Origin: Moniliella sp. 'wahieum'
Taxonomy: Eukaryota; Basidiomycota; Moniliellomycetes; Moniliellales; Moniliellaceae
Reading direction: 5' to 3'
Length of the DNA stretch: 64,000 bases
NCBI GenBank assembly: GCA_003971905.1
Contig: RSEE01000008.1
Coordinates: 744,001-808,000, forward strand
Part shown: positions 1 to 64,000 of the stretch, in pieces
How positions within the stretch are numbered: the stretch's first letter is position 1
How the letters are laid out: the number at the start of each line of letters is the position of its first letter
Notes under the pieces: model-generated
Seen by the model: only the letters and a program-made list of their open reading frames with translations
Told to the model about the DNA's origin: nothing
Database searches by the model: none
Made by a program: the position numbers and the translations under genes

Positions 1-2401
1 TTGCTGTCCTTTTGTTGTCGTGTACCTTGTTCCATCTGCGGGGAGCATTGAACGTCTATCGTCGAAAGTTGAACGTCGAACGCTGATCGCCGCAATCCTG
101 CTTCTCTCTGGGACGTACTTGATCTTCTTGTAGGCTGCTGTTATGATCAGTTGGCCTCTTTATTCTGTGGTAGTTATGGAGCACTCGCAGAAATATTGTG
201 TTGACCACCACGAGTCCACAGCCCATCATCTTCGCTTTCAGTCGCGCATGCCTCGATGCAGCGCGTCGGGCCAGGCATGCGGGGACGTCGACGGAGTTCC
301 GGCTTCAGAACTTGTCCCAGGTCATAGGTCTAGCTCTCCATTGCCTTTCGCCAACCCCGCTAGCTAGCCCGGTGACAAAATGGAATAGAGTACCCATCAG
401 TTTTGAAGTTTTTTTACAAGAGACCGCTTGACGATATCCGTCTCCACTATACTCACGCACCATCTGGAGTTTATGAGTGAAGGAGATGGAAGCCAGAGGG
501 TCCTGACATCGTGGTGACTGCACTGACCTCTTCACTGTATTAACACGAACAAGCAGCGCATGCCGGTTCATTGAGTGGGCTCGTTTATCCTGCGAATGGT
601 ATCAATTCAGAGTGTATAGGTGTGCGCTATATAGATTCCAACAGAGGAGTGGCGTCACGCGTCGAAGCTTCGTCTGGTCCAAGAATTCGGTTGAGCTGCG
701 CCGAAAGAGCGCATTATGCACGTACTCTCCTAGGACCGCAGCGCATCTTCTCTCCCGCTTGCAACTTCAAGCTGCGGAAGCGCAAGTGCTGCACTGCAAA
801 CGCCACCCCCCTAGCCGAAGCGATCGACACTACATTAGCCGATGAAAAGCGGAGATCGACAAGGGAGAAACCCATCGAAGAGAAGGGGGGTTGCCGTCGT
901 TGGGCCTAAGCGGCCTAACCACGGCCTAACCGCGCGGTGGCAAGATCGAGTAACCCACTGCAGAGGGTATATGTATACCTGGTCTAGCACAACCGTCGTC
1001 GTGCGACCGGTTGTATATAGGACAGCTGATACACAACGCTGTTGAGAAACGAGACGTGAAAAAGAGACTATTAAGGGGAGGGGTGCTGTACATCACAGAG
1101 AAAGTATACCCCAGTACCCTCTGAAGGACGTATAGGTGCGATGCATGTGAGCGAGCATTGTTGCGAGCAGGGGCTGATCTCCAGCCACAGCGCACAATAA
1201 CGTCGGCAAAAGTGGGGGCACTGACGGGATTGAATATCGACAGACTGCACACGCCAACGTTATAACATTTGAGGAAGGGTCTCCGGGTCATGCTGCCCCG
1301 GGCAAAAAAGGGAGGGTAGAAAATTGCCGCTGCACGGTTGACTCGGGGGGCTAGCGCTTAGCGCTTACCGTTACCGGCGGATACCAGTTTCGGCTATTAG
1401 GCGTTATGGGTATTAGGTGCATCGGGCCTGGCGGGACAGAGGTGTGGCTGAGAGCTGCGATTGAGAGCCGAGAGCTGGGAGAGCTGAAATCGCTGCCACA
1501 GGCCACGAGGGAGAAGGATGGGCTGAGACGTGCGCGTCGTAGCTCGCGAATTAGAACCACAACTCTATATCGCAACCACTTTTGTTGGCGGGGATGAAAG
1601 CGGGGGAGCGGGCATATTAAGGTACATCGAATGCTGGATGGAAACATAGGTACGTACGTGCGCAGTGGAGCATGGTGCCTGGGGCGTGGTGCGGGGAGAG
1701 GGAGATCGGCGGGGCAAGGGGGCGCAGTGGGCGGAGCTGCTGGGCGCGGGAGGAAGGGGCAGTGTGTGGCATGGAGGGAGGGGCGACTGTGTGGGAGTGG
1801 CAGTGGCAGTGGCAGTGGCAGTGGCGGTGGCGGTGGCGGTGAAGGCGACCCAGCGGGAGGGGTGCGAATAGAGAGGGTGTGCTGCTAGGGGATCCTGCCA
1901 TGCGCTGCGTCGGCTGCCCAGCTGCCCCGGATCATCCATCGACGCTTGGGCGGCGCCGTGCCAGCGAGTGGAGTGATGCGGGGCCTGGCCGGTGATCTGC
2001 CCTGGGATGATCTCGATGATCGATGATCGCTGCTCGATGTCGATTAGGCTCAGACCTGCGCCGACGGCCCGCAGGCGCCCCCTCGTGCCCAGGCACTGCA
2101 GGGCGCCAGCCAGAGAGCAGCGTGGTGCAGCAGCCCACCCCCCTCCCCCACCCCACCCCCCCTCCGTCTGCCTCTCCTCCCCCCGTCTGCTCCTGCCCAC
2201 CACCACCACCACCACCACCACAACCCTCGCCATGAGGAGCAGCCGCCCTCGCACGCGCTCTCCCCCGCCCCCGCACGCCCAGCAGCCCCGCTCCCGCTAC
2301 CCCACACGCCCTCCCCCGTCCCACCACCCCAGCCTCAATCCCAATCTCAAACCCAACCCCCATCCCAAACCCAACCGCCCTGGTCCGCCGCCGCCGCCGT
2401 C
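1..2401. other. Gene-poor, low-complexity leading region
   Basis: I see no supportable gene here. The long open frames around 1.6-2.4 kb come from C-rich or G-rich low-complexity DNA, with proline, arginine or glycine runs on both strands, and have no recognisable domain. A hexamer microsatellite (AGTGGC five times, then GGTGGC twice) lies at about 1796-1840. A CA/CC-rich stretch at 2,140-2,400 probably forms the leader of the following RhoGAP gene. Confidence 0.6.
1353..1366. repeat. Heptad palindrome array, AGCGCTT x2
   Basis: Two copies of AGCGCTT sit head to tail, so the palindrome AGCGCT recurs every 7 bp. They are followed directly by ACCGTT and ACCGGC, a near match to the ACCGGTT unit seen at 23.09 kb. 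Confidence 0.75.
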
Positions 2402-5032
2402 ATGCGCTTCGGCCGCACTCTTGCCCGCCGCCCTCGTCCCCGTACTGAGCCCGACCCATCAACTCATCCTGCAGCCGCTCGTCGCCCCACCTTGTCTGAC
2501 CTCCCCTCCCCCTCCGCATCCACCGTATTTGGTGTGCCCCTCAACCAGTCGCTCGCCCTTGCCAGTGTCCTCATCAACTCGCCCTCCCTCCCACCACCCC
2601 AATGCTCCTGCCCAGACGCCGCGTGTCTGAGGCCTCCTACAGCTGCTGCAGTCCACTCTGCCTCGACCCCTGCTTCAACTTCATCACCCTCTTGGAACGC
2701 ATGGGGTCGTGTGCCTCTCGTTGTGGCCAAGCTTGGCAACCTGCTCAAAACCGAGGCAGTTGAGACCGAAGGTATTTTCCGCAAGGTGGGGTCACAGCGA
2801 CGTATGAAGCTGCTACAGCAGGCCTTTGAGTGTGCCCCCGACTATGGTCGTCGGCTCCAATGGGCTAGCGAGTCATTTACCGTCCATGACGCCGCCTGCG
2901 TTTTACGCCGTTATATCACTTCCCTCCCTGAGCCCTGGTGCCCGTCACGCTCTGGGAGTCTTTCCGTGAGGTTGTGTGGATGATCACGTGGCGCCCCTAC
3001 CTCCCCTCTGGTCTTACGCTCAGCCCGACAGGTGTGCATCGGGGTTAGTTGGCTCGGCCAACAGGTGGGCGGCTGCTTCGGCAGCAGCAGGGGGACATAC
3101 GATGACCGCTTCGCAGTCCAACTTGTCTATTGCCCCACCCCGTTCGGCTCCAGCATCCGTCCCAGCGTCCCAATCTCAAACCCCCCCACTCGACCGCATC
3201 GGGGGCCACCATTGCGACGAATCCGCGCGAGGCAATTGCTCGATTCGACCAATTGATCCAACAGTGTCCCATCGCAAACCGGGATTTACTCCTCTATCTG
3301 CTTGACATGCTCTCTGTCTTTGCAAGCAAAGCCGATGCAAACCGCATGACGGCCAAGAACTTGGCCGTCATTTTCCAGCCCGGTTTCTTTTACCACCCCT
3401 CACTCCTCACCAAGCCCGAAGAACATCAGTTGGCCGTCTTGGCCCTCGAGTTTCTCATTAACCAGCAATCCTTCTTCACCTGCGGTTACCAACCTGCTGG
3501 ACAACCTGGTGCCACTAAGGCAGGCGAATCTGCCAACCTGTCCTCGTCCAATGACCGGGGCGGTGGGGGTGGGAGTGGGGGTAGGACTGGCCGAAGTAAT
3601 TCAGCCGGCCCACCGTCCTCTGTTCCCTCTGCAGGTGGAGGAAACTGTGCCCCTTACCGATCTAATCCATCTTCCCGCCCAACCTCGGGTCCATCGGGCT
3701 CTTCTCAGCATTCTACCCAACGCACACCTCATCTGGGTCTCCCCAACGCATCGTCGACGAAGGGCTTGCCCCCCCCCGTCGCATATGCACCCAACCTCCT
3801 CCGTGTCTCTTCCAAACAAGCGTCGTTTTTGTCCGAGAGTTCTTCCAAGACAGAATATTCTGGTGCACATGCCCACCCCCAGGGACGAGCCGACACCGAC
3901 AATATCCACCGAGGTATCTGAGATGTCGCGAGTGAACACCAGCGAGAATGATTCTGACCTCACCGGTCTCGCTGGTTCCAAACAAACCGCTACCCCTTCG
4001 CACCGGTACGAGTGGCGTCCCCGTCCTCGTTCGTTCGTCCTCTCTCACCAACGCTGGTCCTCGCTCCGGAAAAGAAGAGGCTATGGCGTTCTCAATCGGC
4101 GCGTGTGCCTACCACTTCGCATCGACTCAGCACCGGAGCCAGTCCGCGGCGTTCCGACCCCCCATCCGGGAAAGAACCTTCTCCTGTATCCGGTGGCGTA
4201 CACTTGCTTAAGAGGCACCATTCAGCTCCCTCGCAGCTCGAGTCCGGCCGTAGGCCCGTTCCCTTTCCCGATGCTCCTCCACTGACCAAGATGAATCAGT
4301 CGCGTTCCCCTCTTCGAGTTGAACCACCTCGTTCTACACCTGCACCTGCACCCACACTCGCTCCCGCGCCAGTCCCACCTCCAGCATCCAATCCACCCGC
4401 CGTTTTAAAGTCCACATCCGTCGACTCGTCAAACATCCCAAAGACTGGCAATTGCTCCTTTTCCCTTTCGGGCCCGGTGTTGGACGAGAAAAAAGAGGGG
4501 ACAGCTCGCTCTGCCAAGAAGAATTGGCGCAGTACGCTGTCCAGCCTCTTTGCTGTGGCTCAACCGGCTGGGAAACAGAGGTAGGGCCACCCAAATCCTG
4601 GGCCCGCAGGAACAAAGCCGACGGTTCCTTCCCTCAGATTGGGCCACCGTTACTTCCTACGGCTTCGCCTCGCCTGCCTCGCCTGCCTCCTCTCAAATTG
4701 GATGAACCTGTCCGTGCGCGTACTCCACTTGGCTCTGCAGCCCGAGCACAAACCCTACGTCCAAACTTTCTTCCTAAAGCAGAGGAACCGGAACAGGGGG
4801 GTATCACACCTCGGCCCCTGCACGAGCCCAAACTCTTCTCCCCCTTCCTGGGCCTCAGAAGACCCAACAGTCCACAGCTCTACTGCCTACTTCGGGCGAC
4901 GCTTTGCATTCTCACTCTCGACTGGATCGAGAGGATCGGATGAAGCGGGCAGAAGAATGGGGATGCAATGGTCATCTCCGTTCCCATTCTCTTCATCCTC
5001 TCGTCCCACGCATGTCCGTCGGTCCAGGATGA
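2402..5032 (+). CDS. RhoGAP-domain protein, Sac7/Bag7-like
   Basis: Predicted GTPase-activating protein for Rho-family GTPases. The RhoGAP domain starts with VFGVPLNQSL (about 2,530) and continues through RVPLVVAKLG and TEGIFRKVGSQRR, where the R of IFRK is the expected arginine finger. It then has FTVHDAACVLRRYITSLPEP and, after about 3,200, the second half with NRDLLLYLLDMLSVFASKA and MTAKNLAVIFQPG. The order and motif wording match the Sac7 branch. At about 2,935 the frame needs one more C after LPEP to read on as VPVTLWESFRE, so a single-base loss is likely. One or more short introns are likely between 2,960 and 3,130. After the domain the protein is Ser/Pro-rich and changes frame several times. 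A coding-looking segment with MKRAEEWGCNG runs to a stop at 5,030-5,032. Start 2,402 is the first ATG in the domain frame and is tentative. Family call is firm, exon borders are not. Confidence 0.8.
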
Positions 5033-6046
5033 GTGTGGTGGTGAAGGTGTAAGGTAAAAGGCCCGACGAAACGGCGGGACCGATTCGTCTTGCTTTCAAT
5101 TGCTTGCACCTTGCTCTTTGCACTTTGCTTTCGAACATTACACCTTGCGCCTTGCTCTTTCTTTCATTTTCCCACTCTTCCCTCTTTCCTACACTTTGCT
5201 CGCCCCGCCCACGACGGTCAATCCACTCTGGTGCTTTGCTACGGACGAGATGTTTCTCTCAACCAACGTTTTACGGTTTTTCTTTTTTACCCTCACTCGC
5301 ATCTCCTGCGTCACGGATCCCGGTTTTTTTTCTTTATATCTAAGCCCATCTCTTCGTGTGTTGCACCTACCGAGTAGACTGCTTCTCTCTTTACGTTTCC
5401 ACCCAACGTTCCTTTCCTCTGGGCATGCCATTGCAGAAGGAATTTGCTGTATGCGATGCCCGCATGTCTGTCTCTCCCCCTCTCTCGATCGGCTGGTCCA
5501 GCGTACTGTAGGCACAGGGAGGACACACGGTCATTTCCCATACGTCGTTTTGTTGTAGTGCATAAACAGGATAGATCTGGGATCCGTCTGCGCACGACAG
5601 CGCATATGAGAACCCAGAGGGCAGTTGTGTTGGCCGCGCGTCTGGGTGTGCGCGTTCCAGGGGAGGCTTTGCACATGCAACCTTGATCTCACAATAAAAG
5701 GGCCGGTGGTCCAGCCCTTATAAAGTATTCTCCTCTCGTCTTCCCGGCACCCCCAAACTGCCGAACTTGTAGGACGTCCACCGTTCCATCTTTTGCTGGT
5801 GAACGCGGGGGTAACGCGTTTATTCTCTCCGCAAAAAAGGTGGAATCAGTGGCATCAACATCACATGCATCACACTGTGTGTGTCACGTGCTGGTCGTCA
5901 CACATCACGTGTCACATGTCACATCCGCTCTGTCATGTGTCACGTGACAGGATGGTGCACTGCCCTTACGTAAGTATGCGCGTCGTGTTGATCCAATGGG
6001 ACGCGTCGAGGCAACGAAGCGGTGGACGACCACAACAGTTGCCTCC
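5033..6046. other. Intergenic region, DAD2 promoter
   Basis: No gene is supported. The first half is T/C-rich, as expected for a fungal 3' or 5' untranslated region. The last 170 bases before the DAD2 start hold a dense set of CACGTG and CATGTG words listed separately. Confidence 0.5.
5884..5946. promoter_or_regulatory. E-box-like heptad cluster upstream of DAD2
   Basis: Read in steps of 7 from 5,884 the sequence is TCACGTG, CTGGTCG, TCACACA, TCACGTG, TCACATG, TCACATC, CGCTCTG, TCATGTG, TCACGTG. CACGTG therefore occurs three times and CATGTG or CACATG twice, all in one 7-bp register, ending 100 bp before the DAD2 ATG. CACGTG is the core site of bHLH factors such as Cbf1 and Pho4 in fungi. 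Which factor binds here is unknown. Confidence 0.55.
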
Positions 6047-6776
6047 ATGTCGGACCTGCGCAAGTCGATGGCATCCTCGCGGCCCTCGGTGTTCCTCCCG
6101 GCGCCTGCCGGTCGCCCGAGCGTCTTCCTTGGCAACAACGCGTCGTCTGCTCGCCCATCAGTGTTTCTCGGCAATGCTGGCGCCCCTGCTGCCCCTGGCG
6201 CCGCCGGCAGCAGCAGTACCGGCAGCTTTGGCTTTGGTTCGTCCTCCGCCGCGGAAAAGCGATGGGCATCGAAGCAGGCGGAGCTACAGGGATTGCTCAT
6301 GCTGGAGAACCAAGCAGCTAAGCTGGTGAGCGAAATCAAGACCTTGGACGAACGGGTGGGTGAGATTGTCGATGGCGCCGAGACGTTTGCCTCGGTCATG
6401 GCTTCTTGGCAGGGTGTCTTTCGTGCCATCCAAATCTCTCGAGGTACGTCTCCTTCCCGTTTGGTATTGCGACACTGTTCGTACTAACCAATGGATCGAT
6501 CCAGCCGATTTGGCCATGCTCTCCACGGAGACGGCCGGCATCATGATGAACACGGCTGCCGCTAGCGAAGCCGAGGCCCAAGCCGCTGCCCAGGAGAAAA
6601 AGGCCGGCGCGCCTGGGGCTGGCACTGAGGCGCCCGAGGAGGAAGATCCTTTGGCGACACTCGATGAAGACCAAGTCCAGGTCAACACACTGGTCCGTAT
6701 TCCCGTTGATGAGGGGGTTTGTGTCGTTGCCAACCCCGGCGAAGCTGAGGCATCAGCGGGCGCACTGCAAGAGTAG
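6047..6776 (+). CDS. DAD2: DASH/Dam1 complex subunit Dad2
   Basis: Two exons, 6,047-6,443 and 6,505-6,776, give an intact 222-residue protein. The intron (6,444-6,504, 61 nt) has GTACGT, a perfect TACTAAC branch site and CAG; splicing joins ISR to ADLAML in frame. The Dad2 core runs from about residue 70 to 132: KRWASKQAELQGLL, then LVSEIKTLDERVGEIVDG and MASWQGVFRAIQIS. This is the family's coiled coil, with the conserved W/F-x-x-V-x-R-A-I ending. Dad2 is part of the ring-like DASH complex that couples kinetochores to spindle microtubules. The N-terminus has three copies of a RPSVFL motif in a Ser/Ala/Gly-rich leader, and the C-terminus is an acidic Ala/Glu tail, so the protein is longer than yeast Dad2. 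The ATG at 6,047 was chosen because MSDLRKSM followed by RPSVFLP looks like a natural Dad2 N-terminus; an upstream in-frame start at 5,996 is less likely. Confidence 0.85.
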
Positions 6777-7235
6777 ATTCGCTCTGCCTCTCTGTTGAGG
6801 GGAGCATGACCACTCGTGTTGCTGTGGTCCCGTTCGACTTCTTCCACGCTCTGCTCTTGCCCCCTGATGGCAGGTTAGGCGTTCCGTGTGTTCGTTTTGC
6901 TTCTCGCGCTGCTGTAGCTGTCATTGATACCCTGCTCCACTACGTTCCATTGGGCTTCGTCTATAGGTTACAAAGGTTGTGACATTGGCACATCATATGA
7001 TCTGAAGGAGAGTGGGTCGGTGCCAACGATGAGGTTAAACGTTGGAGAGACATCCACTTGGCAGAAATTGTACTTGACAATCCACCAGGGGGGTAATCAG
7101 GTGAAACAAAATGCGAGTATGCAGGCGACGATATCGGGTGAATATGGGAGCAACGGCGGGAGTCGAGCGAGCAGGGGTAAAGGAACAAGTCTTTACCTAC
7201 GCCGTTCGCAGCGCTTGGCCCGTTGACGGACTTCT
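6777..7235. other. Intergenic, between convergent genes
   Basis: Short 3'-to-3' spacer between DAD2 and the hydrolase gene. No open frame with recognisable content; no element seen. Confidence 0.5.
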
Positions 7236-10200
7236 TCAATGCCCAATCGGAGCAAATCCAGTGCTTCGATCGTGTCCGTGCGGGGCGATCGCGGTCCGAG
7301 GTGGCGACCCCGCCAAGTCAAGTGAGGTAAAGTTGAAAATTCCATGACTGGCAAGGGGCTTCATCTGGCGAAGTTGGGCCTTTGACCGAGCTTTCACAGG
7401 TTGCAGGGGATGCGTCTCACGAAGGGTAGCCATAGTGGTGGAAATGTGAGCCGGGGTCCCGGTTACGTCTGATCCGGACTCATTCTCCCCCCCTGTTCCG
7501 ATTCCCATATTGGAAAGGCCCACATTAGGCGATTCTAACTCGGCAAGTGACTGACGGAGAGCCGACTTGTGGGTGGGAGGTGATGCAGGAGGAAACGGAT
7601 GGAGATGGGAATATGGCTGCTGGTGCTGATGCTGGCGTTGATGCTGATGCTCGCGGCGGGGATAAAAGTTGCTATCTCCCGGATGAAAGGAAAGAGGAAG
7701 GGCCGCCTTGACCCCTCGTACGACATCCTTATCTGCTTTGGCGAGATTAAGAGCAGCTTGGGCTTGGAGTCGAATCTCGTTGCGTACAGCCGCAATCCGC
7801 TTGGGCTCGCGCTTAAATCGATGGTCCCAAACGCGATGTACCTCTTCGAACAACGCGGCCGGGCCAGGCTGGATGACCCCGACATGATGGCGTGGGACAG
7901 TGAGGGCGGTCATGAGGTGTTCCGGCTCCATCGGACGTACAATCCCATGTACCGACACCCTTTCACGAATCATGTTGTTGTGAAGCTGTGGCCGCTCAAT
8001 CGGTTCTTGTTTTGAGTAAGTAAACTTGTGCCGTCCAGGGCCATTGTCGGGATCACCCGTCCCGTCAGAGGGGTCCTCGGGAACCCACTCTTCTGTTCCA
8101 TCCGTTCGAGCGAGTCGTTTCACTGCGCGCCTGTGACCGCCTTGCAGAATGATGCGATGGCATGGTACATCAAATGGCCAGGGTAGGTAAACGCAAATGT
8201 TGGCATCACATGCACGCCATCATCCCATACTTGTAAGTGAACCTGGGTTGGTTGACCATCGAACCGTTTCTGAGCCTCAACCATGGGCTACCCCGCTTGA
8301 CCAAGTGAGGTGGGAGTGGATACTTGCCAGGGTTCGCAGCACGATGGGCCGTCCATATGATTTCGTCTCGGAGCGCTTCGTTGTTTCCCCCAAAATGTAG
8401 AGGGGAGGCAGGCCGCCCAAACTTCCGGCAAAGCGGGGGAGACGAGCGCATGGGTGAGCTGGCCATTAGTCGCATACAATTGAATCTGGTCATGGATCTT
8501 CAGCACCCGCGCCTCTGTCCCTCCCCGCCCTGAGCTCATGGTAACCGTCACGATCGGGTCATGCAAATGAGACCGTGGCCCAACGCGTCAGAAAGAGCTT
8601 GTTTGACTGCAGCAGGGCTAGGGCTGGGCAAGTTTGGGGGAGCCCACTCCCGTGTTTGAATTGCTCCCCATTTCCTCCAAGTTACACGGATTCGGCGAAA
8701 GGTCGGTATCTTCCTTGACCGCGCCGGAGGCTGGGACGGAAGCCTCTCTGCCCTGGCCGAAAGAAGGGGAAGAAGTACTGCGTCTAGCCTGGGCATCTTC
8801 TTTGTCCAAAACAGACGCCATAACGGAGTGTCCCAGTGGATGGTGTTCCTCTTGTGGTACCTGTTCCTTCACCTTCGTTGGACGCTTGAAAAAATGCGAA
8901 GCGGAAGGACGTATCGAGGGGGTGGGGGCTGGAACATCTTCTGTATCTTTTGGTGGGGGCCAGAGCGTCGATGGCTTGTGGATGAATCCATGATCTGGGA
9001 TATAGTCCTTTTTGAGGTTGGGTACGATGGAAGGGAACGAGTGAGTCAAGTCGCACCATGGAGAGAAAGACCGCGCCGGCAGGAAGGGGGTGACCCGTGT
9101 CGCGCAAAACTTGTAGCAAAGCAAGTATCATGCCCCCACCAGCAGAGTCGCCAGACAAGATAATTTTGCTAGGGTCCACGCCCAATCCCCATTTAGACCC
9201 ACGTGAATTGGAAGGATTGGAGGAAGACCCTTCCCTAGCCGCCATGCTTGTGTCCGAATCGGGAGCAGGGGAAATGAGGTAGAAGTAGGCAGCCAGCATG
9301 TCGTGCAAGCCACAGGGAAAGGGGTACTGCGGTGCAAGACGGTATGTGACGGACAGAGCTGCTCCGTCCATGTCTCGCGCATAGCGAGCGAACATCATGC
9401 GGTGAGTATCGTTAGAGCCAAAGCTAAGGTCGGAATGAATGTCAGACTCATGTAGCAAAGCGAAACAAAATACGCACTAATACGCCCACCATGACAGTAA
9501 AGCATGATGCGGTTCAACGTCCGGGGATCAATGTCGAACAGGTCAAGATCGGTCCTGGCTTCACCAGCTGCCGCCTCATCTCCCGAGTCGAATTCGTTCG
9601 AATCAACATCTGAGGCATCTCCAACTGGCCCGTTCTTCCACCAGGTTCACTTGCTGGGGATGTGAGGGGGGAATGTCCAGACAAGAACACGCAGTAACTG
9701 GTGGACATCGTGTGTGGCATTTTGCCCATCATCTGATAGGACTCATCTTCCTCCTCATCGGAAACAACAGCTGGTTCGGCGGTTAGTACATCGTCCCCAA
9801 GATGGGAGGCAATGCTCTTTCTGCCGTAGAGGGTGATCCAGGATGGGAAGTGAAAGAGCGGTCAGTATGGTCCGCATCAGAGCCACGGGCACTGAGTAAC
9901 TGGACTCCTTGGATGCCTTTCGGAAGGTCGACATGCCCTTCCGGGCTCCACGGACTATTTGGCCAAGTTTAATATCGGGGTGTCGTTCTGTTGCTTGTGG
10001 GAGGATCCGCGGGAGCGTTCAGGCATAGAGAGATATGGCCCCCGTCTTCGTTTTGCTGTACTCGCTTCAGCAATTGGTTTTGCTTCGGCAGAATCAGGGC
10101 GAGACGCGGAAGCTTCAAATGGGGTCGACGCCTCTGTTTTCCCATTTCTTGGGCCGCTGCAAAGATCCCGAAGGCAGCGACGTAGCCAAAGAGGTGCGAC

Positions 10201-11030
10201 TGGTATCGAGAACGGAAGCGGGTCTAAACATAGCACGGAAGCGGTCGCGCTTGCGCGTCCCCATCTCAGCTGCACGGCGACGGATCGTTTCGGCTGGGAC
10301 GATCCACTCGGCTTGCAGCGGGCAAGGTCGAACCTGCCACCAGCGGGGTCCGCCCAGCAGAGGGTCCAAGCCATGCGGATCCCCCGGAATGCCAACAGTA
10401 AAATGGTCGGTAATCACGGCTGCGGCCTTGCGGATGGCTTGGGAAGGAACTTGGGTGGTCTGCGCACGTACATGGGCCGGCACGGGAAGGGGCATGCTGG
10501 CAAAGCGCTGGATAGACTCGACCGTATCAAGGCACATGGCCCTAACGAATATGCGGGCGACAGAGAGGGAGAGGTCGTATAAGACCTCCTCATTGGCCAA
10601 GTCCGATCCTTCATGGGCATGAGAACGGGATTTGCGAGGGCGGGTATTGCGTCGAGAGAGGGGCGAGCGGAAGAGCGCTTGGTGGGACCGAGAGAGCGTG
10701 AGGCGGAAGAGGAGTTAGGGCGAGACGGATCAGAGGAGGTGCGGGCAATAGGGTGTGAGTCGGGGGAGCTGCGACGTCTTCGGGAGTGGTGTGCGAGGCG
10801 ACGGGCATAATGGGAGAGAAGGGAGCGGACGACGGCTGGTAGATGCGTGTGCTGAGCGCAACAGCATTGAGAGCCATCTCCAAGCGGACGTCGTGTGGAT
10901 GGTGGTATGGATGCTACGGGCACAAGTGTGGCTAACGACCGAGGCAAGGAGGGGCTGTGCGACAATGGATCATCGACGGCAATGCCGACGCCCACTAGCA
11001 CTGCTGGGGGTCTTCGCAACACAAAAGTGA
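7236..11030 (-). CDS. HSL-type alpha/beta hydrolase with fungal C-terminal extension
   Basis: Predicted lipase or esterase of the hormone-sensitive-lipase group. Reading the minus strand, the oxyanion segment LNRIMLYCHGG lies at about 9,500. A 54-nt intron (9,424-9,477) follows, then FGSNDTHRMM, VTYRLAPQYPFPCGLHD and the nucleophile motif ILSGDSAGGGM at about 9,150. The acid region is FGGNNEALRDE at about 8,390 and the His region VHLQVWDDGVHVMPTFAF at about 8,210, so the Ser-Asp-His set is present. Beyond it is a C-terminal extension with IRERVSVHGIVRPMEPE and VGVIQPGPAA, which I recall from basidiomycete proteins of this class. The N-terminal part (9.9-11.0 kb) contains EEVLYDLSLSVARIFVRAM. 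The frame changes at several points; restoring one G in the HGG codons gives HGGAYYFGS across the intron. The start is not resolved. Substrate unknown. Confidence 0.75.
9424..9477 (-). other. Intron inside the hydrolase oxyanion motif
   Basis: On the minus strand the intron starts GTGCGT, has a CTGAC branch-like site and ends TTAG. It interrupts the codon after HGGAY, so the oxyanion-hole motif is assembled only after splicing. One G appears to be missing from the run in the GGT-GGG codons just before it. Confidence 0.6.
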
Positions 11031-11085
11031 CGTTCTGACGTTCCTGGTCGGCGCCAACTTCTAGATGGCCGTCACGGGCATGTTG

Positions 11086-11124
11086 AACGTTGAAGTTGAA
11101 CGTTCAGTTGAACGTTGAACGTTT
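11086..11124. repeat. Heptad palindrome array, AACGTT type
   Basis: Units AACGTTG, AAGTTG, AACGTTC, AGTTG, AACGTTG and AACGTTT follow each other. Four keep the palindrome AACGTT; two are shortened. Confidence 0.75.
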
Positions 11125-11270
11125 CGAACCGGCGCGCGCACTGGGGCAACGCGCACTGGGGCAAGCCCTGGCAAGCCAGGAAAGCCACCAGGCCAAGCCG
11201 CTGCCCAGGGTTCGACATTCGGCAGCACTATCTGTATCTGGTGTCTTTGATCCGTAAGTCTGTGCGTACG

Positions 11271-11287
11271 ATCGATGATCGATGATC
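11271..11287. repeat. Heptad palindrome array, ATCGATG x2
   Basis: ATCGATG occurs twice in tandem followed by ATC. The same word occurs in tandem or near-tandem at 2,015-2,030, 51,172 and about 60,768. Confidence 0.75.
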
Positions 11288-11310
11288 CCAGCGTTCGAGG
11301 TTCATATTTC

Positions 11311-11331
11311 AACGTTCAACGTTCAACGTTG
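11311..11331. repeat. Heptad palindrome array, AACGTTC x3
   Basis: AACGTTC, AACGTTC, AACGTTG in perfect 7-bp register. Confidence 0.8.
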
Positions 11332-12317
11332 CAGATTTACATGTTGAAAGTTCAGATGTCGATTGCCCGCTCTGCTGCTCGCCTGCATCCATTTCACATT
11401 AGCTGCTTCGGCCGCGATCAATGCGATCAAGACGCAACAACTAATCCATCCAACGTTTTGGCAACGTTTAATGGCAACAGCAAGTCCGTGCCCCCTTGCA
11501 CTACATTCACTTTGGAATCCAAATGGGGAGAAGCCCGAGGGTTTCCCTCTGAAAGAGTCTATGCCTTTCTTCATTCCACATCTCCAGAAAGGCTCTGATT
11601 ATCGCGATCCACAGTCGGTCTGAACGCCGCCCTCTCGCTTGTTTTTATTCATCCTGCCACTGAGCGTAGCACCCAACGTATTCTCGACATTCTCTCGCCC
11701 TCATTCAACAAAAAGAAAGGTGTGACCTGAAGACATGTAGTCAACGAAATGTGGGCCGTTTGGGGTAGTTGTGACCTGTAGGGTAGCAATACTATGTGTG
11801 CAAGCCGCGGCCGACGTACCTCCTCTTGATCCTCTGGAGCCGCCTACCACTGTCATTTTCTAGTCTGTCTGTATCGATGCCAACCATATCTGAAGCGAGC
11901 CATCCAACTCACGGAAATGCCCATATGCGACTTCTTCTCATTTAGGGCGACAGGGTTCCCACTGACCTCATCTGTCCACCTCCTCGATTCATCCACGAAC
12001 AGGAGACGTCGCTGTTACGAATTGGAGACGCTACAAAGGTACAGTGACCACTGGTTGTGGTATGAAAATACCAATTGAGAGGAGCATAGCATAGAGCCTA
12101 CGTTTTTGGGGGGAAGGAAGCAGTGTCCGTGAAGACAGGACCCTGAACGTGGTACAACTTCCTCTTGCCTGGTCTGGGCTAAGGAGTACGGGGTAGGAGA
12201 GGACATGGATCATGAGCCAGGCATGAACAAAAACCAGTTCATGGAACTCACTCTCTGGTCAGTCAAGGCCATATGTGGATGTGGGATGTTGCGCTGGGGC
12301 ACAACCTCAACACCAAC

Positions 12318-13049
12318 TTAGGCCGTCTGGGCCTTGGCCGCAGCGACGGCGACACGGTGGGCGTGGTGAGCCGCAGCCTTCTCCGCGCTGCGCGAAGCAA
12401 GGAGCTTCTCGTAGTCTGCCTTCTGGGCGGCCTGCTCACGCTGCTTGCGCACCTTGAGCGCAAAGAGGTGGCGCTTGTGTTGGAGGCGCACGGGGGTGAT
12501 GAGACGCTGGATCTTGGGCGCCTTGGTGTAGGGCTTCTTGCCCTCTGCCTTGGGCACAACCTCGCGACGGATCACGTACTGGCGCACGTCATCTTCCTTG
12601 GTCAAGTTGAAGAACTTGCGGATGTGGTTGGCACGCTTGGGGCCGAGACGCTTGGGCACAATGCTCGCCTCGTCCGTAAGACCGGGGATCTCCTGCTCGC
12701 CCTGCTTGACAATAACAAGGTGAAGAGCAGCAATGTCGGCAGCGACGATGCAGCCGCGGACCGACTTGCGCCGGCGCTCACCGGTGCGACGCTGGCGGTA
12801 GCACGAGTGGCCCTCGCTGAGCAGCAGACGGACACGGTGGGGCACAAGCACACCCTGCTTCATAGGGAAGCCCTGCTTGTCGTTACCACCGCCAATGCGA
12901 ACGACGTAGCCCTTGAACTCGTCGCCAAGAGCGTCAATCTCGACGTCCTGGCCCATCCGTTTCTCCCAGAAGATGCGGGTCTTGCGGTCATCGTCAATCT
13001 CGAAGCTCTTCTGAGCCCCGGTCGCAGGGTTAGCAAAGTTGAGCTTCAT
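12318..13049 (-). CDS. RPS6: 40S ribosomal protein S6 (eS6)
   Basis: Single uninterrupted exon of 243 residues. It starts [20 protein letters not shown] and carries the family hallmarks: [15 protein letters not shown] (about residues 55-69), [20 protein letters not shown] and the basic C-terminal helix. Length is normal for fungal eS6, a small-subunit protein whose C-terminal tail is the target of TORC1/AGC-kinase signalling. The ATG at 13,047-13,049 is chosen because it begins the conserved MKLN sequence. The open frame extends upstream in what is probably leader sequence. It is transcribed divergently from RPS13 across about 470 bp, a shared promoter suited to co-regulation. The long antisense frame over it is a codon-usage shadow. 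Confidence 0.95.
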
Positions 13050-13520
13050 GTTGGGCCAAAAAGAGAACTGGAGCAACAGAGTCAGCACATCGGCATCCAC
13101 GAAATAAGAGCGGGCGGACTGGGAGGGAAGGGGCGTTCATCTCCCCAGGCAACGCACCTGAGCGCCTGAGCTTGGTGTCGGTGGAGAACAATTCCGTAGC
13201 TGGGACGTGCCATCAGCGTCCGGCGGCCACGGCCTGCAGCACAGCACCCGAGTGCCGGAAATAAAACCCTACCACCCAATAGCCGCACCAGCCCAGTGTG
13301 AGCCGCCGTAACCCTATATCGGCATGGCGTATTCATGCCGCAGCAATAACGACGTGCATCCATCGCTGCCCTTCGTGTTCACCGCTCCCCCTGTCACCAG
13401 ACACACGCAAGCCGTTCAACTTTAGTGAGTTGACGCCCACGTTGCTATCTTGGCACGTTGTGCAGCAGGATCTTTTGACTAACCCGCGTTGCCTTGCTCT
13501 CTGCTCTCCACTAGTTCAAC
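13050..13520. promoter_or_regulatory. Divergent promoter of RPS6 and RPS13
   Basis: The 471 bp between two oppositely transcribed ribosomal protein genes must contain both promoters. The RPS13 side includes a likely 5'-UTR intron. I could not identify a specific binding site with confidence. Confidence 0.6.
13425..13514 (+). other. Likely 5'-UTR intron of RPS13
   Basis: GTGAGT at 13,425, a CTAAC branch-like site at about 13,480, a pyrimidine-rich stretch and CACTAG ending at 13,514, six bases before the ATG. 5'-UTR introns are common in fungal ribosomal protein genes. Confidence 0.55.
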
Positions 13521-13976
13521 ATGGGTCGTATGTACGGTAAGGGTAAGGGCATTTCGTCCTCGGCGTTGCCCTACAGGCGCTCGCCTCCCTCCTGGCTCAA
13601 GGCCACCCCTGAGGAGGTTGCCAACCAGATCTTTAAGCTGGCGCGCAAGGGTCTTACCCCCTCGCAGATTGGTGTTCAGCTCCGTGACTCGCAGGGCATT
13701 GCTCAGGTGCGCTTTGTGACGGGTAACAAGATCCTCCGTATCCTCAAGTCGGAGGGCCTTGCGCCCCAGATCCCTGAGGACTTGTACCACCTCATCAAGA
13801 AGGCTGTGTCTGTGCGCAAGCACCTCGAGCGCAACCGCAAGGACATGGACTCGAAATTCCGCCTGATTCTCATCGAGTCGCGCATCCACCGCCTGACGCG
13901 TTACTACAAGGCCAAGGGCGCCGTGCCCCCTACCTTCAAGTACGAGTCGGCGACCGCCTCCACGCTGGTTGCCTAA
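13521..13976 (+). CDS. RPS13: 40S ribosomal protein S13 (uS15)
   Basis: Intact 151-residue protein, the normal length. It begins [20 protein letters not shown] and contains [55 protein letters not shown] and the closing [16 protein letters not shown]. It is the eukaryotic/archaeal form of uS15, with the long N-terminal extension, and binds small-subunit rRNA. No intron interrupts the coding part. Confidence 0.96.
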
Positions 13977-15108
13977 GCCCGTCCAGCACCCCTTTTCATG
14001 TCGCTTTGGACGAAGAATCGGCTTGTTCCGGGACCTGCATATGTTGGAGAGGACGAGGCCAACAAGCCTGGTGAAAGGGCGCCGCGAAGCCGGCTCTTCT
14101 TGGGAGTCTGGCTGGTGCTTGCTTCCATGGTTTCCTATTGGGAGCCATTTACTGTCCACGCGGCAAGGATATTCATTCTATGCCATTACTGCCCCTTCCC
14201 CTCCCTCACTACACGCCTTTCCGTAACCTGGGACAGGCGTGGCGACAAAATATGGAGGTCATGCTCTCGAAGACTATGTGTTGTAGGACAATATGCAGGT
14301 GTGATCTTCTTGGCCTCGAGCGTCGCGACAGATGAAGAGTGGCTTGGTCAAAATCATTTTGGCTGCCATCTGGCCTGCCAAGAACGAAACAGCACTGCTC
14401 GAGGGCGGTCGACGTAGCAACTCGAGATGACGCAGAAGAAATGCTCCACATCAAGCCATGGGCCACAGGGCAGCACAGCTTGGACGGTCCTGCGAGTGCC
14501 GGATCCCACACGGCAGGCGTAGTCTCCATGAGCGACAGCCATTCCCGGATGCTCTGGCCCATCGGCGACCACCTTAGCCAGTCGCTCTGGAGGCCCTCCA
14601 TGCCGGTTGGCCTTAATTTATGCTTGCTGTACAGATTTGCCCAGGTTTGCCCCAAGAGCTGGTTACTAGTTACTGCGGATTGCGCTGAGCTGTCGCATGT
14701 TTTTGGCGTGACAGGTGAGGCGGAGGCGGTGACCGGTGACCCGGGGTGCGCCCTGGTGCCGACGCAGAAGTTTTTGGCTGCAGGGGGAGACACCGCCCCT
14801 GTGCACCTGCCGACAGCCAATCAGCGTCGGGGCTGCGGGCCCGCACAGCGCCAGCCAACCCGGCGGCTCCTGGCCGTAATGGAGCAGGGCCCTCGTGCCT
14901 GTGGCGAGAAGCCCGTACTGGTCCAGTACAAGCCCAAGAGAGGCCACGCCCCCTGGCTGCCCCACAGATGCGTGCTGCCGAGCACGCAACGGTAGAGACT
15001 GGGCCAAGCCAAACCCAACAAGCACAAAGATGCGCAGCTTTTTTCCCATCCCATCCCATCCCATCCGCATCCGCATCCGCATCCCCACCCCAACGGCCCT
15101 CCTCCGCT
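13977..15108. other. Intergenic, RPS13 3' region and Par32-like promoter
   Basis: There are 200-residue open frames on both strands at 14.2-15.0 kb, but they overlap each other and show no motif, so I do not call a gene. A hexamer run (CCCATC then GCATCC units) lies at about 15,044-15,085, just upstream of the next start. An ACCGGTG heptad pair sits near 14,730. Confidence 0.5.
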
Positions 15109-15906
15109 ATGGCTCTTGGCTCTGGTCTCCCTGACCAGCCCGCTGATGAGCCCCGTGGCCGCGTGGCCAGCGTGCACACCGGTCGCGGGGGCGCAGGCAA
15201 CGTATGTCCCTTCCCTTGTGCTTCTGAACTCAACAAGGACACTGACCTTGGCGTGCTCCCTAGATGCTTCACGCTTCTTCACGAGGCTACTCTGGTCCTG
15301 AGCCGGAAGAAATTGCAGCGTACCAACTGACTGCTGACAACCCCCCGGCAACTGTTTCCTCGGGCCGCGGCGGCGTAGGCAATGTACGTTCCCCCTCGCG
15401 CGACCCGCTCGACCGTGCTCGGATTGCGAACCAAGAACAGAGAGATCAAGAGTTGCAGGAAGAGTATCGCAAACACAAGGCCGCCGCGCCGCATTATTCC
15501 CCAGCGGGCCGAGGGGGCCGCGGCAACCTCCACCGCGAAGGTTCGCTCGATCAGCCGCGCGGGGCGAGTCAGGAGCGCGGCCGCAAGGAAGGCCCGGTGG
15601 GATCGGTACGTTCCCTCCGCTTTCACTCCTCCTTCAGATTGAAGGAGCACGAGTGATTCGCATTTGAGGTACTGACCCATTCTGTTGTTGTGTATAGATT
15701 CTTCGTTCCTTCTCCCGCTCCCGATCTCGCGATACCTCGGCACCGCAGCGAAGGGACACGAGCGAGTTGCCCCAGCGCTCGGTGGCGACACCCCAGTCTG
15801 GCTCGGGACCAAGTTTGAGGCGAGCCGTGTTCCACCTACTGGGCCTCTGGCGGATGTGGAAGAAGGTCTTGAGACGGGAGAGAGCGCGGAGCACTTGCCC
15901 CGGTAA
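15109..15906 (+). CDS. Par32/DUF3602-like protein with GRGGAGN motifs
   Basis: Small basic protein with repeated S/T-G-R-G-G-x-G-N motifs: TGRGGAGN, SGRGGVGN and AGRGGRGN. These repeats define the fungal DUF3602 family that includes yeast Par32, a phosphoprotein acting downstream of TORC1 on ammonium permeases. Exon 1 is 15,109-15,201 and ends exactly on the first GAGN. The intron 15,202-15,263 runs from GTATGT to CTAG. Exon 2 starts at 15,264. A second intron probably runs from GTACGTTCC at about 15,607 to TGTATAG before 15,700, after which an Arg/Ser-rich stretch follows. The exact final frame is unclear. The ending PLADVEEGLETGESAEHLPR with a stop at 15,904 looks natural but needs a frame change. 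Function in this organism is inferred from the family only. Confidence 0.65.
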
Positions 15907-16722
15907 ACCCAGCCTGGGTCTGTCTAACCCTGTCCTCCCTCCTCCCTCTACCGCCTTCCCTCGCGTTTGCATGACCACCACCTTCAACGGCCTATCTCTT
16001 CCTCCAACCTCTTATTTGATTTTGAGCCGGGTCTCCGACCCGTTCACACTCTCGCCTGTCTTGGTCCGAACTCAATCATTTCCTCCCTAACGGTCATAGT
16101 CACTGCGGCACTGGTTCTTTTCTTTTGTCAATGTTACGTTTCACCCCACTCATACTTCTTTCCCGTTTTACCCAGCTCTCCCTTTTTTGTCCGCTTCAGC
16201 TCATGGTAGGTCCGGCCCACCTTACCCCCTCGTCGATTCTGATGTATCGACTGTTGGGGAAAATAACGAAAATGGGGGAGGTGAGGATTGGCAATGGCTC
16301 AGTGTGGGTATTGATCTTACAACCAAATTCAACAGGGACTCGGTGCGACAATGGGAAAAAAAGTGACAGGCAAGCAGGTCGATAGACGACAACGTTGGAC
16401 CATCTGAGCATTGCGCAGGATAGGGTAACGATACAAGCGCTGGAAGGGTGATGATAGGCACAAACTTGCTTCCCTGGCGCACTCTGCTCTCCGCAATACA
16501 CACCCCGATCATACTTAATCGCGGGGATGCTGACTACGAGTATGAACTGCCCCTCTCAGAACTAGGATGAACCCGGTTTTCGCTCCTGTTTTTTTTTGTT
16601 TGCGGGATAAATGTTGACTTGTCCGCGCGCCTGTCAACGGGGCTAGGGGGGAAGGGAAGATGCTGCCCAGCTTCTCCGATCCTCAATGGCGTTGCATACA
16701 CCCTCCCTTGCATTGCCATTGT
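15907..16722. other. Intergenic, no gene seen
   Basis: T-rich after the Par32-like gene, then mixed sequence. Short open frames only; nothing recognised. Confidence 0.5.
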
Positions 16723-17717
16723 CTACGGCACATCCTGCCGAAGTGGTACACCTACTAATGTTCTCGTCCCATACTCTACAGACAAGCAAGATGCACACAT
16801 TGGTGACCGGTGAAGACCCAGGAGGATTGTGGTGTAACGGAGTGCAGTTCATTGACTAGAAGGGGAATGGAACGTACCAGTTTGGATTGTTCTTGATCTC
16901 TGCGAAGTGGGAGTAAGGAGCGGTAGAGGTCTGAGCAAAACAAGCGGGGGGTTAGCATGATCGCCATTGATTGTTGATTCAGCAACACAACGGGATAGGC
17001 TGGGAAGTCTCAGACTTCCAAGGAAGGTCTGTGGGCCGTCACAGGGCAAGGCAGGCTTCAACTCAAAGCCAATGCAAACGAGCCAACTCAATGGGCCGCT
17101 GGAGACGCATAACTGGGTTCGTACACGCCTCCACCCCGCACCCAAAGGCCAGAGGGGATGGACACCATCGACGTGCCAACGACACGAGCCCTCTTGGCCA
17201 AGAGGAGCACTATTGCCCCCGCCACAGAGGGCGGCTTGCGTGCCCTACAGTGGAAACTGCGAATTTGGTTGGATACCAGGGATATCGATCATCGACAACC
17301 AGCCTGCAGAATGATGGGTTGAACGTACCAGTCAGTCTTGACAAGATGTGGTTCAACCGGAACGGCAAATGTTGGCGGCGGAAGCAAGTTGGTGCTAGCA
17401 GAAGCAAACAACCCATGTCAGCAGCCGTGAATCAGGGCAAGGCAAAGGATCAGACAACGAGGTGCTGGCAAGCACCGAAGAAACAATCGTGCCGAAGCAC
17501 GTAGCGCCGACGAGACGCCGCCTTGTCGTTTCGGCATGGTCATATAGGCCGGGGCAAGGAAGATGAAGACATCATGAAGGGGATGACAATGGGCACAAAC
17601 ATACCTTAAGACGAAGGCGAAAATGGGGGTGGAGAAATCCGGTGATCGGCAGTCGGGAATACAGCAAGACTTGAGCAAATGGGGGGATGGGCGAAGAGAC
17701 GATGTAGAAGTGGACAC
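16723..17717 (-). CDS. Cryptic multi-exon gene, product unknown
   Basis: No long frame, but four short segments look like exons on the minus strand. Segment a is 17,605-17,717 (starts MSTSTSSLRPSPH, donor GTATGT). Segment b is 17,329-17,394 (acceptor TGCTAG, ends ..PHLVKTDW, donor GTACGT). Segment c is 16,878-16,930 (acceptor GCTCAG, reads TSTAPYSHFAEIKNNPNW, donor GTACGT). Segment d is 16,723-16,775 (acceptor CTGTAG, reads EYGTRTLVGVPLRQDVP then stop). Segments c and d join in phase; b to c is off by one base, which one lost base would explain. The result would be a protein of about 95 residues, possibly organellar. I do not recognise it. RNA evidence would decide. Confidence 0.35.
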
Positions 17718-18178
17718 ATCAGACGGATACGGGGGCCTTTATACCAAACCCCAAAGCAGGGAGAAAAAAAAAGTGCATGAGGCCATGCCTCCACATCAAC
17801 TGTTACATAAGCGACTGTTCCGCTGGGACTGCCTGTTCCGCCGGCTATCACCTCCCTAAGGCCTTAGCTAAGGCCTTAGGCCTCATGCCAATAACCCTAA
17901 CATTAACCCAACCCTTAGGCAGGTCTGGCTCAGGCCTATGGCCCTGAGGGCTTGTGGCATGTGACAGGTACACGACTTTCAGTAATGTAACAGTCGGGGG
18001 TATAGACGAGGGAGACCAAGGTCCTGTCAGGGACGGGGAAAATGGCAAGATCGTTCGTACGAGGAAACAGAAGGCATCGGGCAGAGAGCAGCAAAAAGGA
18101 AAAGGAAGAGCGAGAAACACAAGATGCAGAATTGGAAATTGGAGCTAGCTTTTAGTCATTCGGTGGCAAGTACTAGCC
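17718..18178. other. Intergenic with AGGCCTTAG palindromes
   Basis: No gene. At 17,862-17,884 the sequence repeats AAGGCCTTAG around an AGCT core, one of the AGGCCT-type palindrome clusters. Confidence 0.5.
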
Positions 18179-18288
18179 ACGGCAACCAGACGCAGGAAGA
18201 CATCAAATCCATTCCAAATAACACGAAAGATGGAATAGAGATTGTGGGCTTTGGGAAGAGAGAATGTAAAAAAACAAAGAAAACACGC

Positions 18289-18997
18289 CTACCAAACGAT
18301 GCCAGTGTCGAAGTACATAACCCTGTTGTTCTGAGGGACACTGTAGCCCGCCTCGACAGTTTCGTGCCCTGCCGAAATAGAGGGTAAGGGAAGAGAGTCA
18401 GTATACGCGACGTGCCACGGGGAGAAATATAGGGCACTTACCTGAGTTGCTAAGCTGCCAACTGTAATAACCGTCGCTGTTGGGGCCTTCCGTGTTTCCC
18501 GTAAAAGAAATGTGGTTGCGATAGAAGGGTGCGGATGGGGCGTCAGGGTTGCCGCTACCGCTGAGGAAGAAAAATTGGTCACTGTAGTGGGCGTCACCGC
18601 TGTTCTTGACACAGGGTGCCGCATCAAAGTGAGTTGTGGTGCCATTGTTATTCGTGCGGGCCCGAATGCACTTCCCGGGATGGTCCGCACTCTCAAAGTA
18701 CCCAGTTGCACTGAAGCCTCCTCCTTCAGCAAAGCTCATAATGTTCGACGCGTGCATGTAGAACTTCTCGGCACGAGCCGGCGCACCATTTGCACCCTGT
18801 TGGGAAAGCACTTGATACCCAAGCGTGTCACGGAAGCCATTGAAGGAGACTGTGTGGTTCACCGAGTTGTTGTCGGTCAGCAGCAAGCCGGCGGGGCCCC
18901 ATGTGGCGGTATATTCGTCACGGGGATTGAAGGACGTAGGCGCGGCCCAGACGAGTGCAGCGGTGGTAGCAACAGCGGCGAATAGGATGCTCTTCAT
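18289..18997 (-). CDS. Small secreted protein, family copy 1
   Basis: Predicted 211-residue secreted protein. Exon 1 (18,442-18,997) starts with a clear signal peptide, MKSILFAAVATTAALVWAAP. The mature part has VNHTVSFNGFRDTLGYQVLS and GAPARAEKF, then a segment with the only two cysteines, HPGKCIRART and THFDAAPC, likely one disulphide. An aromatic/acidic QFFFLSGSG stretch follows. NHT and NGT are potential N-glycosylation sites. A 73-nt intron (18,369-18,441) follows SNSG. Exon 2 (18,289-18,368) adds GHETVEAGYSVPQNNRVMYF and ends DTGIVW. A TATA-like TTTAAATATA lies at 19,146-19,155. I do not recognise the family. Signal peptide, size and multigene arrangement fit an effector or cell-surface protein, which is inference. 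Near-identical to the copy at 24,264-25,007. Confidence 0.8.
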
Positions 18998-19145
18998 TGT
19001 CGAGTGCCGATGTGGAACAAAAGGCAAAAACGGGGTGTGAGGAGAGTAGGTGGTGGGTAGTGGTGGGTGCGAGAGCGGAGTGATGGCCCCAATGAGTTGG
19101 TGATGGAGGGATGGAGAGAAGCTGCGCAGATTCAAAAGGGGCCCC

Positions 19146-19155
19146 TTTAAATATA
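19146..19155 (-). promoter_or_regulatory. TATA-like element of secreted protein copy 1
   Basis: TATATTTAAA on the minus strand, about 150 bp before the ATG. The same element is at the matching place in the other arm. Confidence 0.5.
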
Positions 19156-19518
19156 CCTGTCATTCAGGCGTTTTCCCACCCGCCACATCATGTAAGTAGA
19201 CCGACGCTATGCGCGTGAGAATGTAGGTAGATCCCCGAGCGGCACCCATTGCCAACCGCCCTCAGGCCTCAGGCTGAGGCCTTACGGCTTACGGCGTCCG
19301 AGGGTTAGGGGCCTAAGGCCTAAAAGGGGTAACTCGTAACGCGTGCCGCGTAAGACCGAAAGCCTCAACGCGCCTGGACGAGATTGGGAGACCTTCCGGG
19401 CGCAGATGGGGCAGTGGCCTGCTGTGGCTCCTGCGGCATTTGGGCTGCTGTGGCCCGCCACAGATTGTGCACCTGCGTACATAATGTTGCCGGACTTCCG
19501 CACCGCGTGTCCTCAATG

Positions 19519-19539
19519 ATTAATGATTAATGATTAACG
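19519..19539. repeat. Heptad palindrome array, ATTAAT type, at the repeat boundary
   Basis: ATTAATG, ATTAATG, ATTAACG in register, beginning four bases beyond the inner end of the left inverted-repeat arm. Confidence 0.8.
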
Positions 19540-19548
19540 AGGAGACCA

Positions 19549-19588
19549 CCGGGCCTACGGCCCGGTCAGCTGGGGCTTCGCCCCAGCT
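19549..19588. repeat. Double hairpin
   Basis: Two perfect stem-loops lie three bases apart. 19,549-19,565 has a 7-bp stem (CCGGGCC) with loop TAC. 19,568-19,588 has a 9-bp stem (AGCTGGGGC) with loop TTC. They lie just inside the inner boundary of the left inverted-repeat arm. GC-rich double hairpins of this form are known as mobile elements in some fungal mitochondrial DNAs; here the context is nuclear. Confidence 0.6.
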
Positions 19589-19603
19589 TGGTGCTGCGTC
19601 GCA

Positions 19604-19737
19604 GCCGCCACCGTAGCCACCGTTCCCCCGTCGCCACCTTAGCCACCGTTCCCCCGGTCCACCATTGCCACTTTAGCCACCGTTCCCCCGGTCCCCCGTC
19701 GCCACCTTAGCCACCGTTCCCCCCTTCGCCACCGTAG
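19604..19737. repeat. Minisatellite, GCCACC-TTAGCCACCGTTCCCCC type
   Basis: About five imperfect copies of a unit of roughly 26 bp built from GCCACC, TTAGCCACC and GTTCCCCC(GTC). It lies immediately after the double hairpin. No coding function is apparent. Confidence 0.75.
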
Positions 19738-20229
19738 TTATAATATCACCGATACGCGCTGGCTGCGGGTGGCTGGGAACGTGGCACCGGTCGGCACGTG
19801 CCTATGACGTAAAAGATGCACGGCGGATCAATTTTGCATATGACATAGAGCACTCAAGAACCGTTTTTCCCCCTGGTTTTGACGACGCGAGGATACTACG
19901 GCACCAAGACGGCGGGCAAGTTGTTTGCGCATTGGAAGGAGTTGGCTACTAAGTCTCAGTGGAAATGGTTCCTCGCTCGTATGTCAACCACGTTCCTCCG
20001 TGTCCACACGCGCTTCCTAGGGTACGGGACCGGATGGCGTGAGCCGGAGGGTCCTGATATCCTGGCGATCCCCCTGGTCCCTTAATCTTGGTGGCGCTTC
20101 CAAGTAACCCCCGCAAGATGAACGGTTCGGTTTAGACGTAGCGTTCCCCCTGTCCCAGCCTTAAGCTCTGTCAATGGAATGCACACAACATAGAGATGAC
20201 TGGCTCCAGACGGCCAAGTGTGGCATGTG

Positions 20230-20250
20230 ATGCATGATGTATGATGCATG
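20230..20250. repeat. Heptad palindrome array, ATGCAT type
   Basis: ATGCATG, ATGTATG, ATGCATG in register, followed by CGCATG. Confidence 0.75.
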
Positions 20251-20463
20251 CGCATGATTCCTGCTGAGCTTGATGATCAATGAGGTCTCAGTCTGAGATC
20301 AGAGACCTGGAGTCCGGATGGTGCTCGAAGCTCGTGGAGGATGCAATCGCACTGGGTACTGATGATCAGTTCTAAGCCAGCCAGCAACGCCTACAGAGGA
20401 GCATCAAGCAGCGAGTCGCCACACCATGTGGCGCAAGCTGCAGAACAAGGAAACACAGGAGTG

Positions 20464-20477
20464 ACTAGTGACTAGTG
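20464..20477. repeat. Heptad palindrome array, ACTAGTG x2
   Basis: ACTAGTG twice in tandem, then a decayed ATAGTG unit. Confidence 0.75.
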
Positions 20478-20831
20478 ATAGTGAGGAAACAACTGAACTC
20501 CTATAGGAGAAGGCTGGGGCGCTCAGGCCTCAGCCTGAGGAGGAACTGAGGCTTGAAGGGGCGTTGGCCAAAGCACAAGCCACTCGGCGGCTCAGCTGAT
20601 GAGCTTGAAGGTCCTCGCGCTCCGGATCGTCGGAGACCCGCTATATACGTGGTGTCTCAAACGGCCGTGCGGAAGACTGTCGACATAAGTATCAGTCTAT
20701 TCGCAGTGCAGCCGGGCCGTATAGGCCCGATGGCCTCCTAGTACATACTATACACGCACACCACTTTGCTGTGGGGCCCCAAAGGCTGTGGAGGAGGCAT
20801 CTGTGACCGATCTGACCAGATGACTTCGATG

Positions 20832-20859
20832 ACTAGTGACTAGTAACTAATGACTATAG
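20832..20859. repeat. Heptad palindrome array, ACTAGT type, decaying
   Basis: ACTAGTG, ACTAGTA, ACTAATG, ACTATAG in 7-bp register. The register persists while the palindrome erodes. Confidence 0.75.
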
Positions 20860-21437
20860 ATGACAATCACAGTGTGACTATAATAGTGGGACTAGTGCCG
20901 GTATAGGGCATATTAATTGGTACAATTGTGGCCGAGACCAGCCAACAAACAAAATATGTCGGCGTCGAGGCCGGACGTTCAGTAGCATCCATACATCAAC
21001 GTCAAATGAGTTGAACGAAGAATGCTAAGTACAAGTGCTGAGTGCTCAGTGAGTGCTTGCCGAGTGCGCTGAGTACTACTCAACTGAGTACTCAGACTGC
21101 TGTGGCTGAGTACATTCGGTACCTATACGTTCTCGATAGTGCATGTGGTCCCTTGGGAGCCAACATTTTCAATTGCATAACGGAAGCGGTAGTCCGGCAA
21201 CAAGCGTATAAGTGCTGCTGGGCCCCTGGTCTCCATCGGACCCTGTCGCCGATTCGCCGGCGTCACTACTGAGAATCTGAGCTGAGCCTCAGCACTCAAA
21301 CGCTTCAATAAAACACTTCAATAGCCGTGGCCATCTAAGCTCCTGGCCATCATCCCCCTCCACCATTACACCTCCCTCTTTTCTTCCCAACTCACAGTTC
21401 CACTCCCCCTCCATCAACGCATCACTACCACACAAAC

Positions 21438-22204
21438 ATGAAGGCCATCCTTCTCGCCGTTACCGCCACCACAGCTGCGCTGGTTTCGGCCGCGCCTACG
21501 CACTTCAAGCGGCAAGACAACGTCTGGGGCCCCGGGGGCTTACTACTGAGTGACCCAACCAACACGGTAAACCACACGGTCTCCTTCAATGGCTTCCGGG
21601 ACTCACTCGGGTACCAAGTCCTGTCTCAACAAGGTGCAGATGGCGCGCCGGCCCGTGCCGAACAGTTTAACTTCAAAACTGTGAGTGCATGGAAGTCTGG
21701 TGAATCTTCTGATACTTCTGTCATCAATGGCGTGGGTATTTTGGAAAGTGCCGACCATGCTGGCCGGTGCATTCGGGCTCGCACGCTCACCGGCTCTACC
21801 ACCCACTTTGACGCTGCACCTTGTCTTTGGGACGGTGTTGATGACCCCAACGGTTACAGTGCACAAATGTTCTTCCTCCAAGGAAAAACCTTCCCCCCGG
21901 ATGAGGCCGTCTACTACAATCACAACACGCTTACGTTTACGGGTACTACCAATGCGGCTGGGCCAAGCGATTACCATTTCCAGCTCAGTAACTCTGGTAC
22001 GCCCCCACACCCCCTCCTTTTCCTTTCGATCTCTCATCTCTGAGTGAACCTCACACCGCATGTATATACATACATACATGTAATACTGAGTATACTGACT
22101 CTCACCTGCTACCCACATTTGCAGGACACGAGACCGTCGAAGCGGGCAAAGATGTCACTCCGAGCGGCTCAACCCTTACGTTCGACGCCATTCTCAGTTT
22201 CTAA
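21438..22204 (+). CDS. Small secreted protein, family copy 3 (diverged)
   Basis: Two exons, 21,438-21,996 and 22,125-22,204, give a 212-residue protein. The intron (21,997-22,124) starts GTACGC and ends TTTGCAG at the same codon position (SNS-G-HETVEAG) as in the other two copies. Signal peptide MKAILLAVTATTAALVSAAP is followed by a possible Lys-Arg processing site (HFKRQD). It shares VNHTVSFNGFRDSLGYQVLS, GAPARAEQF, GRCIRART and THFDAAPC with the arms' copies, but differs strongly in the middle and in the C-terminal tail (DVTPSGSTLTFDAILSF). The mid-point of the inverted repeat falls within this gene. It is older than the arm duplication. Confidence 0.8.
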
Positions 22205-23056
22205 CCGTATCGACCTCGTTCCTCTTGCAAATAACCCTGCTGATCTCTTCCACTGGTTTTCTTTTTTTGCTGCGTAATGCGCCATGTTCATCATTGATGA
22301 TGTGACTTTTACCACCACGCCCAACAACAAACCGACCCCTTCTTTTTTGGTGCATCTACCGCTGTTGTGACACCACAGCTACCGAGAACAGCCTGTGGGT
22401 CCTTGACACCCTCTTTTGAGGAGGGGGAGGGCTGAATACAGCCGCAAGGACGGCAATGTGTATTCTCCTCTGGCCTCCTTCTTTCTGTGCATATTTCCTT
22501 CGGAACTGTGCATTTCCCTCGGAACAACTCCCCTTGTTTGCCCTTCTCGACTCTTCCAGCTTAACTAGGTCCATTACACATTAACCGTAAAATCCACGTA
22601 CTGTTGCCAAACCTCTCTCATATGCGTATAGAGGATCCGTGGACACTTTGCATGCCGGGATCGGGCAGTCAGCGCCTGGCCATCATACATCAGCGCTCAG
22701 CAGCTCCCACAAGCAATCCTCAACCTTTAAAGGATCTGACCTCAGACGGGTCATGTGTAAAATCAGTCCTTCGAACGATATCTTCGAAGAGAAAGGGGAT
22801 ATATGTGTTACGGCGGGGGCAATGTCCCACTGGCGGCTTGTTACATGTTCGCAGCGACGATATATGGGGCGGGGTTACCGGGGCTACCGCGGCTATTGGA
22901 GTCATGTGGAACCCTCCCCTCCCTTTTGGCGACTGTTATGTAGTCACTATGTAGTCACGGGCTAGTCAGCACAGGGCTTCTTTTCCTTTCAGATCCCAGG
23001 ATCTCGTTGAATATTGACGCGGACGAGATATATATTGACGCGGATCTCCTGACTAT

Positions 23057-23098
23057 AGGCCTTAGGCCTTAGGCCTTACTGGTTACCGGTTACCGGTT
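23057..23098. repeat. Heterotypic heptad array, AGGCCT then ACCGGT
   Basis: Six uninterrupted 7-bp units: AGGCCTT three times, ACTGGTT, then ACCGGTT twice. The palindrome changes from AGGCCT to ACCGGT while spacing and the T linker stay constant. Confidence 0.85.
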
Positions 23099-23122
23099 AT
23101 CGAGATTATCATGGCTCGTGAT

Positions 23123-23150
23123 GTACGTGACGCGTGATGCATGATGATCG
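23123..23150. repeat. Heterotypic heptad array, ACGCGT/ATGCAT
   Basis: GTACGTG, ACGCGTG, ATGCATG, ATGATCG in register; four different words sharing a G linker or ending. Confidence 0.7.
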
Positions 23151-23212
23151 ACGAGACCTTCCAACTCCGCCGACGCGCTCCACACTTTCGTGCGACTATG
23201 TGACCGCGGAGT

Positions 23213-23240
23213 GCCGGTGACCGGTGACCCGTGACCCGTG
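23213..23240. repeat. Heptad array, ACCGGTG type
   Basis: GCCGGTG, ACCGGTG, ACCCGTG, ACCCGTG in register. Confidence 0.75.
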
Positions 23241-24105
23241 ACCGTCAACACGCCACGTTGTTCGTTCGCGCGCAAGGTCGTTCGCTTGGGTTTAAAATTT
23301 AACCGTTCCGATTCCGATGGTTTACATGTTCACATGGTCGCAATATGAACTTCACCCCTCTGAGGCTAAGCCCCGCGCGGAGGCTCAGCAGGGGCTCAAT
23401 GTTCAACTGTACTGAACGTTCAACGTACTCAACTGAGCAGCAGGACTGGTGAAGCGCTGAGCACACCTAGCGACGGTGCTGAGGGTGCCGAGGCGCTGAA
23501 GCCTGCCCCGGCGCCAAGTCTCGTTGAGCGCCGTGCCATGTGCCGGACTATACGATGGGCAACATGTATGTATCATCCCCCCATCGGCTGTGTGGCATGT
23601 GTGGGGAGAGCGGGGCTTGCGAATGGGATGGCAGACTTGGATGCGTGCGCTCCGCACTGCCGTTCGAGACAAGGTGCAGGCACCCCCCGATCCTACGCGC
23701 GAGGGGCTTCAAGTTTCACCCTTGGCTGCCTGGAGCCAGAGTCTTTGAGGACACGCGGTGCGGAAGTCCGGCAACATTATGTACGCAGGTGCACAATCTG
23801 TGGCGGGCCACAGCAGCCCAAATGCCGCAGGAGCCACAGCAGGCCACTGCCCCATCTGCGCCCGGAAGGTCTCCCAATCTCGTCCAGGCGCGTTGAGGCT
23901 TTCGGTCTTACGCGGCACGCGTTACGAGTTACCCCTTTTAGGCCTTAGGCCCCTAACCCTCGGACGCCGTAAGCCGTAAGGCCTCAGCCTGAGGCCTGAG
24001 GGCGGTTGGCAATGGGTGCCGCTCGGGGATCTACCTACATTCTCACGCGCATAGCGTCGGTCTACTTACATGATGTGGCGGGTGGGAAAACGCCTGAATG
24101 ACAGG

Positions 24106-24115
24106 TATATTTAAA
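24106..24115 (+). promoter_or_regulatory. TATA-like element of secreted protein copy 2
   Basis: TATATTTAAA, about 150 bp before the ATG, identical in position to the left-arm element. Confidence 0.5.
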
Positions 24116-24263
24116 GGGGCCCCTTTTGAATCTGCGCAGCTTCTCTCCATCCCTCCATCACCAACTCATTGGGGCCATCACTCCGCTCTCGCACCCACCA
24201 CTACCCACCACCTACTCTCCTCACACCCCGTTTTTGCCTTTTGTTCCACATCGGCACTCGACA

Positions 24264-25007
24264 ATGAAGAGCATCCTATTCGCCGCTGTTGCTACCACCG
24301 CTGCACTCGTCTGGGCCGCGCCTACGTCCTTCAATCCCCGTGACGAATATACCGCCACATGGGGCCCCGCCGGCTTGCTGCTGACCGACAACAACTCGGT
24401 GAACCACACAGTCTCCTTCAATGGCTTCCGTGACACGCTTGGGTATCAAGTGCTTTCCCAACAGGGTGCAAATGGTGCGCCGGCTCGTGCCGAGAAGTTC
24501 TACATGCACGCGTCGAACATTATGAGCTTTGCTGAAGGAGGAGGCTTCAGTGCAACTGGGTACTTTGAGAGTGCGGACCATCCCGGGAAGTGCATTCGGG
24601 CCCGCACGAATAACAATGGCACCACAACTCACTTTGATGCGGCACCCTGTGTCAAGAACAGCGGTGACGCCCACTACAGTGACCAATTTTTCTTCCTCAG
24701 CGGTAGCGGCAACCCTGACGCCCCATCCGCACCCTTCTATCGCAACCACATTTCTTTTACGGGAAACACGGAAGGCCCCAACAACGACGGTTCTGTTTAC
24801 AATTGGCAACTTAGCAACTCAGGTAGGTGCCCTATATTTCTCCCCCCGTTGCACATCGCCTATATAAATGACCCACACCACAACGGGTATACTGACTCTC
24901 TTATTCCCTTACCCTCTATTTCGGCAGGGCACGAAACTGTCGAGGCGGGCTATAGTGTCCCTCAGAGCAACAGGGTTATGTACTTCGACACTGGCATCGT
25001 TTGGTAG
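24264..25007 (+). CDS. Small secreted protein, family copy 2
   Basis: Exons 24,264-24,822 and 24,928-25,007 give a 212-residue protein. It is identical to copy 1 through the signal peptide and nearly all of exon 1. The difference is the end of exon 1, NNDGSVYNWQ here against NSDGYYSWQ, plus Ser for Asn in VPQSNRVMYF. The intron is 105 nt. Two cysteines (GKCIRA, DAAPC) and the NHT/NGT sequons are kept. The near-identity of promoter and exon 1, with divergence in intron and 3' flank, suggests recent duplication or ongoing gene conversion between the arms. Confidence 0.8.
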   Translation: MKSILFAAVATTAALVWAAPTSFNPRDEYTATWGPAGLLLTDNNSVNHTVSFNGFRDTLGYQVLSQQGANGAPARAEKFYMHASNIMSFAEGGGFSATGYFESADHPGKCIRARTNNNGTTTHFDAAPCVKNSGDAHYSDQFFFLSGSGNPDAPSAPFYRNHISFTGNTEGPNNDGSVYNWQLSNSGRCPIFLPPLHIAYINDPHHNGYTDSLIPLPSISAGHETVEAGYSVPQSNRVMYFDTGIVW

Positions 25008-25115
25008 GCGCGTTTTCTTCGTTTTTTTACATTCTCTCTTCCGAAAGCCCAATCTCTGTTCCATCCTTCGTGTTATTTGGAACGGATTTGATGCCTGTCT
25101 TTGTCTGGTTGCCGT

Positions 25116-26202
25116 CTTAAATGCGCAAACCATTTCAATTCAATCTACGTGCGACTGCCATTGATGCACCACACCTTTTGGGGCCGGGGCATCGCCCCCT
25201 TAAACTTCTTGTCTTCTATACTTTCGGCAAGTGGAATGATGAGATTTAGACTAGATGGGGGGATTAGAGCAGAGGAAGCAGAGGTGGGGAAGCGGATGGG
25301 GCAGCCTAAGGCTTTATGATCAGTCCCCTCCATTGGTTAGTCCAGTATCCTCAATGCCTTCATCCATTTTGGCATGTTTCAGCCGCAGACGGGAACCTGC
25401 GTGTACCATATATGGTGGAGCCGTTGTAAAGAGAATATCAGTGACTTTTGCTCCCATTCAGCAGGTATCTTCCATAACGCAGCCTGTAGTGTGCCTTTTT
25501 GGGGGGTGCGAGGCAGGCCCAGGAGCCTCCTGTTGTACCATAGGGCCGGGGGTTGGCTCACGCTCGAGAGAGATCAGGCTGATGAGGACGTATCGTGGGG
25601 AAGAAGCAAGAAGAGAGGACATGGTGCGAAGTGGAAGGAACAGGGAAGGAGCGAGACGCTCGAGACGAAGAAATTGGAAATGGGAGCGAGATCAGCCAAA
25701 TTATGACAGATAATGCACGAAATAATGCACAAGGAAGGGGATGTGGAGGTGCGATCATAACGTGGTGGCTCTGCGGCAGCGCCACAGTGCAACTCTCCGG
25801 AGAAGCGATTGTCTCCACGCCGCAGCAGCTACTATAGCAACCCATTGAACTCCCGACGTCTATAAACGGACACATAGGATGTGCATGCGGGGAGGCGAAA
25901 CTAGTTTTATATGCGAGCAATGAAGACAGTCTCACAGAAATTGCCCCGCACAAACTGCATAACTCTCGGATTCTCAGATTTCGAATCTGGGATCCCGCAA
26001 AGCCATAAATCAAACCCTAGTTAAAATGCTGCGGCGCGGCGGAAAATAAACATACACTGACCTTGTGCGATACTGGCCAAAAACAATAGGGCACACTGCT
26101 ACAGAGCCTTGACCTTTCGCTTGGCCGGCGACGGCGAAGCAGGCCGCTATCCCTCCTTGGTCCCGCACGCGATTTTGGACACCACCAGCCAAGACTAGTT
26201 AA
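25116..26202. other. Intergenic, no gene seen
   Basis: Open frames of up to 152 residues on both strands overlap each other and show no motif. A 6-bp hairpin (CAGATT-TCG-AATCTG) at 25,975-25,989 is the only structured feature noted. Confidence 0.5.
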
Positions 26203-26377
26203 GTGCGTATCCTACCTTGTTACACGCCCGGGGAAGGACGCGGCATGAACGGGGTGCCTGTGCATACTCCTTGTGTGCCGTGCTGGCCGTTTGGCTGTGC
26301 CGGTCTCGCCCCGTTCGCTTTGTGGAGGCGAGGAGGTGGCGCAGAACGAGGGAAACTGACCATTAAGGGATTTGCAG
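26203..26377 (+). other. Likely 5'-UTR intron of RPL13
   Basis: GTGCGT at 26,203 and TTTGCAG at 26,371-26,377, one base before the ATG. The acceptor is convincing; the donor is the best candidate, not certain. Confidence 0.5.
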
Positions 26378-26378
26378 G

Positions 26379-26999
26379 ATGGGTTTCCGCCACAACAACA
26401 TCCTTCACAACAACCACTTCCGCAAGGACTGGCAGCGCCGGGTCAACGTGTGGTTTGACCAGCCCGGTGCCAAGAAGCGCAGGCGCAATGCCCGCGCTGA
26501 GAAGGTGGCGCGCTCGGGTCTCAAGCCCGTTGACTCGCTCCGCCCCGTTGTGCGGTGCCCTACGCTCAAGTACAACCGCAAGCTGCGTGCTGGCCGTGGG
26601 TTCACCCTTGAGGAGCTCAAGGCTGCTGGCATTCCCCAAAAGCTTGCTCGCGTGATTGGTATCGCGGTGGACCACCGCCGCAAGAACCGCTCGGAGGAGG
26701 GTCTCCGTCTCAACATCGAGCGCGTCAAGGCGTACCGTGAGCGTGTGGTTGTCATCCCGGCCAAGGGCAAGGGTGCCAAGCTCGCTGAGCTTGCCTCGGC
26801 GCCCAAGGTTGAGAATGTTGCTGCTGCTTTCCCCATCCCTGCTGGCACGGTCGCCGAGAAGCCTCGCGCAATTACCCAGGAGGAGAAGGACTTCGAAGCC
26901 TTCAAGACTCTTCGCCACGCCCGCAACACCCACCGCCAGGCTGGCTTCCGCGCTGCTCACCAGGCCAAGAAGGAGGCTGAGGAGAAGGCCAAGAAGTAA
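26379..26999 (+). CDS. RPL13: 60S ribosomal protein L13 (eL13)
   Basis: Intact 206-residue protein, normal for the family. It starts MGFRHNNILHNNHFRKDWQR and contains WFDQPGAKKRRRNARAEK, PVVRCPTLKYNRKLRAGRG, FTLEELKAAGI and IGIAVDHRRKNRSEEGLRLN. The tail is lysine/alanine-rich and ends EEKAKK. It is a large-subunit protein binding rRNA near the exit-tunnel side. The coding part has no intron. Confidence 0.96.
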   Translation: MGFRHNNILHNNHFRKDWQRRVNVWFDQPGAKKRRRNARAEKVARSGLKPVDSLRPVVRCPTLKYNRKLRAGRGFTLEELKAAGIPQKLARVIGIAVDHRRKNRSEEGLRLNIERVKAYRERVVVIPAKGKGAKLAELASAPKVENVAAAFPIPAGTVAEKPRAITQEEKDFEAFKTLRHARNTHRQAGFRAAHQAKKEAEEKAKK

Positions 27000-27844
27000 T
27001 TGGCGTTGCTGCTGCGTAAGTGGTAGACCACCATTGGGTCAAATGACTGTTCTCGGATCGTTTGCGGCCTGGTGGTTGGATGCCTTCTCTCTTCTTTCAT
27101 TTCCCTTCTCACCATGCACCCCCCCAAAAACCGATGCCTGTCTGCCATCTCCGTTTCGGATCAGGTTCGCCTTACTCCATGGCCCTGGGCTGCCATGCGA
27201 GATGGGTGAAGTTTTGCGTTTTAGTTGGAGGACTTGTCCCATTGCCCGGTCACGGGACACAGCTTTCTCTCACTGTTCCTGGCCCACCCGTATGCCCATC
27301 TCTTTACCTACCATTTTCCATCGCTTCGGACATAGTCTGGTAGCTATTTATCTTTTTGCCAGCGGAAGGGTGGAAATGTATTTCGAGAAACCCGCAGGTT
27401 GGGGCCTGAACGTTTGGGTAATCTCCATCGGCTTCTTTCCCTTTGGCATTATGGTCGGTTTCTTGGCTCGCTTTGCCAATGCGTCTACCATCGCCGCATC
27501 GCTTGGCCATTCTCTTTCCACATACCACCGCCTTGATGAAGTTTCTCTCGCCTTCATAGCACACTTGCCCCTTGGTATCTCAGTAACATATTGGCAAGCG
27601 CCCTGGTCATTTTGCTCTACACTGCCAGATCAGTGGGATGATGACAGGCAGTGGCATGTGACAGGTGGCCTCCGATGACATGTGACAACAGGTGTCATGG
27701 CGATGCGAACAAACCTTGACGATAAGAAATCCAGAGGCGGTAGAACAGAAAACGACGAACAGGCCGAGAGCCGGAAAGGAACCTGATCCTTCGGGCGCCC
27801 TTCGTGTTACAACATGGACTCGTGTAAAATAGTTGAGGCGGTAA
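27000..27844. other. Intergenic, between convergent genes
   Basis: T-rich RPL13 3' region, then mixed sequence without a recognisable frame. Several CATGTGACA words lie at 27,650-27,690, similar to the E-box-like words upstream of DAD2. Confidence 0.5.
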
Positions 27845-28799
27845 TCAGCGCTCGACCAAGCCAACAGATTCATGTTCGGTCTTGGGTGGGCTCTTGGACA
27901 TATTAAGCAAAGAGAGATAGATGGTCCAAAACACCTGTTACCCGTCCCGTCAGTCTTTGTCGCTGCATTCCACAATTGTAGCAAGATTTGGACTTAGTAC
28001 TTACACCACAAGTCGATACAAACGGCACCCGTACTTGAGGGGCATGAAGCGGAAGTTTATCAGCTGGACCAGTGGCCATACTTTCCAATTTGACAGTAAT
28101 GTCTTCGAGTACATCTGTCCACCGCCCACCATCACCACACCCACATACTAGGTTAGCATCCGCTTCGTCACTGATGTCAACCTTAGAGAACGTACGGTAC
28201 GGTACTTCTCAGTAACTTCTGCCTGAGAGCGGCCCTCCAGGATAGAGATGATGCCAATGAAAGCAGCAATGCCAAAGGGTGAACTGCATCGGAAGAAGAG
28301 GTTTGCGGGATTCCACATGCGGAGTCAGAGGCGAGAAGGACGTACGGGGGAAAGGGGTGGCGTACAATAATCCTTGATCAACCGCCACACGACGCAGCAA
28401 GAGAGGAAACCGCACTTGCCCGGCTTTGACCACAGGAAAGCGCCGCTCCAAAAACTTATTCCACATGTCCAGTGGAGGCGCATGATCACGCCAAAACTGA
28501 GGAAACGGAGAGAGCGCATCAAATCATAGCTTGGAACTAACGCCAGAGAGGAAGGGTGGTGTAGTAATGAGGAGCCCACCCTTGGCCCGATGGCTCGGTG
28601 ACGGGACGAGGAGAGACGGTGTTGCCAGAGGCCTCTTTGTCGGCAGAGGGCTGATGCCCAGAATGCTTGGCATCGTACAACTCAAAGCCCTGGGCGCAAG
28701 CATCGGCGAGCATGCTAAGCGCGCCGTTGGCGACAGCGAGGGTGATCCAAGGACGGCGGTCAAAGGAACGGGCGTAGAAGGTGGAAAGACGGCGAACAT
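27845..28799 (-). CDS. Mpv17/PMP22-family membrane protein
   Basis: Small multi-pass protein of the Mpv17/PMP22 family (yeast Sym1, peroxisomal PMP22), inner mitochondrial or peroxisomal membrane. The segments in order on the minus strand are RRPWITLAVANGALSMLADA; DLMRSLRFLSFGVIM; WNKFLERRFPVV then RRVAVDQGLLYA; SPFGIAAFIGIISILEGRSQ; NWKVWPLVQLINFRFMPL; VPFVSTCG; and, after an intron, VFWTIYLSLLN with a stop at 27,845. The NWxxWPxxQxxNFxxMPL and VDQ motifs are diagnostic. At least three introns are likely (donors GTACGT near 28,345, near 28,190, and GTAAGT near 28,010). The frame needs single extra bases at about 28,791 (GCC to GCCC), 28,484 (G) and 28,043. Start ATG at 28,797-28,799. A run of 19 G lies 17 bp upstream. 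Confidence 0.75.
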
Positions 28800-28815
28800 G
28801 ATGGTGGTGGAGTTA

Positions 28816-28834
28816 GGGGGGGGGGGGGGGGGGG
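28816..28834. repeat. G19 homopolymer
   Basis: Nineteen consecutive G just upstream of the Mpv17-family start codon. Length is unlikely to be exact in any assembly. Confidence 0.8.
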
Positions 28835-31056
28835 TCAAATGCACAGCGCTGTTGTATATAGGTGTTGGTGCGATTGGGCTGAACACCTCAGCGTGCGCTG
28901 AGAGGATCCTCAGTGGTGGAGTATCAAGTGTGCGATTGTGAAAGGTGGGTAGGACGGGGTGATCGGTCTAGTATGGGCGAAGCAAGAGGAGGGATCGTGT
29001 GGCTTTCGTTTAATGAACACGTTCATAACAGAATGGACAGAGCACAGACCACTTGCCTCAGCGGCTCTATCTCGCAAACCATAATTTACTGTCGGCCGGT
29101 GAGTGTGGTGATCGGTGAGAATTGATCGAAGCAAAGAGAAGGGGCCGAATCGGGGTTGGAAGCTGGGACGTCACGCGCGTCACGACAGCACGGGACCACT
29201 ACCACGCCAACATTCAATGCACGCTCCACGAAGGCCATCAGGGCATGCCCGATAGGTATGGGTAGGGAGGGACAGGGATAATCGACAATGCTAGTTACTG
29301 AGACCACCGTGCTGAGACTTTTGGACACGCCCCATGCCGTGCGCTCAGCCTGACAGCCTCAGCCCGACGGCGCCTCAGCCTGAGAGGCGCATCGGACACC
29401 AAAGCCGAGTGATTGAGTCCACCTGGCTGGCGAATTCTCCTGGGTCGGAACCAACGACGGATGAAAGCCCCGCGCCGGCCCAGTTTCTGGCTAACCAACC
29501 CCCCGTGTCAGGTCCCACAAGTCCACAAGTCAACATCTCCAAGCCATATGACCTATTATCCTCAAGGTGAATCCAACAGTGAGGGGTCTCGAGTCGATAT
29601 GGATTGGACACGGGCCTAGAGGGGTCGTATATGGATCACAGGTCTAGGATGAATGGTTCGGCGGTTCGAGAGACGCGCCGCTGCCGGCAGAGTTTTTGAC
29701 AAATGCGTCATTGGGTGCAGTGATGGTGACCCACAGATGACCGCAACCTGACACTACGGCCTCTGAGGATCACACTGATCCTCGACGGTGATGCAATCGC
29801 ACTTTGGGCGGTGGTTGTGGTTAAGTCAACCAACAGCACCAGCCGAGAGACATCCCGAGCAAGTCGCCGCTGGGCCAGTGGCCGTGGAACTGTAAGACGG
29901 AAGTGAGAAAACGGCGGAGCTCCTAGGCTTGAGGATGGACAGAAGGGATTTTTGTCCAAACGCATGAGCCACCCTACGGCACACACATGCGTGGCCGAGA
30001 TGCACATATCGTTCTCACTTATTTGACGGTGGGGACATATTGGAATACGAGTGCTATTTCCGCGGCCGGCTGGGATACCAGAGCATACACCTATTATAAC
30101 TTCCGTCTTATCCTCCTGACCACCTGATACGCTTCTCATCCGCCAAGGTACGCCGAACTTCACACAGGACTATACCCCTTCTGGTCTGAGATAGGAGATG
30201 GCCAACGAGTGCTACATCAAAGCTATTGTCTGATGTCTGATCAGATAGCCGTCATTGATTCTTTAGTGCAGACAGCCAACTTGAGGCGAAAGCGGTCGGA
30301 AACGGTCGAGAGTGGGGGTTGCTCCCTCCTTCGTCGACAGTGGAGGAGAGAGAGCCAGGGTATATCACGACCATGGGCAAAAGCTATCAATCTTTAAGAA
30401 TGGAAGACGCCCAGTGTGACACCATTGACCCTGTGGCCCAAACCGTGACAGAAGGATGGTGAGTGGTGAGTGTGTTTTGTCTGCCGTCCAAAGGCCTGAC
30501 CTCAGGGGTGTTCCCGATTGAAGAATAGCATCCGATACCACTTTTTGCTCGTAGCGCGCAATCGATAGCCACAGTTAATCAAGGAGGCCCCGGTGTCGGA
30601 AAAGGGGCTGCTCGTGAAATTTGACCGCAGTTTCCCGCGGGCCTGCTTAGCGCTTAGCGCTTCTGAGCGCCCAATCGCTTGCGGCCGATGGGCTGGCGCG
30701 GGGGGGCACTGGGACGCTCCCGCGGTCAGCGGAACGCCGGGCTGAAATTTTGCGTAGGGTTGCAGACTTACACGCGGCTCGACACTGGTGCGGTGCCCCG
30801 CTTTTTTTTATGCCACGTTCCCGCGTCGCCGCCTAGTCCCCATCAGCGCGGAGGCTCAGCGCCCAGCCTCGCACGGGGCCAGCGTCAGGTGGTGCCCAGC
30901 CACAGCGACGCGCGGCTGGGCGATTGCTCTGCGCTGCGTTTCTCTTCTCTCCTCTCCCCACCACCGCCACCCCCCTCCGCCCTCACCGTCCCCTCGCCTC
31001 TTCTTCAGAGCACGCCCTCGAGACGTCTGCTCTGCCCTAGAGTGTAAAAACAAAAA
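28835..31056. other. Intergenic, no gene seen
   Basis: Open frames up to about 150 residues, none recognisable. CTCAG/CTGAG-rich patches at 29.34-29.40 kb and an AGCGCTT heptad pair at 30,649. The last 350 bases are the PAB1 promoter and leader. Confidence 0.5.
30649..30662. repeat. Heptad palindrome array, AGCGCTT x2
   Basis: Same unit and copy number as at 1,353-1,366, about 29 kb away. Confidence 0.75.
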
Positions 31057-31142
31057 GTATGTTCTCCCCCAGTGTCCTGTCTACTGCTCTCCCTTGCACT
31101 GTCGTGCTGGTTGTTGACCTTCTTTTCCTTCTCCCGCTGCAG
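31057..31142 (+). other. Likely 5'-UTR intron of PAB1
   Basis: GTATGT follows an A-rich stretch at 31,057; a TTGACC branch-like site and a long pyrimidine tract precede CTGCAG at 31,142. The flanking leader is A-rich on both sides of the intron. A-rich leaders are the known autoregulatory binding sites of poly(A)-binding protein mRNAs. Confidence 0.6.
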
Positions 31143-31242
31143 CCCACAAAAAAGCAGAAAACTTGAAAACCCAAGCAACTCATTTTCCTCAGTTCTATTG
31201 AGCCTGCCGCATCGTTCAACTCTGCTTCTTCCTTTGCCCCCC

Positions 31243-33146
31243 ATGTCTGCCGCCGAACAAGCCACTGCTACTTCTCCCGCCCCGCTGAGGCCCCCGCTAC
31301 CGCGGCGCCGGCGGCTGCGCCTGCCTCTTCCTCTGCCCCTGAGAGCACTCCTGCTCCCAGCAGCGATGCCGTCACTGCCCCGTCGTCAGATGCGGCCGCT
31401 GCATCCAACCCCTCCTCGCTGTATGTGGGCGAGCTGGACCCTGTCGTGACGGAAGCCCTGCTTTTCCAGATCTTCAACATGATCGGCACCGTGCAGAGCA
31501 TCCGTGTCTGCCGTGATGCACAAACCCGCCGCTCCCTCGGCTACGCCTATGTCAACTTCAACGAGCCTGCTGACGCTGCAAAGGCGCTCGAGGAGCTTAA
31601 CTACTCTGCCATTCGTGGTCGGCCGTGCCGCATCATGTACTCGCAGCGCGACCCTGCCCTGCGCCGTACGGGTGCTGGTAACATCTTTATCAAGAACCTC
31701 GACGAGAGTATTGACAACAAGACTCTCCACGACACGTTCTCTGCCTTTGGCAAGATCCTCTCGTGCAAGGTGGCCACGGACGAGCGTGGCCAGGGCCTGG
31801 GATACGGCTTTGTCCACTACGAGACCAAAGAGGCAGCGGACCAGGCGATTGAGCATGTCAATGGAATGCTGATTAACGACAAGAAGGTGTACGTGGGTCC
31901 CCACGTACCGAAGAAGGAGCGTATGGCCAAGTACGAAGCAGCCAAGGCCAAATTCACCAACGTCTACGTCAAGAACTTGGACCCGGAGACGACTGACGAT
32001 GAGTTTGAGGCGCTCTTTGCCAATTTGGTGAAATTACCTCGTGGCACATGGCCAAGACTGCCGAGGGCAAGTCTGTCGGCTTTGGCTTTGTTAACTTTGC
32101 TTCGCACGACGCGGCTCAGACGGCGGTGAACGAGCTGAACGACAAGGAGTTCAAGGGCCAGAACCTGTTTGTTGCCCGTGCCCAGAAGAAGTCTGAACGT
32201 GAGGCCGAGTTGCGCCGCAACTACGAGTCGGCGCGCAACGAGCGTCAGTCGCAGCTGCAGGGCGTCAACCTTTACGTCAAGAACTTGCCTGAGGACTTTG
32301 ACGATGAGCGTATTAAGGCCGAGTTTGATGCCTTTGGCACGATCACTTCGACCAAGGTCATGCGCGAGCCTACGGGTGTTTCTCGCGGCTTTGGCTTTGT
32401 CTGCTACTCTACGCCTGACGAGGCCAACAAGGCTATTGTGGAAATGAACGGCAAGATGTTTGACAACAAGCCGCTTTATGTCACGCATGCTCAGCCCCGT
32501 GAAGTGCGTCGTCAGCAGCTCGAAGCTCAGATGCTGCAGCGCCAGCAGCTGCGCCTGCAACAGCAGGCTAGCCAAGGCATGGGATACGGTGCTCCCAACT
32601 TGTACTACGGCCAACCTTTCCTGGCCAAGCGGCGCCGATCCCCCGTGGTGCTCGCTACCCCGCTGGTGTCGTGCCTAGCCATGCCCATGCCCCCCTACGG
32701 ACAGGTGCTGCAATTCCAGCCCGGTGGTCTTCCCCCCATGGCCTTCCCGCCCGCCCGCCGCGTGGCCCTCGCGGTGCCCCGGCTGGCCCTTGGCTCGGCC
32801 CGGTGCCTCAGGACCCGTCTCGCTCGGGGCCTAGCCTTCTCGTGGTGTGCCTGTGCCCATGCCTGTGGCGCCGTGGGGTGGAAGGAGTGCTCAACCCGGC
32901 GCTTTGCTGCTGCCCCGATTGAGGAGCAGAAGCAGATGCTCGGCGAGGCGATTTACCCGCAGATTGCCGAGACGCAGCCTGAGCTGGCGGGAAAGTTGAC
33001 GGGAATGTTGCTCGAGATGCCAGTGGAAGAGCTTCTCCACTTGGTCGAGAACCGTGCTGCCTCGATGCCAAGGTGGAAGAGGGTCTGCTTGTTTGCAGGA
33101 GCACGTTTCCTCGGCGGCCCCGCCGGCCGTGGAGGCCAGCGCTTAA
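31243..33146 (+). CDS. PAB1: Polyadenylate-binding protein
   Basis: Four RRMs followed by an MLLE domain. RRM1 begins [14 protein letters not shown]2 [16 protein letters not shown]3 [14 protein letters not shown]4 [13 protein letters not shown]. Each has its RNP1, for example GYAYVNF, GYGFVHY, GFGFVNF and GFGFVCY. A Pro/Gly/Arg-rich linker precedes the C-terminal MLLE domain, [15 protein letters not shown] with [19 protein letters not shown]. About 634 residues, the normal size. It coats the mRNA poly(A) tail and links it to translation and deadenylation factors. The frame is broken at about 31,280, 32,022, 33,060 and 33,092. Each break is repaired by one base in a short homopolymer and restores perfectly conserved sequence, so I treat it as a functional gene in an error-bearing assembly. 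The ATG at 31,243 begins [14 protein letters not shown]. The stop at 33,144 assumes the tail [16 protein letters not shown]. Confidence 0.9.
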
Positions 33147-33761
33147 GTGCGTCGTGGCTTCACCTATGTACTTGCCCCTTGACTTTTTTTAGGCCTTAGG
33201 GCGGGTTTGGGCCTTGGTAACATCTTCCATCCAGTCCTCGGCCTGTGATGGTAGTGTTGTGATGGTCTGCTGTCTCTTTCTCTTATCTTTCCTGGCACGG
33301 TGAGCGTTTGAACGATCGCGGCTTGCTCTTTTGACTGTTGTATCGAGACGGGCGGGAGGCAGGGTGGAATGGGCCAGAGTAGATTCTAGCTATGCCGCGC
33401 GTACGGACAGGGATGCGCAGGCGACTTGGTGACTCCACGGGTGTTCGGTGGGGGGAGGGTGGGAGCGAAGGCAGGTGCAAGGAACGCGCGACGGACAGCG
33501 GCTGAGGCTCAACACTCAAAGCTCCTGCGCGGCGGCCATCGGCGGCGGCCAGACAGGCGCTGTGCTGCCCGGGTGCCTACGCGCCAACCAACGCAGGGGC
33601 TCCGCACGGGGGCAGTGCTGTGGCGCTTACGTAGAGTGGCCGCGAGATAGATCGCATGGCCGCGGGGTCACTCGTACGCCTTTGCCTGCATCCCCGCCCC
33701 CCCCCCACGCGACTACCTCTACCACCGCCACCACCGCTACCACCGCCACCACCCCCTTGCC
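33147..33761. other. Intergenic between PAB1 and VAC8
   Basis: No gene. A CCACCGCCAC-type repeat lies at about 33,715-33,750, immediately before the VAC8 start, similar to the low-complexity leader of the RhoGAP gene. Confidence 0.5.
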
Positions 33762-35575
33762 ATGGGTAACCTCTGCAGCTGCGCCCGCTCGCGCCACGCG
33801 CAGTACGAGCCCCTGCTGCTCGACAACGAGCGCGATGCCGTCGCGGACCTGCTCCAGTATCGAGAACCGCTCGGAGACCGACTTTTTCCAGGGCGAGCCG
33901 CTCAAGGCGCTCTCCCCTTTCGTACAGCGACAATGTCGACCTTCAGCGAAGCGCCGCCCTTGCCTTTGCCGAGATCACCGAGAAGGAGGTCCGTGCTGTG
34001 GGCCCCGACACACTCAAGCCCATCATGTTCCTTCTCAAAAGCCACGACGTGGAGGTGCAGCGCGCGGCGAGCGCCGCGTTGGGCAACTTGGCTGTTAACA
34101 GTGCGTCCCCCTTCCGCCCTTCCGCCCTTCCGCCCTTTCCCCTTTCGCCTGTGTGCAGATGGTGCTGACACGGCACGATATGCTAGCGGAAAACAAGCTG
34201 CTCATTGTTCGCCTGGATGGGCTTGAGCCGCTTATCCGCCAGATGCTCAGCCACAATGTCGAGGTCCAGTGCAACGCTGTCGGCTGCATCACCAACCTGG
34301 CCACTCACGATGAAAACAAGACGAAGATTGCCCAGTCAGGAGCACTCGTGCCTCTGACCAAGCTGGCCCGTTCCAAAGACATGCGTGTGCAGCGCAACGC
34401 CACGGGTGCGCTCAACATGACCACAGCGACGAAAATCGGCAGCAGCTAGTGGCTGCCAACGCCATTCCAGCCCTCGTCAGCCTTCTGTCGAGCAATGACA
34501 CGGATGTGCAGTACTACTGCACCACTGCTCTGAGCAACATTGCTGTGGATGCGGAGAACCGTAAGAGGCTTGTATGGGATGAGCCCACGCTGGTTCAACG
34601 TCTCATCGCTTTAATGGACAGCAACAGCCTTCGTGTTCAGTGCCAGGCCGCCCTGGCGTTGCGCAATCTGGCTAGCGACGAGAGGTACCAAGTTGACATT
34701 GTGCGATATGGGGGGCTGACCCCGCTATTGCGTTTACTCCAAAGCTCCTTCCTCCCTCTCATCCTCTCGGGGCAGCATATGCGCGCAACGTCTCGATTGC
34801 CCCCACAACGAGACGGCCATCATCGAGGCTGGTTTCCTCCACCCCTTGATCGAACTCTTGAGCCACGACGATAACGAAGAGATCCAGTGCCACGCCATCT
34901 CCACCCTGCGCAACCTTGCTGCCAGCAACGAGCGCAACAAGGCCGAGATTGTCGCGGCTGGTGCGGTGCAGCGGATAAAGCAGCTCGTCTTCACGTGCCC
35001 CTGAGTGTCCAGGCCGAGATGACGGCCTGCGTTGCCGTCTTGGCCTTGAGCGAGGACCTTAAGCCTCAACTCTTGGGCATGGGCATCTGCGAGGTCCTCA
35101 TCCCCCTCACCGCTAGCGAAAGTATAGAGGTGCAGGGCAACTCGGCTGCCGCCCTGGGCAACTTGGCGAGCAAGAGCGAAGACTATGCGCCGTTCAATGC
35201 TGTCTGGGACCACCCCGCTGGCGGCTTGGAGGCGTACCTTGTCCGTTTCCTTGAAAGCGGCGACTCGACCTTCCAACATATTGCTGTCTGGACCATTCTC
35301 CAGCTGCTCGAAGGTAAGGACCCGGAACTGGAAGGCCACTTCCGTGCCTCGAAAAAGATTTTGCCGTTGGTCCGTCAGTTGGCGTTTGCCCCGTCCGATC
35401 CTACTCCCAGCGCTGCAGGTGACAGGGATACGAGTCGGTGCAAGACGAGTCCGTCTCCCCCGAGGGTTCCTCAATTGTGCCCTCCAACTCGGGATCGGAC
35501 GAACAGGGAGCTGAGGCTGAAATTGCCAACTTGGCTCAGCGTCTCGTCTCCATGTTGGAGGAAGACCAACAGTGA
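33762..35575 (+). CDS. VAC8: Vac8, armadillo-repeat vacuolar protein
   Basis: Starts [10 protein letters not shown]: Gly2 is a myristoylation site and Cys5/Cys7 are likely palmitoylated, as in yeast Vac8 (MGSCCSCL). It then reads [13 protein letters not shown] and [16 protein letters not shown], followed by armadillo repeats: [104 protein letters not shown]; and [19 protein letters not shown]. It ends [14 protein letters not shown]. Length and order match fungal Vac8, which acts in vacuole inheritance, nucleus-vacuole junctions and autophagy. One intron (34,101-34,186, GTGCGT to GCTAG) gives NLAVN-TENK. Frame breaks occur at about 33,862, 33,922, 34,424, 34,830 and 35,000. Several are single-base losses in C runs. 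Confidence 0.88.
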
Positions 35576-36207
35576 GTCTCACCCTCCTATCGTGACAAGC
35601 GACGTGGCGGTGTTACCTGTTCACCTCCGGAAAGCGGCTGGAGGGCACCCCGCCGCTTTGATATACGTCCTTCTCCTGTAGTTGTTCTTATCCTTTCTCT
35701 TTCCCCGCACTGCTGCTAAGCGGCTGAGCCGTTATGGTTCGATCCCTGCTTTGCCCCTACTTTTTTGTTCCAGGGGTTCCTTTCTTGTTTGACCTTGTAC
35801 GCCCACCCTTTTTTCTCTATGCCATGCCACGCCACGCCCAATAAGCCGCTGTGCTGAAAGTCCCCCCTTGAGCTTACTCCTAGCCTTTACTGGTACTTCC
35901 CAAACGGTTGCTGTGCATTGTGACGGTTACTTCTAGTTGCCGCAAAGGAGATGCAGCATTCAAATATAAAGATTGAAGGGTAACAGATGGAGACCGGGGA
36001 AGAAAGTGGAAGCCAGGGAGGGCGACAGGGCACCAGCCAGATGGAAGCTTGGAGCTCATTCGCACATGGTGAACAAGGGAAAGTCTCACCATCACGCGAA
36101 TGCAATGCACCGTATGGACGAAGTAAAAAAATTGACCCAACACAAGGTAGTAGAACAGTGGAGCTGGTAAGGTCCAGGTAGTGGGGGGGGGGGGAACAAG
36201 AGGACCG
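35576..36207. other. Intergenic, between convergent genes
   Basis: 3' regions of VAC8 and the SPX-RING gene. T-rich, then mixed; a G12 run lies at about 36,183-36,194. No gene seen. Confidence 0.5.
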
Positions 36208-38823
36208 TTAAGAGATGAAGCACTTGTCTGCGTTCCTTCTTCTGCTCTTGCTTCCGGTCCGTCTCGTTTTCTCTTTCCTTCTCGCGTACCTCTCTCGGGA
36301 ACCAAACTTTCAGCACATTGCCGTTGCCTCGTCCAAATTACCTAGCAACGACAGTGCACAAGTCAGAGTCAACCAAACACTAAACCAAACCGTTCCGCGT
36401 CACGGCAGGGCAGGACAAAGGGGAGCAACGTACGTTCGTCAGCCGAGCTCACAGCGTTCGGCGCCCGACACAAGGGGCAGTCATGCCAGCCTTGTTTTTG
36501 GAGCTTGACCATGCACCGCATGCAGAACAAGTGGGAGCAATCCAGGCGGATCGGGCGCCAAGCCACATCAGTGCAGATGGAGCACGAGACTTCGTCCAAA
36601 GAAGGCAGGATTGGAAGCAGCTGACTGCTCATGAGAGAGAAAAGCATGTGACCAAAGACTCTTCCGCCTCCTTTTTCACAGCCTGAGCTGGGGCGGAAGA
36701 GGTGGTCGAGGGCGGGCACCAACGCCTCGATCGACGGTTGAGGGGGGGCGGCGGGCGTTGTTGAGACAGATGTCGTCGCGCTGGGGTGGAAGGCGTAGGC
36801 GAAGGAAGGACCGACGAGCCTGTAGGGGGCGTCTTGTTATTCGACCCACCCAGGCTGAGCCCAGCAACGTTGATTGGTTTCTTCCACCGTTTGAGTGCCG
36901 AGCGAACGCGGTGCGACTCTTCCGTAGACCCACCACTGGCGAGCGCATTGGCAATCGCCACAGGATCCGGCAGGACTGGCAGTTTCTCAACACTGCCATC
37001 ATCGAGATCCGAGGGCAGGGGAGACTTGCCCAATCCGGCAGAAACAACAAAAACTGCTTCAAATCGGTCCCAGCTGAAAGAGCGGTACGCTTATCGTGCT
37101 TCTTGAGGATCTTGCGTGCGCCTCGAGGTTGACTTGCTGGTACTTCTTGACGTCCAGAAGAGTTACATTGAGTGCCATAAAGTCATTTAACGCTTGCTCC
37201 GACTGGGCCGACAGTTTATGCGGTTCGGGCGAGGCGGTATGGAAGTGAGAGCCAGGCAGATGAAACGCCGGAATCCGGCTGGCCGAGTGGTCATGACCTG
37301 CATCGTGATGATTGGGCACATCCGACGCAGAGTGGACCCGGTGCAGTGCTGCGGGCACTTTCCAGTCCTGTGGCGAAGACGCGGAGAGGACTTGGGACGA
37401 GGAAGTGTATCAGTCGTATCAATGCGAGAGGCTTGGACAGGTTCATGGAGCCAACCGCGCTGATGAAGTTGATCGGCAAACTTGTGCAGCCTACGCTCCG
37501 ATTCATCGGGCGGCAGTTCACCTGCATCGGCCTCCCGTGTCGACTCAAAGATCTGCGCATCAGTCCAGAGCTGGAAGATCTCCCGCCAGGCATACAGGTC
37601 TTGGGCTTTCCTGTGGGGGCTGGTGGCTTGGCCAATTGCCTGGGTCAGGCGCTGAGTGGCGGCGATAAACTCTTTGCGTTGCAGCGACTGAACCGACTGC
37701 ACAGCAACGAGGGCTTGGGTCAAGATATCGAGGAATTGGGCATCGGCCAAGAGGGGAATCACGACTTGCCGCCGACGCACCTTCCGAATACGAGGGCGGA
37801 TCCTACTCACTTCAGGGCTGGCCGTGTTCGACTGCAAGTGGGTAGAACGGGCCTTGGCAGCATGGCGGTGCAGCCGCGGGCTCATTGAAAACTCCTTGGT
37901 GCTGGTGCCCGAATCCAGCACCAGGTTGTCTTGCAGCGCCAGTTCCAGTTCCGTTTTGGCCAGTGAGGGGGAGGAGCAGCTCGGGGCGTGCTCTTGTTGA
38001 TGTGCGAAAACGCATGAGGGGTACGCTCCTGCGTCTCGTCCGGTTCCGAATCAGCCTCGGCGTCCGCTTCAGCCGCCGCTTGCTCTTGGGCCTGTACTGA
38101 GGTCCGGTCACGATGCCTCTTGCGAATGGAGGAGGAAACGGAGGCAGGGTAGTTGCCAAGCGATGGGGATGGGAGTCGGACCGAGGGAGGAGGTGAAGGC
38201 TCGGCATCGCTCTCGTCGGAAGCGTCCGAAGTAACGGCGACTCGATCGTGATGCGGATACGGGGGGGTACTGGGTGGTCTGCGTCACCCGACAACTCATA
38301 CGCGCATGAGCACGGCGCCCGCCCGCACCATGAACCCAGTCTTCATGCGCATCGGGGGACGAGTCTGCGCACCTCGACCACTTCAGGCTCGGTCGCATAG
38401 TCGGATTCTAAGAGCTTGCTCAAGGCGGGAGGCGGTGAGGATTTGGCCTTGTCCGGCTCGTCTTCCGACGATTCCAGCCGGGTACCATTAGCCGGGTCTG
38501 ACATGGCAGTGTCCGCCGCCGATCCAGTGTCAGAAGACTTGTGGTGTGAGGGGTGCTTGTGGGGGACGTGCTCGAGCCAATCTTGGCAGTGTGGGGTACA
38601 CTCCCCTCTGGAGTGGAGACAGCAGTCTTGCGATCCTTTTTGGCGCGGTCCTGCTGATCAAGAAGTTCACTCAGGACCGACTGGGACAATCCCAAGCCCT
38701 CGAGTTCGGCCACCACACCATTGATGAGCTTTTTGAGTGCTTGTATTCAATCGCACCCTTGCGCCACTCCTCGGGGAAGTTGGGCCGGGCGAGAGCGTCA
38801 AGGTAGGACTTGCCAAACTTCAT
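36208..38823 (-). CDS. SPX-RING E3 ubiquitin ligase (RING-14 type)
   Basis: N-terminal SPX domain: MKFGKSYLDALARPNFPEEW, then LINGVVAELEGLGLS and, after a long low-complexity insert, PLLADAQFLDILTQALVAVQ and DLYAWREIFQLWTDAQIF. The SPX core, LNVTLLDVKKYQQVN with ILKKHDKRTAL, carries the Lys cluster that binds inositol pyrophosphates. The C-terminal C3HC4 RING is CSICTDVAWRPIRLDCSHLF with CMRC and CPLC. It is followed after an intron (GTACGT to GCTAG, about 36,330-36,430) by NLDEA and LKVWFPREVREKERENE, typical of this fungal family. A phosphate-status-sensing ubiquitin ligase is inferred from the architecture. The ATG at 38,821-38,823 starts the conserved MKFGK. The reading frame shifts repeatedly, so exon borders are approximate. 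The stop at 36,208 is the likeliest of two. Confidence 0.82.
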
Positions 38824-39471
38824 CCTGGTCTGGTAAGCGTCAGCAACGCGGGAATGGGGTGATAAGGGGTGTAGGTTCGGTGCAGGGGCAGGTGCGGGCG
38901 GTGCGGAGGGAGCTGGGGGTGGTGGTGGTGGTGGGGAGACAGGAGAAAAGGACCAGCAAAACGGCTATGTGACCGAGAGTTTTTGTGCGTTGCCTGGCTG
39001 CGACCGCATGTTCCTGGCGGCTGGGTAGCCTAGCCATCCAGCCGCTGACAGTGCTGACTAGCCTACTGCCCTCAGTCGGCGTGGATTTCAATTCTTCAGT
39101 CCCGCCCCACGCACTTTTCAAGCTCAAGCTTGATCAATTATCGCTTTGTGATTGATTTTGCCACCTCCGACTCTAATCGATCTCAGCGCCCATGCTTTCT
39201 TCACTAGTGACAAGCACTGGATCCAGCTACTGGTATGGCCTAAGGCAGAGAATTGTCCCACCGTCGAGCGGCAGTTCAAAGGAGTCCCTCCGCAGCCCGC
39301 CTCTCTCCCATCGACGCTCAACCTGTCATCGTTCAGCAAAAAGAGTAATACACTGCACAGGGGCACAGATATTAATACTTTTTCTCTATCGCAACACACA
39401 ACGTCCACACAGCCACCACGCACCTGCCCAACTTGTGCTGCCACAACCGCACTCTCCCCCTAGCATGTGAA
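38824..39471. other. Intergenic, divergent promoter region
   Basis: A GGTGGT run at 38,914-38,936 lies upstream of the SPX-RING gene. Nothing else recognised. Confidence 0.5.
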
Positions 39472-39991
39472 ATGGAATCAGTTACTCATCCACCTTATCT
39501 ACGTCATACGCGCCATGTTTATGGAACGCAGCCTGTATACTCTGGGGAGACGCGTTCTGAAATCTGTCGCGAGGAGCAAACCATACCAGAGACTTATCAT
39601 GATGAGATGCTTGATCGTTATCGAAGCCACAAATACGTCCGCTGCTTTGCCAAGCCCGTGCCAGACACCCAGGCACTCAGTACTCAAATGTCAAGCGGGG
39701 TGCCTATGCTTGACGTCAAAAAGCCACAGGCAAAAAACGATGGAGTGGAGCGTCTCGTCTCCTTCGAGGTATGTGCGATCAGCGGATGAGCGAGACGCGC
39801 TATGAGTGTGTACCCAACATGACAGCTACTGTTGATCCTTCATCCGTCCATTACAGACCCGTCATAGACCAGCCCGCTTGCAAATTGTGTCCCGTTCTTC
39901 TTGGTTGGAGTTAGATACCGCTGCACGTGGCCTTTCGCCAGCAGATCTGCCCAAATTACCTCACGCAGCAAAAGAAAAATCCAGATGGTGA
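39472..39991 (+). CDS. Small two-exon hypothetical protein
   Basis: Exon 1 (39,472-39,768, 99 codons) starts MESVTHPPYLRHTRHVYGTQ and ends VERLVSFE before a GTATGT donor. The intron 39,769-39,856 ends TTACAG. Exon 2 (39,857-39,991) reads TRHRPARLQIVSRSSWLELD, then GLSPADLPKLPHAAKEKSRW and stop. Donor, acceptor and phase agree, giving 143 residues without any frame repair. No signal peptide, membrane segment or known motif. A third exon is possible because a GTGAAG donor-like site overlaps the stop. Product unknown. Confidence 0.5.
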
Positions 39992-40792
39992 AGATCGAAA
40001 CCGCAAGAATCGGGGGGGGAAAGATCTTCAAAAGATCTTGAGCGGGCCTCGGCCCTCAAATTCTGCAAGGTCCACGGATCCTTCAGGCGCGGAACGTGCG
40101 GGGGATGTGTGGAGCAGTCACTAGCTAGCGTGAAGAAGCTCTTGACTAGTCAAGCTAGTCATGGGTCCTTGAAGTGATTGGCACTACTCACAACGTCGTC
40201 ACTGCCGTCACAAGCGTAGCACCACAGTATGGAAACAAGACCGGGAGAGCAGAAACGTCGAGCCAGCGTGGTGTCCTCCGACGGAGGGTGCAGCGTTCTT
40301 ACCACCGGGCGAAAAAAGCCAACGTGCCCTTTCGGGGTTGAACGTACGTTGAACGTTCAAGTTATCAGGTGGTTCTGATCGATGGCCATGCATCATGCAT
40401 CATGCATCATGCATCATGTCCAGGTCAGGTTGAAAGTTGAAAGCAGCAAAGCGTCGCTGGCCACTCGCCGTTGCAAAATGCGCCAGCGGCCGCTGCGTGG
40501 GCAGCTACTCACGTGACCACCATTACATTCGCCCAGTAGCTTCCATCGCTACCGAACCCAAACTGCTTCCCCAGGCTGGCATGAGTTCTGGCTGCTGCTC
40601 ACCGCTGGTTGCTTGCCGCCCATGTCGGCCTGATTCCACAGCAAAAGAACTCCCAGGGCGGCAGGCTGCCAATCTAAAGAGTGAAGTTAAGTAAACAAAC
40701 TGAGCAGCGAACATGATGATTGATTTTTTGTGCGAATAAGTTGTGCTATAGAGATACAGATGCAACCAGAGTCCCGTGAAATAACGAGTGCT
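39992..40792. other. Intergenic with palindrome arrays
   Basis: No gene. Contains ACTAGT/GCTAGC clusters at 40,120-40,160, AACGTT words at about 40,340-40,365 and the ATGCAT array at 40,388. The last 100 bases are the HSP78 3' region. Confidence 0.5.
40388..40415. repeat. Heptad palindrome array, ATGCATC x4
   Basis: Four perfect tandem copies of ATGCATC followed by ATGTC. The palindrome ATGCAT recurs every 7 bp. Confidence 0.85.
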
Positions 40793-43314
40793 TTAATCGT
40801 GGCGAAGCACACGCCCTTCCACCACTTCGTCGTCGTCGTTAGACGCCGTCTGTTTCTGCTGCGCCTTGGGCACAGGTTCCGAGGCGGTGGTGTGGATAAG
40901 AGCGCATTGTACTCATCGTCGCCCAGCTTCCAATCCGGGTTGGTCTCCACGCTGACCGTGTCGCCATCCCGAATGTCGCCCTCGATGATGAGGTTGGCCA
41001 CCTTGTTGAGCACCGCGCTCTGGATCAACCGGTTCAACGGACGAGCACCAAATACTTCACTGTACCCGTTTGTCGCCAACCAGAGCCGTGTCGCTTCGCT
41101 CACCTCGAGCTTGATCCGGCGCTCATCTGCCAACCGTTTCTCCACCTTGGCCAAACGAATATCGACAATGCCTTCAAGCGCCTTTGGTGGCAGCGCGTTG
41201 TACACCAACGTGGCGTCAATCCGGTTCAGCAGCTCCAGCGGCAACGCCTTTTGCAACTCGCTGTCCAATGCCTTGCGCCCGCTTGCGGTCAGACTGCCAT
41301 CGTCGTTTGTCGCCCCCCACCCACGGTACGCCTCCACGCCAATATTGGAAGTCATGGCGATGATAGTGTTGGTAAAGTCGACCTTGCGTCCTTGCGAGTC
41401 GGTCAGGTGGCCTTCATCGAGCAACTGCAAAAGCGACATTTGCACGTTGCGCGCCGCCTTTTCAAACTCGTCGAACAACACAATCGCATACGGCCGCCGA
41501 CGCACTTGTTCCGTCAAGGCACCGCCAGCGTCGTAACCCACGTACCCGGGAGGAGCACCGAGCAACTTGCTGATCGCGTGGTTCTCCGACAGCTCAGAGC
41601 AATCGATCCGGATCAACGCATCCTGCGAGTCAAACAGTTGTTGGGCCAGCACCTTGCACGTCTCGGTTTTGCCCGTGCCGGTAGGGCCGAGCATGAGTGC
41701 CGAGGCAAGCGGTCGGCCGGGCTGGTGGAGACCTGCGCGGCTCAACCGGATGGCCTGCGCAAGCGATTTGAGTGCCTGGTCTTGCCCAACAATCGCCTTG
41801 CGCATCACATCCTCCAGATGAAGCAGACGTTCCCTCTCCCCGCGCAGGAGTGAGCGGAGCGGGACACCCGTCAGCCGCGCTACCACGGCCGCAATGTCCT
41901 CCGACGTCACCCGGTCGTGCAAGAGCGTTCCACGGGCATCATCTCCCCGTGCTTCTGCCTCCTCGTTGGCCCGCGCCTCAGCAGCCTCCTCTTCCTCAGT
42001 GGGAATCTGCTTGCGCAATTCGGGAATGACGGCATACTGCAGCTCGGCGACGCGTTGGAGATTGCCCTCGCGAGTTTGGCGCTCAAGCTCCACAGTCGCC
42101 TCTTCCAATCGCTCTTTCAGAGACCGCACATCCTCCAGACGCCGACGCTCTTGTTGCCAACGTTCTGAGAGCTGCTCGAGCTCCGCCTGCTTCGATGCGA
42201 GGTGCTCTTCAAGCGTCTCGCGCCGAGTTGCGCTGGCCGCATCTTTTTCCATCCGAAGCGATTCGAGCTCGATTTGCATCGTCAGTACCTCCCTCCAACG
42301 ATTCGATCCCTTCTGGTTTGGATTCTTGTTGCAGACGCAATGCAGCAGCGGCTTCATCGACCAGGTCCAAAGCCGCATCCGGGTTCTTGCGCTCGGAAAT
42401 GTAGCGTTCGGCATAGCGGGCTGCCGTCACCAAGGCCGAGTCGGCAATGCCAATGCCGTGGAAGGTCTCGTAGCGTGTCCGCAGGCCACGCAGGATGGAA
42501 ATGGTGGCCGGAAGCGAGGGCTCAAACACGCTGACCGGTTGGAACCGACGGGCCAGGGCAGAGTCCTTCTCGATGGTGTTGCGGTACTCGTCAAACGTCG
42601 TAGCTCCCGCAACGTTCAACACGCCCCGGGCCAACAATGGCTTCATCATGTTGGCCGCATCGAGGCTGCCCTCGCTCTTGCCCAGGTTGAACAGCATGTG
42701 CATCTCATCAATGAAGAGAATCACCTTGCCTTCCTTTTTCTCAATTTCTTGCAGCAGCGACTTGATCCGCGCTTCAAATTGACCGCGCACCGCAGTGCCC
42801 GACATGAGCCCAGCCAAGTCGAGAGAAAGGATCTTCTTGTCCAGCAACGAGTCGGGCACTTCTCGGTTCACGATCCGTTGTGCCAGACCTTCCATGATCG
42901 CTGTCTTTCCGACACCAGCCGGACCGAGCAACACAGGATTCGACTTGGTCCGTCGCGACAGAACTTGCAAAGTCCGACGGATCTCGCTATCGCGGCCAAT
43001 GACAGGATCCAGCTTGCCTTCGGCGGCAAGTTGGGTCAAGTCTGTGGTAAACTCCTCCAGTACCGAAGGTTCTTGGTTCTGTGCGCCAGGACCACCGGGA
43101 CCTCCGGGCCCATGCCGCCCATAAAGGGGGGGAAGCCCATTCCGTTCCAGTTGTTGTTGTTGGCCAAACGGCGAGGAGTCGTGCTGAGCATGCGGCGGGC
43201 GGACAGCGAGACGAAGGGAAGCGCCTTGGAGCAGCGCAGCAGAGGGGTGGAGAAGGTGCGAGGTGCCGCACGTGTGGCCGCAGCCAAAGTGCGATGTGCA
43301 GGAAGCATTCGCAT
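40793..43314 (-). CDS. HSP78: Mitochondrial Hsp78/ClpB-type disaggregase
   Basis: AAA+ Hsp100 chaperone of the mitochondrial matrix. The N-terminus [20 protein letters not shown] with [14 protein letters not shown] is a basic mitochondrial presequence. No ClpB N-domain is present, as expected for Hsp78. AAA-1 has Walker [11 protein letters not shown], Walker [12 protein letters not shown] and GATTFDEYR. The middle coiled coil has [23 protein letters not shown]-2 has [20 protein letters not shown], Walker [12 protein letters not shown], the pore/arginine region [15 protein letters not shown], Walker [11 protein letters not shown] and [18 protein letters not shown], and sensor 2 FGARPLNR. Frame breaks at about 43,103 (CCCGG), 42,295 and 40,891 (TCCAC) are each restored by one base. 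With the last one the tail reads [12 protein letters not shown] and ends VLRHD, stop at 40,793. It refolds aggregated matrix proteins with mtHsp70. Confidence 0.9.
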
Positions 43315-43980
43315 GGTGGGGAAGGAGAAGGGGGTGTAGACAGAAGGCAGGGCAGGCTGTCGTGCGCTGCTGTATATATACTTGCCAACGGGCCCCAGTG
43401 GCGGAAACACAAACCACAACCGAAGCTACGCGAAACATCGAGAGCTTACGTAAGTGGCTTCTCCGCTTGTCTCGGGCTCTCCGAACGTTCGACAATCAAT
43501 TAATCAAAGTGTCAGCGCGTCAGCACTGACCAGCAGCGGGCCTCAGCTTCTCCTCGGTACACTCTCCAGTACCTTCAGTGCTGGCCCCCAGCTTTCCTAG
43601 TGACGTCTGTGGCGAGTCACTGCCCACACCAGCCACGCCCCTGCTCTTAGCCTTCGACATTCAACGCGCAGTATTCAATGCGGCCCGGATGTCACGCCAC
43701 TATATCATCCGTCCCACAGCCATCATTGCTGGGGGCGGCAATGCATTGCGTCTCCTGACCAAGTCGAAGGGCAAGGGGATGTGAATGGAGGTGTTCCATT
43801 GCAGGCTCGGCACACAACGGAACCCCCCAGAATCAAGTAGCAAAAGTCCAACCGAACAGAGAAAACGAAAGAGTGATAGATAATTCATCGATGAATACAA
43901 TGGTGACCAGGGAAAGGCTTGTAATATAGATGACGCGGACGGCTCCCATCTGTCCTATCTGGGATTAACCCAACCCCATC
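43315..43980. other. Intergenic, no gene seen
   Basis: HSP78 promoter side and 3' region of the membrane-protein gene. Short frames only. Confidence 0.5.
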
Positions 43981-45094
43981 TCAACGTGGACGACGTTCAC
44001 GCGAATGAGCGCTAGGCGCAGCACCAATGTTAGCCTCGTGGTGGTGCATGCGTGTCACGGCCGAGGTAGGTGGACGAAGAGCAAATGTGGACCGTGGTAG
44101 TTCGCCGTATCCCTCAGCTTCGCCATAACCCCTCCGAATAAAGATGGGCACGAGATTCGTCCATCCCAGCCTCTTCTTCGTCACGGGAACCATCATAAGA
44201 ATAGGGAGGGCAACTCCCCCTCCTCGTGGCCGTATGGTACCTTGAGATCCTCGTCCATGTCATCCGAGTCGTTGGAGTCGTACAACATAAAGTCCTTGCG
44301 CCCCTGTTCGCTCGCCCGGGGCGGGCGGAAGGAAGAAGGCTTGCTCCGCCGCGGTGGCCGCTCGTCCATGTCATACTCTTCCGTCACAAATCCATAGGGA
44401 CCGAGATCACTCTCGTTCAATTGACGCGCTGAAGTGGAACGTGGCGCGGCGGAGCGTGGGGCGGTGGGCAGCGCAACAGATACCTTATCCTTGCGCCGCC
44501 GGCGCCTCTCCTTGCCAGGTGGCTTGGAAGGCTTGGCAAGAACAGAGCGGATTGGGGTCCAGATGTGGCCGCTGCGGCGGCGGCGAACAATGTAGAAAAT
44601 GAGCATCGCTACCAAGATCAGCACCACCACCGGCACGACCACCGAGGGAACAATCGTCCCTGTCTTGGGTTTGGCATCAGGAGTGGTAGAGGTGGAGGCA
44701 GTTGGACTTGAATTCACAGGGGATTTGTAGGCAGGGACAGGAGAGGTGATCATGCTGTTCGCCCAGCAGGACTTGTTGTCCTTGGGTGGCAGGAGTTCAA
44801 ACGGGGTGCTGTTGGCGCTCAAGCCCGACTCTTGGTCGAGGATGTAGAGATGGTACATGCCCGGAGGCACCATGATCTGGCCCCATTCATAGTAGCGGAT
44901 GTCAGTGCCAATGTTGAGCGTGATGGTCTGGAACTGGGGGACAGCGGCGGTGGTGTAGATACGCAAGAGCGCGACATCTTCTTCGGTGGCGGTGTTCTCG
45001 TAGGCCCACTGGATGCCAGCCGAGTCGCACGCGCGGGCACCGGTGAGGGGGCAATGAACAAGTTGCCTGCTTGGCCGTTGTATGCGTCGCCCAT
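43981..45094 (-). CDS. Single-pass membrane protein with extracellular domain
   Basis: Starts MGDAYNGQAGNLFIAP (ATG at 45,092-45,094). The ectodomain has ARACDSAGIQWAYENTATEE, LLRIYTTAAV, FQTITLNIGTD, YEWGQIMVPPGMYHLYILD and a Ser/Thr-rich stalk. A transmembrane helix follows (PSVVVPVVVLILVAMLIFYI), with RRRR on the cytosolic side. The cytosolic tail is basic, then Ser/Arg-rich, and ends HSRERRPR at 43,981. The layout of ectodomain, stalk, helix and RRRR anchor fits fungal type I cell-surface sensors. No cleavable signal peptide is seen in this exon, so an upstream exon may supply one. Two frame breaks, at about 45,047 (C run) and 44,215, are needed to join the parts; each fits one lost base. 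Function unknown. Confidence 0.6.
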
Positions 45095-45569
45095 GGCTGG
45101 CTGGGGGGGGAGAGATCGAGGAGCAGAGGCGACGGGGCGGGATCGCTGCGCCCCAGATAGACATGGGCATCAACCATCGACGGCTGCAACCGTTGCTTCC
45201 CAGCCCGCCCGCGGCTGCTTGCTTGCGCCCCGCACGACGCCGCCCAGGCCACCGCACCCCAGGGGCAGTGTGCCTGCACGCTGGGGGTCTGATGCAATTG
45301 CACATTTCAAGAGCTTCACGTTTCAACGTTCAATCATCGGCCAGAGGCTGGCTGGCGCTTGGTTGGTCCTGCGCTAGCTAGCATCCATCATGCAACAGAC
45401 TCCGTACTCACTCAGTGCAGAGGCACGCCACGGCCCTGTGGCACATTCCCCCTGGAGGGTTACGAGCACATTTATATCTTGTAGGTGGGCAAGCACAAAG
45501 ATACCGTGTGTGCGAGGAATGCCAATCGACGAGGGCGGGTCAGGACCGAAGCAGGCAACGTGAGGCAAG

Positions 45570-45791
45570 CTAGCCCCCGCTCTGTTTGCCCTTTGGATTC
45601 TTCGTTGCTTGGTCAACACACTCTCTGAATCGGCTTATCATGTCGATGCAAAGCGTCTCTGCTCTGGTTCGGTGCTGGGCCACCACCCGCGCGGTGATAT
45701 TCTGCCACCGGCAAAGAAAAGAGTCAGCCAAGTCCCTTGGGTCCTGTTGGGGAGGTTTGACCTGGGTTTGGTGGACAGGCGGCAACAGCAA
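45570..45791 (-). CDS. Last exon of an unidentified small gene
   Basis: The frame reads DPRDLADSFLCRWQNITARV, then QHRTRAETLCIDMISRFREC, and ends ATKNPKGKQSGG with a stop at 45,570-45,572. Helical, charged composition and a GTGGCAG acceptor before NITARV suggest a real exon. Upstream coding parts are probably between 45,800 and 46,090, but I cannot fix them. Family not recognised. Confidence 0.35.
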   Translation of the reverse strand: MLLPPVHQTQVKPPQQDPRDLADSFLCRWQNITARVVAQHRTRAETLCIDMISRFRECVDQATKNPKGKQSGG

Positions 45792-46139
45792 GAGCTATCA
45801 ATCGTGGAGGGTGTATGTATGAGCATGTGACCTACTCGCCCCCGGGGGGATCCCTTGCACAAGCAACGTTGGAAGATCTGCCCACCCAGTTCGCGTATGG
45901 AGCAGATAAAGAATGGTCGTAGCAACGTCATGCAATGAAATTAGATACCCAGTCCAGCAGTAGGACGCATCCAAATAAAAATAAGAACATGCGCGTGGAA
46001 CAGTTCGGGCAGAGCAGCACACAGTACCCAGCTTCTTGTCGTGAAGGTGTTCCAAGTCGGGCAAGTGCGCGAAAAAAGACCACGACTTCGTCATCTCAAT
46101 CGAGCGAAAAAAGCGAGGATTGAGGAAGCTCCCCCTCCC

Positions 46140-46891
46140 CTATGGAGAGGGAGCGACGGGAGCACCCAACGAAACCCCAGCCTGGACTTGAGCCGCATCC
46201 GCTCTCCCCCACAGCGCTTGAAGTACAGTCGAGAGACCCAACTTGCCCTTCCCAGCGTTATCGCCAAATCGGACGACAGACCAGTCCTCGATGCGGTGCT
46301 CGAGCTTATGCAGCATACGCTGCGGCACAAACGAGTGGGTATTTGAGGTTCCAATCCGAGCCTCAATGTCGGCCAGCTGAGCGAAGCTGGTCCAAGGGCT
46401 GTCAAGGGGAAAAGTAGGTAGGACATCTTTTCGTTTAGGCAGGCCAGCACTGCGGGACGGGGGAGAGAGATTCTCATCCTCACTGTCCTCACTGTTGTGC
46501 AATGGGCTAAAAGGCGAAGGAGATGGGACAATGGGTTTGCTTGGATCCCCCGGAGAATAGACCACGTGTTCCCGTACTAATAGGTACTCAGCCAGGGACA
46601 TGTTGGTCGAAGTTTGCTCCATCTTGGCCGCCATGGGATCCACCAACGTCACTTCACGTACAAACGTGTCTGCCAACCCACCTAACAGACGTTGTGCCCA
46701 CCCAGGAGCCGCCTGGCGCACGCCCAGAATCCGCTCCAGTCGCAATCGTCCCGAGTCTGGGTCGTACCTTTGGTCCAACACGTCCATCGACACCACATGG
46801 GCGCGCATGGGTTGGGGTACTTGTTCAGCACCCCGAGCGCGGTCTCGGCCCATGTGTAGGGAAAGAAGGTGGTGTGGAGGAATTCGCGCAT
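46140..46891 (-). CDS. PRELI/MSF1-domain (UPS-family) lipid transfer protein
   Basis: Starts MREFLHTTFFPYTWAETALG followed by KYPNPCA, the conserved W and YPNP of the PRELI/MSF1 domain. It continues HVVSMDVLDQRYDPDSGRL, LERILGVRQAAPGWAQRLLG, FVREVTLVDPMAAKM and TNMSLAEYLLVREHVVYSPG. Yeast Ups1-3 and human PRELI carry phosphatidic acid or phosphatidylserine across the mitochondrial intermembrane space with Mdm35. An acidic insert (NSEDSEDENLSPP) precedes the C-terminal helical part. The last 25 residues are Ala/Gly-rich. One frame change at about 46,800 (GCGCCC, one C short) joins the N-terminal 33 residues to the rest. Total about 248 residues. Which Ups paralogue cannot be said. Confidence 0.82.
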
Positions 46892-47761
46892 GGTGCTAAT
46901 GCGGGTGGTAGATCGTGTTGCGCGAACACGAGGCGCTGAGAGCGCTGCGAAGAGCTGAGATCAGCTCTGAGAGGTGGTTGCTGGTTTAAGTTTGGCTGAG
47001 GCCGCAGTGACAGTTGCCGACTGGCCTAGTAGGGTGTTTTTTATTTCTTTTTTCACATTGCCCCAGGCACTGGTGCCGTGCGGCGGGCGGAGCTGACTCG
47101 TCTCGGCAGCGTACTCGGCATTAAATATCGAGTGCCTAAATACGAACAGTGACTATCAGTGACGTACCTGCCTGACTACATCATGATCCCTTTTACGGGA
47201 CATGTCCTCGCGCTTCTGTGGGTGGGATGAGACGCTCTTTTTTGTCCGACTGCATGACTGCCGAGACACCTATAATCTTGAAGCTTGAAGCTTGAAGCTT
47301 GAAGCTTGAGAAGCGGTCAACTGGTTACATGTAACGAGGAGTCGCCATGCCGTGGATTTCACCAACAACGCTTTCCATATTACTACACACCGCCACACCC
47401 ACACCACTGCGCTCTCGACCGGTTCGCCTCCCGTTTCCCCCTCGGCGTTCATTAGGACGAAGAATCTAGGGTAGTCCCTCCGTACAATTTTGGTGTGCTT
47501 CGGTCGATAGTGGGAGAGGGTGGCATGAATTTTTCCGCGGTCGGTACAGGGAGCCCGACAGGATGACCCCCCTCGCCCCTTTGCATTTTTCTCTCGTTGC
47601 AGTGTGGTTGTCGCCAATGAGAGAAAGACGTCGTCAACCGAGTTACGGACGGGGTGTCTCCTGGCGACGTTCTCTGCTCCCTTGTTGGCCTTCTTCTTTC
47701 CTGCGCCGACCGAACCGCAAAAGAGCCGGAGACAGGGCGCTGGCATAACTAGCAGGACTAG
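46892..47761. other. Intergenic with AAGCTTG array
   Basis: A 158-residue minus-strand frame (47,270-47,746) contains KIHATLSHYRPKHTKIVRRD, which might be part of a small basic protein. Its C-terminus, however, is encoded by the AAGCTTG repeat, and I see no domain, so I do not call it. Confidence 0.4.
47281..47308. repeat. Heptad palindrome array, AAGCTTG x4
   Basis: Four perfect copies, preceded by AATCTTG in the same register. Confidence 0.85.
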
Positions 47762-48420
47762 TTACTCAAGAGGCGAAAAGGGTTGCCGCATCCAGGTAAT
47801 CTCCCGCATCACATGCAGATGCTCCAGGGAGGAAGCTGGGATATCGTCGTCTCGGGTAGCGTCAGCCCACAGTTGGTCAGGGTCACAATCCTCAAAGCGA
47901 CGGATGATTGTGTCAATCCCATTTTCCGATGTGTCATTGAACGGCGCGTGAAGTGCATGCAAGAAATGGAGGTCGTCCCGAGCCTCACGCGAGATGATGG
48001 CCAACGGCATCTGGTTGTAACGGGCGGCCTGCTGAAGGTCGAATAACCAACCGGCGAGTGGGTGCGGGCTCCCCCTTCCAGATGACGATGACGAGCCGGG
48101 CCAAACATAATGTGATGAAGGAGCTCTATTACATCGAAGGAGTCAGGGTCGAGGTCTGCTGGAAGATCCTTCTTGGAGTGCTTATCAAGTGTGTGGAGCC
48201 AACCGTCCAACTTTCACGGTTCGGGGCGCCGAACATTGCAGAGCGCAGTGGGAACGAGCAGGCGCTCCTGCTGCATCTGCATCTTCGTGTGGGACGACCG
48301 AACCACGGCCAGTTGCTCGTCAAACCGACAAGTTCGGCAGCGTGGACACGGCAGGGACATCCTCGCGCTACGCGCGAATCTCGTCCAGAATCGAAATCGT
48401 GAGCGTTTCGAAACGATGAA
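47762..48420 (-). CDS. Hypothetical protein, unidentified
   Basis: Two overlapping frames show coding character: DGWLHTLDKHSKKDLPADLD then SFDVIELLHHIMFGPARH, and AIISREARDDLHFLHALHAP with IIRRFEDCDPDQLWADATRD, ending MRQPFSPLE at 47,762. A segment upstream reads HRFETLTISILDEIRA. One or two frame changes are needed to join them. Acidic, helical, no membrane segment. I do not recognise a family; the start is unknown. Confidence 0.4.
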
Positions 48421-49146
48421 GGCCAGCTGTTGTTTCCCCCACAGCGGCTTCTTCGGGCGAGGCCGGACAAGCGTCCCACAGTGTCTTACACTAGTCAGCC
48501 TTGTGGTCGTCAGCCTGGCGGTCGAAAGCACCCATTGGGAAGATGGGCTGACAGTATGCCAGCAGGTGGCAGGAGGGAGACCAAGCGAACGAGATCTCCC
48601 CAAACCTATCACCACATGCCTCACAGCCCCACAACCCGACCGTTCGGGGTATCTGCCGCTCCTGCCGCCCCGCGACAAAGGTGGGTGATGCCGCTCAAGG
48701 TCTGGGCTGAGATTCTCCGCGCAATTCATCCTAAGTCTTGTTGTCACTGCGTTGAGAGCCTGATGAGGGAATCACGAAGGAGACGCAGGCCTGGCTGTCT
48801 TCGCGCAAAAATGGGGTTTGAATGATGAGACAGGAAGACGGTACATATACCAGGGATAGGCTGAAGAAGACAAATTTGCACTACTGTACATTAACCGTAG
48901 TAAACAGATCCAATTCGTCCGATTCGCGTGAAGCGCACAGGAGAGTAATGAATTTAGGATGCATGCCATCTGGTTGGCAGGTGAAAAACAGAGATGTTGG
49001 AGGATAGAAGGAAAGAACATGAAGGATATATAACAGAGGGGGGATGAAGTGAGGAAGAGGGTCAGAAAAGTGTGCTTCAAGCACTAAAGGTTCACAAGAA
49101 GGCAGGCTGCAGCAAGAGTAAAAGCGGCCATAGAGGAAACCCATCG
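48421..49146. other. Intergenic or unresolved 5' part of the preceding gene
   Basis: Open frames on both strands, none clearly coding. The last 300 bases are A/G-rich and fit a 3' region of the next gene. Confidence 0.4.
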
Positions 49147-50244
49147 TCACCACACGACGTGTTGCGAGGAACGTGAGGCATAAGGAATAGGAATGCCCCC
49201 TCCTTCCTCCTTGGACAGACTTTTTCGGCGCGGGGGCCAGCCCCGGGGGAACCTACGAGACCGATCATGGGATACGTCGATGGGATCGATCCCCAACATA
49301 GTAGAACGGCTCATGCTCTGGCTCTCACGGTGGGACGGTGGAATGGGATTGTGAGGCACCACGGGGCCCAAGTCCCCGGCAGCGCTTGGTCGTCGACTGG
49401 CCTTAGAACCGTACGTGGGCTTCAAGACCGGGGTAGAGAGTTTGCGCGTACTGTGGGGGTTTCGCAGTATGGTACGTGGTGTACCTATTGGTAGGTGAGT
49501 GTGGGCACGTGGACGGAGAACAGCAGATGGTGGGGGCAGGAACGGCGAGGGCGCAGGGCCCATCTCCATCTCCATATTGAGATCGAGGTCGAACATGTCC
49601 GGATGGTCCACTGGCTCCACGGGCCTTTCCCGCGGGGGAATAGGTGGTTGGGACCTTGGATCTTGTCCCCATGTCCATACTCCAGTTTCGACCAGGGGGT
49701 GATCAGGCGCTGAGGGCCCCGCAGAGAGATTTATCTTGGCGCCCGGATGGATAGGGGAGATGGACACGGACTGAACGGGCACAGCAGAGAAGCCTTGGGT
49801 CGGGGCACGACGCTGTGGTTCGCGTCCACGCTGGATGGATGTATTGCGGACCATGTTGCGGCCCCGACTGTTGTAGCTAGGGAACGGGGGTAATTGACCT
49901 TCGTCCGTTGGGGTTGAGAGAGGGGCGTCTGCATGGTTGCACGGGGAAAAAGGGGGAAAGGGGGGTCAGCGTTGGTACATTATATGCATGTGAGAGGAGT
50001 GGGACGACCTACCATCTTCGAGTGATGAAGCGCCAATCGATAGTGTGTGGGTGCATATAGAGGCAAGGGGGGAGTTTGCAGTAGCAGCCGCGGGAATATC
50101 GATGGCAGATAAGCAAGGCAAGGGTGTAGACGAGGAGGCGGGAAGAGACTGCTGAGGACGAGCCGGAGCGGCCGGCGTGTGTTGTTTTTGGATGTGGTGA
50201 AGATGGTATACGGAGACGGGGTGTGTGCCGTCGGGGCGTGCCAT
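49147..50244 (-). CDS. Proline/serine-rich hypothetical protein, intact
   Basis: Exon 1 (50,013-50,244) starts MARPDGTHPVSVYHLHHIQK. The intron 49,929-50,012 runs from GTAGGT to ATGCAG. Exon 2 (49,147-49,928) reads DAPLSTPTDEGQLPPFPSYN and ends ASRSSQHVVW. Splice phase agrees, giving 337 residues without frame repair. Content is disordered: Pro/Ser/Arg-rich, an acidic DLDLNMEMEMG patch, several RTxLRN- and SRRxS-like phosphosite contexts and a basic RGWPPRRKSLSKEE segment near the end. No domain recognised. A low-complexity GGTGGT/GGAGGA run lies just upstream at 50,270-50,312. Confidence 0.6.
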
Positions 50245-50936
50245 GGTGGACAGTCTGGGGGGGGGAGAGGGAGGAGGAGGAGGAGGAGGTGGTGGTGGTG
50301 GTGGTGGTAGTCGCAGCGGTAAAGGTGGCCAGGGATGAGATATGAGTGAGAAAGCGGACAGGGTCAAAGAGGGTGGGCTGCCGATGGTGCCATCGATGCG
50401 GGGGAAAATTTCAACCTCCCAGCCCACTGCCCCCCCTGTTGGACTGCGTGGGCGCCGGGGTCCTGGCGCGTCACGTGCAGCGCTCTGATGTGGCAACCAC
50501 CCAATGGCTACTGGGGCATAGCGTCAGCCTGATGCCATCTGACTGGGGCCAGCTTCGGCCGCCGAAATGGAGCAAGATGAGGCCGATGAAGATAGGCCGA
50601 CCACATGAATGTCGAAGCCAGCAAGTAATCGATATCGACGCACAACCTCCATCTCCATCTGCATGATCCCCTGGCTGGAGCTCACATGCTCAGCGCTCAC
50701 AGCGCTTACACGCTCATACCTGTGATGGGCATTGTATCTTACGCAATACACCTCTGAGGGTGTCACGCATGAGCAGACGTGAGCGTTTGTGACATGTGAG
50801 CCCGCAGCATCCTGACCGGCCGGTGACCGGTGACCCTGGGATAACGCAGGTACTGAATACACCTGCCGATTGACATGCATGACAAGATCTACGTGACTAA
50901 GTCCCGTCTCTGATACCGATACCGATAGTTGTGGTG

Positions 50937-50982
50937 AAGCTTGAGTGACTAGTGAAGCTTGAAGCTTGAAGCTTGAAGTACT
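50937..50982. repeat. Heterotypic heptad array, AAGCTT/ACTAGT/AGTACT
   Basis: AAGCTTG, a partial AGTG, ACTAGTG, then AAGCTTG three times, then AAGTACT. An ACTAGTG unit is embedded among AAGCTTG units. Confidence 0.8.
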
Positions 50983-51171
50983 TTTGAACGAAGAAAGAAC
51001 TCTGGGTCTGAATGTGAGGATGAGGCGCTGGGGGCGATAGCAAGTCCCGTCTATTCTGTCATTGAGACAGATGGAGATGGGCTGGGGCTGAAGCTCTGAA
51101 GCTTGAAACGCAGCTCACTGATGTACTGATGGAGGATGCACTGTTGTTGGGGAGTGGAGGTCATGTCGACG

Positions 51172-51185
51172 ATCATCGATCATCG
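51172..51185. repeat. Heptad array, ATCATCG x2
   Basis: Two copies with the palindrome ATCGAT across their junction. Confidence 0.65.
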
Positions 51186-51497
51186 CTCAATAGATGATCA
51201 CCCGGTTATCGACTGCCGCTTGCAAGTGAACACGACTAATTATAACAGGGCCTAGCAGCGGCTGGCGTTGACCGATGATCAATCGATCAATATCAATATC
51301 GTGGTTCCTGATGAAGCAGCGCCGACACTGCTCGGGTGGCTCGGGTGGCTCGGGTGCGTTTGTGCGCAGCACACTTCCTCTGCGCAGCATGAATGCCAAG
51401 CGTCTCACGCTGAGGCGCACCCGGGCGTTGCTGGCGGCACTTGGGCGTCTAACCCCACGGCTGCTTCCGCCTCTCCTCCTCCAACCCTTTCCTCACC

Positions 51498-52693
51498 ATG
51501 GCCGACAGCGGTCCACTCGGGCCACCGTCCCTCTCGAAGGAACGGCCACCCTGCTCGCTGCCCCCTTCGCCGCTCCCCTCACCGCCGCCTCCCGCTCCAC
51601 TCTCCTGTCCCCGGCCTCCTCCGACGCCTCGTCGTCTTACGCTTCAGTTCTGCCAGGCCCCCTGCCGGCGTGGCGAGCCTCGACACCGCTTTGGTCCCTT
51701 GCCTCCCTTCGTATCGTGCTTCGTGTCGGCCTGCTGTTCTCCTTTACCGCCGTGGTAGTGGGCAGCCTGCTGAGCCTGCCTGTGAGCCTGCCCACAACAC
51801 ACGGACACGGCCTCATGCTCTGACCCACCTCACCCTTCCTGAAATTCGCGCCATGGCCAGTGGACTCAGGACCTACGCCCATCTACGTGGTCCGCCGCCG
51901 TCCACACTTGGCTCGCCCTCGCCTTGCTTTACCTGTGGAAGCAGGCTTGGACCATTCCCGGCGCTGATTCTCAACGTATTTCGGTATGCTATGGCACCTA
52001 TGCCGCCACCCTGACACATCGTTCCTCACTTCCACGGGGGGGGTCCTCTGTTATCTCCTTTGCCTCCCGCTGGGCCCCGTGCTGGACCAGCTGCCGGGCG
52101 TGCAAAAGCCTTTGAGGGCCGTGCGTAGTGCTTTACCTGCCAAGGGGGAACCCCGTTCGATCGGCACCTACCTTCTTCTCCTTCGCCTTGTGCCCGTGGT
52201 TCCGTGGGGCCCCATGAACATGTGCTGTGCGATGCTTCGCATTCCTCTTCTGGCCTTTTGGTCTTCCTTCCTGCTGGGAAGTGTGCCGTGGAACGTGGTC
52301 ACGACCCAGGTAGGCGAAATCCTGCACGATCTATTGGACGCGACGGCCCAGTCAGCCATGGAACCGGGTACGACTGGCATGCACTTTATCACAGCCAAAT
52401 TGTATTCCCCTGAGATGGTGATCAAGCTGGTTTTGTTGACCGTAGCCTCGCTCGTGCCGATGGCTGTGCAGTACCTGCTCAAGCGCCGACGCCAACAGGA
52501 ACCTGACCCAGCCCCTTACGGTCGCCTCGACAATCTCGTTCCAGCTGAGAACGAGGCCGACCTGTCGTCGTCTTCACTCGCTCCATGGCATGCTCCCATC
52601 CCCCTCTCCCTCTTTCCCCCGCACCATCGTTCGACCCATACCAAATCACCTTCATTTCCTCCCCGCACGCCTTCCCCTCGCACCACCTTTTGA
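51498..52693 (+). CDS. VTT-domain (TVP38/TMEM64/DedA-like) membrane protein
   Basis: Multi-pass protein of the SNARE-associated/VTT family. Segments in order: RIVLRVGLLFSFTAVVVGSL (first helix); GGVLCYLLCLPLGPVLDQLP; the signature TYLLLLRLVPVVPWGPMNMC followed by LRIPLLAFWSSFLLGSVPWN; and a last helix, IKLVLLTVASLVPMAVQYLL, before KRRRQQEPDPAPYG. The LLRLxPxxPWxxxN and FxxxxxLGxxPW motifs mark the re-entrant loops of the VTT fold. Family members act at Golgi, ER or autophagosome membranes, some as lipid scramblases. The N-terminal third shifts frame between 51.5 and 52.0 kb, so the start MADSGPLGPPS (51,498) and the joins are tentative. The final residues after the KRRR tail may lie past the true stop. 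Confidence 0.72.
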
Positions 52694-53692
52694 CCCCACA
52701 CCTGCACGCATGGCACCCTCTTGGTCACCGTGTCCTTGTTCCTGCCCAGCGTCTGGTACGCACAGGCTTTCCATTTCTCTTCTATGCACCTGCCCCCCCC
52801 TCGAAGCTCCACTGCCTCGATGGCCAGCCACCCCCTGTTCCATTGTACAGTAATATTCACATGCCATTGCATCTTCCTTTTCCCGCGCCGCACACCTCCA
52901 TTGCACAACCGTCAATCCGTCCCCTCACTTGGGGTTGAAGAACGTGTCCAATAGGGCGCCTGTGCTCAGTGAACTTGCCCGCAGTGTCACGGGCGGGCCC
53001 CGCCAGGGGTTCGCCCGGGGTTTGGGGGTACAATCCCTTAGGAGACGGTAGGTCGACTCACGGTAGTTCGGGGCTTCTTGGGCTGGTTGGTGAATCCGAG
53101 CGGGGCGAGGGACGAGGATGATGCAGAGGTGGACAAGCACTGCCTCAAATGAGACGGGATAGAGACTGGAAATAGACGCGGCCGAAGGAGGGCTCGCGGA
53201 CTGGACTGGTAGAGTGCTGGAGGACGAGGTCGGGAGAGTAATCGGGAGCTAACACAAGAGGATCCTGCCCGTGCTGGATCAATTGGTTGGAAAACGGGCA
53301 GGAGTCGGACAGGATAGGTGGGAAAGGACGAGAGGGTGGAAGAGAGGGATGCCGAGAGAGGACGAGAAGGGAAGGTGGGGGAACGGATCCACATCAACCT
53401 GGGGTACAGGCAAAATCAAAAGGGAAACGGACACAAGAGGGGGTGTAGAAAGGAAGGCCCGTCAAAAGAGAGGTTGGTCACCGCAGGCGCGACCGAGAAA
53501 CGAAAAGGAAACGGGGACTCCCCCACGTCCGGGAGCGTATGGTGTGATAAGTAGACGGGCAGAATAGGGGAATGGAGGCGATTAGTGCAATGGGGGCGAT
53601 TGAGGCGATTGAGGTGAGGTATCTTGCCGTGGCTGGTCAGTCGAGTTGGCCGGGGCTGGGACTGACAAGAAGAGAAGAAAGGTAGTTAGGTC
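52694..53692. other. Mostly intergenic
   Basis: Apart from the minus-strand candidate at 52,925-53,397, I see no gene. Between 53.3 and 53.6 kb the plus strand is purine-rich (GA-rich), as seen beside other minus-strand genes here. Confidence 0.45.
52925..53397 (-). CDS. Putative small mitochondrial protein
   Basis: The minus-strand N-terminal frame (53,397 down) is Ser/Arg-rich with ALYQSSPRALLRPRLF and RQCLSTSASSSSLAPLGF, the composition of a mitochondrial presequence. It runs into NQPKKPRTTVS. A second frame continues TYRLLRDCTPKPRANPWRGP and ends TGALLDTFFNPK at 52,925. One intron or one frame change between them is required. Family not recognised; the call rests on presequence-like composition alone. 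Confidence 0.3.
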
Positions 53693-55069
53693 CTAGGTCC
53701 CCCCGCACGTCACAGCGTCGCCATCTCGCTCTACCTGAGCCAACCGGTATACTGTCGGGAAATACAACATACCGAACGGAGTGACCAATGTAAGGTTGGA
53801 ATCGCCCCTGCCAAAAAGTAAGGTAACTGGCCGCCTTGCAGACTCGCTTGTTCTCCCGCTCGGCATCCCTGCCATGTTGCCCCTATCTGTGGATCCCCAA
53901 GAGCTGCCTAGGAGGGAAGACTGAGCAGCGCGCCACGGTTGCAAGGTGCTCTTGTGCCTCCGTTCGCTCTGGTCCAACGTGCGAGGTGGTGCATGACCCG
54001 TCAGGGCCGTCTTCATTGGCTTGGACACCGCACGAGGGAGCAACGAGGCTGATTCCACACGATGCGCATCCAGTGCCTTTGCGATACTAGCCAAAGTCAG
54101 CGGGACTGGCAACGTCGATTCGGGCACCTTCTGGGCGTCGCTGATGAGCGGATATATCACTTGGCCGTACGCGCGCGTGCGCAGGGGCAGGGTGATCACG
54201 TTGCGTTCCAAGTTGGCGCTTTTGGCCGCCTCGTCCAATTGGAACTGGCTGATTTTGAACCACCTGGTGTCCGTGCCTTGCGTCCTAACCGCTGGCCCCA
54301 TTCCAACGATTACGATCGACAGACTGATCGCCACGCTCGGCCAGAAGAGAAAGGTAATCGGATCGGTGGACCAAGAAGCCGCGGAAAACAGGCCCAGACG
54401 GGCAGGGGCAGGCCCATTATGTATCCAATTCCTTGCTTCCTGATTCGGCCGGATCCACTCCATATCAACCCGAACAGCTGCATTAGCGCGCATGTCCTCC
54501 GAGACTGAAGAAAAAACCACCATCGTATCGCCCCAGTGCCCTAACGCCTGGATCAGCTCGTCCCAGCTCTCGGCACGAACGACAAAGAACGGATACTGGG
54601 ATTCCCCTTCAGTTGGTCCGATCATTAGGGGGGCACCCTGCCGGGGATCCCGGAAGAGGGGAATGGTGTTGGGAAGGGCGGAACAGGTCTCTGCGGATGT
54701 GGATGTGGATGCGGATGCGGATGCGGAGATGTCGGGTCGAGCCCACACAGACGTCCGTGTCGCAGCTGGATTTTGCGGGAAGGAGAGAGGTTGAGGCTCA
54801 AATGGTGTCCGGGTCCAGCCCCATTCGATGAAGGGACCCGAGCCCGTCCGTGATTGGACCCGGTGGGGAGCCTCCCTGGTGATTGCGCTAGCATCAGTAC
54901 CAGAAAGGGGATGCTCGTTGGGAGACCGAACCGAAGCCTGCCGAGCTCGTGAGTGTGGGTCCGAAATGGAGCGTTGGGCCGAGGAGGGAGACGGCGGGCG
55001 CGGTTTGCGGAAAGGAAGAGACTGGCTCCGCCCAACACCTTCGTGATGTGAGGATTCTTGGTTTCCCAT
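53693..55069 (-). CDS. Hypothetical protein with N-myristoylation signal
   Basis: An uninterrupted frame from ATG 55,069 gives about 458 residues. MGNQESS fits an N-myristoylation motif (Gly2, Ser6). The N-terminal 150 residues are Ser/Pro/Arg-rich. A SASASASTSTSA run is encoded by a hexamer repeat near 54,700. The C-terminal 300 residues look folded: YPFFVVRAESWDELIQALGH, MVVFSSVSEDMRANAAVRVD and TRWFKISQFQLDEAAKSANL. A hydrophobic stretch, FWPSVAISLSIVIVGMGPAV, may be a membrane helix. The frame stays open upstream into the UIM segment, so this could instead be the 3' part of one larger gene; the separating stretch reads like untranslated or intronic DNA. No family recognised. Confidence 0.5.
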   Translation of the reverse strand: MGNQESSHHEGVGRSQSLPFRKPRPPSPSSAQRSISDPHSRARQASVRSPNEHPLSGTDASAITREAPHRVQSRTGSGPFIEWGWTRTPFEPQPLSFPQNPAATRTSVWARPDISASASASTSTSAETCSALPNTIPLFRDPRQGAPLMIGPTEGESQYPFFVVRAESWDELIQALGHWGDTMVVFSSVSEDMRANAAVRVDMEWIRPNQEARNWIHNGPAPARLGLFSAASWSTDPITFLFWPSVAISLSIVIVGMGPAVRTQGTDTRWFKISQFQLDEAAKSANLERNVITLPLRTRAYGQVIYPLISDAQKVPESTLPVPLTLASIAKALDAHRVESASLLPRAVSKPMKTALTGHAPPRTLDQSERRHKSTLQPWRAAQSSLLGSSWGSTDRGNMAGMPSGRTSESARRPVTLLFGRGDSNLTLVTPFGMLYFPTVYRLAQVERDGDAVTCGGT

Positions 55070-55177
55070 GGCCGCCCCGAGGAAGAGATGGGTGAGTCGT
55101 AGAGAATTGGGGAACACATGGGCTGATATGAGGGGCGTAATGGGGGGAGATGGATGAGAGTTACTTTGGGGTTGTGC

Positions 55178-55652
55178 ACACAGCACTTCAGCCCAAAACG
55201 CGTCTTCTGCCTGGTCACGCCGCCAGCATTCGGCCTGGTACTCGTGTTGACTCGCTTCCATGGCTCGCTTCGTATCGCGTTCAAACGCTTCTTCTTCTGT
55301 TGCCTATCGAATTCCCGGGGTTTTGCTGCTTCCGCACGCGAAGCGGCCAAGGCGAGATGTAACTCCCATTCCTCACGTGGGTTTTCGCGCGCTTGCTCTT
55401 GCGCTTCACGGCGTGAATTCTCTAGGGCCAACGCCAGCTCAGGGTCAGGGTCCGAGTCAGGCTCAGGGTCCCAAAAGTCATCATGTGTTTGACCTTGCTC
55501 TTCCTCCTCCCGTAGAGCAGGGGCCATAGTAACAACTTGCTGCTGCGCCATTCGTTCCGCTTCTCGTCGCGCTTCTTCCTCCTTCCTATTAGTCGTCAAA
55601 GAAGCAGCAATAGCTCTGCGCAAGTCAGGATCTTCATCTTCGGGTGTGCGCT

Positions 55653-55697
<45 letters not shown>

Positions 55698-55906
55698 CCA
55701 TCGTCATCGCCATCGTCATCGCCATCGTCATCGCCATCGTCATCGCCATCGTCATCGTCATCGTCATGGCCATTGTCGGCCTCGTTATTGTCCGCGTCTT
55801 CGTAATGAGCGACATCCTTGTCATAATGACCATCGCTTTGAGCACAGTGGTTGGCGTCGTTGGCGTCGGTGATACCAAACATATCGTGTGTCGTTGTTGT
55901 CTTCAT
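55178..55906 (-). CDS. UIM-containing protein, copy A
   Basis: Starts MKTTTTHDMFGITDANDANH. A long acidic tract of Asp with Gly at every fourth position follows, encoded by TCATCG/CCATCG hexamers (55,655-55,770). Then come ubiquitin-interacting motifs: DPDLRRAIAASLTT; DPELALALENSRREAQ; and EWELHLALAASRAEA. The pattern acidic-x-x-hydrophobic-x-x-A-x-x-x-S is that of UIMs. Coiled, charged linkers (RKEEEARREAERMAQQQ) separate them. It likely binds ubiquitin chains or ubiquitylated cargo. The frame changes at the end of the acidic repeat and at about 55,297 (a T run), after which it reads KRAMEASQHEYQAECWRRDQ. The 3' end is uncertain: separate stop, or read-on into the gene at 53.7-55.07 kb. Confidence 0.6.
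55655..55770. repeat. TCATCG/CCATCG hexamer microsatellite (coding)
   Basis: About 115 bp of TCATCG units with regular CCATCG variants; on the minus strand it encodes Asp-rich sequence with spaced Gly. Repeat length is likely to vary between strains. Confidence 0.8.
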
Positions 55907-56876
55907 CGTGGTCCCTGAGGGAGACCAAGGAATCGTGAGAGATGTGAGGAAGAGGATAATTCCAAACAGAATGATGAGGGAAGGGGAAGGGGAAGGGAAG
56001 AGGAAGAGGAAGAGATGGGCACAGCAGAAGAGACAGCCACAGGGGAAGTAGAGGTTGGTTCCGAGTCGATTCTGGAATGGGCTGGACACTCTTCCTGCTC
56101 CAGCGATGCGCCAGGCGGGTCTTCAATCACCCGGATTGTTGCCAGCCTTGACAGCAGGGGCGTTGTTGTGCGATGGCGCTGCGACATGTGGGTAGAGTAG
56201 TGGAGCGTATAGTAGTTGTGGAGAGAGCCGATGTGGAGGAGGGGTGTGGGGGGGTTAGACCAGCGTGGGTAGTGAGCTTGCTATCACTGGAATGTGTGTT
56301 TGGGTTATTGGTGGTGGGGAGGAGTGGTAGTGAAGATGGAGTGGTAGTGAAGATGGAGTGGTTGAAGGGGAGGTGTGTTGGAGACAGTAAATCAGGGGCC
56401 TGATCGGCAGAAGGGTCTATATATACTCTCTCGGGTCAGAGAGAGGAGAATGAAGACTGGAGAGTGTTCCAGTGTGAGAGGGCCGCGATGAAATATGCTG
56501 CCATTGAGCTTGAAGCCTGTGGGCCACACGGTTCGGAGCTTATTCTCTCCTCCTTGATATATACACACACACCAACACACTACCCTGTGGGTATTCCTAC
56601 AGTGTACGTGCACCGCCCTCTCCCTATATTATCCATCACAACGTCTTCTCGACGCTGTTGCGGTCGCTACAGCTGTCGCATCTGTGACATGTGACAAAAG
56701 AACCAGTGGTATAGATAGTCCGCGTGAGAGGGAGAGGAGATGAGGGTTTGGATCCAAGAGACTGAGGAAAGAGAGAGAGGTGCCCTGTTAGACGTTAGGG
56801 GCAGAACATATAGGGGAGAGTCGTCTAGACCAGCGCCACAACCGACCGGTGATGTGGAACCAGCTATACAGGCGTG

Positions 56877-56918
56877 ATGCATGGCGCATGATGTATGATG
56901 CATGATGCATGATGCATG
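56877..56918. repeat. Heptad palindrome array, ATGCATG type, six units
   Basis: ATGCATG, GCGCATG, ATGTATG, ATGCATG, ATGCATG, ATGCATG in one register. Confidence 0.85.
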
Positions 56919-57159
56919 ATGGCGCTGACAGCACCGCGACTGCCGCTGCAGTTTTTGCTTATTCAGTTGTCTCCTGGGCCGATTAGGCGCAGCCTGTCTC
57001 TTTGTCCCAGCCTGAAGGTCTGAAAATGATGTGGCTGCTGTACGGTGTAGACACGAGCATGGCATTCTAGATGGGCCTTGTTGAGCCGCGGGTGCCTCGT
57101 GCTTTGGCCCATGTCCCTTCACTTCCTCCTCAGGCCTAGAAGTACCGCTGTTTTCTCCT

Positions 57160-57160
<1 letters not shown>

Positions 57161-57192
<32 letters not shown>
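57161..57192. repeat. T32 homopolymer
   Basis: Thirty-two consecutive T; true length uncertain. Confidence 0.8.
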
Positions 57193-57196
<4 letters not shown>

Positions 57197-57513
57197 GTCC
57201 CGCAGCTTAGCCCCTGATGGCGACTCGCTGCTTGATGTTTCTGTACTAAGGCATTGCTGGTTGCCACACCACCACCACTAGTGCGGTTGCATCACTCTTG
57301 AGGACCATCCGGACTACAGATCTCATCAGGCCTCATGTTCTCAGACCTCTCTCCTGTCTTCAACGCGTCGGCTTCAGTACCTGCTACGTACTCGAATCCC
57401 GCCTGCAAAGCTCATCAAGCAACACCACAGCGTCCTCGCGTCAACCCCCCATCATCAATTCCAGTCAAAAAAGCAGCCTTGAAGGCTTTGGTAGGAGGGA
57501 GAGAAAAAGAGAA

Positions 57514-57609
57514 TGACGAGAGTGGGATTCGAACCCACGCCCCGGAGGACTGCGGTTAAAGGTTGGAGCCACCTTAACACAGCGCGTTAGACCACTTCGC
57601 TATCTCGCC
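57514..57609 (-). tRNA. tRNA-Leu (AAG), intron-containing, copy A
   Basis: Acceptor GGCGAGA pairs with TCTCGTC (one G-T pair), discriminator A. D-stem GCG/CGC; anticodon stem CTGTG/CGCAG; loop TTAAGG-C gives anticodon AAG. T-arm GTGGG-TTCGAAT-CCCAC is perfect. An intron of 16 nt (TGGCTCCAACCTTTAA) follows position 37, and its CCTTTAA end can pair with the anticodon loop, as in eukaryotic pre-tRNAs. It has the extra variable length expected of tRNA-Leu. Confidence 0.92.
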
Positions 57610-57930
57610 GCATGAGATGCCAGAGTGGGATCATGGGGGGCAGGACGGATGGAGGTGCGACGGGTGTATACGCGGTGGGCCATGTGGGTAGGAGTGGGCG
57701 TGAGGATGAGGACCGTCAATCAAGTTGGTCAGCCCATCAATCAGCCTCTCTCATGCCGCCTACTACTTCTACCACGTTCGGCGTCCGCCCAGGCACTCCA
57801 TGGCCCTGCCTCAGGTGCCCTCTCAGATCTCAGGCCTCTCATCCTGCCTCTCACGGCCCCGCACGGCTGCTGTATGGTGCTGCCACGCCCAGGTAGGGTT
57901 CGCACCTGCGCGGCCCCCTGCGTCGGGTAC
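57514..57930. repeat. Tandem duplication, tRNA block, copy 1
   Basis: tRNA-Leu plus about 320 bp of 5' flank is homologous to 60,394-61,003. Shared landmarks include CCATGTG near the tRNA and GGTAGGGTTCGC followed by GGCCCCCTGCGTC or CAGCCCCCTGCGTC near the far end. Confidence 0.7.
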
Positions 57931-57984
57931 TGCTGTGCTTGCGTGTTCTTCTTCTTCCTTGTTGCAGTCATCGATCTCTTCGGA

Positions 57985-58714
57985 CGCAAAACACTTCAGC
58001 CCAAACGCTTCCTCCCGGCCCGGCTGGCGTTCAGCCAGGTACAGGTCATGGTCGTATTGACTCAGATCCATGGCTAGCCTCAGCTCCCAGACAAACTCCA
58101 GCTCTTTTGTGCATGGCGTTCCAGGGATTCTACTTCCATATGCGAAGCGGCCAAGGCGACCTGTAACTCCCTTTCCTCGAGTGTTGTTTCACGCGCTTGC
58201 TTTCTTGCGCTTCACGGCGTGAATTCTCTAGGGCCAACGCCAGCTCAGGGTCAGGGCCCCAAATGTCATCATGTGTCTGACCTTGCTCTTCCTCCTCCAC
58301 TGGAGCAGGGGCCATAGTAACAACTTGCTGCTGCGCCATTCGTCCGTTTCTCGTCGCGCTTCTTCCCGTTCAGTTTGCTCTCGCGCTGACTCGGCCAGAG
58401 CATCGTTCAGAGCCCGTTGCGCTTCCTCCTGCTCCCTTGTATCCGCAAAGAGGCAGCGATAGCTCTGAGAACTCGGGATTTCGTCTTCGGTTTCGGTTTC
58501 GTTTCGGTTTCGGTTTCGTCTTCGGTTTCGGTTTCATCATCGTCATGGTCATCGTACATCGAGTGAGCGGTGTTATTGGCGTGTTGGCATCGTTCAGGCC
58601 AAAATATCTCACGTCGTCAGGAGGGAGAGGAGGGAAGGGGGGGGGAAAACGGGTGGGGTAGAGAAGGGAGGGGAAGGGAAGAAGGGGGAGGGGAATAAGC
58701 AGGGCATCGTCCAC
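57985..58714 (-). pseudogene. UIM-containing protein, copy B, degenerate
   Basis: Paralogue of copy A. Recognisable parts are YFGLNDANTP (compare DMFGITDANDAN), an acidic tract encoded by a TTCGGT hexamer repeat (58,488-58,545) in place of copy A's TCATCG, AQQQVVTMAP, QGQTHDDIWG, the UIM DPELALALENSRREAQ, and a tail around AMDLSQYDHDLYLAERQ. The parts lie in different frames and the third UIM is hard to see. It is either a decaying duplicate or a functional gene obscured by base losses. A third alternative is a truncated but expressed gene using the ATG at 58,712-58,714. Confidence 0.5.
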
Positions 58715-59246
58715 TGGGGTCGTTTCGGGAAATAGGGAGGAAGCTCTTCGTACTCCGCCAATACGCGAGGCTCAGGATCATACACTCGGATTGATGGCAG
58801 CCTTGTCAGAAATATGATCTGGCGCGGGGGCGATAGGGCATAATGAATAAGAGCAAGTGGAGAATAGATGCGGGGCCGGTGTGGAGGGGGAAGACCAGCG
58901 CGGGCGATATGCGCTGCCACAGAATTGTTTATTGGTTTGGTGGAGAACAGAGACCGAGGATGAGCGATGAGATCTGAGAGCGAATGGAGGAGTGCGGGAG
59001 GAAATAAACCAAGAGAGGATAAAGCTACTAAGCTGGATATCGACAGGGTCATATATACTTGGCGTTTCTACTTCAATTCTCTGCACATAGTGTGGCCCCC
59101 GGTGGGATGGATTTTGGGTCCCAGCACGACTAGTGAGACGCAAAAGGGGGATGAAGACTGATATGTGCTCGATTAACTAGTAACATGAGAGGGTCGAGAA
59201 AGACGCTTCCATTGGGTGTACCTGGGCCACACGATTCGGAGCTTAC
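57985..59246. repeat. Tandem duplication, UIM block, copy 2
   Basis: Partner of 55,178-56,543. The junction between copy 1 of the tRNA block and this block is near 57,930-57,985, as expected for a head-to-tail duplication of a [UIM gene - spacer - tRNA] unit. Confidence 0.7.
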
Positions 59247-60393
59247 GCGCTTGGTGATGCATCCTCATATTGTACATTCTGATATGATTTACAGAACTTA
59301 ACTGGCTGCGCCAAACAAACGCTGCACCTAAACCGTCCTGCTCACATCCGGCGTGTGCTGCTTTTATTGTTGGCATCAAATCCCAAAGTTAGGACACCAC
59401 CGCGGGGTCGCCAATAGACCAGTGCCTCTGGCTCCACCGCCCTTTGCTCTCAAACTGGATGTAGCGCGCGTGGATAAGAATGAGCGTGTGTGGTAGACAT
59501 GTTTGCCATATAAGTGGTGAATGTCGGCCGGGTGAACCACATCTCCAACGAGATCAATGAGACTCTTCATCAGTTAATTATATACTAAAGGGTAAGTAGG
59601 ATCTTATATATAGCCGAGATTATACTATTAGTAGGACGGCGTTAGGCATCGCCCCAACAGCTCCGCCACGACGCATGCGGACGAGGCGGTGAGGGGCGAA
59701 GGGCACCATGGCCAAGTAGCACCACACCACCAGCCTCGTGTGGGAAGAGAGCATGGGCGCAGGACGAAGGTGCCGAAATTTATTATTGGCAAACGTCTTT
59801 TCTTCAATGACAGCCTCCCCCCCTCAGGGAGGGCAACTCGGACCGCGTACGGTTGGAAGAGCGCGAAGAGGTGGTGTCCGGGTTGACGAGGCATACACCG
59901 GCGTTGCGGTCCCAAGGTTGCGTTGGCCTCTATGCGGACAGAGGAACATCAAGCAGCCAGTCGCCACCAGAGTCTAACTTGCGGAACAAGGAAAACAGGA
60001 GGGAGAAAAACAATGGAACTCCTACGCTGCGGACTAAAGGAGACGTTACCACCCACATATCACACGAGCGACCCACGGTGGCTCAAACGTGGGTGGCTCA
60101 ACACACCAATAATTATGCGCAGTCCGATTGAGAGACGCTTCGGTGCTGTGTGTGATAATAGAAAAAAACGGTCTGCCCCCTCTCTCCTTGGACGAGGGAG
60201 GGTAGCTGGGCCGCAGGAGGGCCAAAAGGCGCTGAATGCCGGCAGGGGCAGCAAGCTAGAGGCCAGAAAGACGTTGGCTGCGGTGTGGAGGGTGTGTGCC
60301 TGTTGGTACAGAGGGCTTTGCACTGTGCGCCGCGCCTGATGAGTCGCGGACGGTCGTTGCCAGGAAGCGTCAGGAGGGGAATGAAAAAGAAAG
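59247..60393. other. Intergenic between UIM copy B and tRNA copy B
   Basis: Open frames up to about 140 residues without motif. AT-rich patch at 59,570-59,640 (TATATA words). No gene supported. Confidence 0.5.
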
Positions 60394-60487
60394 TGACGAG
60401 AGTGGGATTCGAACCCACGCCCCGGAGGACTGCGGTTAGGGGGGGAGCTCCTTAACACAGCGCGTTAGACCACTTCGCTATCTCGCC
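60394..60487 (-). tRNA. tRNA-Leu (AAG), intron-containing, copy B
   Basis: The mature sequence is the same as copy A as far as I can compare. The intron is 14 nt (AGCTCCCCCCCTAA) and differs in sequence. Anticodon AAG, discriminator A, perfect T-arm. The exons are conserved while the intron has diverged, which indicates selection on the tRNA after duplication. Confidence 0.92.
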
Positions 60488-60635
60488 GCGTGGGGGCTGG
60501 TCAATGTGCAGGTGGGGGGGATGGATGGGGTGCAACGGGGATATGCGCTGGTGGTCCATGTGCGTGGTGAGAGCGCTAGTGAGTACTGAGTACCACTGAG
60601 TACCGCTGAGTCTCAGTGTACGCCTCACTAGCTTC

Positions 60636-60663
60636 ACTAGTTACTAGTTACTAGTCACTAGTC
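60636..60663. repeat. Heptad palindrome array, ACTAGT type, four units
   Basis: ACTAGTT, ACTAGTT, ACTAGTC, ACTAGTC in perfect register; the linker base changes from T to C midway. Confidence 0.85.
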
Positions 60664-61224
60664 ACTGCTCAGCTGAGCCTCAGCGTTGAGCAGCAGTGTC
60701 GTGGGCGCGCGCTGAGCCTGAGCGCTGACGCGGGAGAGACGCGTGATGCGTGAGGACGAGGACCGTCGATCATCGATCACGCTTCCGAGCGGAGGGCTGG
60801 GGGCGGCTGCTGAACGCGATTGCACCGATTGGTGCGGCGGGATGTCACATGCTTCATCACATGCCGCCTGCAACTTCTACCAGCGTTCGGTATCCGCGGA
60901 GGCACTGTCGGGCGCTGTCCAGCACTGCCTTGCACGGCCGCGCGCGGCGGCTGTGTGCTGCAGCCGCCCGGTAGGGTTCGCTTCGGCGCAGCCCCCTGCG
61001 TCTGACGTCATGTCAGCGATCGCCCCCGCGCACCGGGGCGCTGTGGGGCGCGGGCGGCTGCGCTGCTGCTGTGCGGGCACCCGCCCGCTGTTCCCCCTGC
61101 GTCGCCCGGGCTCTCGCGGCGGCGGCCAGCGCAGGCAGCTGCCCTCCGCTTCCTCGCCTAGCCCTCGCCTCTACACTCGCCCACGCCCCGCCCCCCCCCC
61201 CACCACCCATCCCCATCCCCACGC

Positions 61225-64000
61225 ATGGAGCCTTCTCCCCTCGGGGGCAGGCGGCGGCGGCAGTGCGCCCGCCCGACACCATGCCGCCGACAGCCGTCTG
61301 CTCGCCAACCTCATCCGCGCCGAGAAGACTCGATGGGCGCCCTCGCCACGCCGACCCTGCCCTCCACACCGCCGCCTCGGCCCTCGTGCCTGGGGCGCCG
61401 CTGAGGGCTCCGGCGGCGTCGGCGCCACCGCCGACATGGCCAGCACCGCCGCCGTCGCCGGCCTCCTCCACGCCGTCGCCGACTCGCAGCGCACCCACGT
61501 CGCCGCCATCGACGGCTACCGCGCTGCGCTCAAGGACGTCTTGGCCCGCGAAGATTCCATCCGCGACGTGCTCCGTGACCGCGACATCCTGGTCAGCCGC
61601 TTGATCAAGGCCAGCAAGAAGCGTGTCAAGGACACCCGCGTCGATGCGCAGGCCGAGAAGATCAACGAGGCCCAGCGCGAGCTGCGCGCCTGCGAAACTG
61701 TCCTCGCCGCCGAACAGGCCGCCTTGGTCGGTGTCAAGCGCCGCACCTTTAAGGAGGCTCTTACCATGCGCGCCAAGACCATGGGTGACGTGGGCAACGC
61801 CATGGTCGAGGCCGCCCAGGAAACCATTATGCTCCTTGATGGCTTTGACTCGCAACGCCCCACGTTTTATCCCGACGATGCCTCCACCTACCCTGCCTCG
61901 CCCGACCACCAACGCGCCCCCCGAGTTTTACTCCCAACCGCCCCCGATGATCCAGCCTGCGTATGAACCTGGCTCGACGTTCCCGGACACGGCGTCCTAC
62001 GCCGACCCCGGATACGCGCGTACGTTTTCTCTCCTCCCCCCCATTCTCGCATGCAACTAACCCCCCCTTCTCTGTCCGCGCCCATGTCAAAAGTCACCGC
62101 AGTACCCCCCGTCCATGTATGCGAATGTTCCTCCCGGCCAACAATTTGGCGCTTCTGACCCACCTGGCGTGCACCCCCCGGCTCCGAGCCGTACGATGCA
62201 ACGCCGGTGAGTGAAGCTCCCTCGGTTTCTGTTCCTGGTTCTACTGGTTTCCCATCTGCGTCCAACTCTCCCCCTTCGCTGCGGGGTGCGGTTGCCACGC
62301 CTGTCGAACGTCCTTCCATCCCTGCCCCGCACCGCCTCAACTCCCAAACTGGAGTTGGCTCTGACGCCTTCTTCCCATCTGTGTCCGATCCTAACGATGT
62401 CCCGCCCGATCCGGCGGGCGCGAACGAGGAAGAGAATACGAGAATGGCGTGCCCTTGGACCTCGCCGCTTTAAAAGCCTATCCGGCGCCCGCGAATGAAC
62501 ACACTGCCCCACCGCCCCCTTAGCGCTGGTGGGGTCAGTGGCGGTGCGCCGGTCCTGTCTTCCCCCCACAGCGTTGCCCCTCTTTCCGCTCCCTTAGGTC
62601 CCGGGACTCAAACCGGAACCGGGACTGGGAGCGGTGCCCACTTGGCCCCCACAACAGGCCATTTTAGTGCCTCCTCCTCCTCCATCCCTACCCCCTCTCT
62701 CTTCTTTCCCACCAACAACTGCAACACCTCTCTCCCGAACAACAACAGTATTTCGCACAACAACAACAGTTTGCGTCCCCTTCCCCAGGCTCGGTCCATC
62801 AACTCTATCCTGGCCCCCCTGGCTCCGGCTTGCAGCAATCCCGGGGTAGCTACTACGACGAGTCATATGCGCCGTATGAGCAGCCAGGCTTCCCGTCGCC
62901 GTATAGCGGGGCTGCAGCTTCTACCTTTTCGGCTTCCGTCAGCGGTGCAGGCGGCCGAGCGAGCAGCCTGACCAACCCGGCCTATCTGCCTCACCAGAAC
63001 AATTATCAACCGGGAACGTTCCAGAACAGCTCGAGCTACCAGCAGGCGCTACAGGGCATCACTTCGAACGAAGAAGGTGGCGATCCACCTGCCACTGGTC
63101 GCCCTGGACCGTCGAAAAAGCCATCGGGCCTTTTGGGACGAATGAGCAAACTTTTCCGTCCTGATAATGTTCCTTCTCTTCTCCCCGGTGCGGGAGGCAG
63201 GCGTGCTTCTCGTGAGGAACCCCAGGAAGAGGACAGTTCCGGGGACGAAAGCGCTCGTTTGCCTGAACCTACCGGCGACGGTTGGCACACTCGCACTGCT
63301 GGTAACCTTCGTTCGATTAAGGGCGAGAGTTCCCGTTCCTTTTTGGCTCGGGCTACTGGCCGAGGAGGTGGTGGCTCCTCCTCAGACGAGGACGAGGGGG
63401 AGGTGACCGAGAGACATGTCAATGGCCATTTCGCCTCGGACGCCGCGTCGACGCGGACGGGCAAACGTTCTCTGCTAAGCCGCATGGCTGGCAAGCCGGC
63501 CGCTGCTACCGAGGAGGTCTCGATATCTAACCGGAGCACACGCGACGAAGACGCGGAAGTGCAACGGCGGGTGCACGAGTCGGTGGTAGGTGCTGGGATT
63601 GGGCGACAACCTGTTCCGCCTGCCCAGAAAGAGCAGGCAGACGGTAGGTTGGTTCGCTCTGTCTCCAATCCCACCGGTGCCACCCCCCGGTCAAACGCAA
63701 GGTGACCAAGAAGGTCAAACGTCCTGCTCGCCCTAGTTCGCGCGCCACGTCGGAACCAGGTAGTGGTGCTGGCGCCAAGCCCGCCGGGGCTGCCACCACC
63801 ACCACTGTGAAACGTTCGACCAGTGTGGCGACCAAGCCACGCACTGTGACCGTAACCGGCGATGCTAGCACAGGGACCCGCCACTCGCGCATCTCTTCCG
63901 CCGGGCATGGATCCGCGGCCGGTAAGCATTCGTCTGTTACCCCGTTGTTGCCGCCAGGGAAGTATGCCATCTCGAACTGGGTGGCCAACTCCAAGGATGT
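61225..64000 (+). CDS. IVY1-like/BAR-like membrane-binding protein, partial
   Basis: Runs off the right end. MEPSPLG begins at 61,225. The N-terminal helical part has DSRLLANLIRAEKT, an Ala-rich TAAVAGLLHAVADSQRTHVA, EDSIRDVLRDRDILVSRLIK, EAQRELRACETVLAAEQAAL and VGNAMVEAAQETIMLLDGF. This order (LLxNLIxAEK, then RDREILVxRLIKASK, then a coiled coil) is what I recall from a basidiomycete family distantly like yeast Ivy1, a phospholipid-binding vacuolar protein. The long C-terminal part is disordered: Pro/Gln/Asn-rich, then YDESYAPYEQPGFPSPYSGA, KKPSGLLGRMSKLFRPDN, acidic-serine SSSDEDEGEVTE, and a basic KRKVTKKVKRPARPSSRATS tail at the window edge. Frame changes at about 61,250, 61,350, 61,930, 62,480 and 63,690 (C run). 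Family assignment moderate; function inferred. Confidence 0.5.

Follow-up and report, generated by a model that had tools for sequence, protein, structure and literature searches.

The genome of the basidiomycete Moniliella sp. 'wahieum' carries many short arrays in which a trinucleotide TNA is directly repeated around a four-base palindrome with a dominant period of 7 bp, and the event that creates such a unit is very likely a 7-bp insertion templated by the flank of its target. We propose, with confidence slightly short of even, that the arrays are the record of recurrent insertion aimed at TNA by a break, a snap-back and a joining step. The analysis started from a stretch of 64,000 nucleotides (C8:744001-808000, referred to as the window) of an assembly of 69.5 Mb in 223 contigs.

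The reading frames of the window include Hsp104/ClpB-like, RRM/MLLE (PABP-like), and Pil1-like ones, and judged from these frames the DNA is fungal. For the Pil1-like protein, 8000 candidates were scored, and the best match bearing a species name was Tilletiaria anomala (Exobasidiomycetes), with 62% identity over 47% of the query; two other matches were closer. Two tRNA genes of approximately 95 bases each, perhaps with introns, lie on the minus strand (57514-57609 and 60394-60487). The main sample was non-random and comprised 264 kb, namely the window and 20 stretches of 10 kb from contigs C1-C5. Fetched loci were added to it for the repeat-pair test that does not presuppose TNA, the four-class test, and the counts of C/G exchanges and of TNNA and TNNNA joints; these tests count both copies of L023/L030 and several members of one repeat family, while the near-identical L036, L039, L040, and L042-L045 were left out. 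Parts of two haplotypes appear to have been assembled. L023 and L030 (contig C57) aligned at 91% over approximately 5 kb, and window positions 17,001-26,000 had a partner on contig C23 at 87-91%; we infer allelism for these paired stretches and refer to them as putative alleles. For L013 (500-2700), no second full copy was found in the assembly. Inverted copies of a 1.1-kb stretch with 98.8% identity (18402-19519 and 23742-24864) flank a dense cluster of units in the window, and C23 likewise matches these copies in both orientations.

Between two copies of the same TNA joint in the 264 kb, the four intervening bases were palindromic in 261 of 467 cases, compared with 5 of 174 for ANT, 26 of 467 for CNG, and 24 of 622 for GNC joints (3-6%). 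Palindromic TNA units numbered 8.3 on average and 16 at most in 40 order-3 Markov simulations. When N was equal at both joints, palindromes made up 110 of 187 (TGA-TGA) and 100 of 179 (TCA-TCA) cases; joint pairs with complementary N gave 13 of 42 and 10 of 58. The constant part is a directly repeated T-N-A in which N is identical in the two copies. An origin by inverted duplication (fold-back dimer) was rejected because same-N joints far exceed complementary-N joints.

An earlier note on this DNA had described the arrays as A-N4-T palindromic hexamers in a strict 7-bp period. The hexamers were found at this period, with the named word exact at 15 of the 17 starts listed; at 23,123 and 23,213 the word begins 7 bases later, and the spacer at 40,388, given as G, is C. 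The excess is real and tied to palindromes at T-N-A, being absent at A-N-T, C-N-G, and G-N-C, but the grammar had to be redrawn, as the constant element is T-N-A and the period is dominant rather than absolute. In the window, a palindromic hexamer bounded by A was followed by the same word 26 times at spacing 7, compared with 3 times or fewer at each of the other spacings between 4 and 13, and no C-, G-, or T-bounded pairs occurred there at spacing 7. In the 264 kb, tandem arrays numbered 13, 52, 85, and 15 at periods of 5, 6, 7, and 8, respectively, and 58 of the 85 period-7 arrays were self-complementary with at most one mismatch. The dominance is not absolute because four-base joints TNNA (palindromic in 15 of 92; other joints 4 of 82, 12 of 151, and 14 of 216) and five-base joints TNNNA (12 of 43; other joints 4 of 50, 11 of 125, and 9 of 149) were raised as well. 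Among the indels between L023 and L030 are 9-bp ones with the units GCGTCTCAC and ACGCGTTAC, in which a CGCG palindrome is combined with the five-base joints TCTCA and TTACA. At many other insert lengths, the bases enclosed by TNA copies likewise had a mildly raised two-base symmetry (22 of 161 at 10 and 22 of 121 at 14), and six- and eight-base palindromes between TNA copies were slightly raised (11 of 233 and 5 of 156). A strict two-base rule predicts neither; part of the extra symmetry may come from neighbouring arrays that share a word.

Over the whole assembly, AAGCTTGAAGCTTGAAGCTT occurred 1038 times and its letter-reversed control 0 times, and TGACCGGTGACCGGTGA, the two-unit TGA array of CCGG, occurred 396 times compared with 4. 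The earlier count of at least ten of the sixteen four-base palindromes was right in that many occur, and the fuller count in the 264 kb is 15, with only TATA absent; the two-unit TGA array of TATA was found once in the whole genome. The sample held 214 loci, of which 178 were single, 27 double, 7 triple, and 2 quadruple units. Extrapolated from this non-random 264 kb, the assembly would hold tens of thousands of loci, in the order of 50,000. The units and arrays of the window are listed in Table 1.

Table 1. TNA units and arrays in the window, numbered from its first base. Class L, the left outer two bases match the second half of the palindrome; class R, the right outer two bases match the first half; both, both sides match; none, no flank match.
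Positions	Unit or array	Class	Remark
1358-1367	TTA-GCGC-TTA	L	1 unit
2017-2026	TGA-TCGA-TGA	both	
5912-5921	TCA-CATG-TCA	both	
11084-11093	TGA-ACGT-TGA	L	
11109-11118	TGA-ACGT-TGA	both	
11276-11285	TGA-TCGA-TGA	both	
11309-11325	(TCA-ACGT)x2-TCA	R	
14663-14672	TTA-CTAG-TTA	R	
14730-14739	TGA-CCGG-TGA	both	
16804-16813	TGA-CCGG-TGA	L	
19262-19271	TCA-GGCC-TCA	both	
19314-19323	TAA-GGCC-TAA	L	
19517-19533	(TGA-TTAA)x2-TGA	both	adjoins interspersed element beginning near 19537
20228-20237	TGA-TGCA-TGA	R	
20462-20478	(TGA-CTAG)x2-TGA	L	
20523-20532	TCA-GGCC-TCA	none	
20830-20839	TGA-CTAG-TGA	R	
22690-22699	TCA-GCGC-TCA	R	
23008-23017	TGA-ATAT-TGA	none	
23062-23078	(TTA-GGCC)x2-TTA	L	featured array
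23083-23099	(TTA-CCGG)x2-TTA	L	featured array
23128-23144	TGA-CGCG-TGA-TGCA-TGA		one array with two words
23218-23227	TGA-CCGG-TGA	both	
23293-23302	TAA-AATT-TAA	L	
23938-23947	TTA-GGCC-TTA	R	
23990-23999	TGA-GGCC-TGA	both	
27676-27685	TGA-CATG-TGA	R	
27994-28003	TTA-GTAC-TTA	L	
30615-30624	TGA-AATT-TGA	none	
30647-30656	TTA-GCGC-TTA	both	
33189-33198	TTA-GGCC-TTA	R	at end of RRM + MLLE-domain ORF
39677-39686	TCA-GTAC-TCA	L	
40393-40416	(TCA-TGCA)x3-TCA	both	
45323-45332	TCA-ACGT-TCA	none	
47279-47309	(TGA-AGCT)x4-TGA	L	
50690-50699	TCA-GCGC-TCA	L	
50790-50799	TGA-CATG-TGA	L	
50824-50833	TGA-CCGG-TGA	both	
50935-50944	TGA-AGCT-TGA	none	
50946-50976	TGA-CTAG-(TGA-AGCT)x3-TGA		one array with two words
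51097-51106	TGA-AGCT-TGA	none	
51173-51182	TCA-TCGA-TCA	both	
56685-56694	TGA-CATG-TGA	both	
56896-56919	(TGA-TGCA)x3-TGA	R	
57326-57335	TCA-GGCC-TCA	none	
57823-57832	TCA-GATC-TCA	L	
58968-58977	TGA-GATC-TGA	R	
59174-59183	TAA-CTAG-TAA	none	
60580-60589	TGA-GTAC-TGA	R	
60641-60650	TTA-CTAG-TTA		CTAG array, joint switches from TTA to TCA
60655-60664	TCA-CTAG-TCA		same CTAG array as 60641-60650
60719-60728	TGA-GCGC-TGA	none	
60770-60779	TCA-TCGA-TCA	L	

The palindrome is templated by two bases on one side of TNA. Among the 178 single units, the left flank matched a palindrome half in 80 and the right flank in 103, with at least one side matching in 146 (left only 43, right only 66, both 37, and neither 32). 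Where exactly one side matched in full, the opposite side had 0 matching bases in 62 units and 1 in 47, compared with approximately 3:2 expected if that side is unrelated. The event can be written as XY-TNA-ZZ becoming XY-TNA-ZZ zz'-TNA-ZZ (lower case, reverse complement of the pair) and, in mirror form, XY-TNA-y'x' XY-TNA-ZZ. In the four-class test, 704 units comprised 128 right-templated, 105 left-templated, and 128 templated on both sides, which we read as mostly units within arrays, and 44 were palindromic with neither side matching. Double-templated products numbered 10 of 704, and plain 7-bp duplications at TNA numbered 28 of 704, no more than at other joints (43 of 264, 43 of 568, and 85 of 789). 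A model in which the two ends of a 7-nt overhang snap back independently was rejected, as its prediction disagrees with the plain and double-templated counts set against those of the left- and right-templated classes.

The same rule emerged from a test that did not presuppose TNA and searched for repeat pairs (S-gap-S) with a gap complementary to one end of the repeat. For 5-base repeats with a gap of 2, complementary gaps were observed in 367 and 346 of 2555 pairs (approximately 173 expected each), and the consensus of these repeats was TNAnn or nnTNA. For 4-base repeats with a gap of 3, which likewise make a 7-bp period, 331 and 284 of 4394 pairs were complementary (approximately 77 expected). 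No clear excess was observed in this test at gaps outside the 7-bp period, which differs from hAT-type hairpin footprints, where P nucleotides of variable length stand beside a duplication of fixed length. In the 109 one-sided units, no other position within approximately 20 bases was notable by eye. The two bases past the templating pair matched above chance, in 43 and 52 of the 109, and part of the unit set may thus be whole 7-bp duplications.

The insertion process is recent, and units vary between copies. In a repeat family of at least 3.2 kb (L035-L046; 12 fetched copies with pieces 81-99.8% identical), 11 copies have the empty site GGGGA-TNA-CGAATG (3 with TGA and 8 with TCA). The remaining copy, L041, reads GGGGA-TCA-CGCG-TCA-CGAATG, which is the predicted right-templated product, and polarised by parsimony this is one de novo event. 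A second site of the family holds CTAG units, one in L037, two in 8 copies, and three in L035, L038, and L041, with one unit of L035 mutated. A stretch of approximately 190 bp, found in 8 of the 12 copies, contains nearly the reverse complement of a GC-rich hairpin sequence in the window (19550-19590).

Length differences of this size also stand out between putative alleles. The alignment of L023 and L030 contained 79 indels, including 9 of 7 bp, 2 of 6 bp, 2 of 8 bp, and 2 of 14 bp. In three paired stretches compared in both directions, 14 of 102 palindromic units were precisely missing from the partner, 32 were present, and 56 were undecidable, with a unit common to two partners counted twice. 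We read some of the corresponding empty cases at C-N-G (12) and G-N-C (11) as these arrays seen in a shifted frame. AGGCCTT occurs three times in the featured array of the window and twice in that of the putative allele L049. Approximately 0.5 kb away, CA-TTA-ACCG in the window corresponds to CA-TTA-ACGT-TTA-ACCG in L049, an unpolarised difference with a one-base mismatch just upstream. The arrays are thus present in a second assembled copy of the DNA as well as in individual copies of a repeat family. A 39-bp insertion in L030 (522-560) has 11-bp inverted ends and a TAC duplication, and the partner stretch lacks it and reads TGC; this was set aside as a different kind of event.

From the regularities of the units, we infer a break, a snap-back, a joining step, and the enzyme itself. 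A putative TNA-specific enzyme would make a staggered break baring TNA and the two adjoining bases (5 nt), and fill-in would duplicate the five exposed bases. A 3' end finishing in TNA would then snap back, with its A pairing with the T over a one-base loop N, and copy the only two template bases exposed. Joining of the extended end to the other end would add 5 + 2 = 7 bp. A break, fill-in, snap-back, and joining in this order would account for the length of exactly 7 bp, for templating from one side, for the direct copies of TNA, and for a dependence on the templating pair. As each event would leave one more TNA with the same neighbours, the site could be hit again, and such a self-renewed target would give both homogeneous arrays and arrays that change their word; slippage may add further units. 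We regard the mechanism as drawn as tentative, at or somewhat below the confidence given to the arrays as its record.

Several counts bear on these steps. Among 400 templating pairs, AA, AT, and TA were seen 5 times compared with 51 expected, whereas TT (13 compared with 17.9) was near normal, and GC (13 compared with 34.7) and GT (9 compared with 19.6) were low, so base pairing matters without being the whole rule. The ratio of 1.67 for AG is inflated because the counts include L001, L003, and L005, which were fetched with the AGCT word. C/G exchanges at the N of T-N-A numbered 12 beside 369 unchanged, compared with 58 beside 6510 elsewhere (p ~0.0004), and with stricter flanks 6 of 220 compared with 32 of 4408 (p ~0.009), although the events are few; a raised exchange is expected if the TNA loop opens on either strand. 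Further results count against the mechanism. If the snap-back were optional, plain 5-bp duplications should be left behind, and TNA-N2-TNA showed no excess in the 264 kb (111 compared with 126 for A-N-T); in addition, the 32 single units matching neither flank are left over.

Target duplication and inverted bases at the junction are each known from other processes. A cut-and-paste DNA transposon that duplicates a TNA target would, on excision, leave footprints of the form TNA-[two bases of each end]-TNA. The available text of PMC12477816 calls TNA duplications 'classic' for Harbinger, that of PMC4482050 gives them for NuwaII, in the context C-TNA-G and with two basidiomycetes among the hosts, and that of PMC5873905 describes short palindromic P-nucleotide insertions in Ac/Ds footprints in yeasts. 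The 3-bp TNA duplication of the units agrees with the TNA (or TWA) target duplication of PIF/Harbinger footprints. We nevertheless consider this origin unlikely, as the palindrome tracks the flank of the present site in 15 words and shows no fixed terminus. PMC1925063 describes Stowaway footprints that consist of terminal fragments. Inverted repeats lying 40-900 bp apart with TNA at their outer ends were sought in the 264 kb, which gave none with exact 10-bp repeats and 3 with 12-bp repeats and one mismatch (other joints 0-4), and in none of 14 candidates that combined inverted repeats with a 3-bp duplication was the duplicated triplet TNA. The PF13359 profile (Harbinger, DDE_Tnp_4) had no match in the 69.5 Mb, with matches in 1 of 14 control genomes, and PF13358 (Tc1-type) had no match in the genome while the controls gave matches; RVT_1, in contrast, matched 71 times. 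PF05699 (hAT) and PF18759 (Plavaka) had no match in the genome, and the control genomes were likewise without one. The Ac/Ds footprints in the available text of PMC5873905 vary (28 kinds among 128 revertants), whereas the TNA units are uniform. Footprints of MITEs with TNA duplications were dropped, with no convincing candidate in the 264-kb sample, and a Tc1/mariner footprint is not supported, given 15 flank-derived words in place of the fixed end of an element and the empty PF13358 search. An interspersed element lies directly after the (TGA-TTAA) array of the window (19537-20197) and has about 40 or more further copies, many of which are 97-100% identical from an internal point (19850) to a common right end, and several of which lie approximately 1.1-1.3 kb from reverse-transcriptase matches; it is probably the 3' part of a LINE.

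We hold replication template switching at short quasi-palindromes to be similarly improbable. In this process, as in flap-endonuclease (rad27) mutants, the growing strand would turn back to use itself as a template and then return to copy the site a second time. Palindrome expansion with duplication and quasi-palindrome correction are described for rad27-deletion yeast (PMC5677150), as are small inverted triplications (PMC13334657), and the trait itself, an inverted copy of adjoining bases at the junction, is present in classes L and R. However, template switching expects neither a fixed trinucleotide nor a fixed size, whereas TNA and 7 bp dominate here; rad27-type events vary in size, and the available parts of the two papers contain no T-N-A or 7-bp rule. 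Folding should be no less efficient at C-N-G and G-N-C, which nevertheless were at background. The L/R classes of neighbouring units were uncorrelated (43 same and 41 different), giving no sign of a strand bias, and their TGA/TCA orientation agreed somewhat more often than by chance, in 73 cases compared with 45 (p ~0.013). Slippage of 7-base microsatellites from chance seeds, favoured by hairpins as a 7-base analogue of CNG repeats, would account for arrays that vary by whole units between putative alleles and repeat copies, but we give it very little weight. The 178 single units among the 214 loci are short for slippage, a microsatellite has a single slipped word rather than 15, and chance seeds at C-N-G and G-N-C are present but unexpanded. 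As the L041 insertion arose at a repeat-free site, slippage is refuted as the sole cause. The argument of the earlier note against ordinary slippage, drawn from unrelated words with one grammar, holds. Its suggestion of spaced dimer-binding sites is not supported. Arrays of binding sites for a dimeric protein, kept by selection, would fit the scarcity of units in long reading frames (12 of 214 lie in ORFs of at least 900 nt, compared with 22% of TNA sites, the number inside ORFs being rounded). This avoidance is, however, expected for frame-shifting, stop-bearing insertions, which genes would lose in any case. There is no fixed word, the palindrome is copied from any two bases adjoining TNA, and units vary between putative alleles, so that we find this explanation scarcely credible. 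The evidence points instead in the direction of two other causes named in the earlier note, hairpin-guided copying and a repair or mobile process.

Some words of the arrays also occur in prokaryote and viral collections. For TGACTAGTGACTAGTGACTAGTGA, the viral collection gave 6 stretches and the prokaryote collection at least 93. The heptamer CTAGTGA stands in tandem in many unrelated bacteria (L105-L184), in several places in some genomes, and its hosts include Flavobacteriales, Gemmatimonadaceae, Gastranaerophilales, Omnitrophota, and Exilibacterium. In 80 prokaryote loci and one viral locus (L104), TNA units other than CTAG were palindromic in 48 of 1324 cases (other joints 74 of 2337, 63 of 802, and 50 of 1157), which is background, and the any-palindrome rule was therefore not seen in these loci. 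In the viral stretches L050-L055, palindromic units were mainly the CTAG array itself. In four of them (L051-L053 and L055, related contigs of at most 230 kb), the (TGA-CTAG) array runs into a TGA-TTAA unit. The reversed control AGTGATC was found in at least three tandem copies in 48 viral stretches (L056-L103), several per contig in some, compared with 1 for the TGCA word and 0 for the CCGG word; as the control is commoner, single-word counts in the viral collection prove nothing. The AGTGATC repeats are perhaps a phage binding-site array.

Among the matches listed in the open-access literature, with preprints and subscription papers outside its scope, no title or beginning of an abstract described such insertions. 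Together with the traits of known systems that the units lack, this points to an insertion process that we could not match to a known one. We put at about even the chance that TNA sites gain exactly 7 bp through an enzyme-driven, so far undescribed process of a basidiomycete, in which copying of the triplet is combined with a fold-back over two neighbouring bases. If true, this would be a form of mutation whose target, size, and template all obey strict rules and which restores the target that it uses. Arrays of unrelated words under one grammar would then be accounted for, Moniliella sp. 'wahieum' would have a fast source of polymorphism, and an enzyme that acts at TNA by breaking or remodelling the DNA would be indicated. 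As every product holds a new target, the insertion would behave as a self-propagating 7-bp element without a genome of its own. As the insertion rule specifies which product each site would give, it can be tested directly.

The process shares single traits with several known systems. RAG offers a parallel to the hAT-type hairpin-opening footprints with P nucleotides. As in Ac/Ds footprints of this type, a short direct duplication encloses a few bases complementary to one end, but the P insertions in the available text of PMC5873905 vary and need an excising element, whereas here the two bases adjoining TNA are used. As in the NuwaII group of PIF/Harbinger (PHIS) elements, in the part of PMC4482050 available, TNA is directly duplicated and the target is symmetric about the central N; unlike in that group, the sample holds no TNA-duplicating element, the genome has no PF13359 match, and the four added bases are flank-derived. 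The rad27 template-switch events and small inverted triplications similarly combine a duplication with an inverted copy of neighbouring bases, but the triplications in the available text of PMC13334657 measure 148/160/148 bp, are variable in length, and follow no TNA rule. The viral arrays with CTAG and TTAA units resemble the fungal ones in having two words per array, and the bacterial heptamer repeats, spread over many phyla, share the identical CTAGTGA word and the 7-bp period. Short palindromic repeats are also known as (A)n/(T)n repeats in Fusarium and as LIMP in Lobosphaera, and they vary between relatives and among reads, respectively; in the available text of PMC7218506 and PMC4524435, these are fixed words in mitochondria with fewer than 20 copies each, unlike the units described here.
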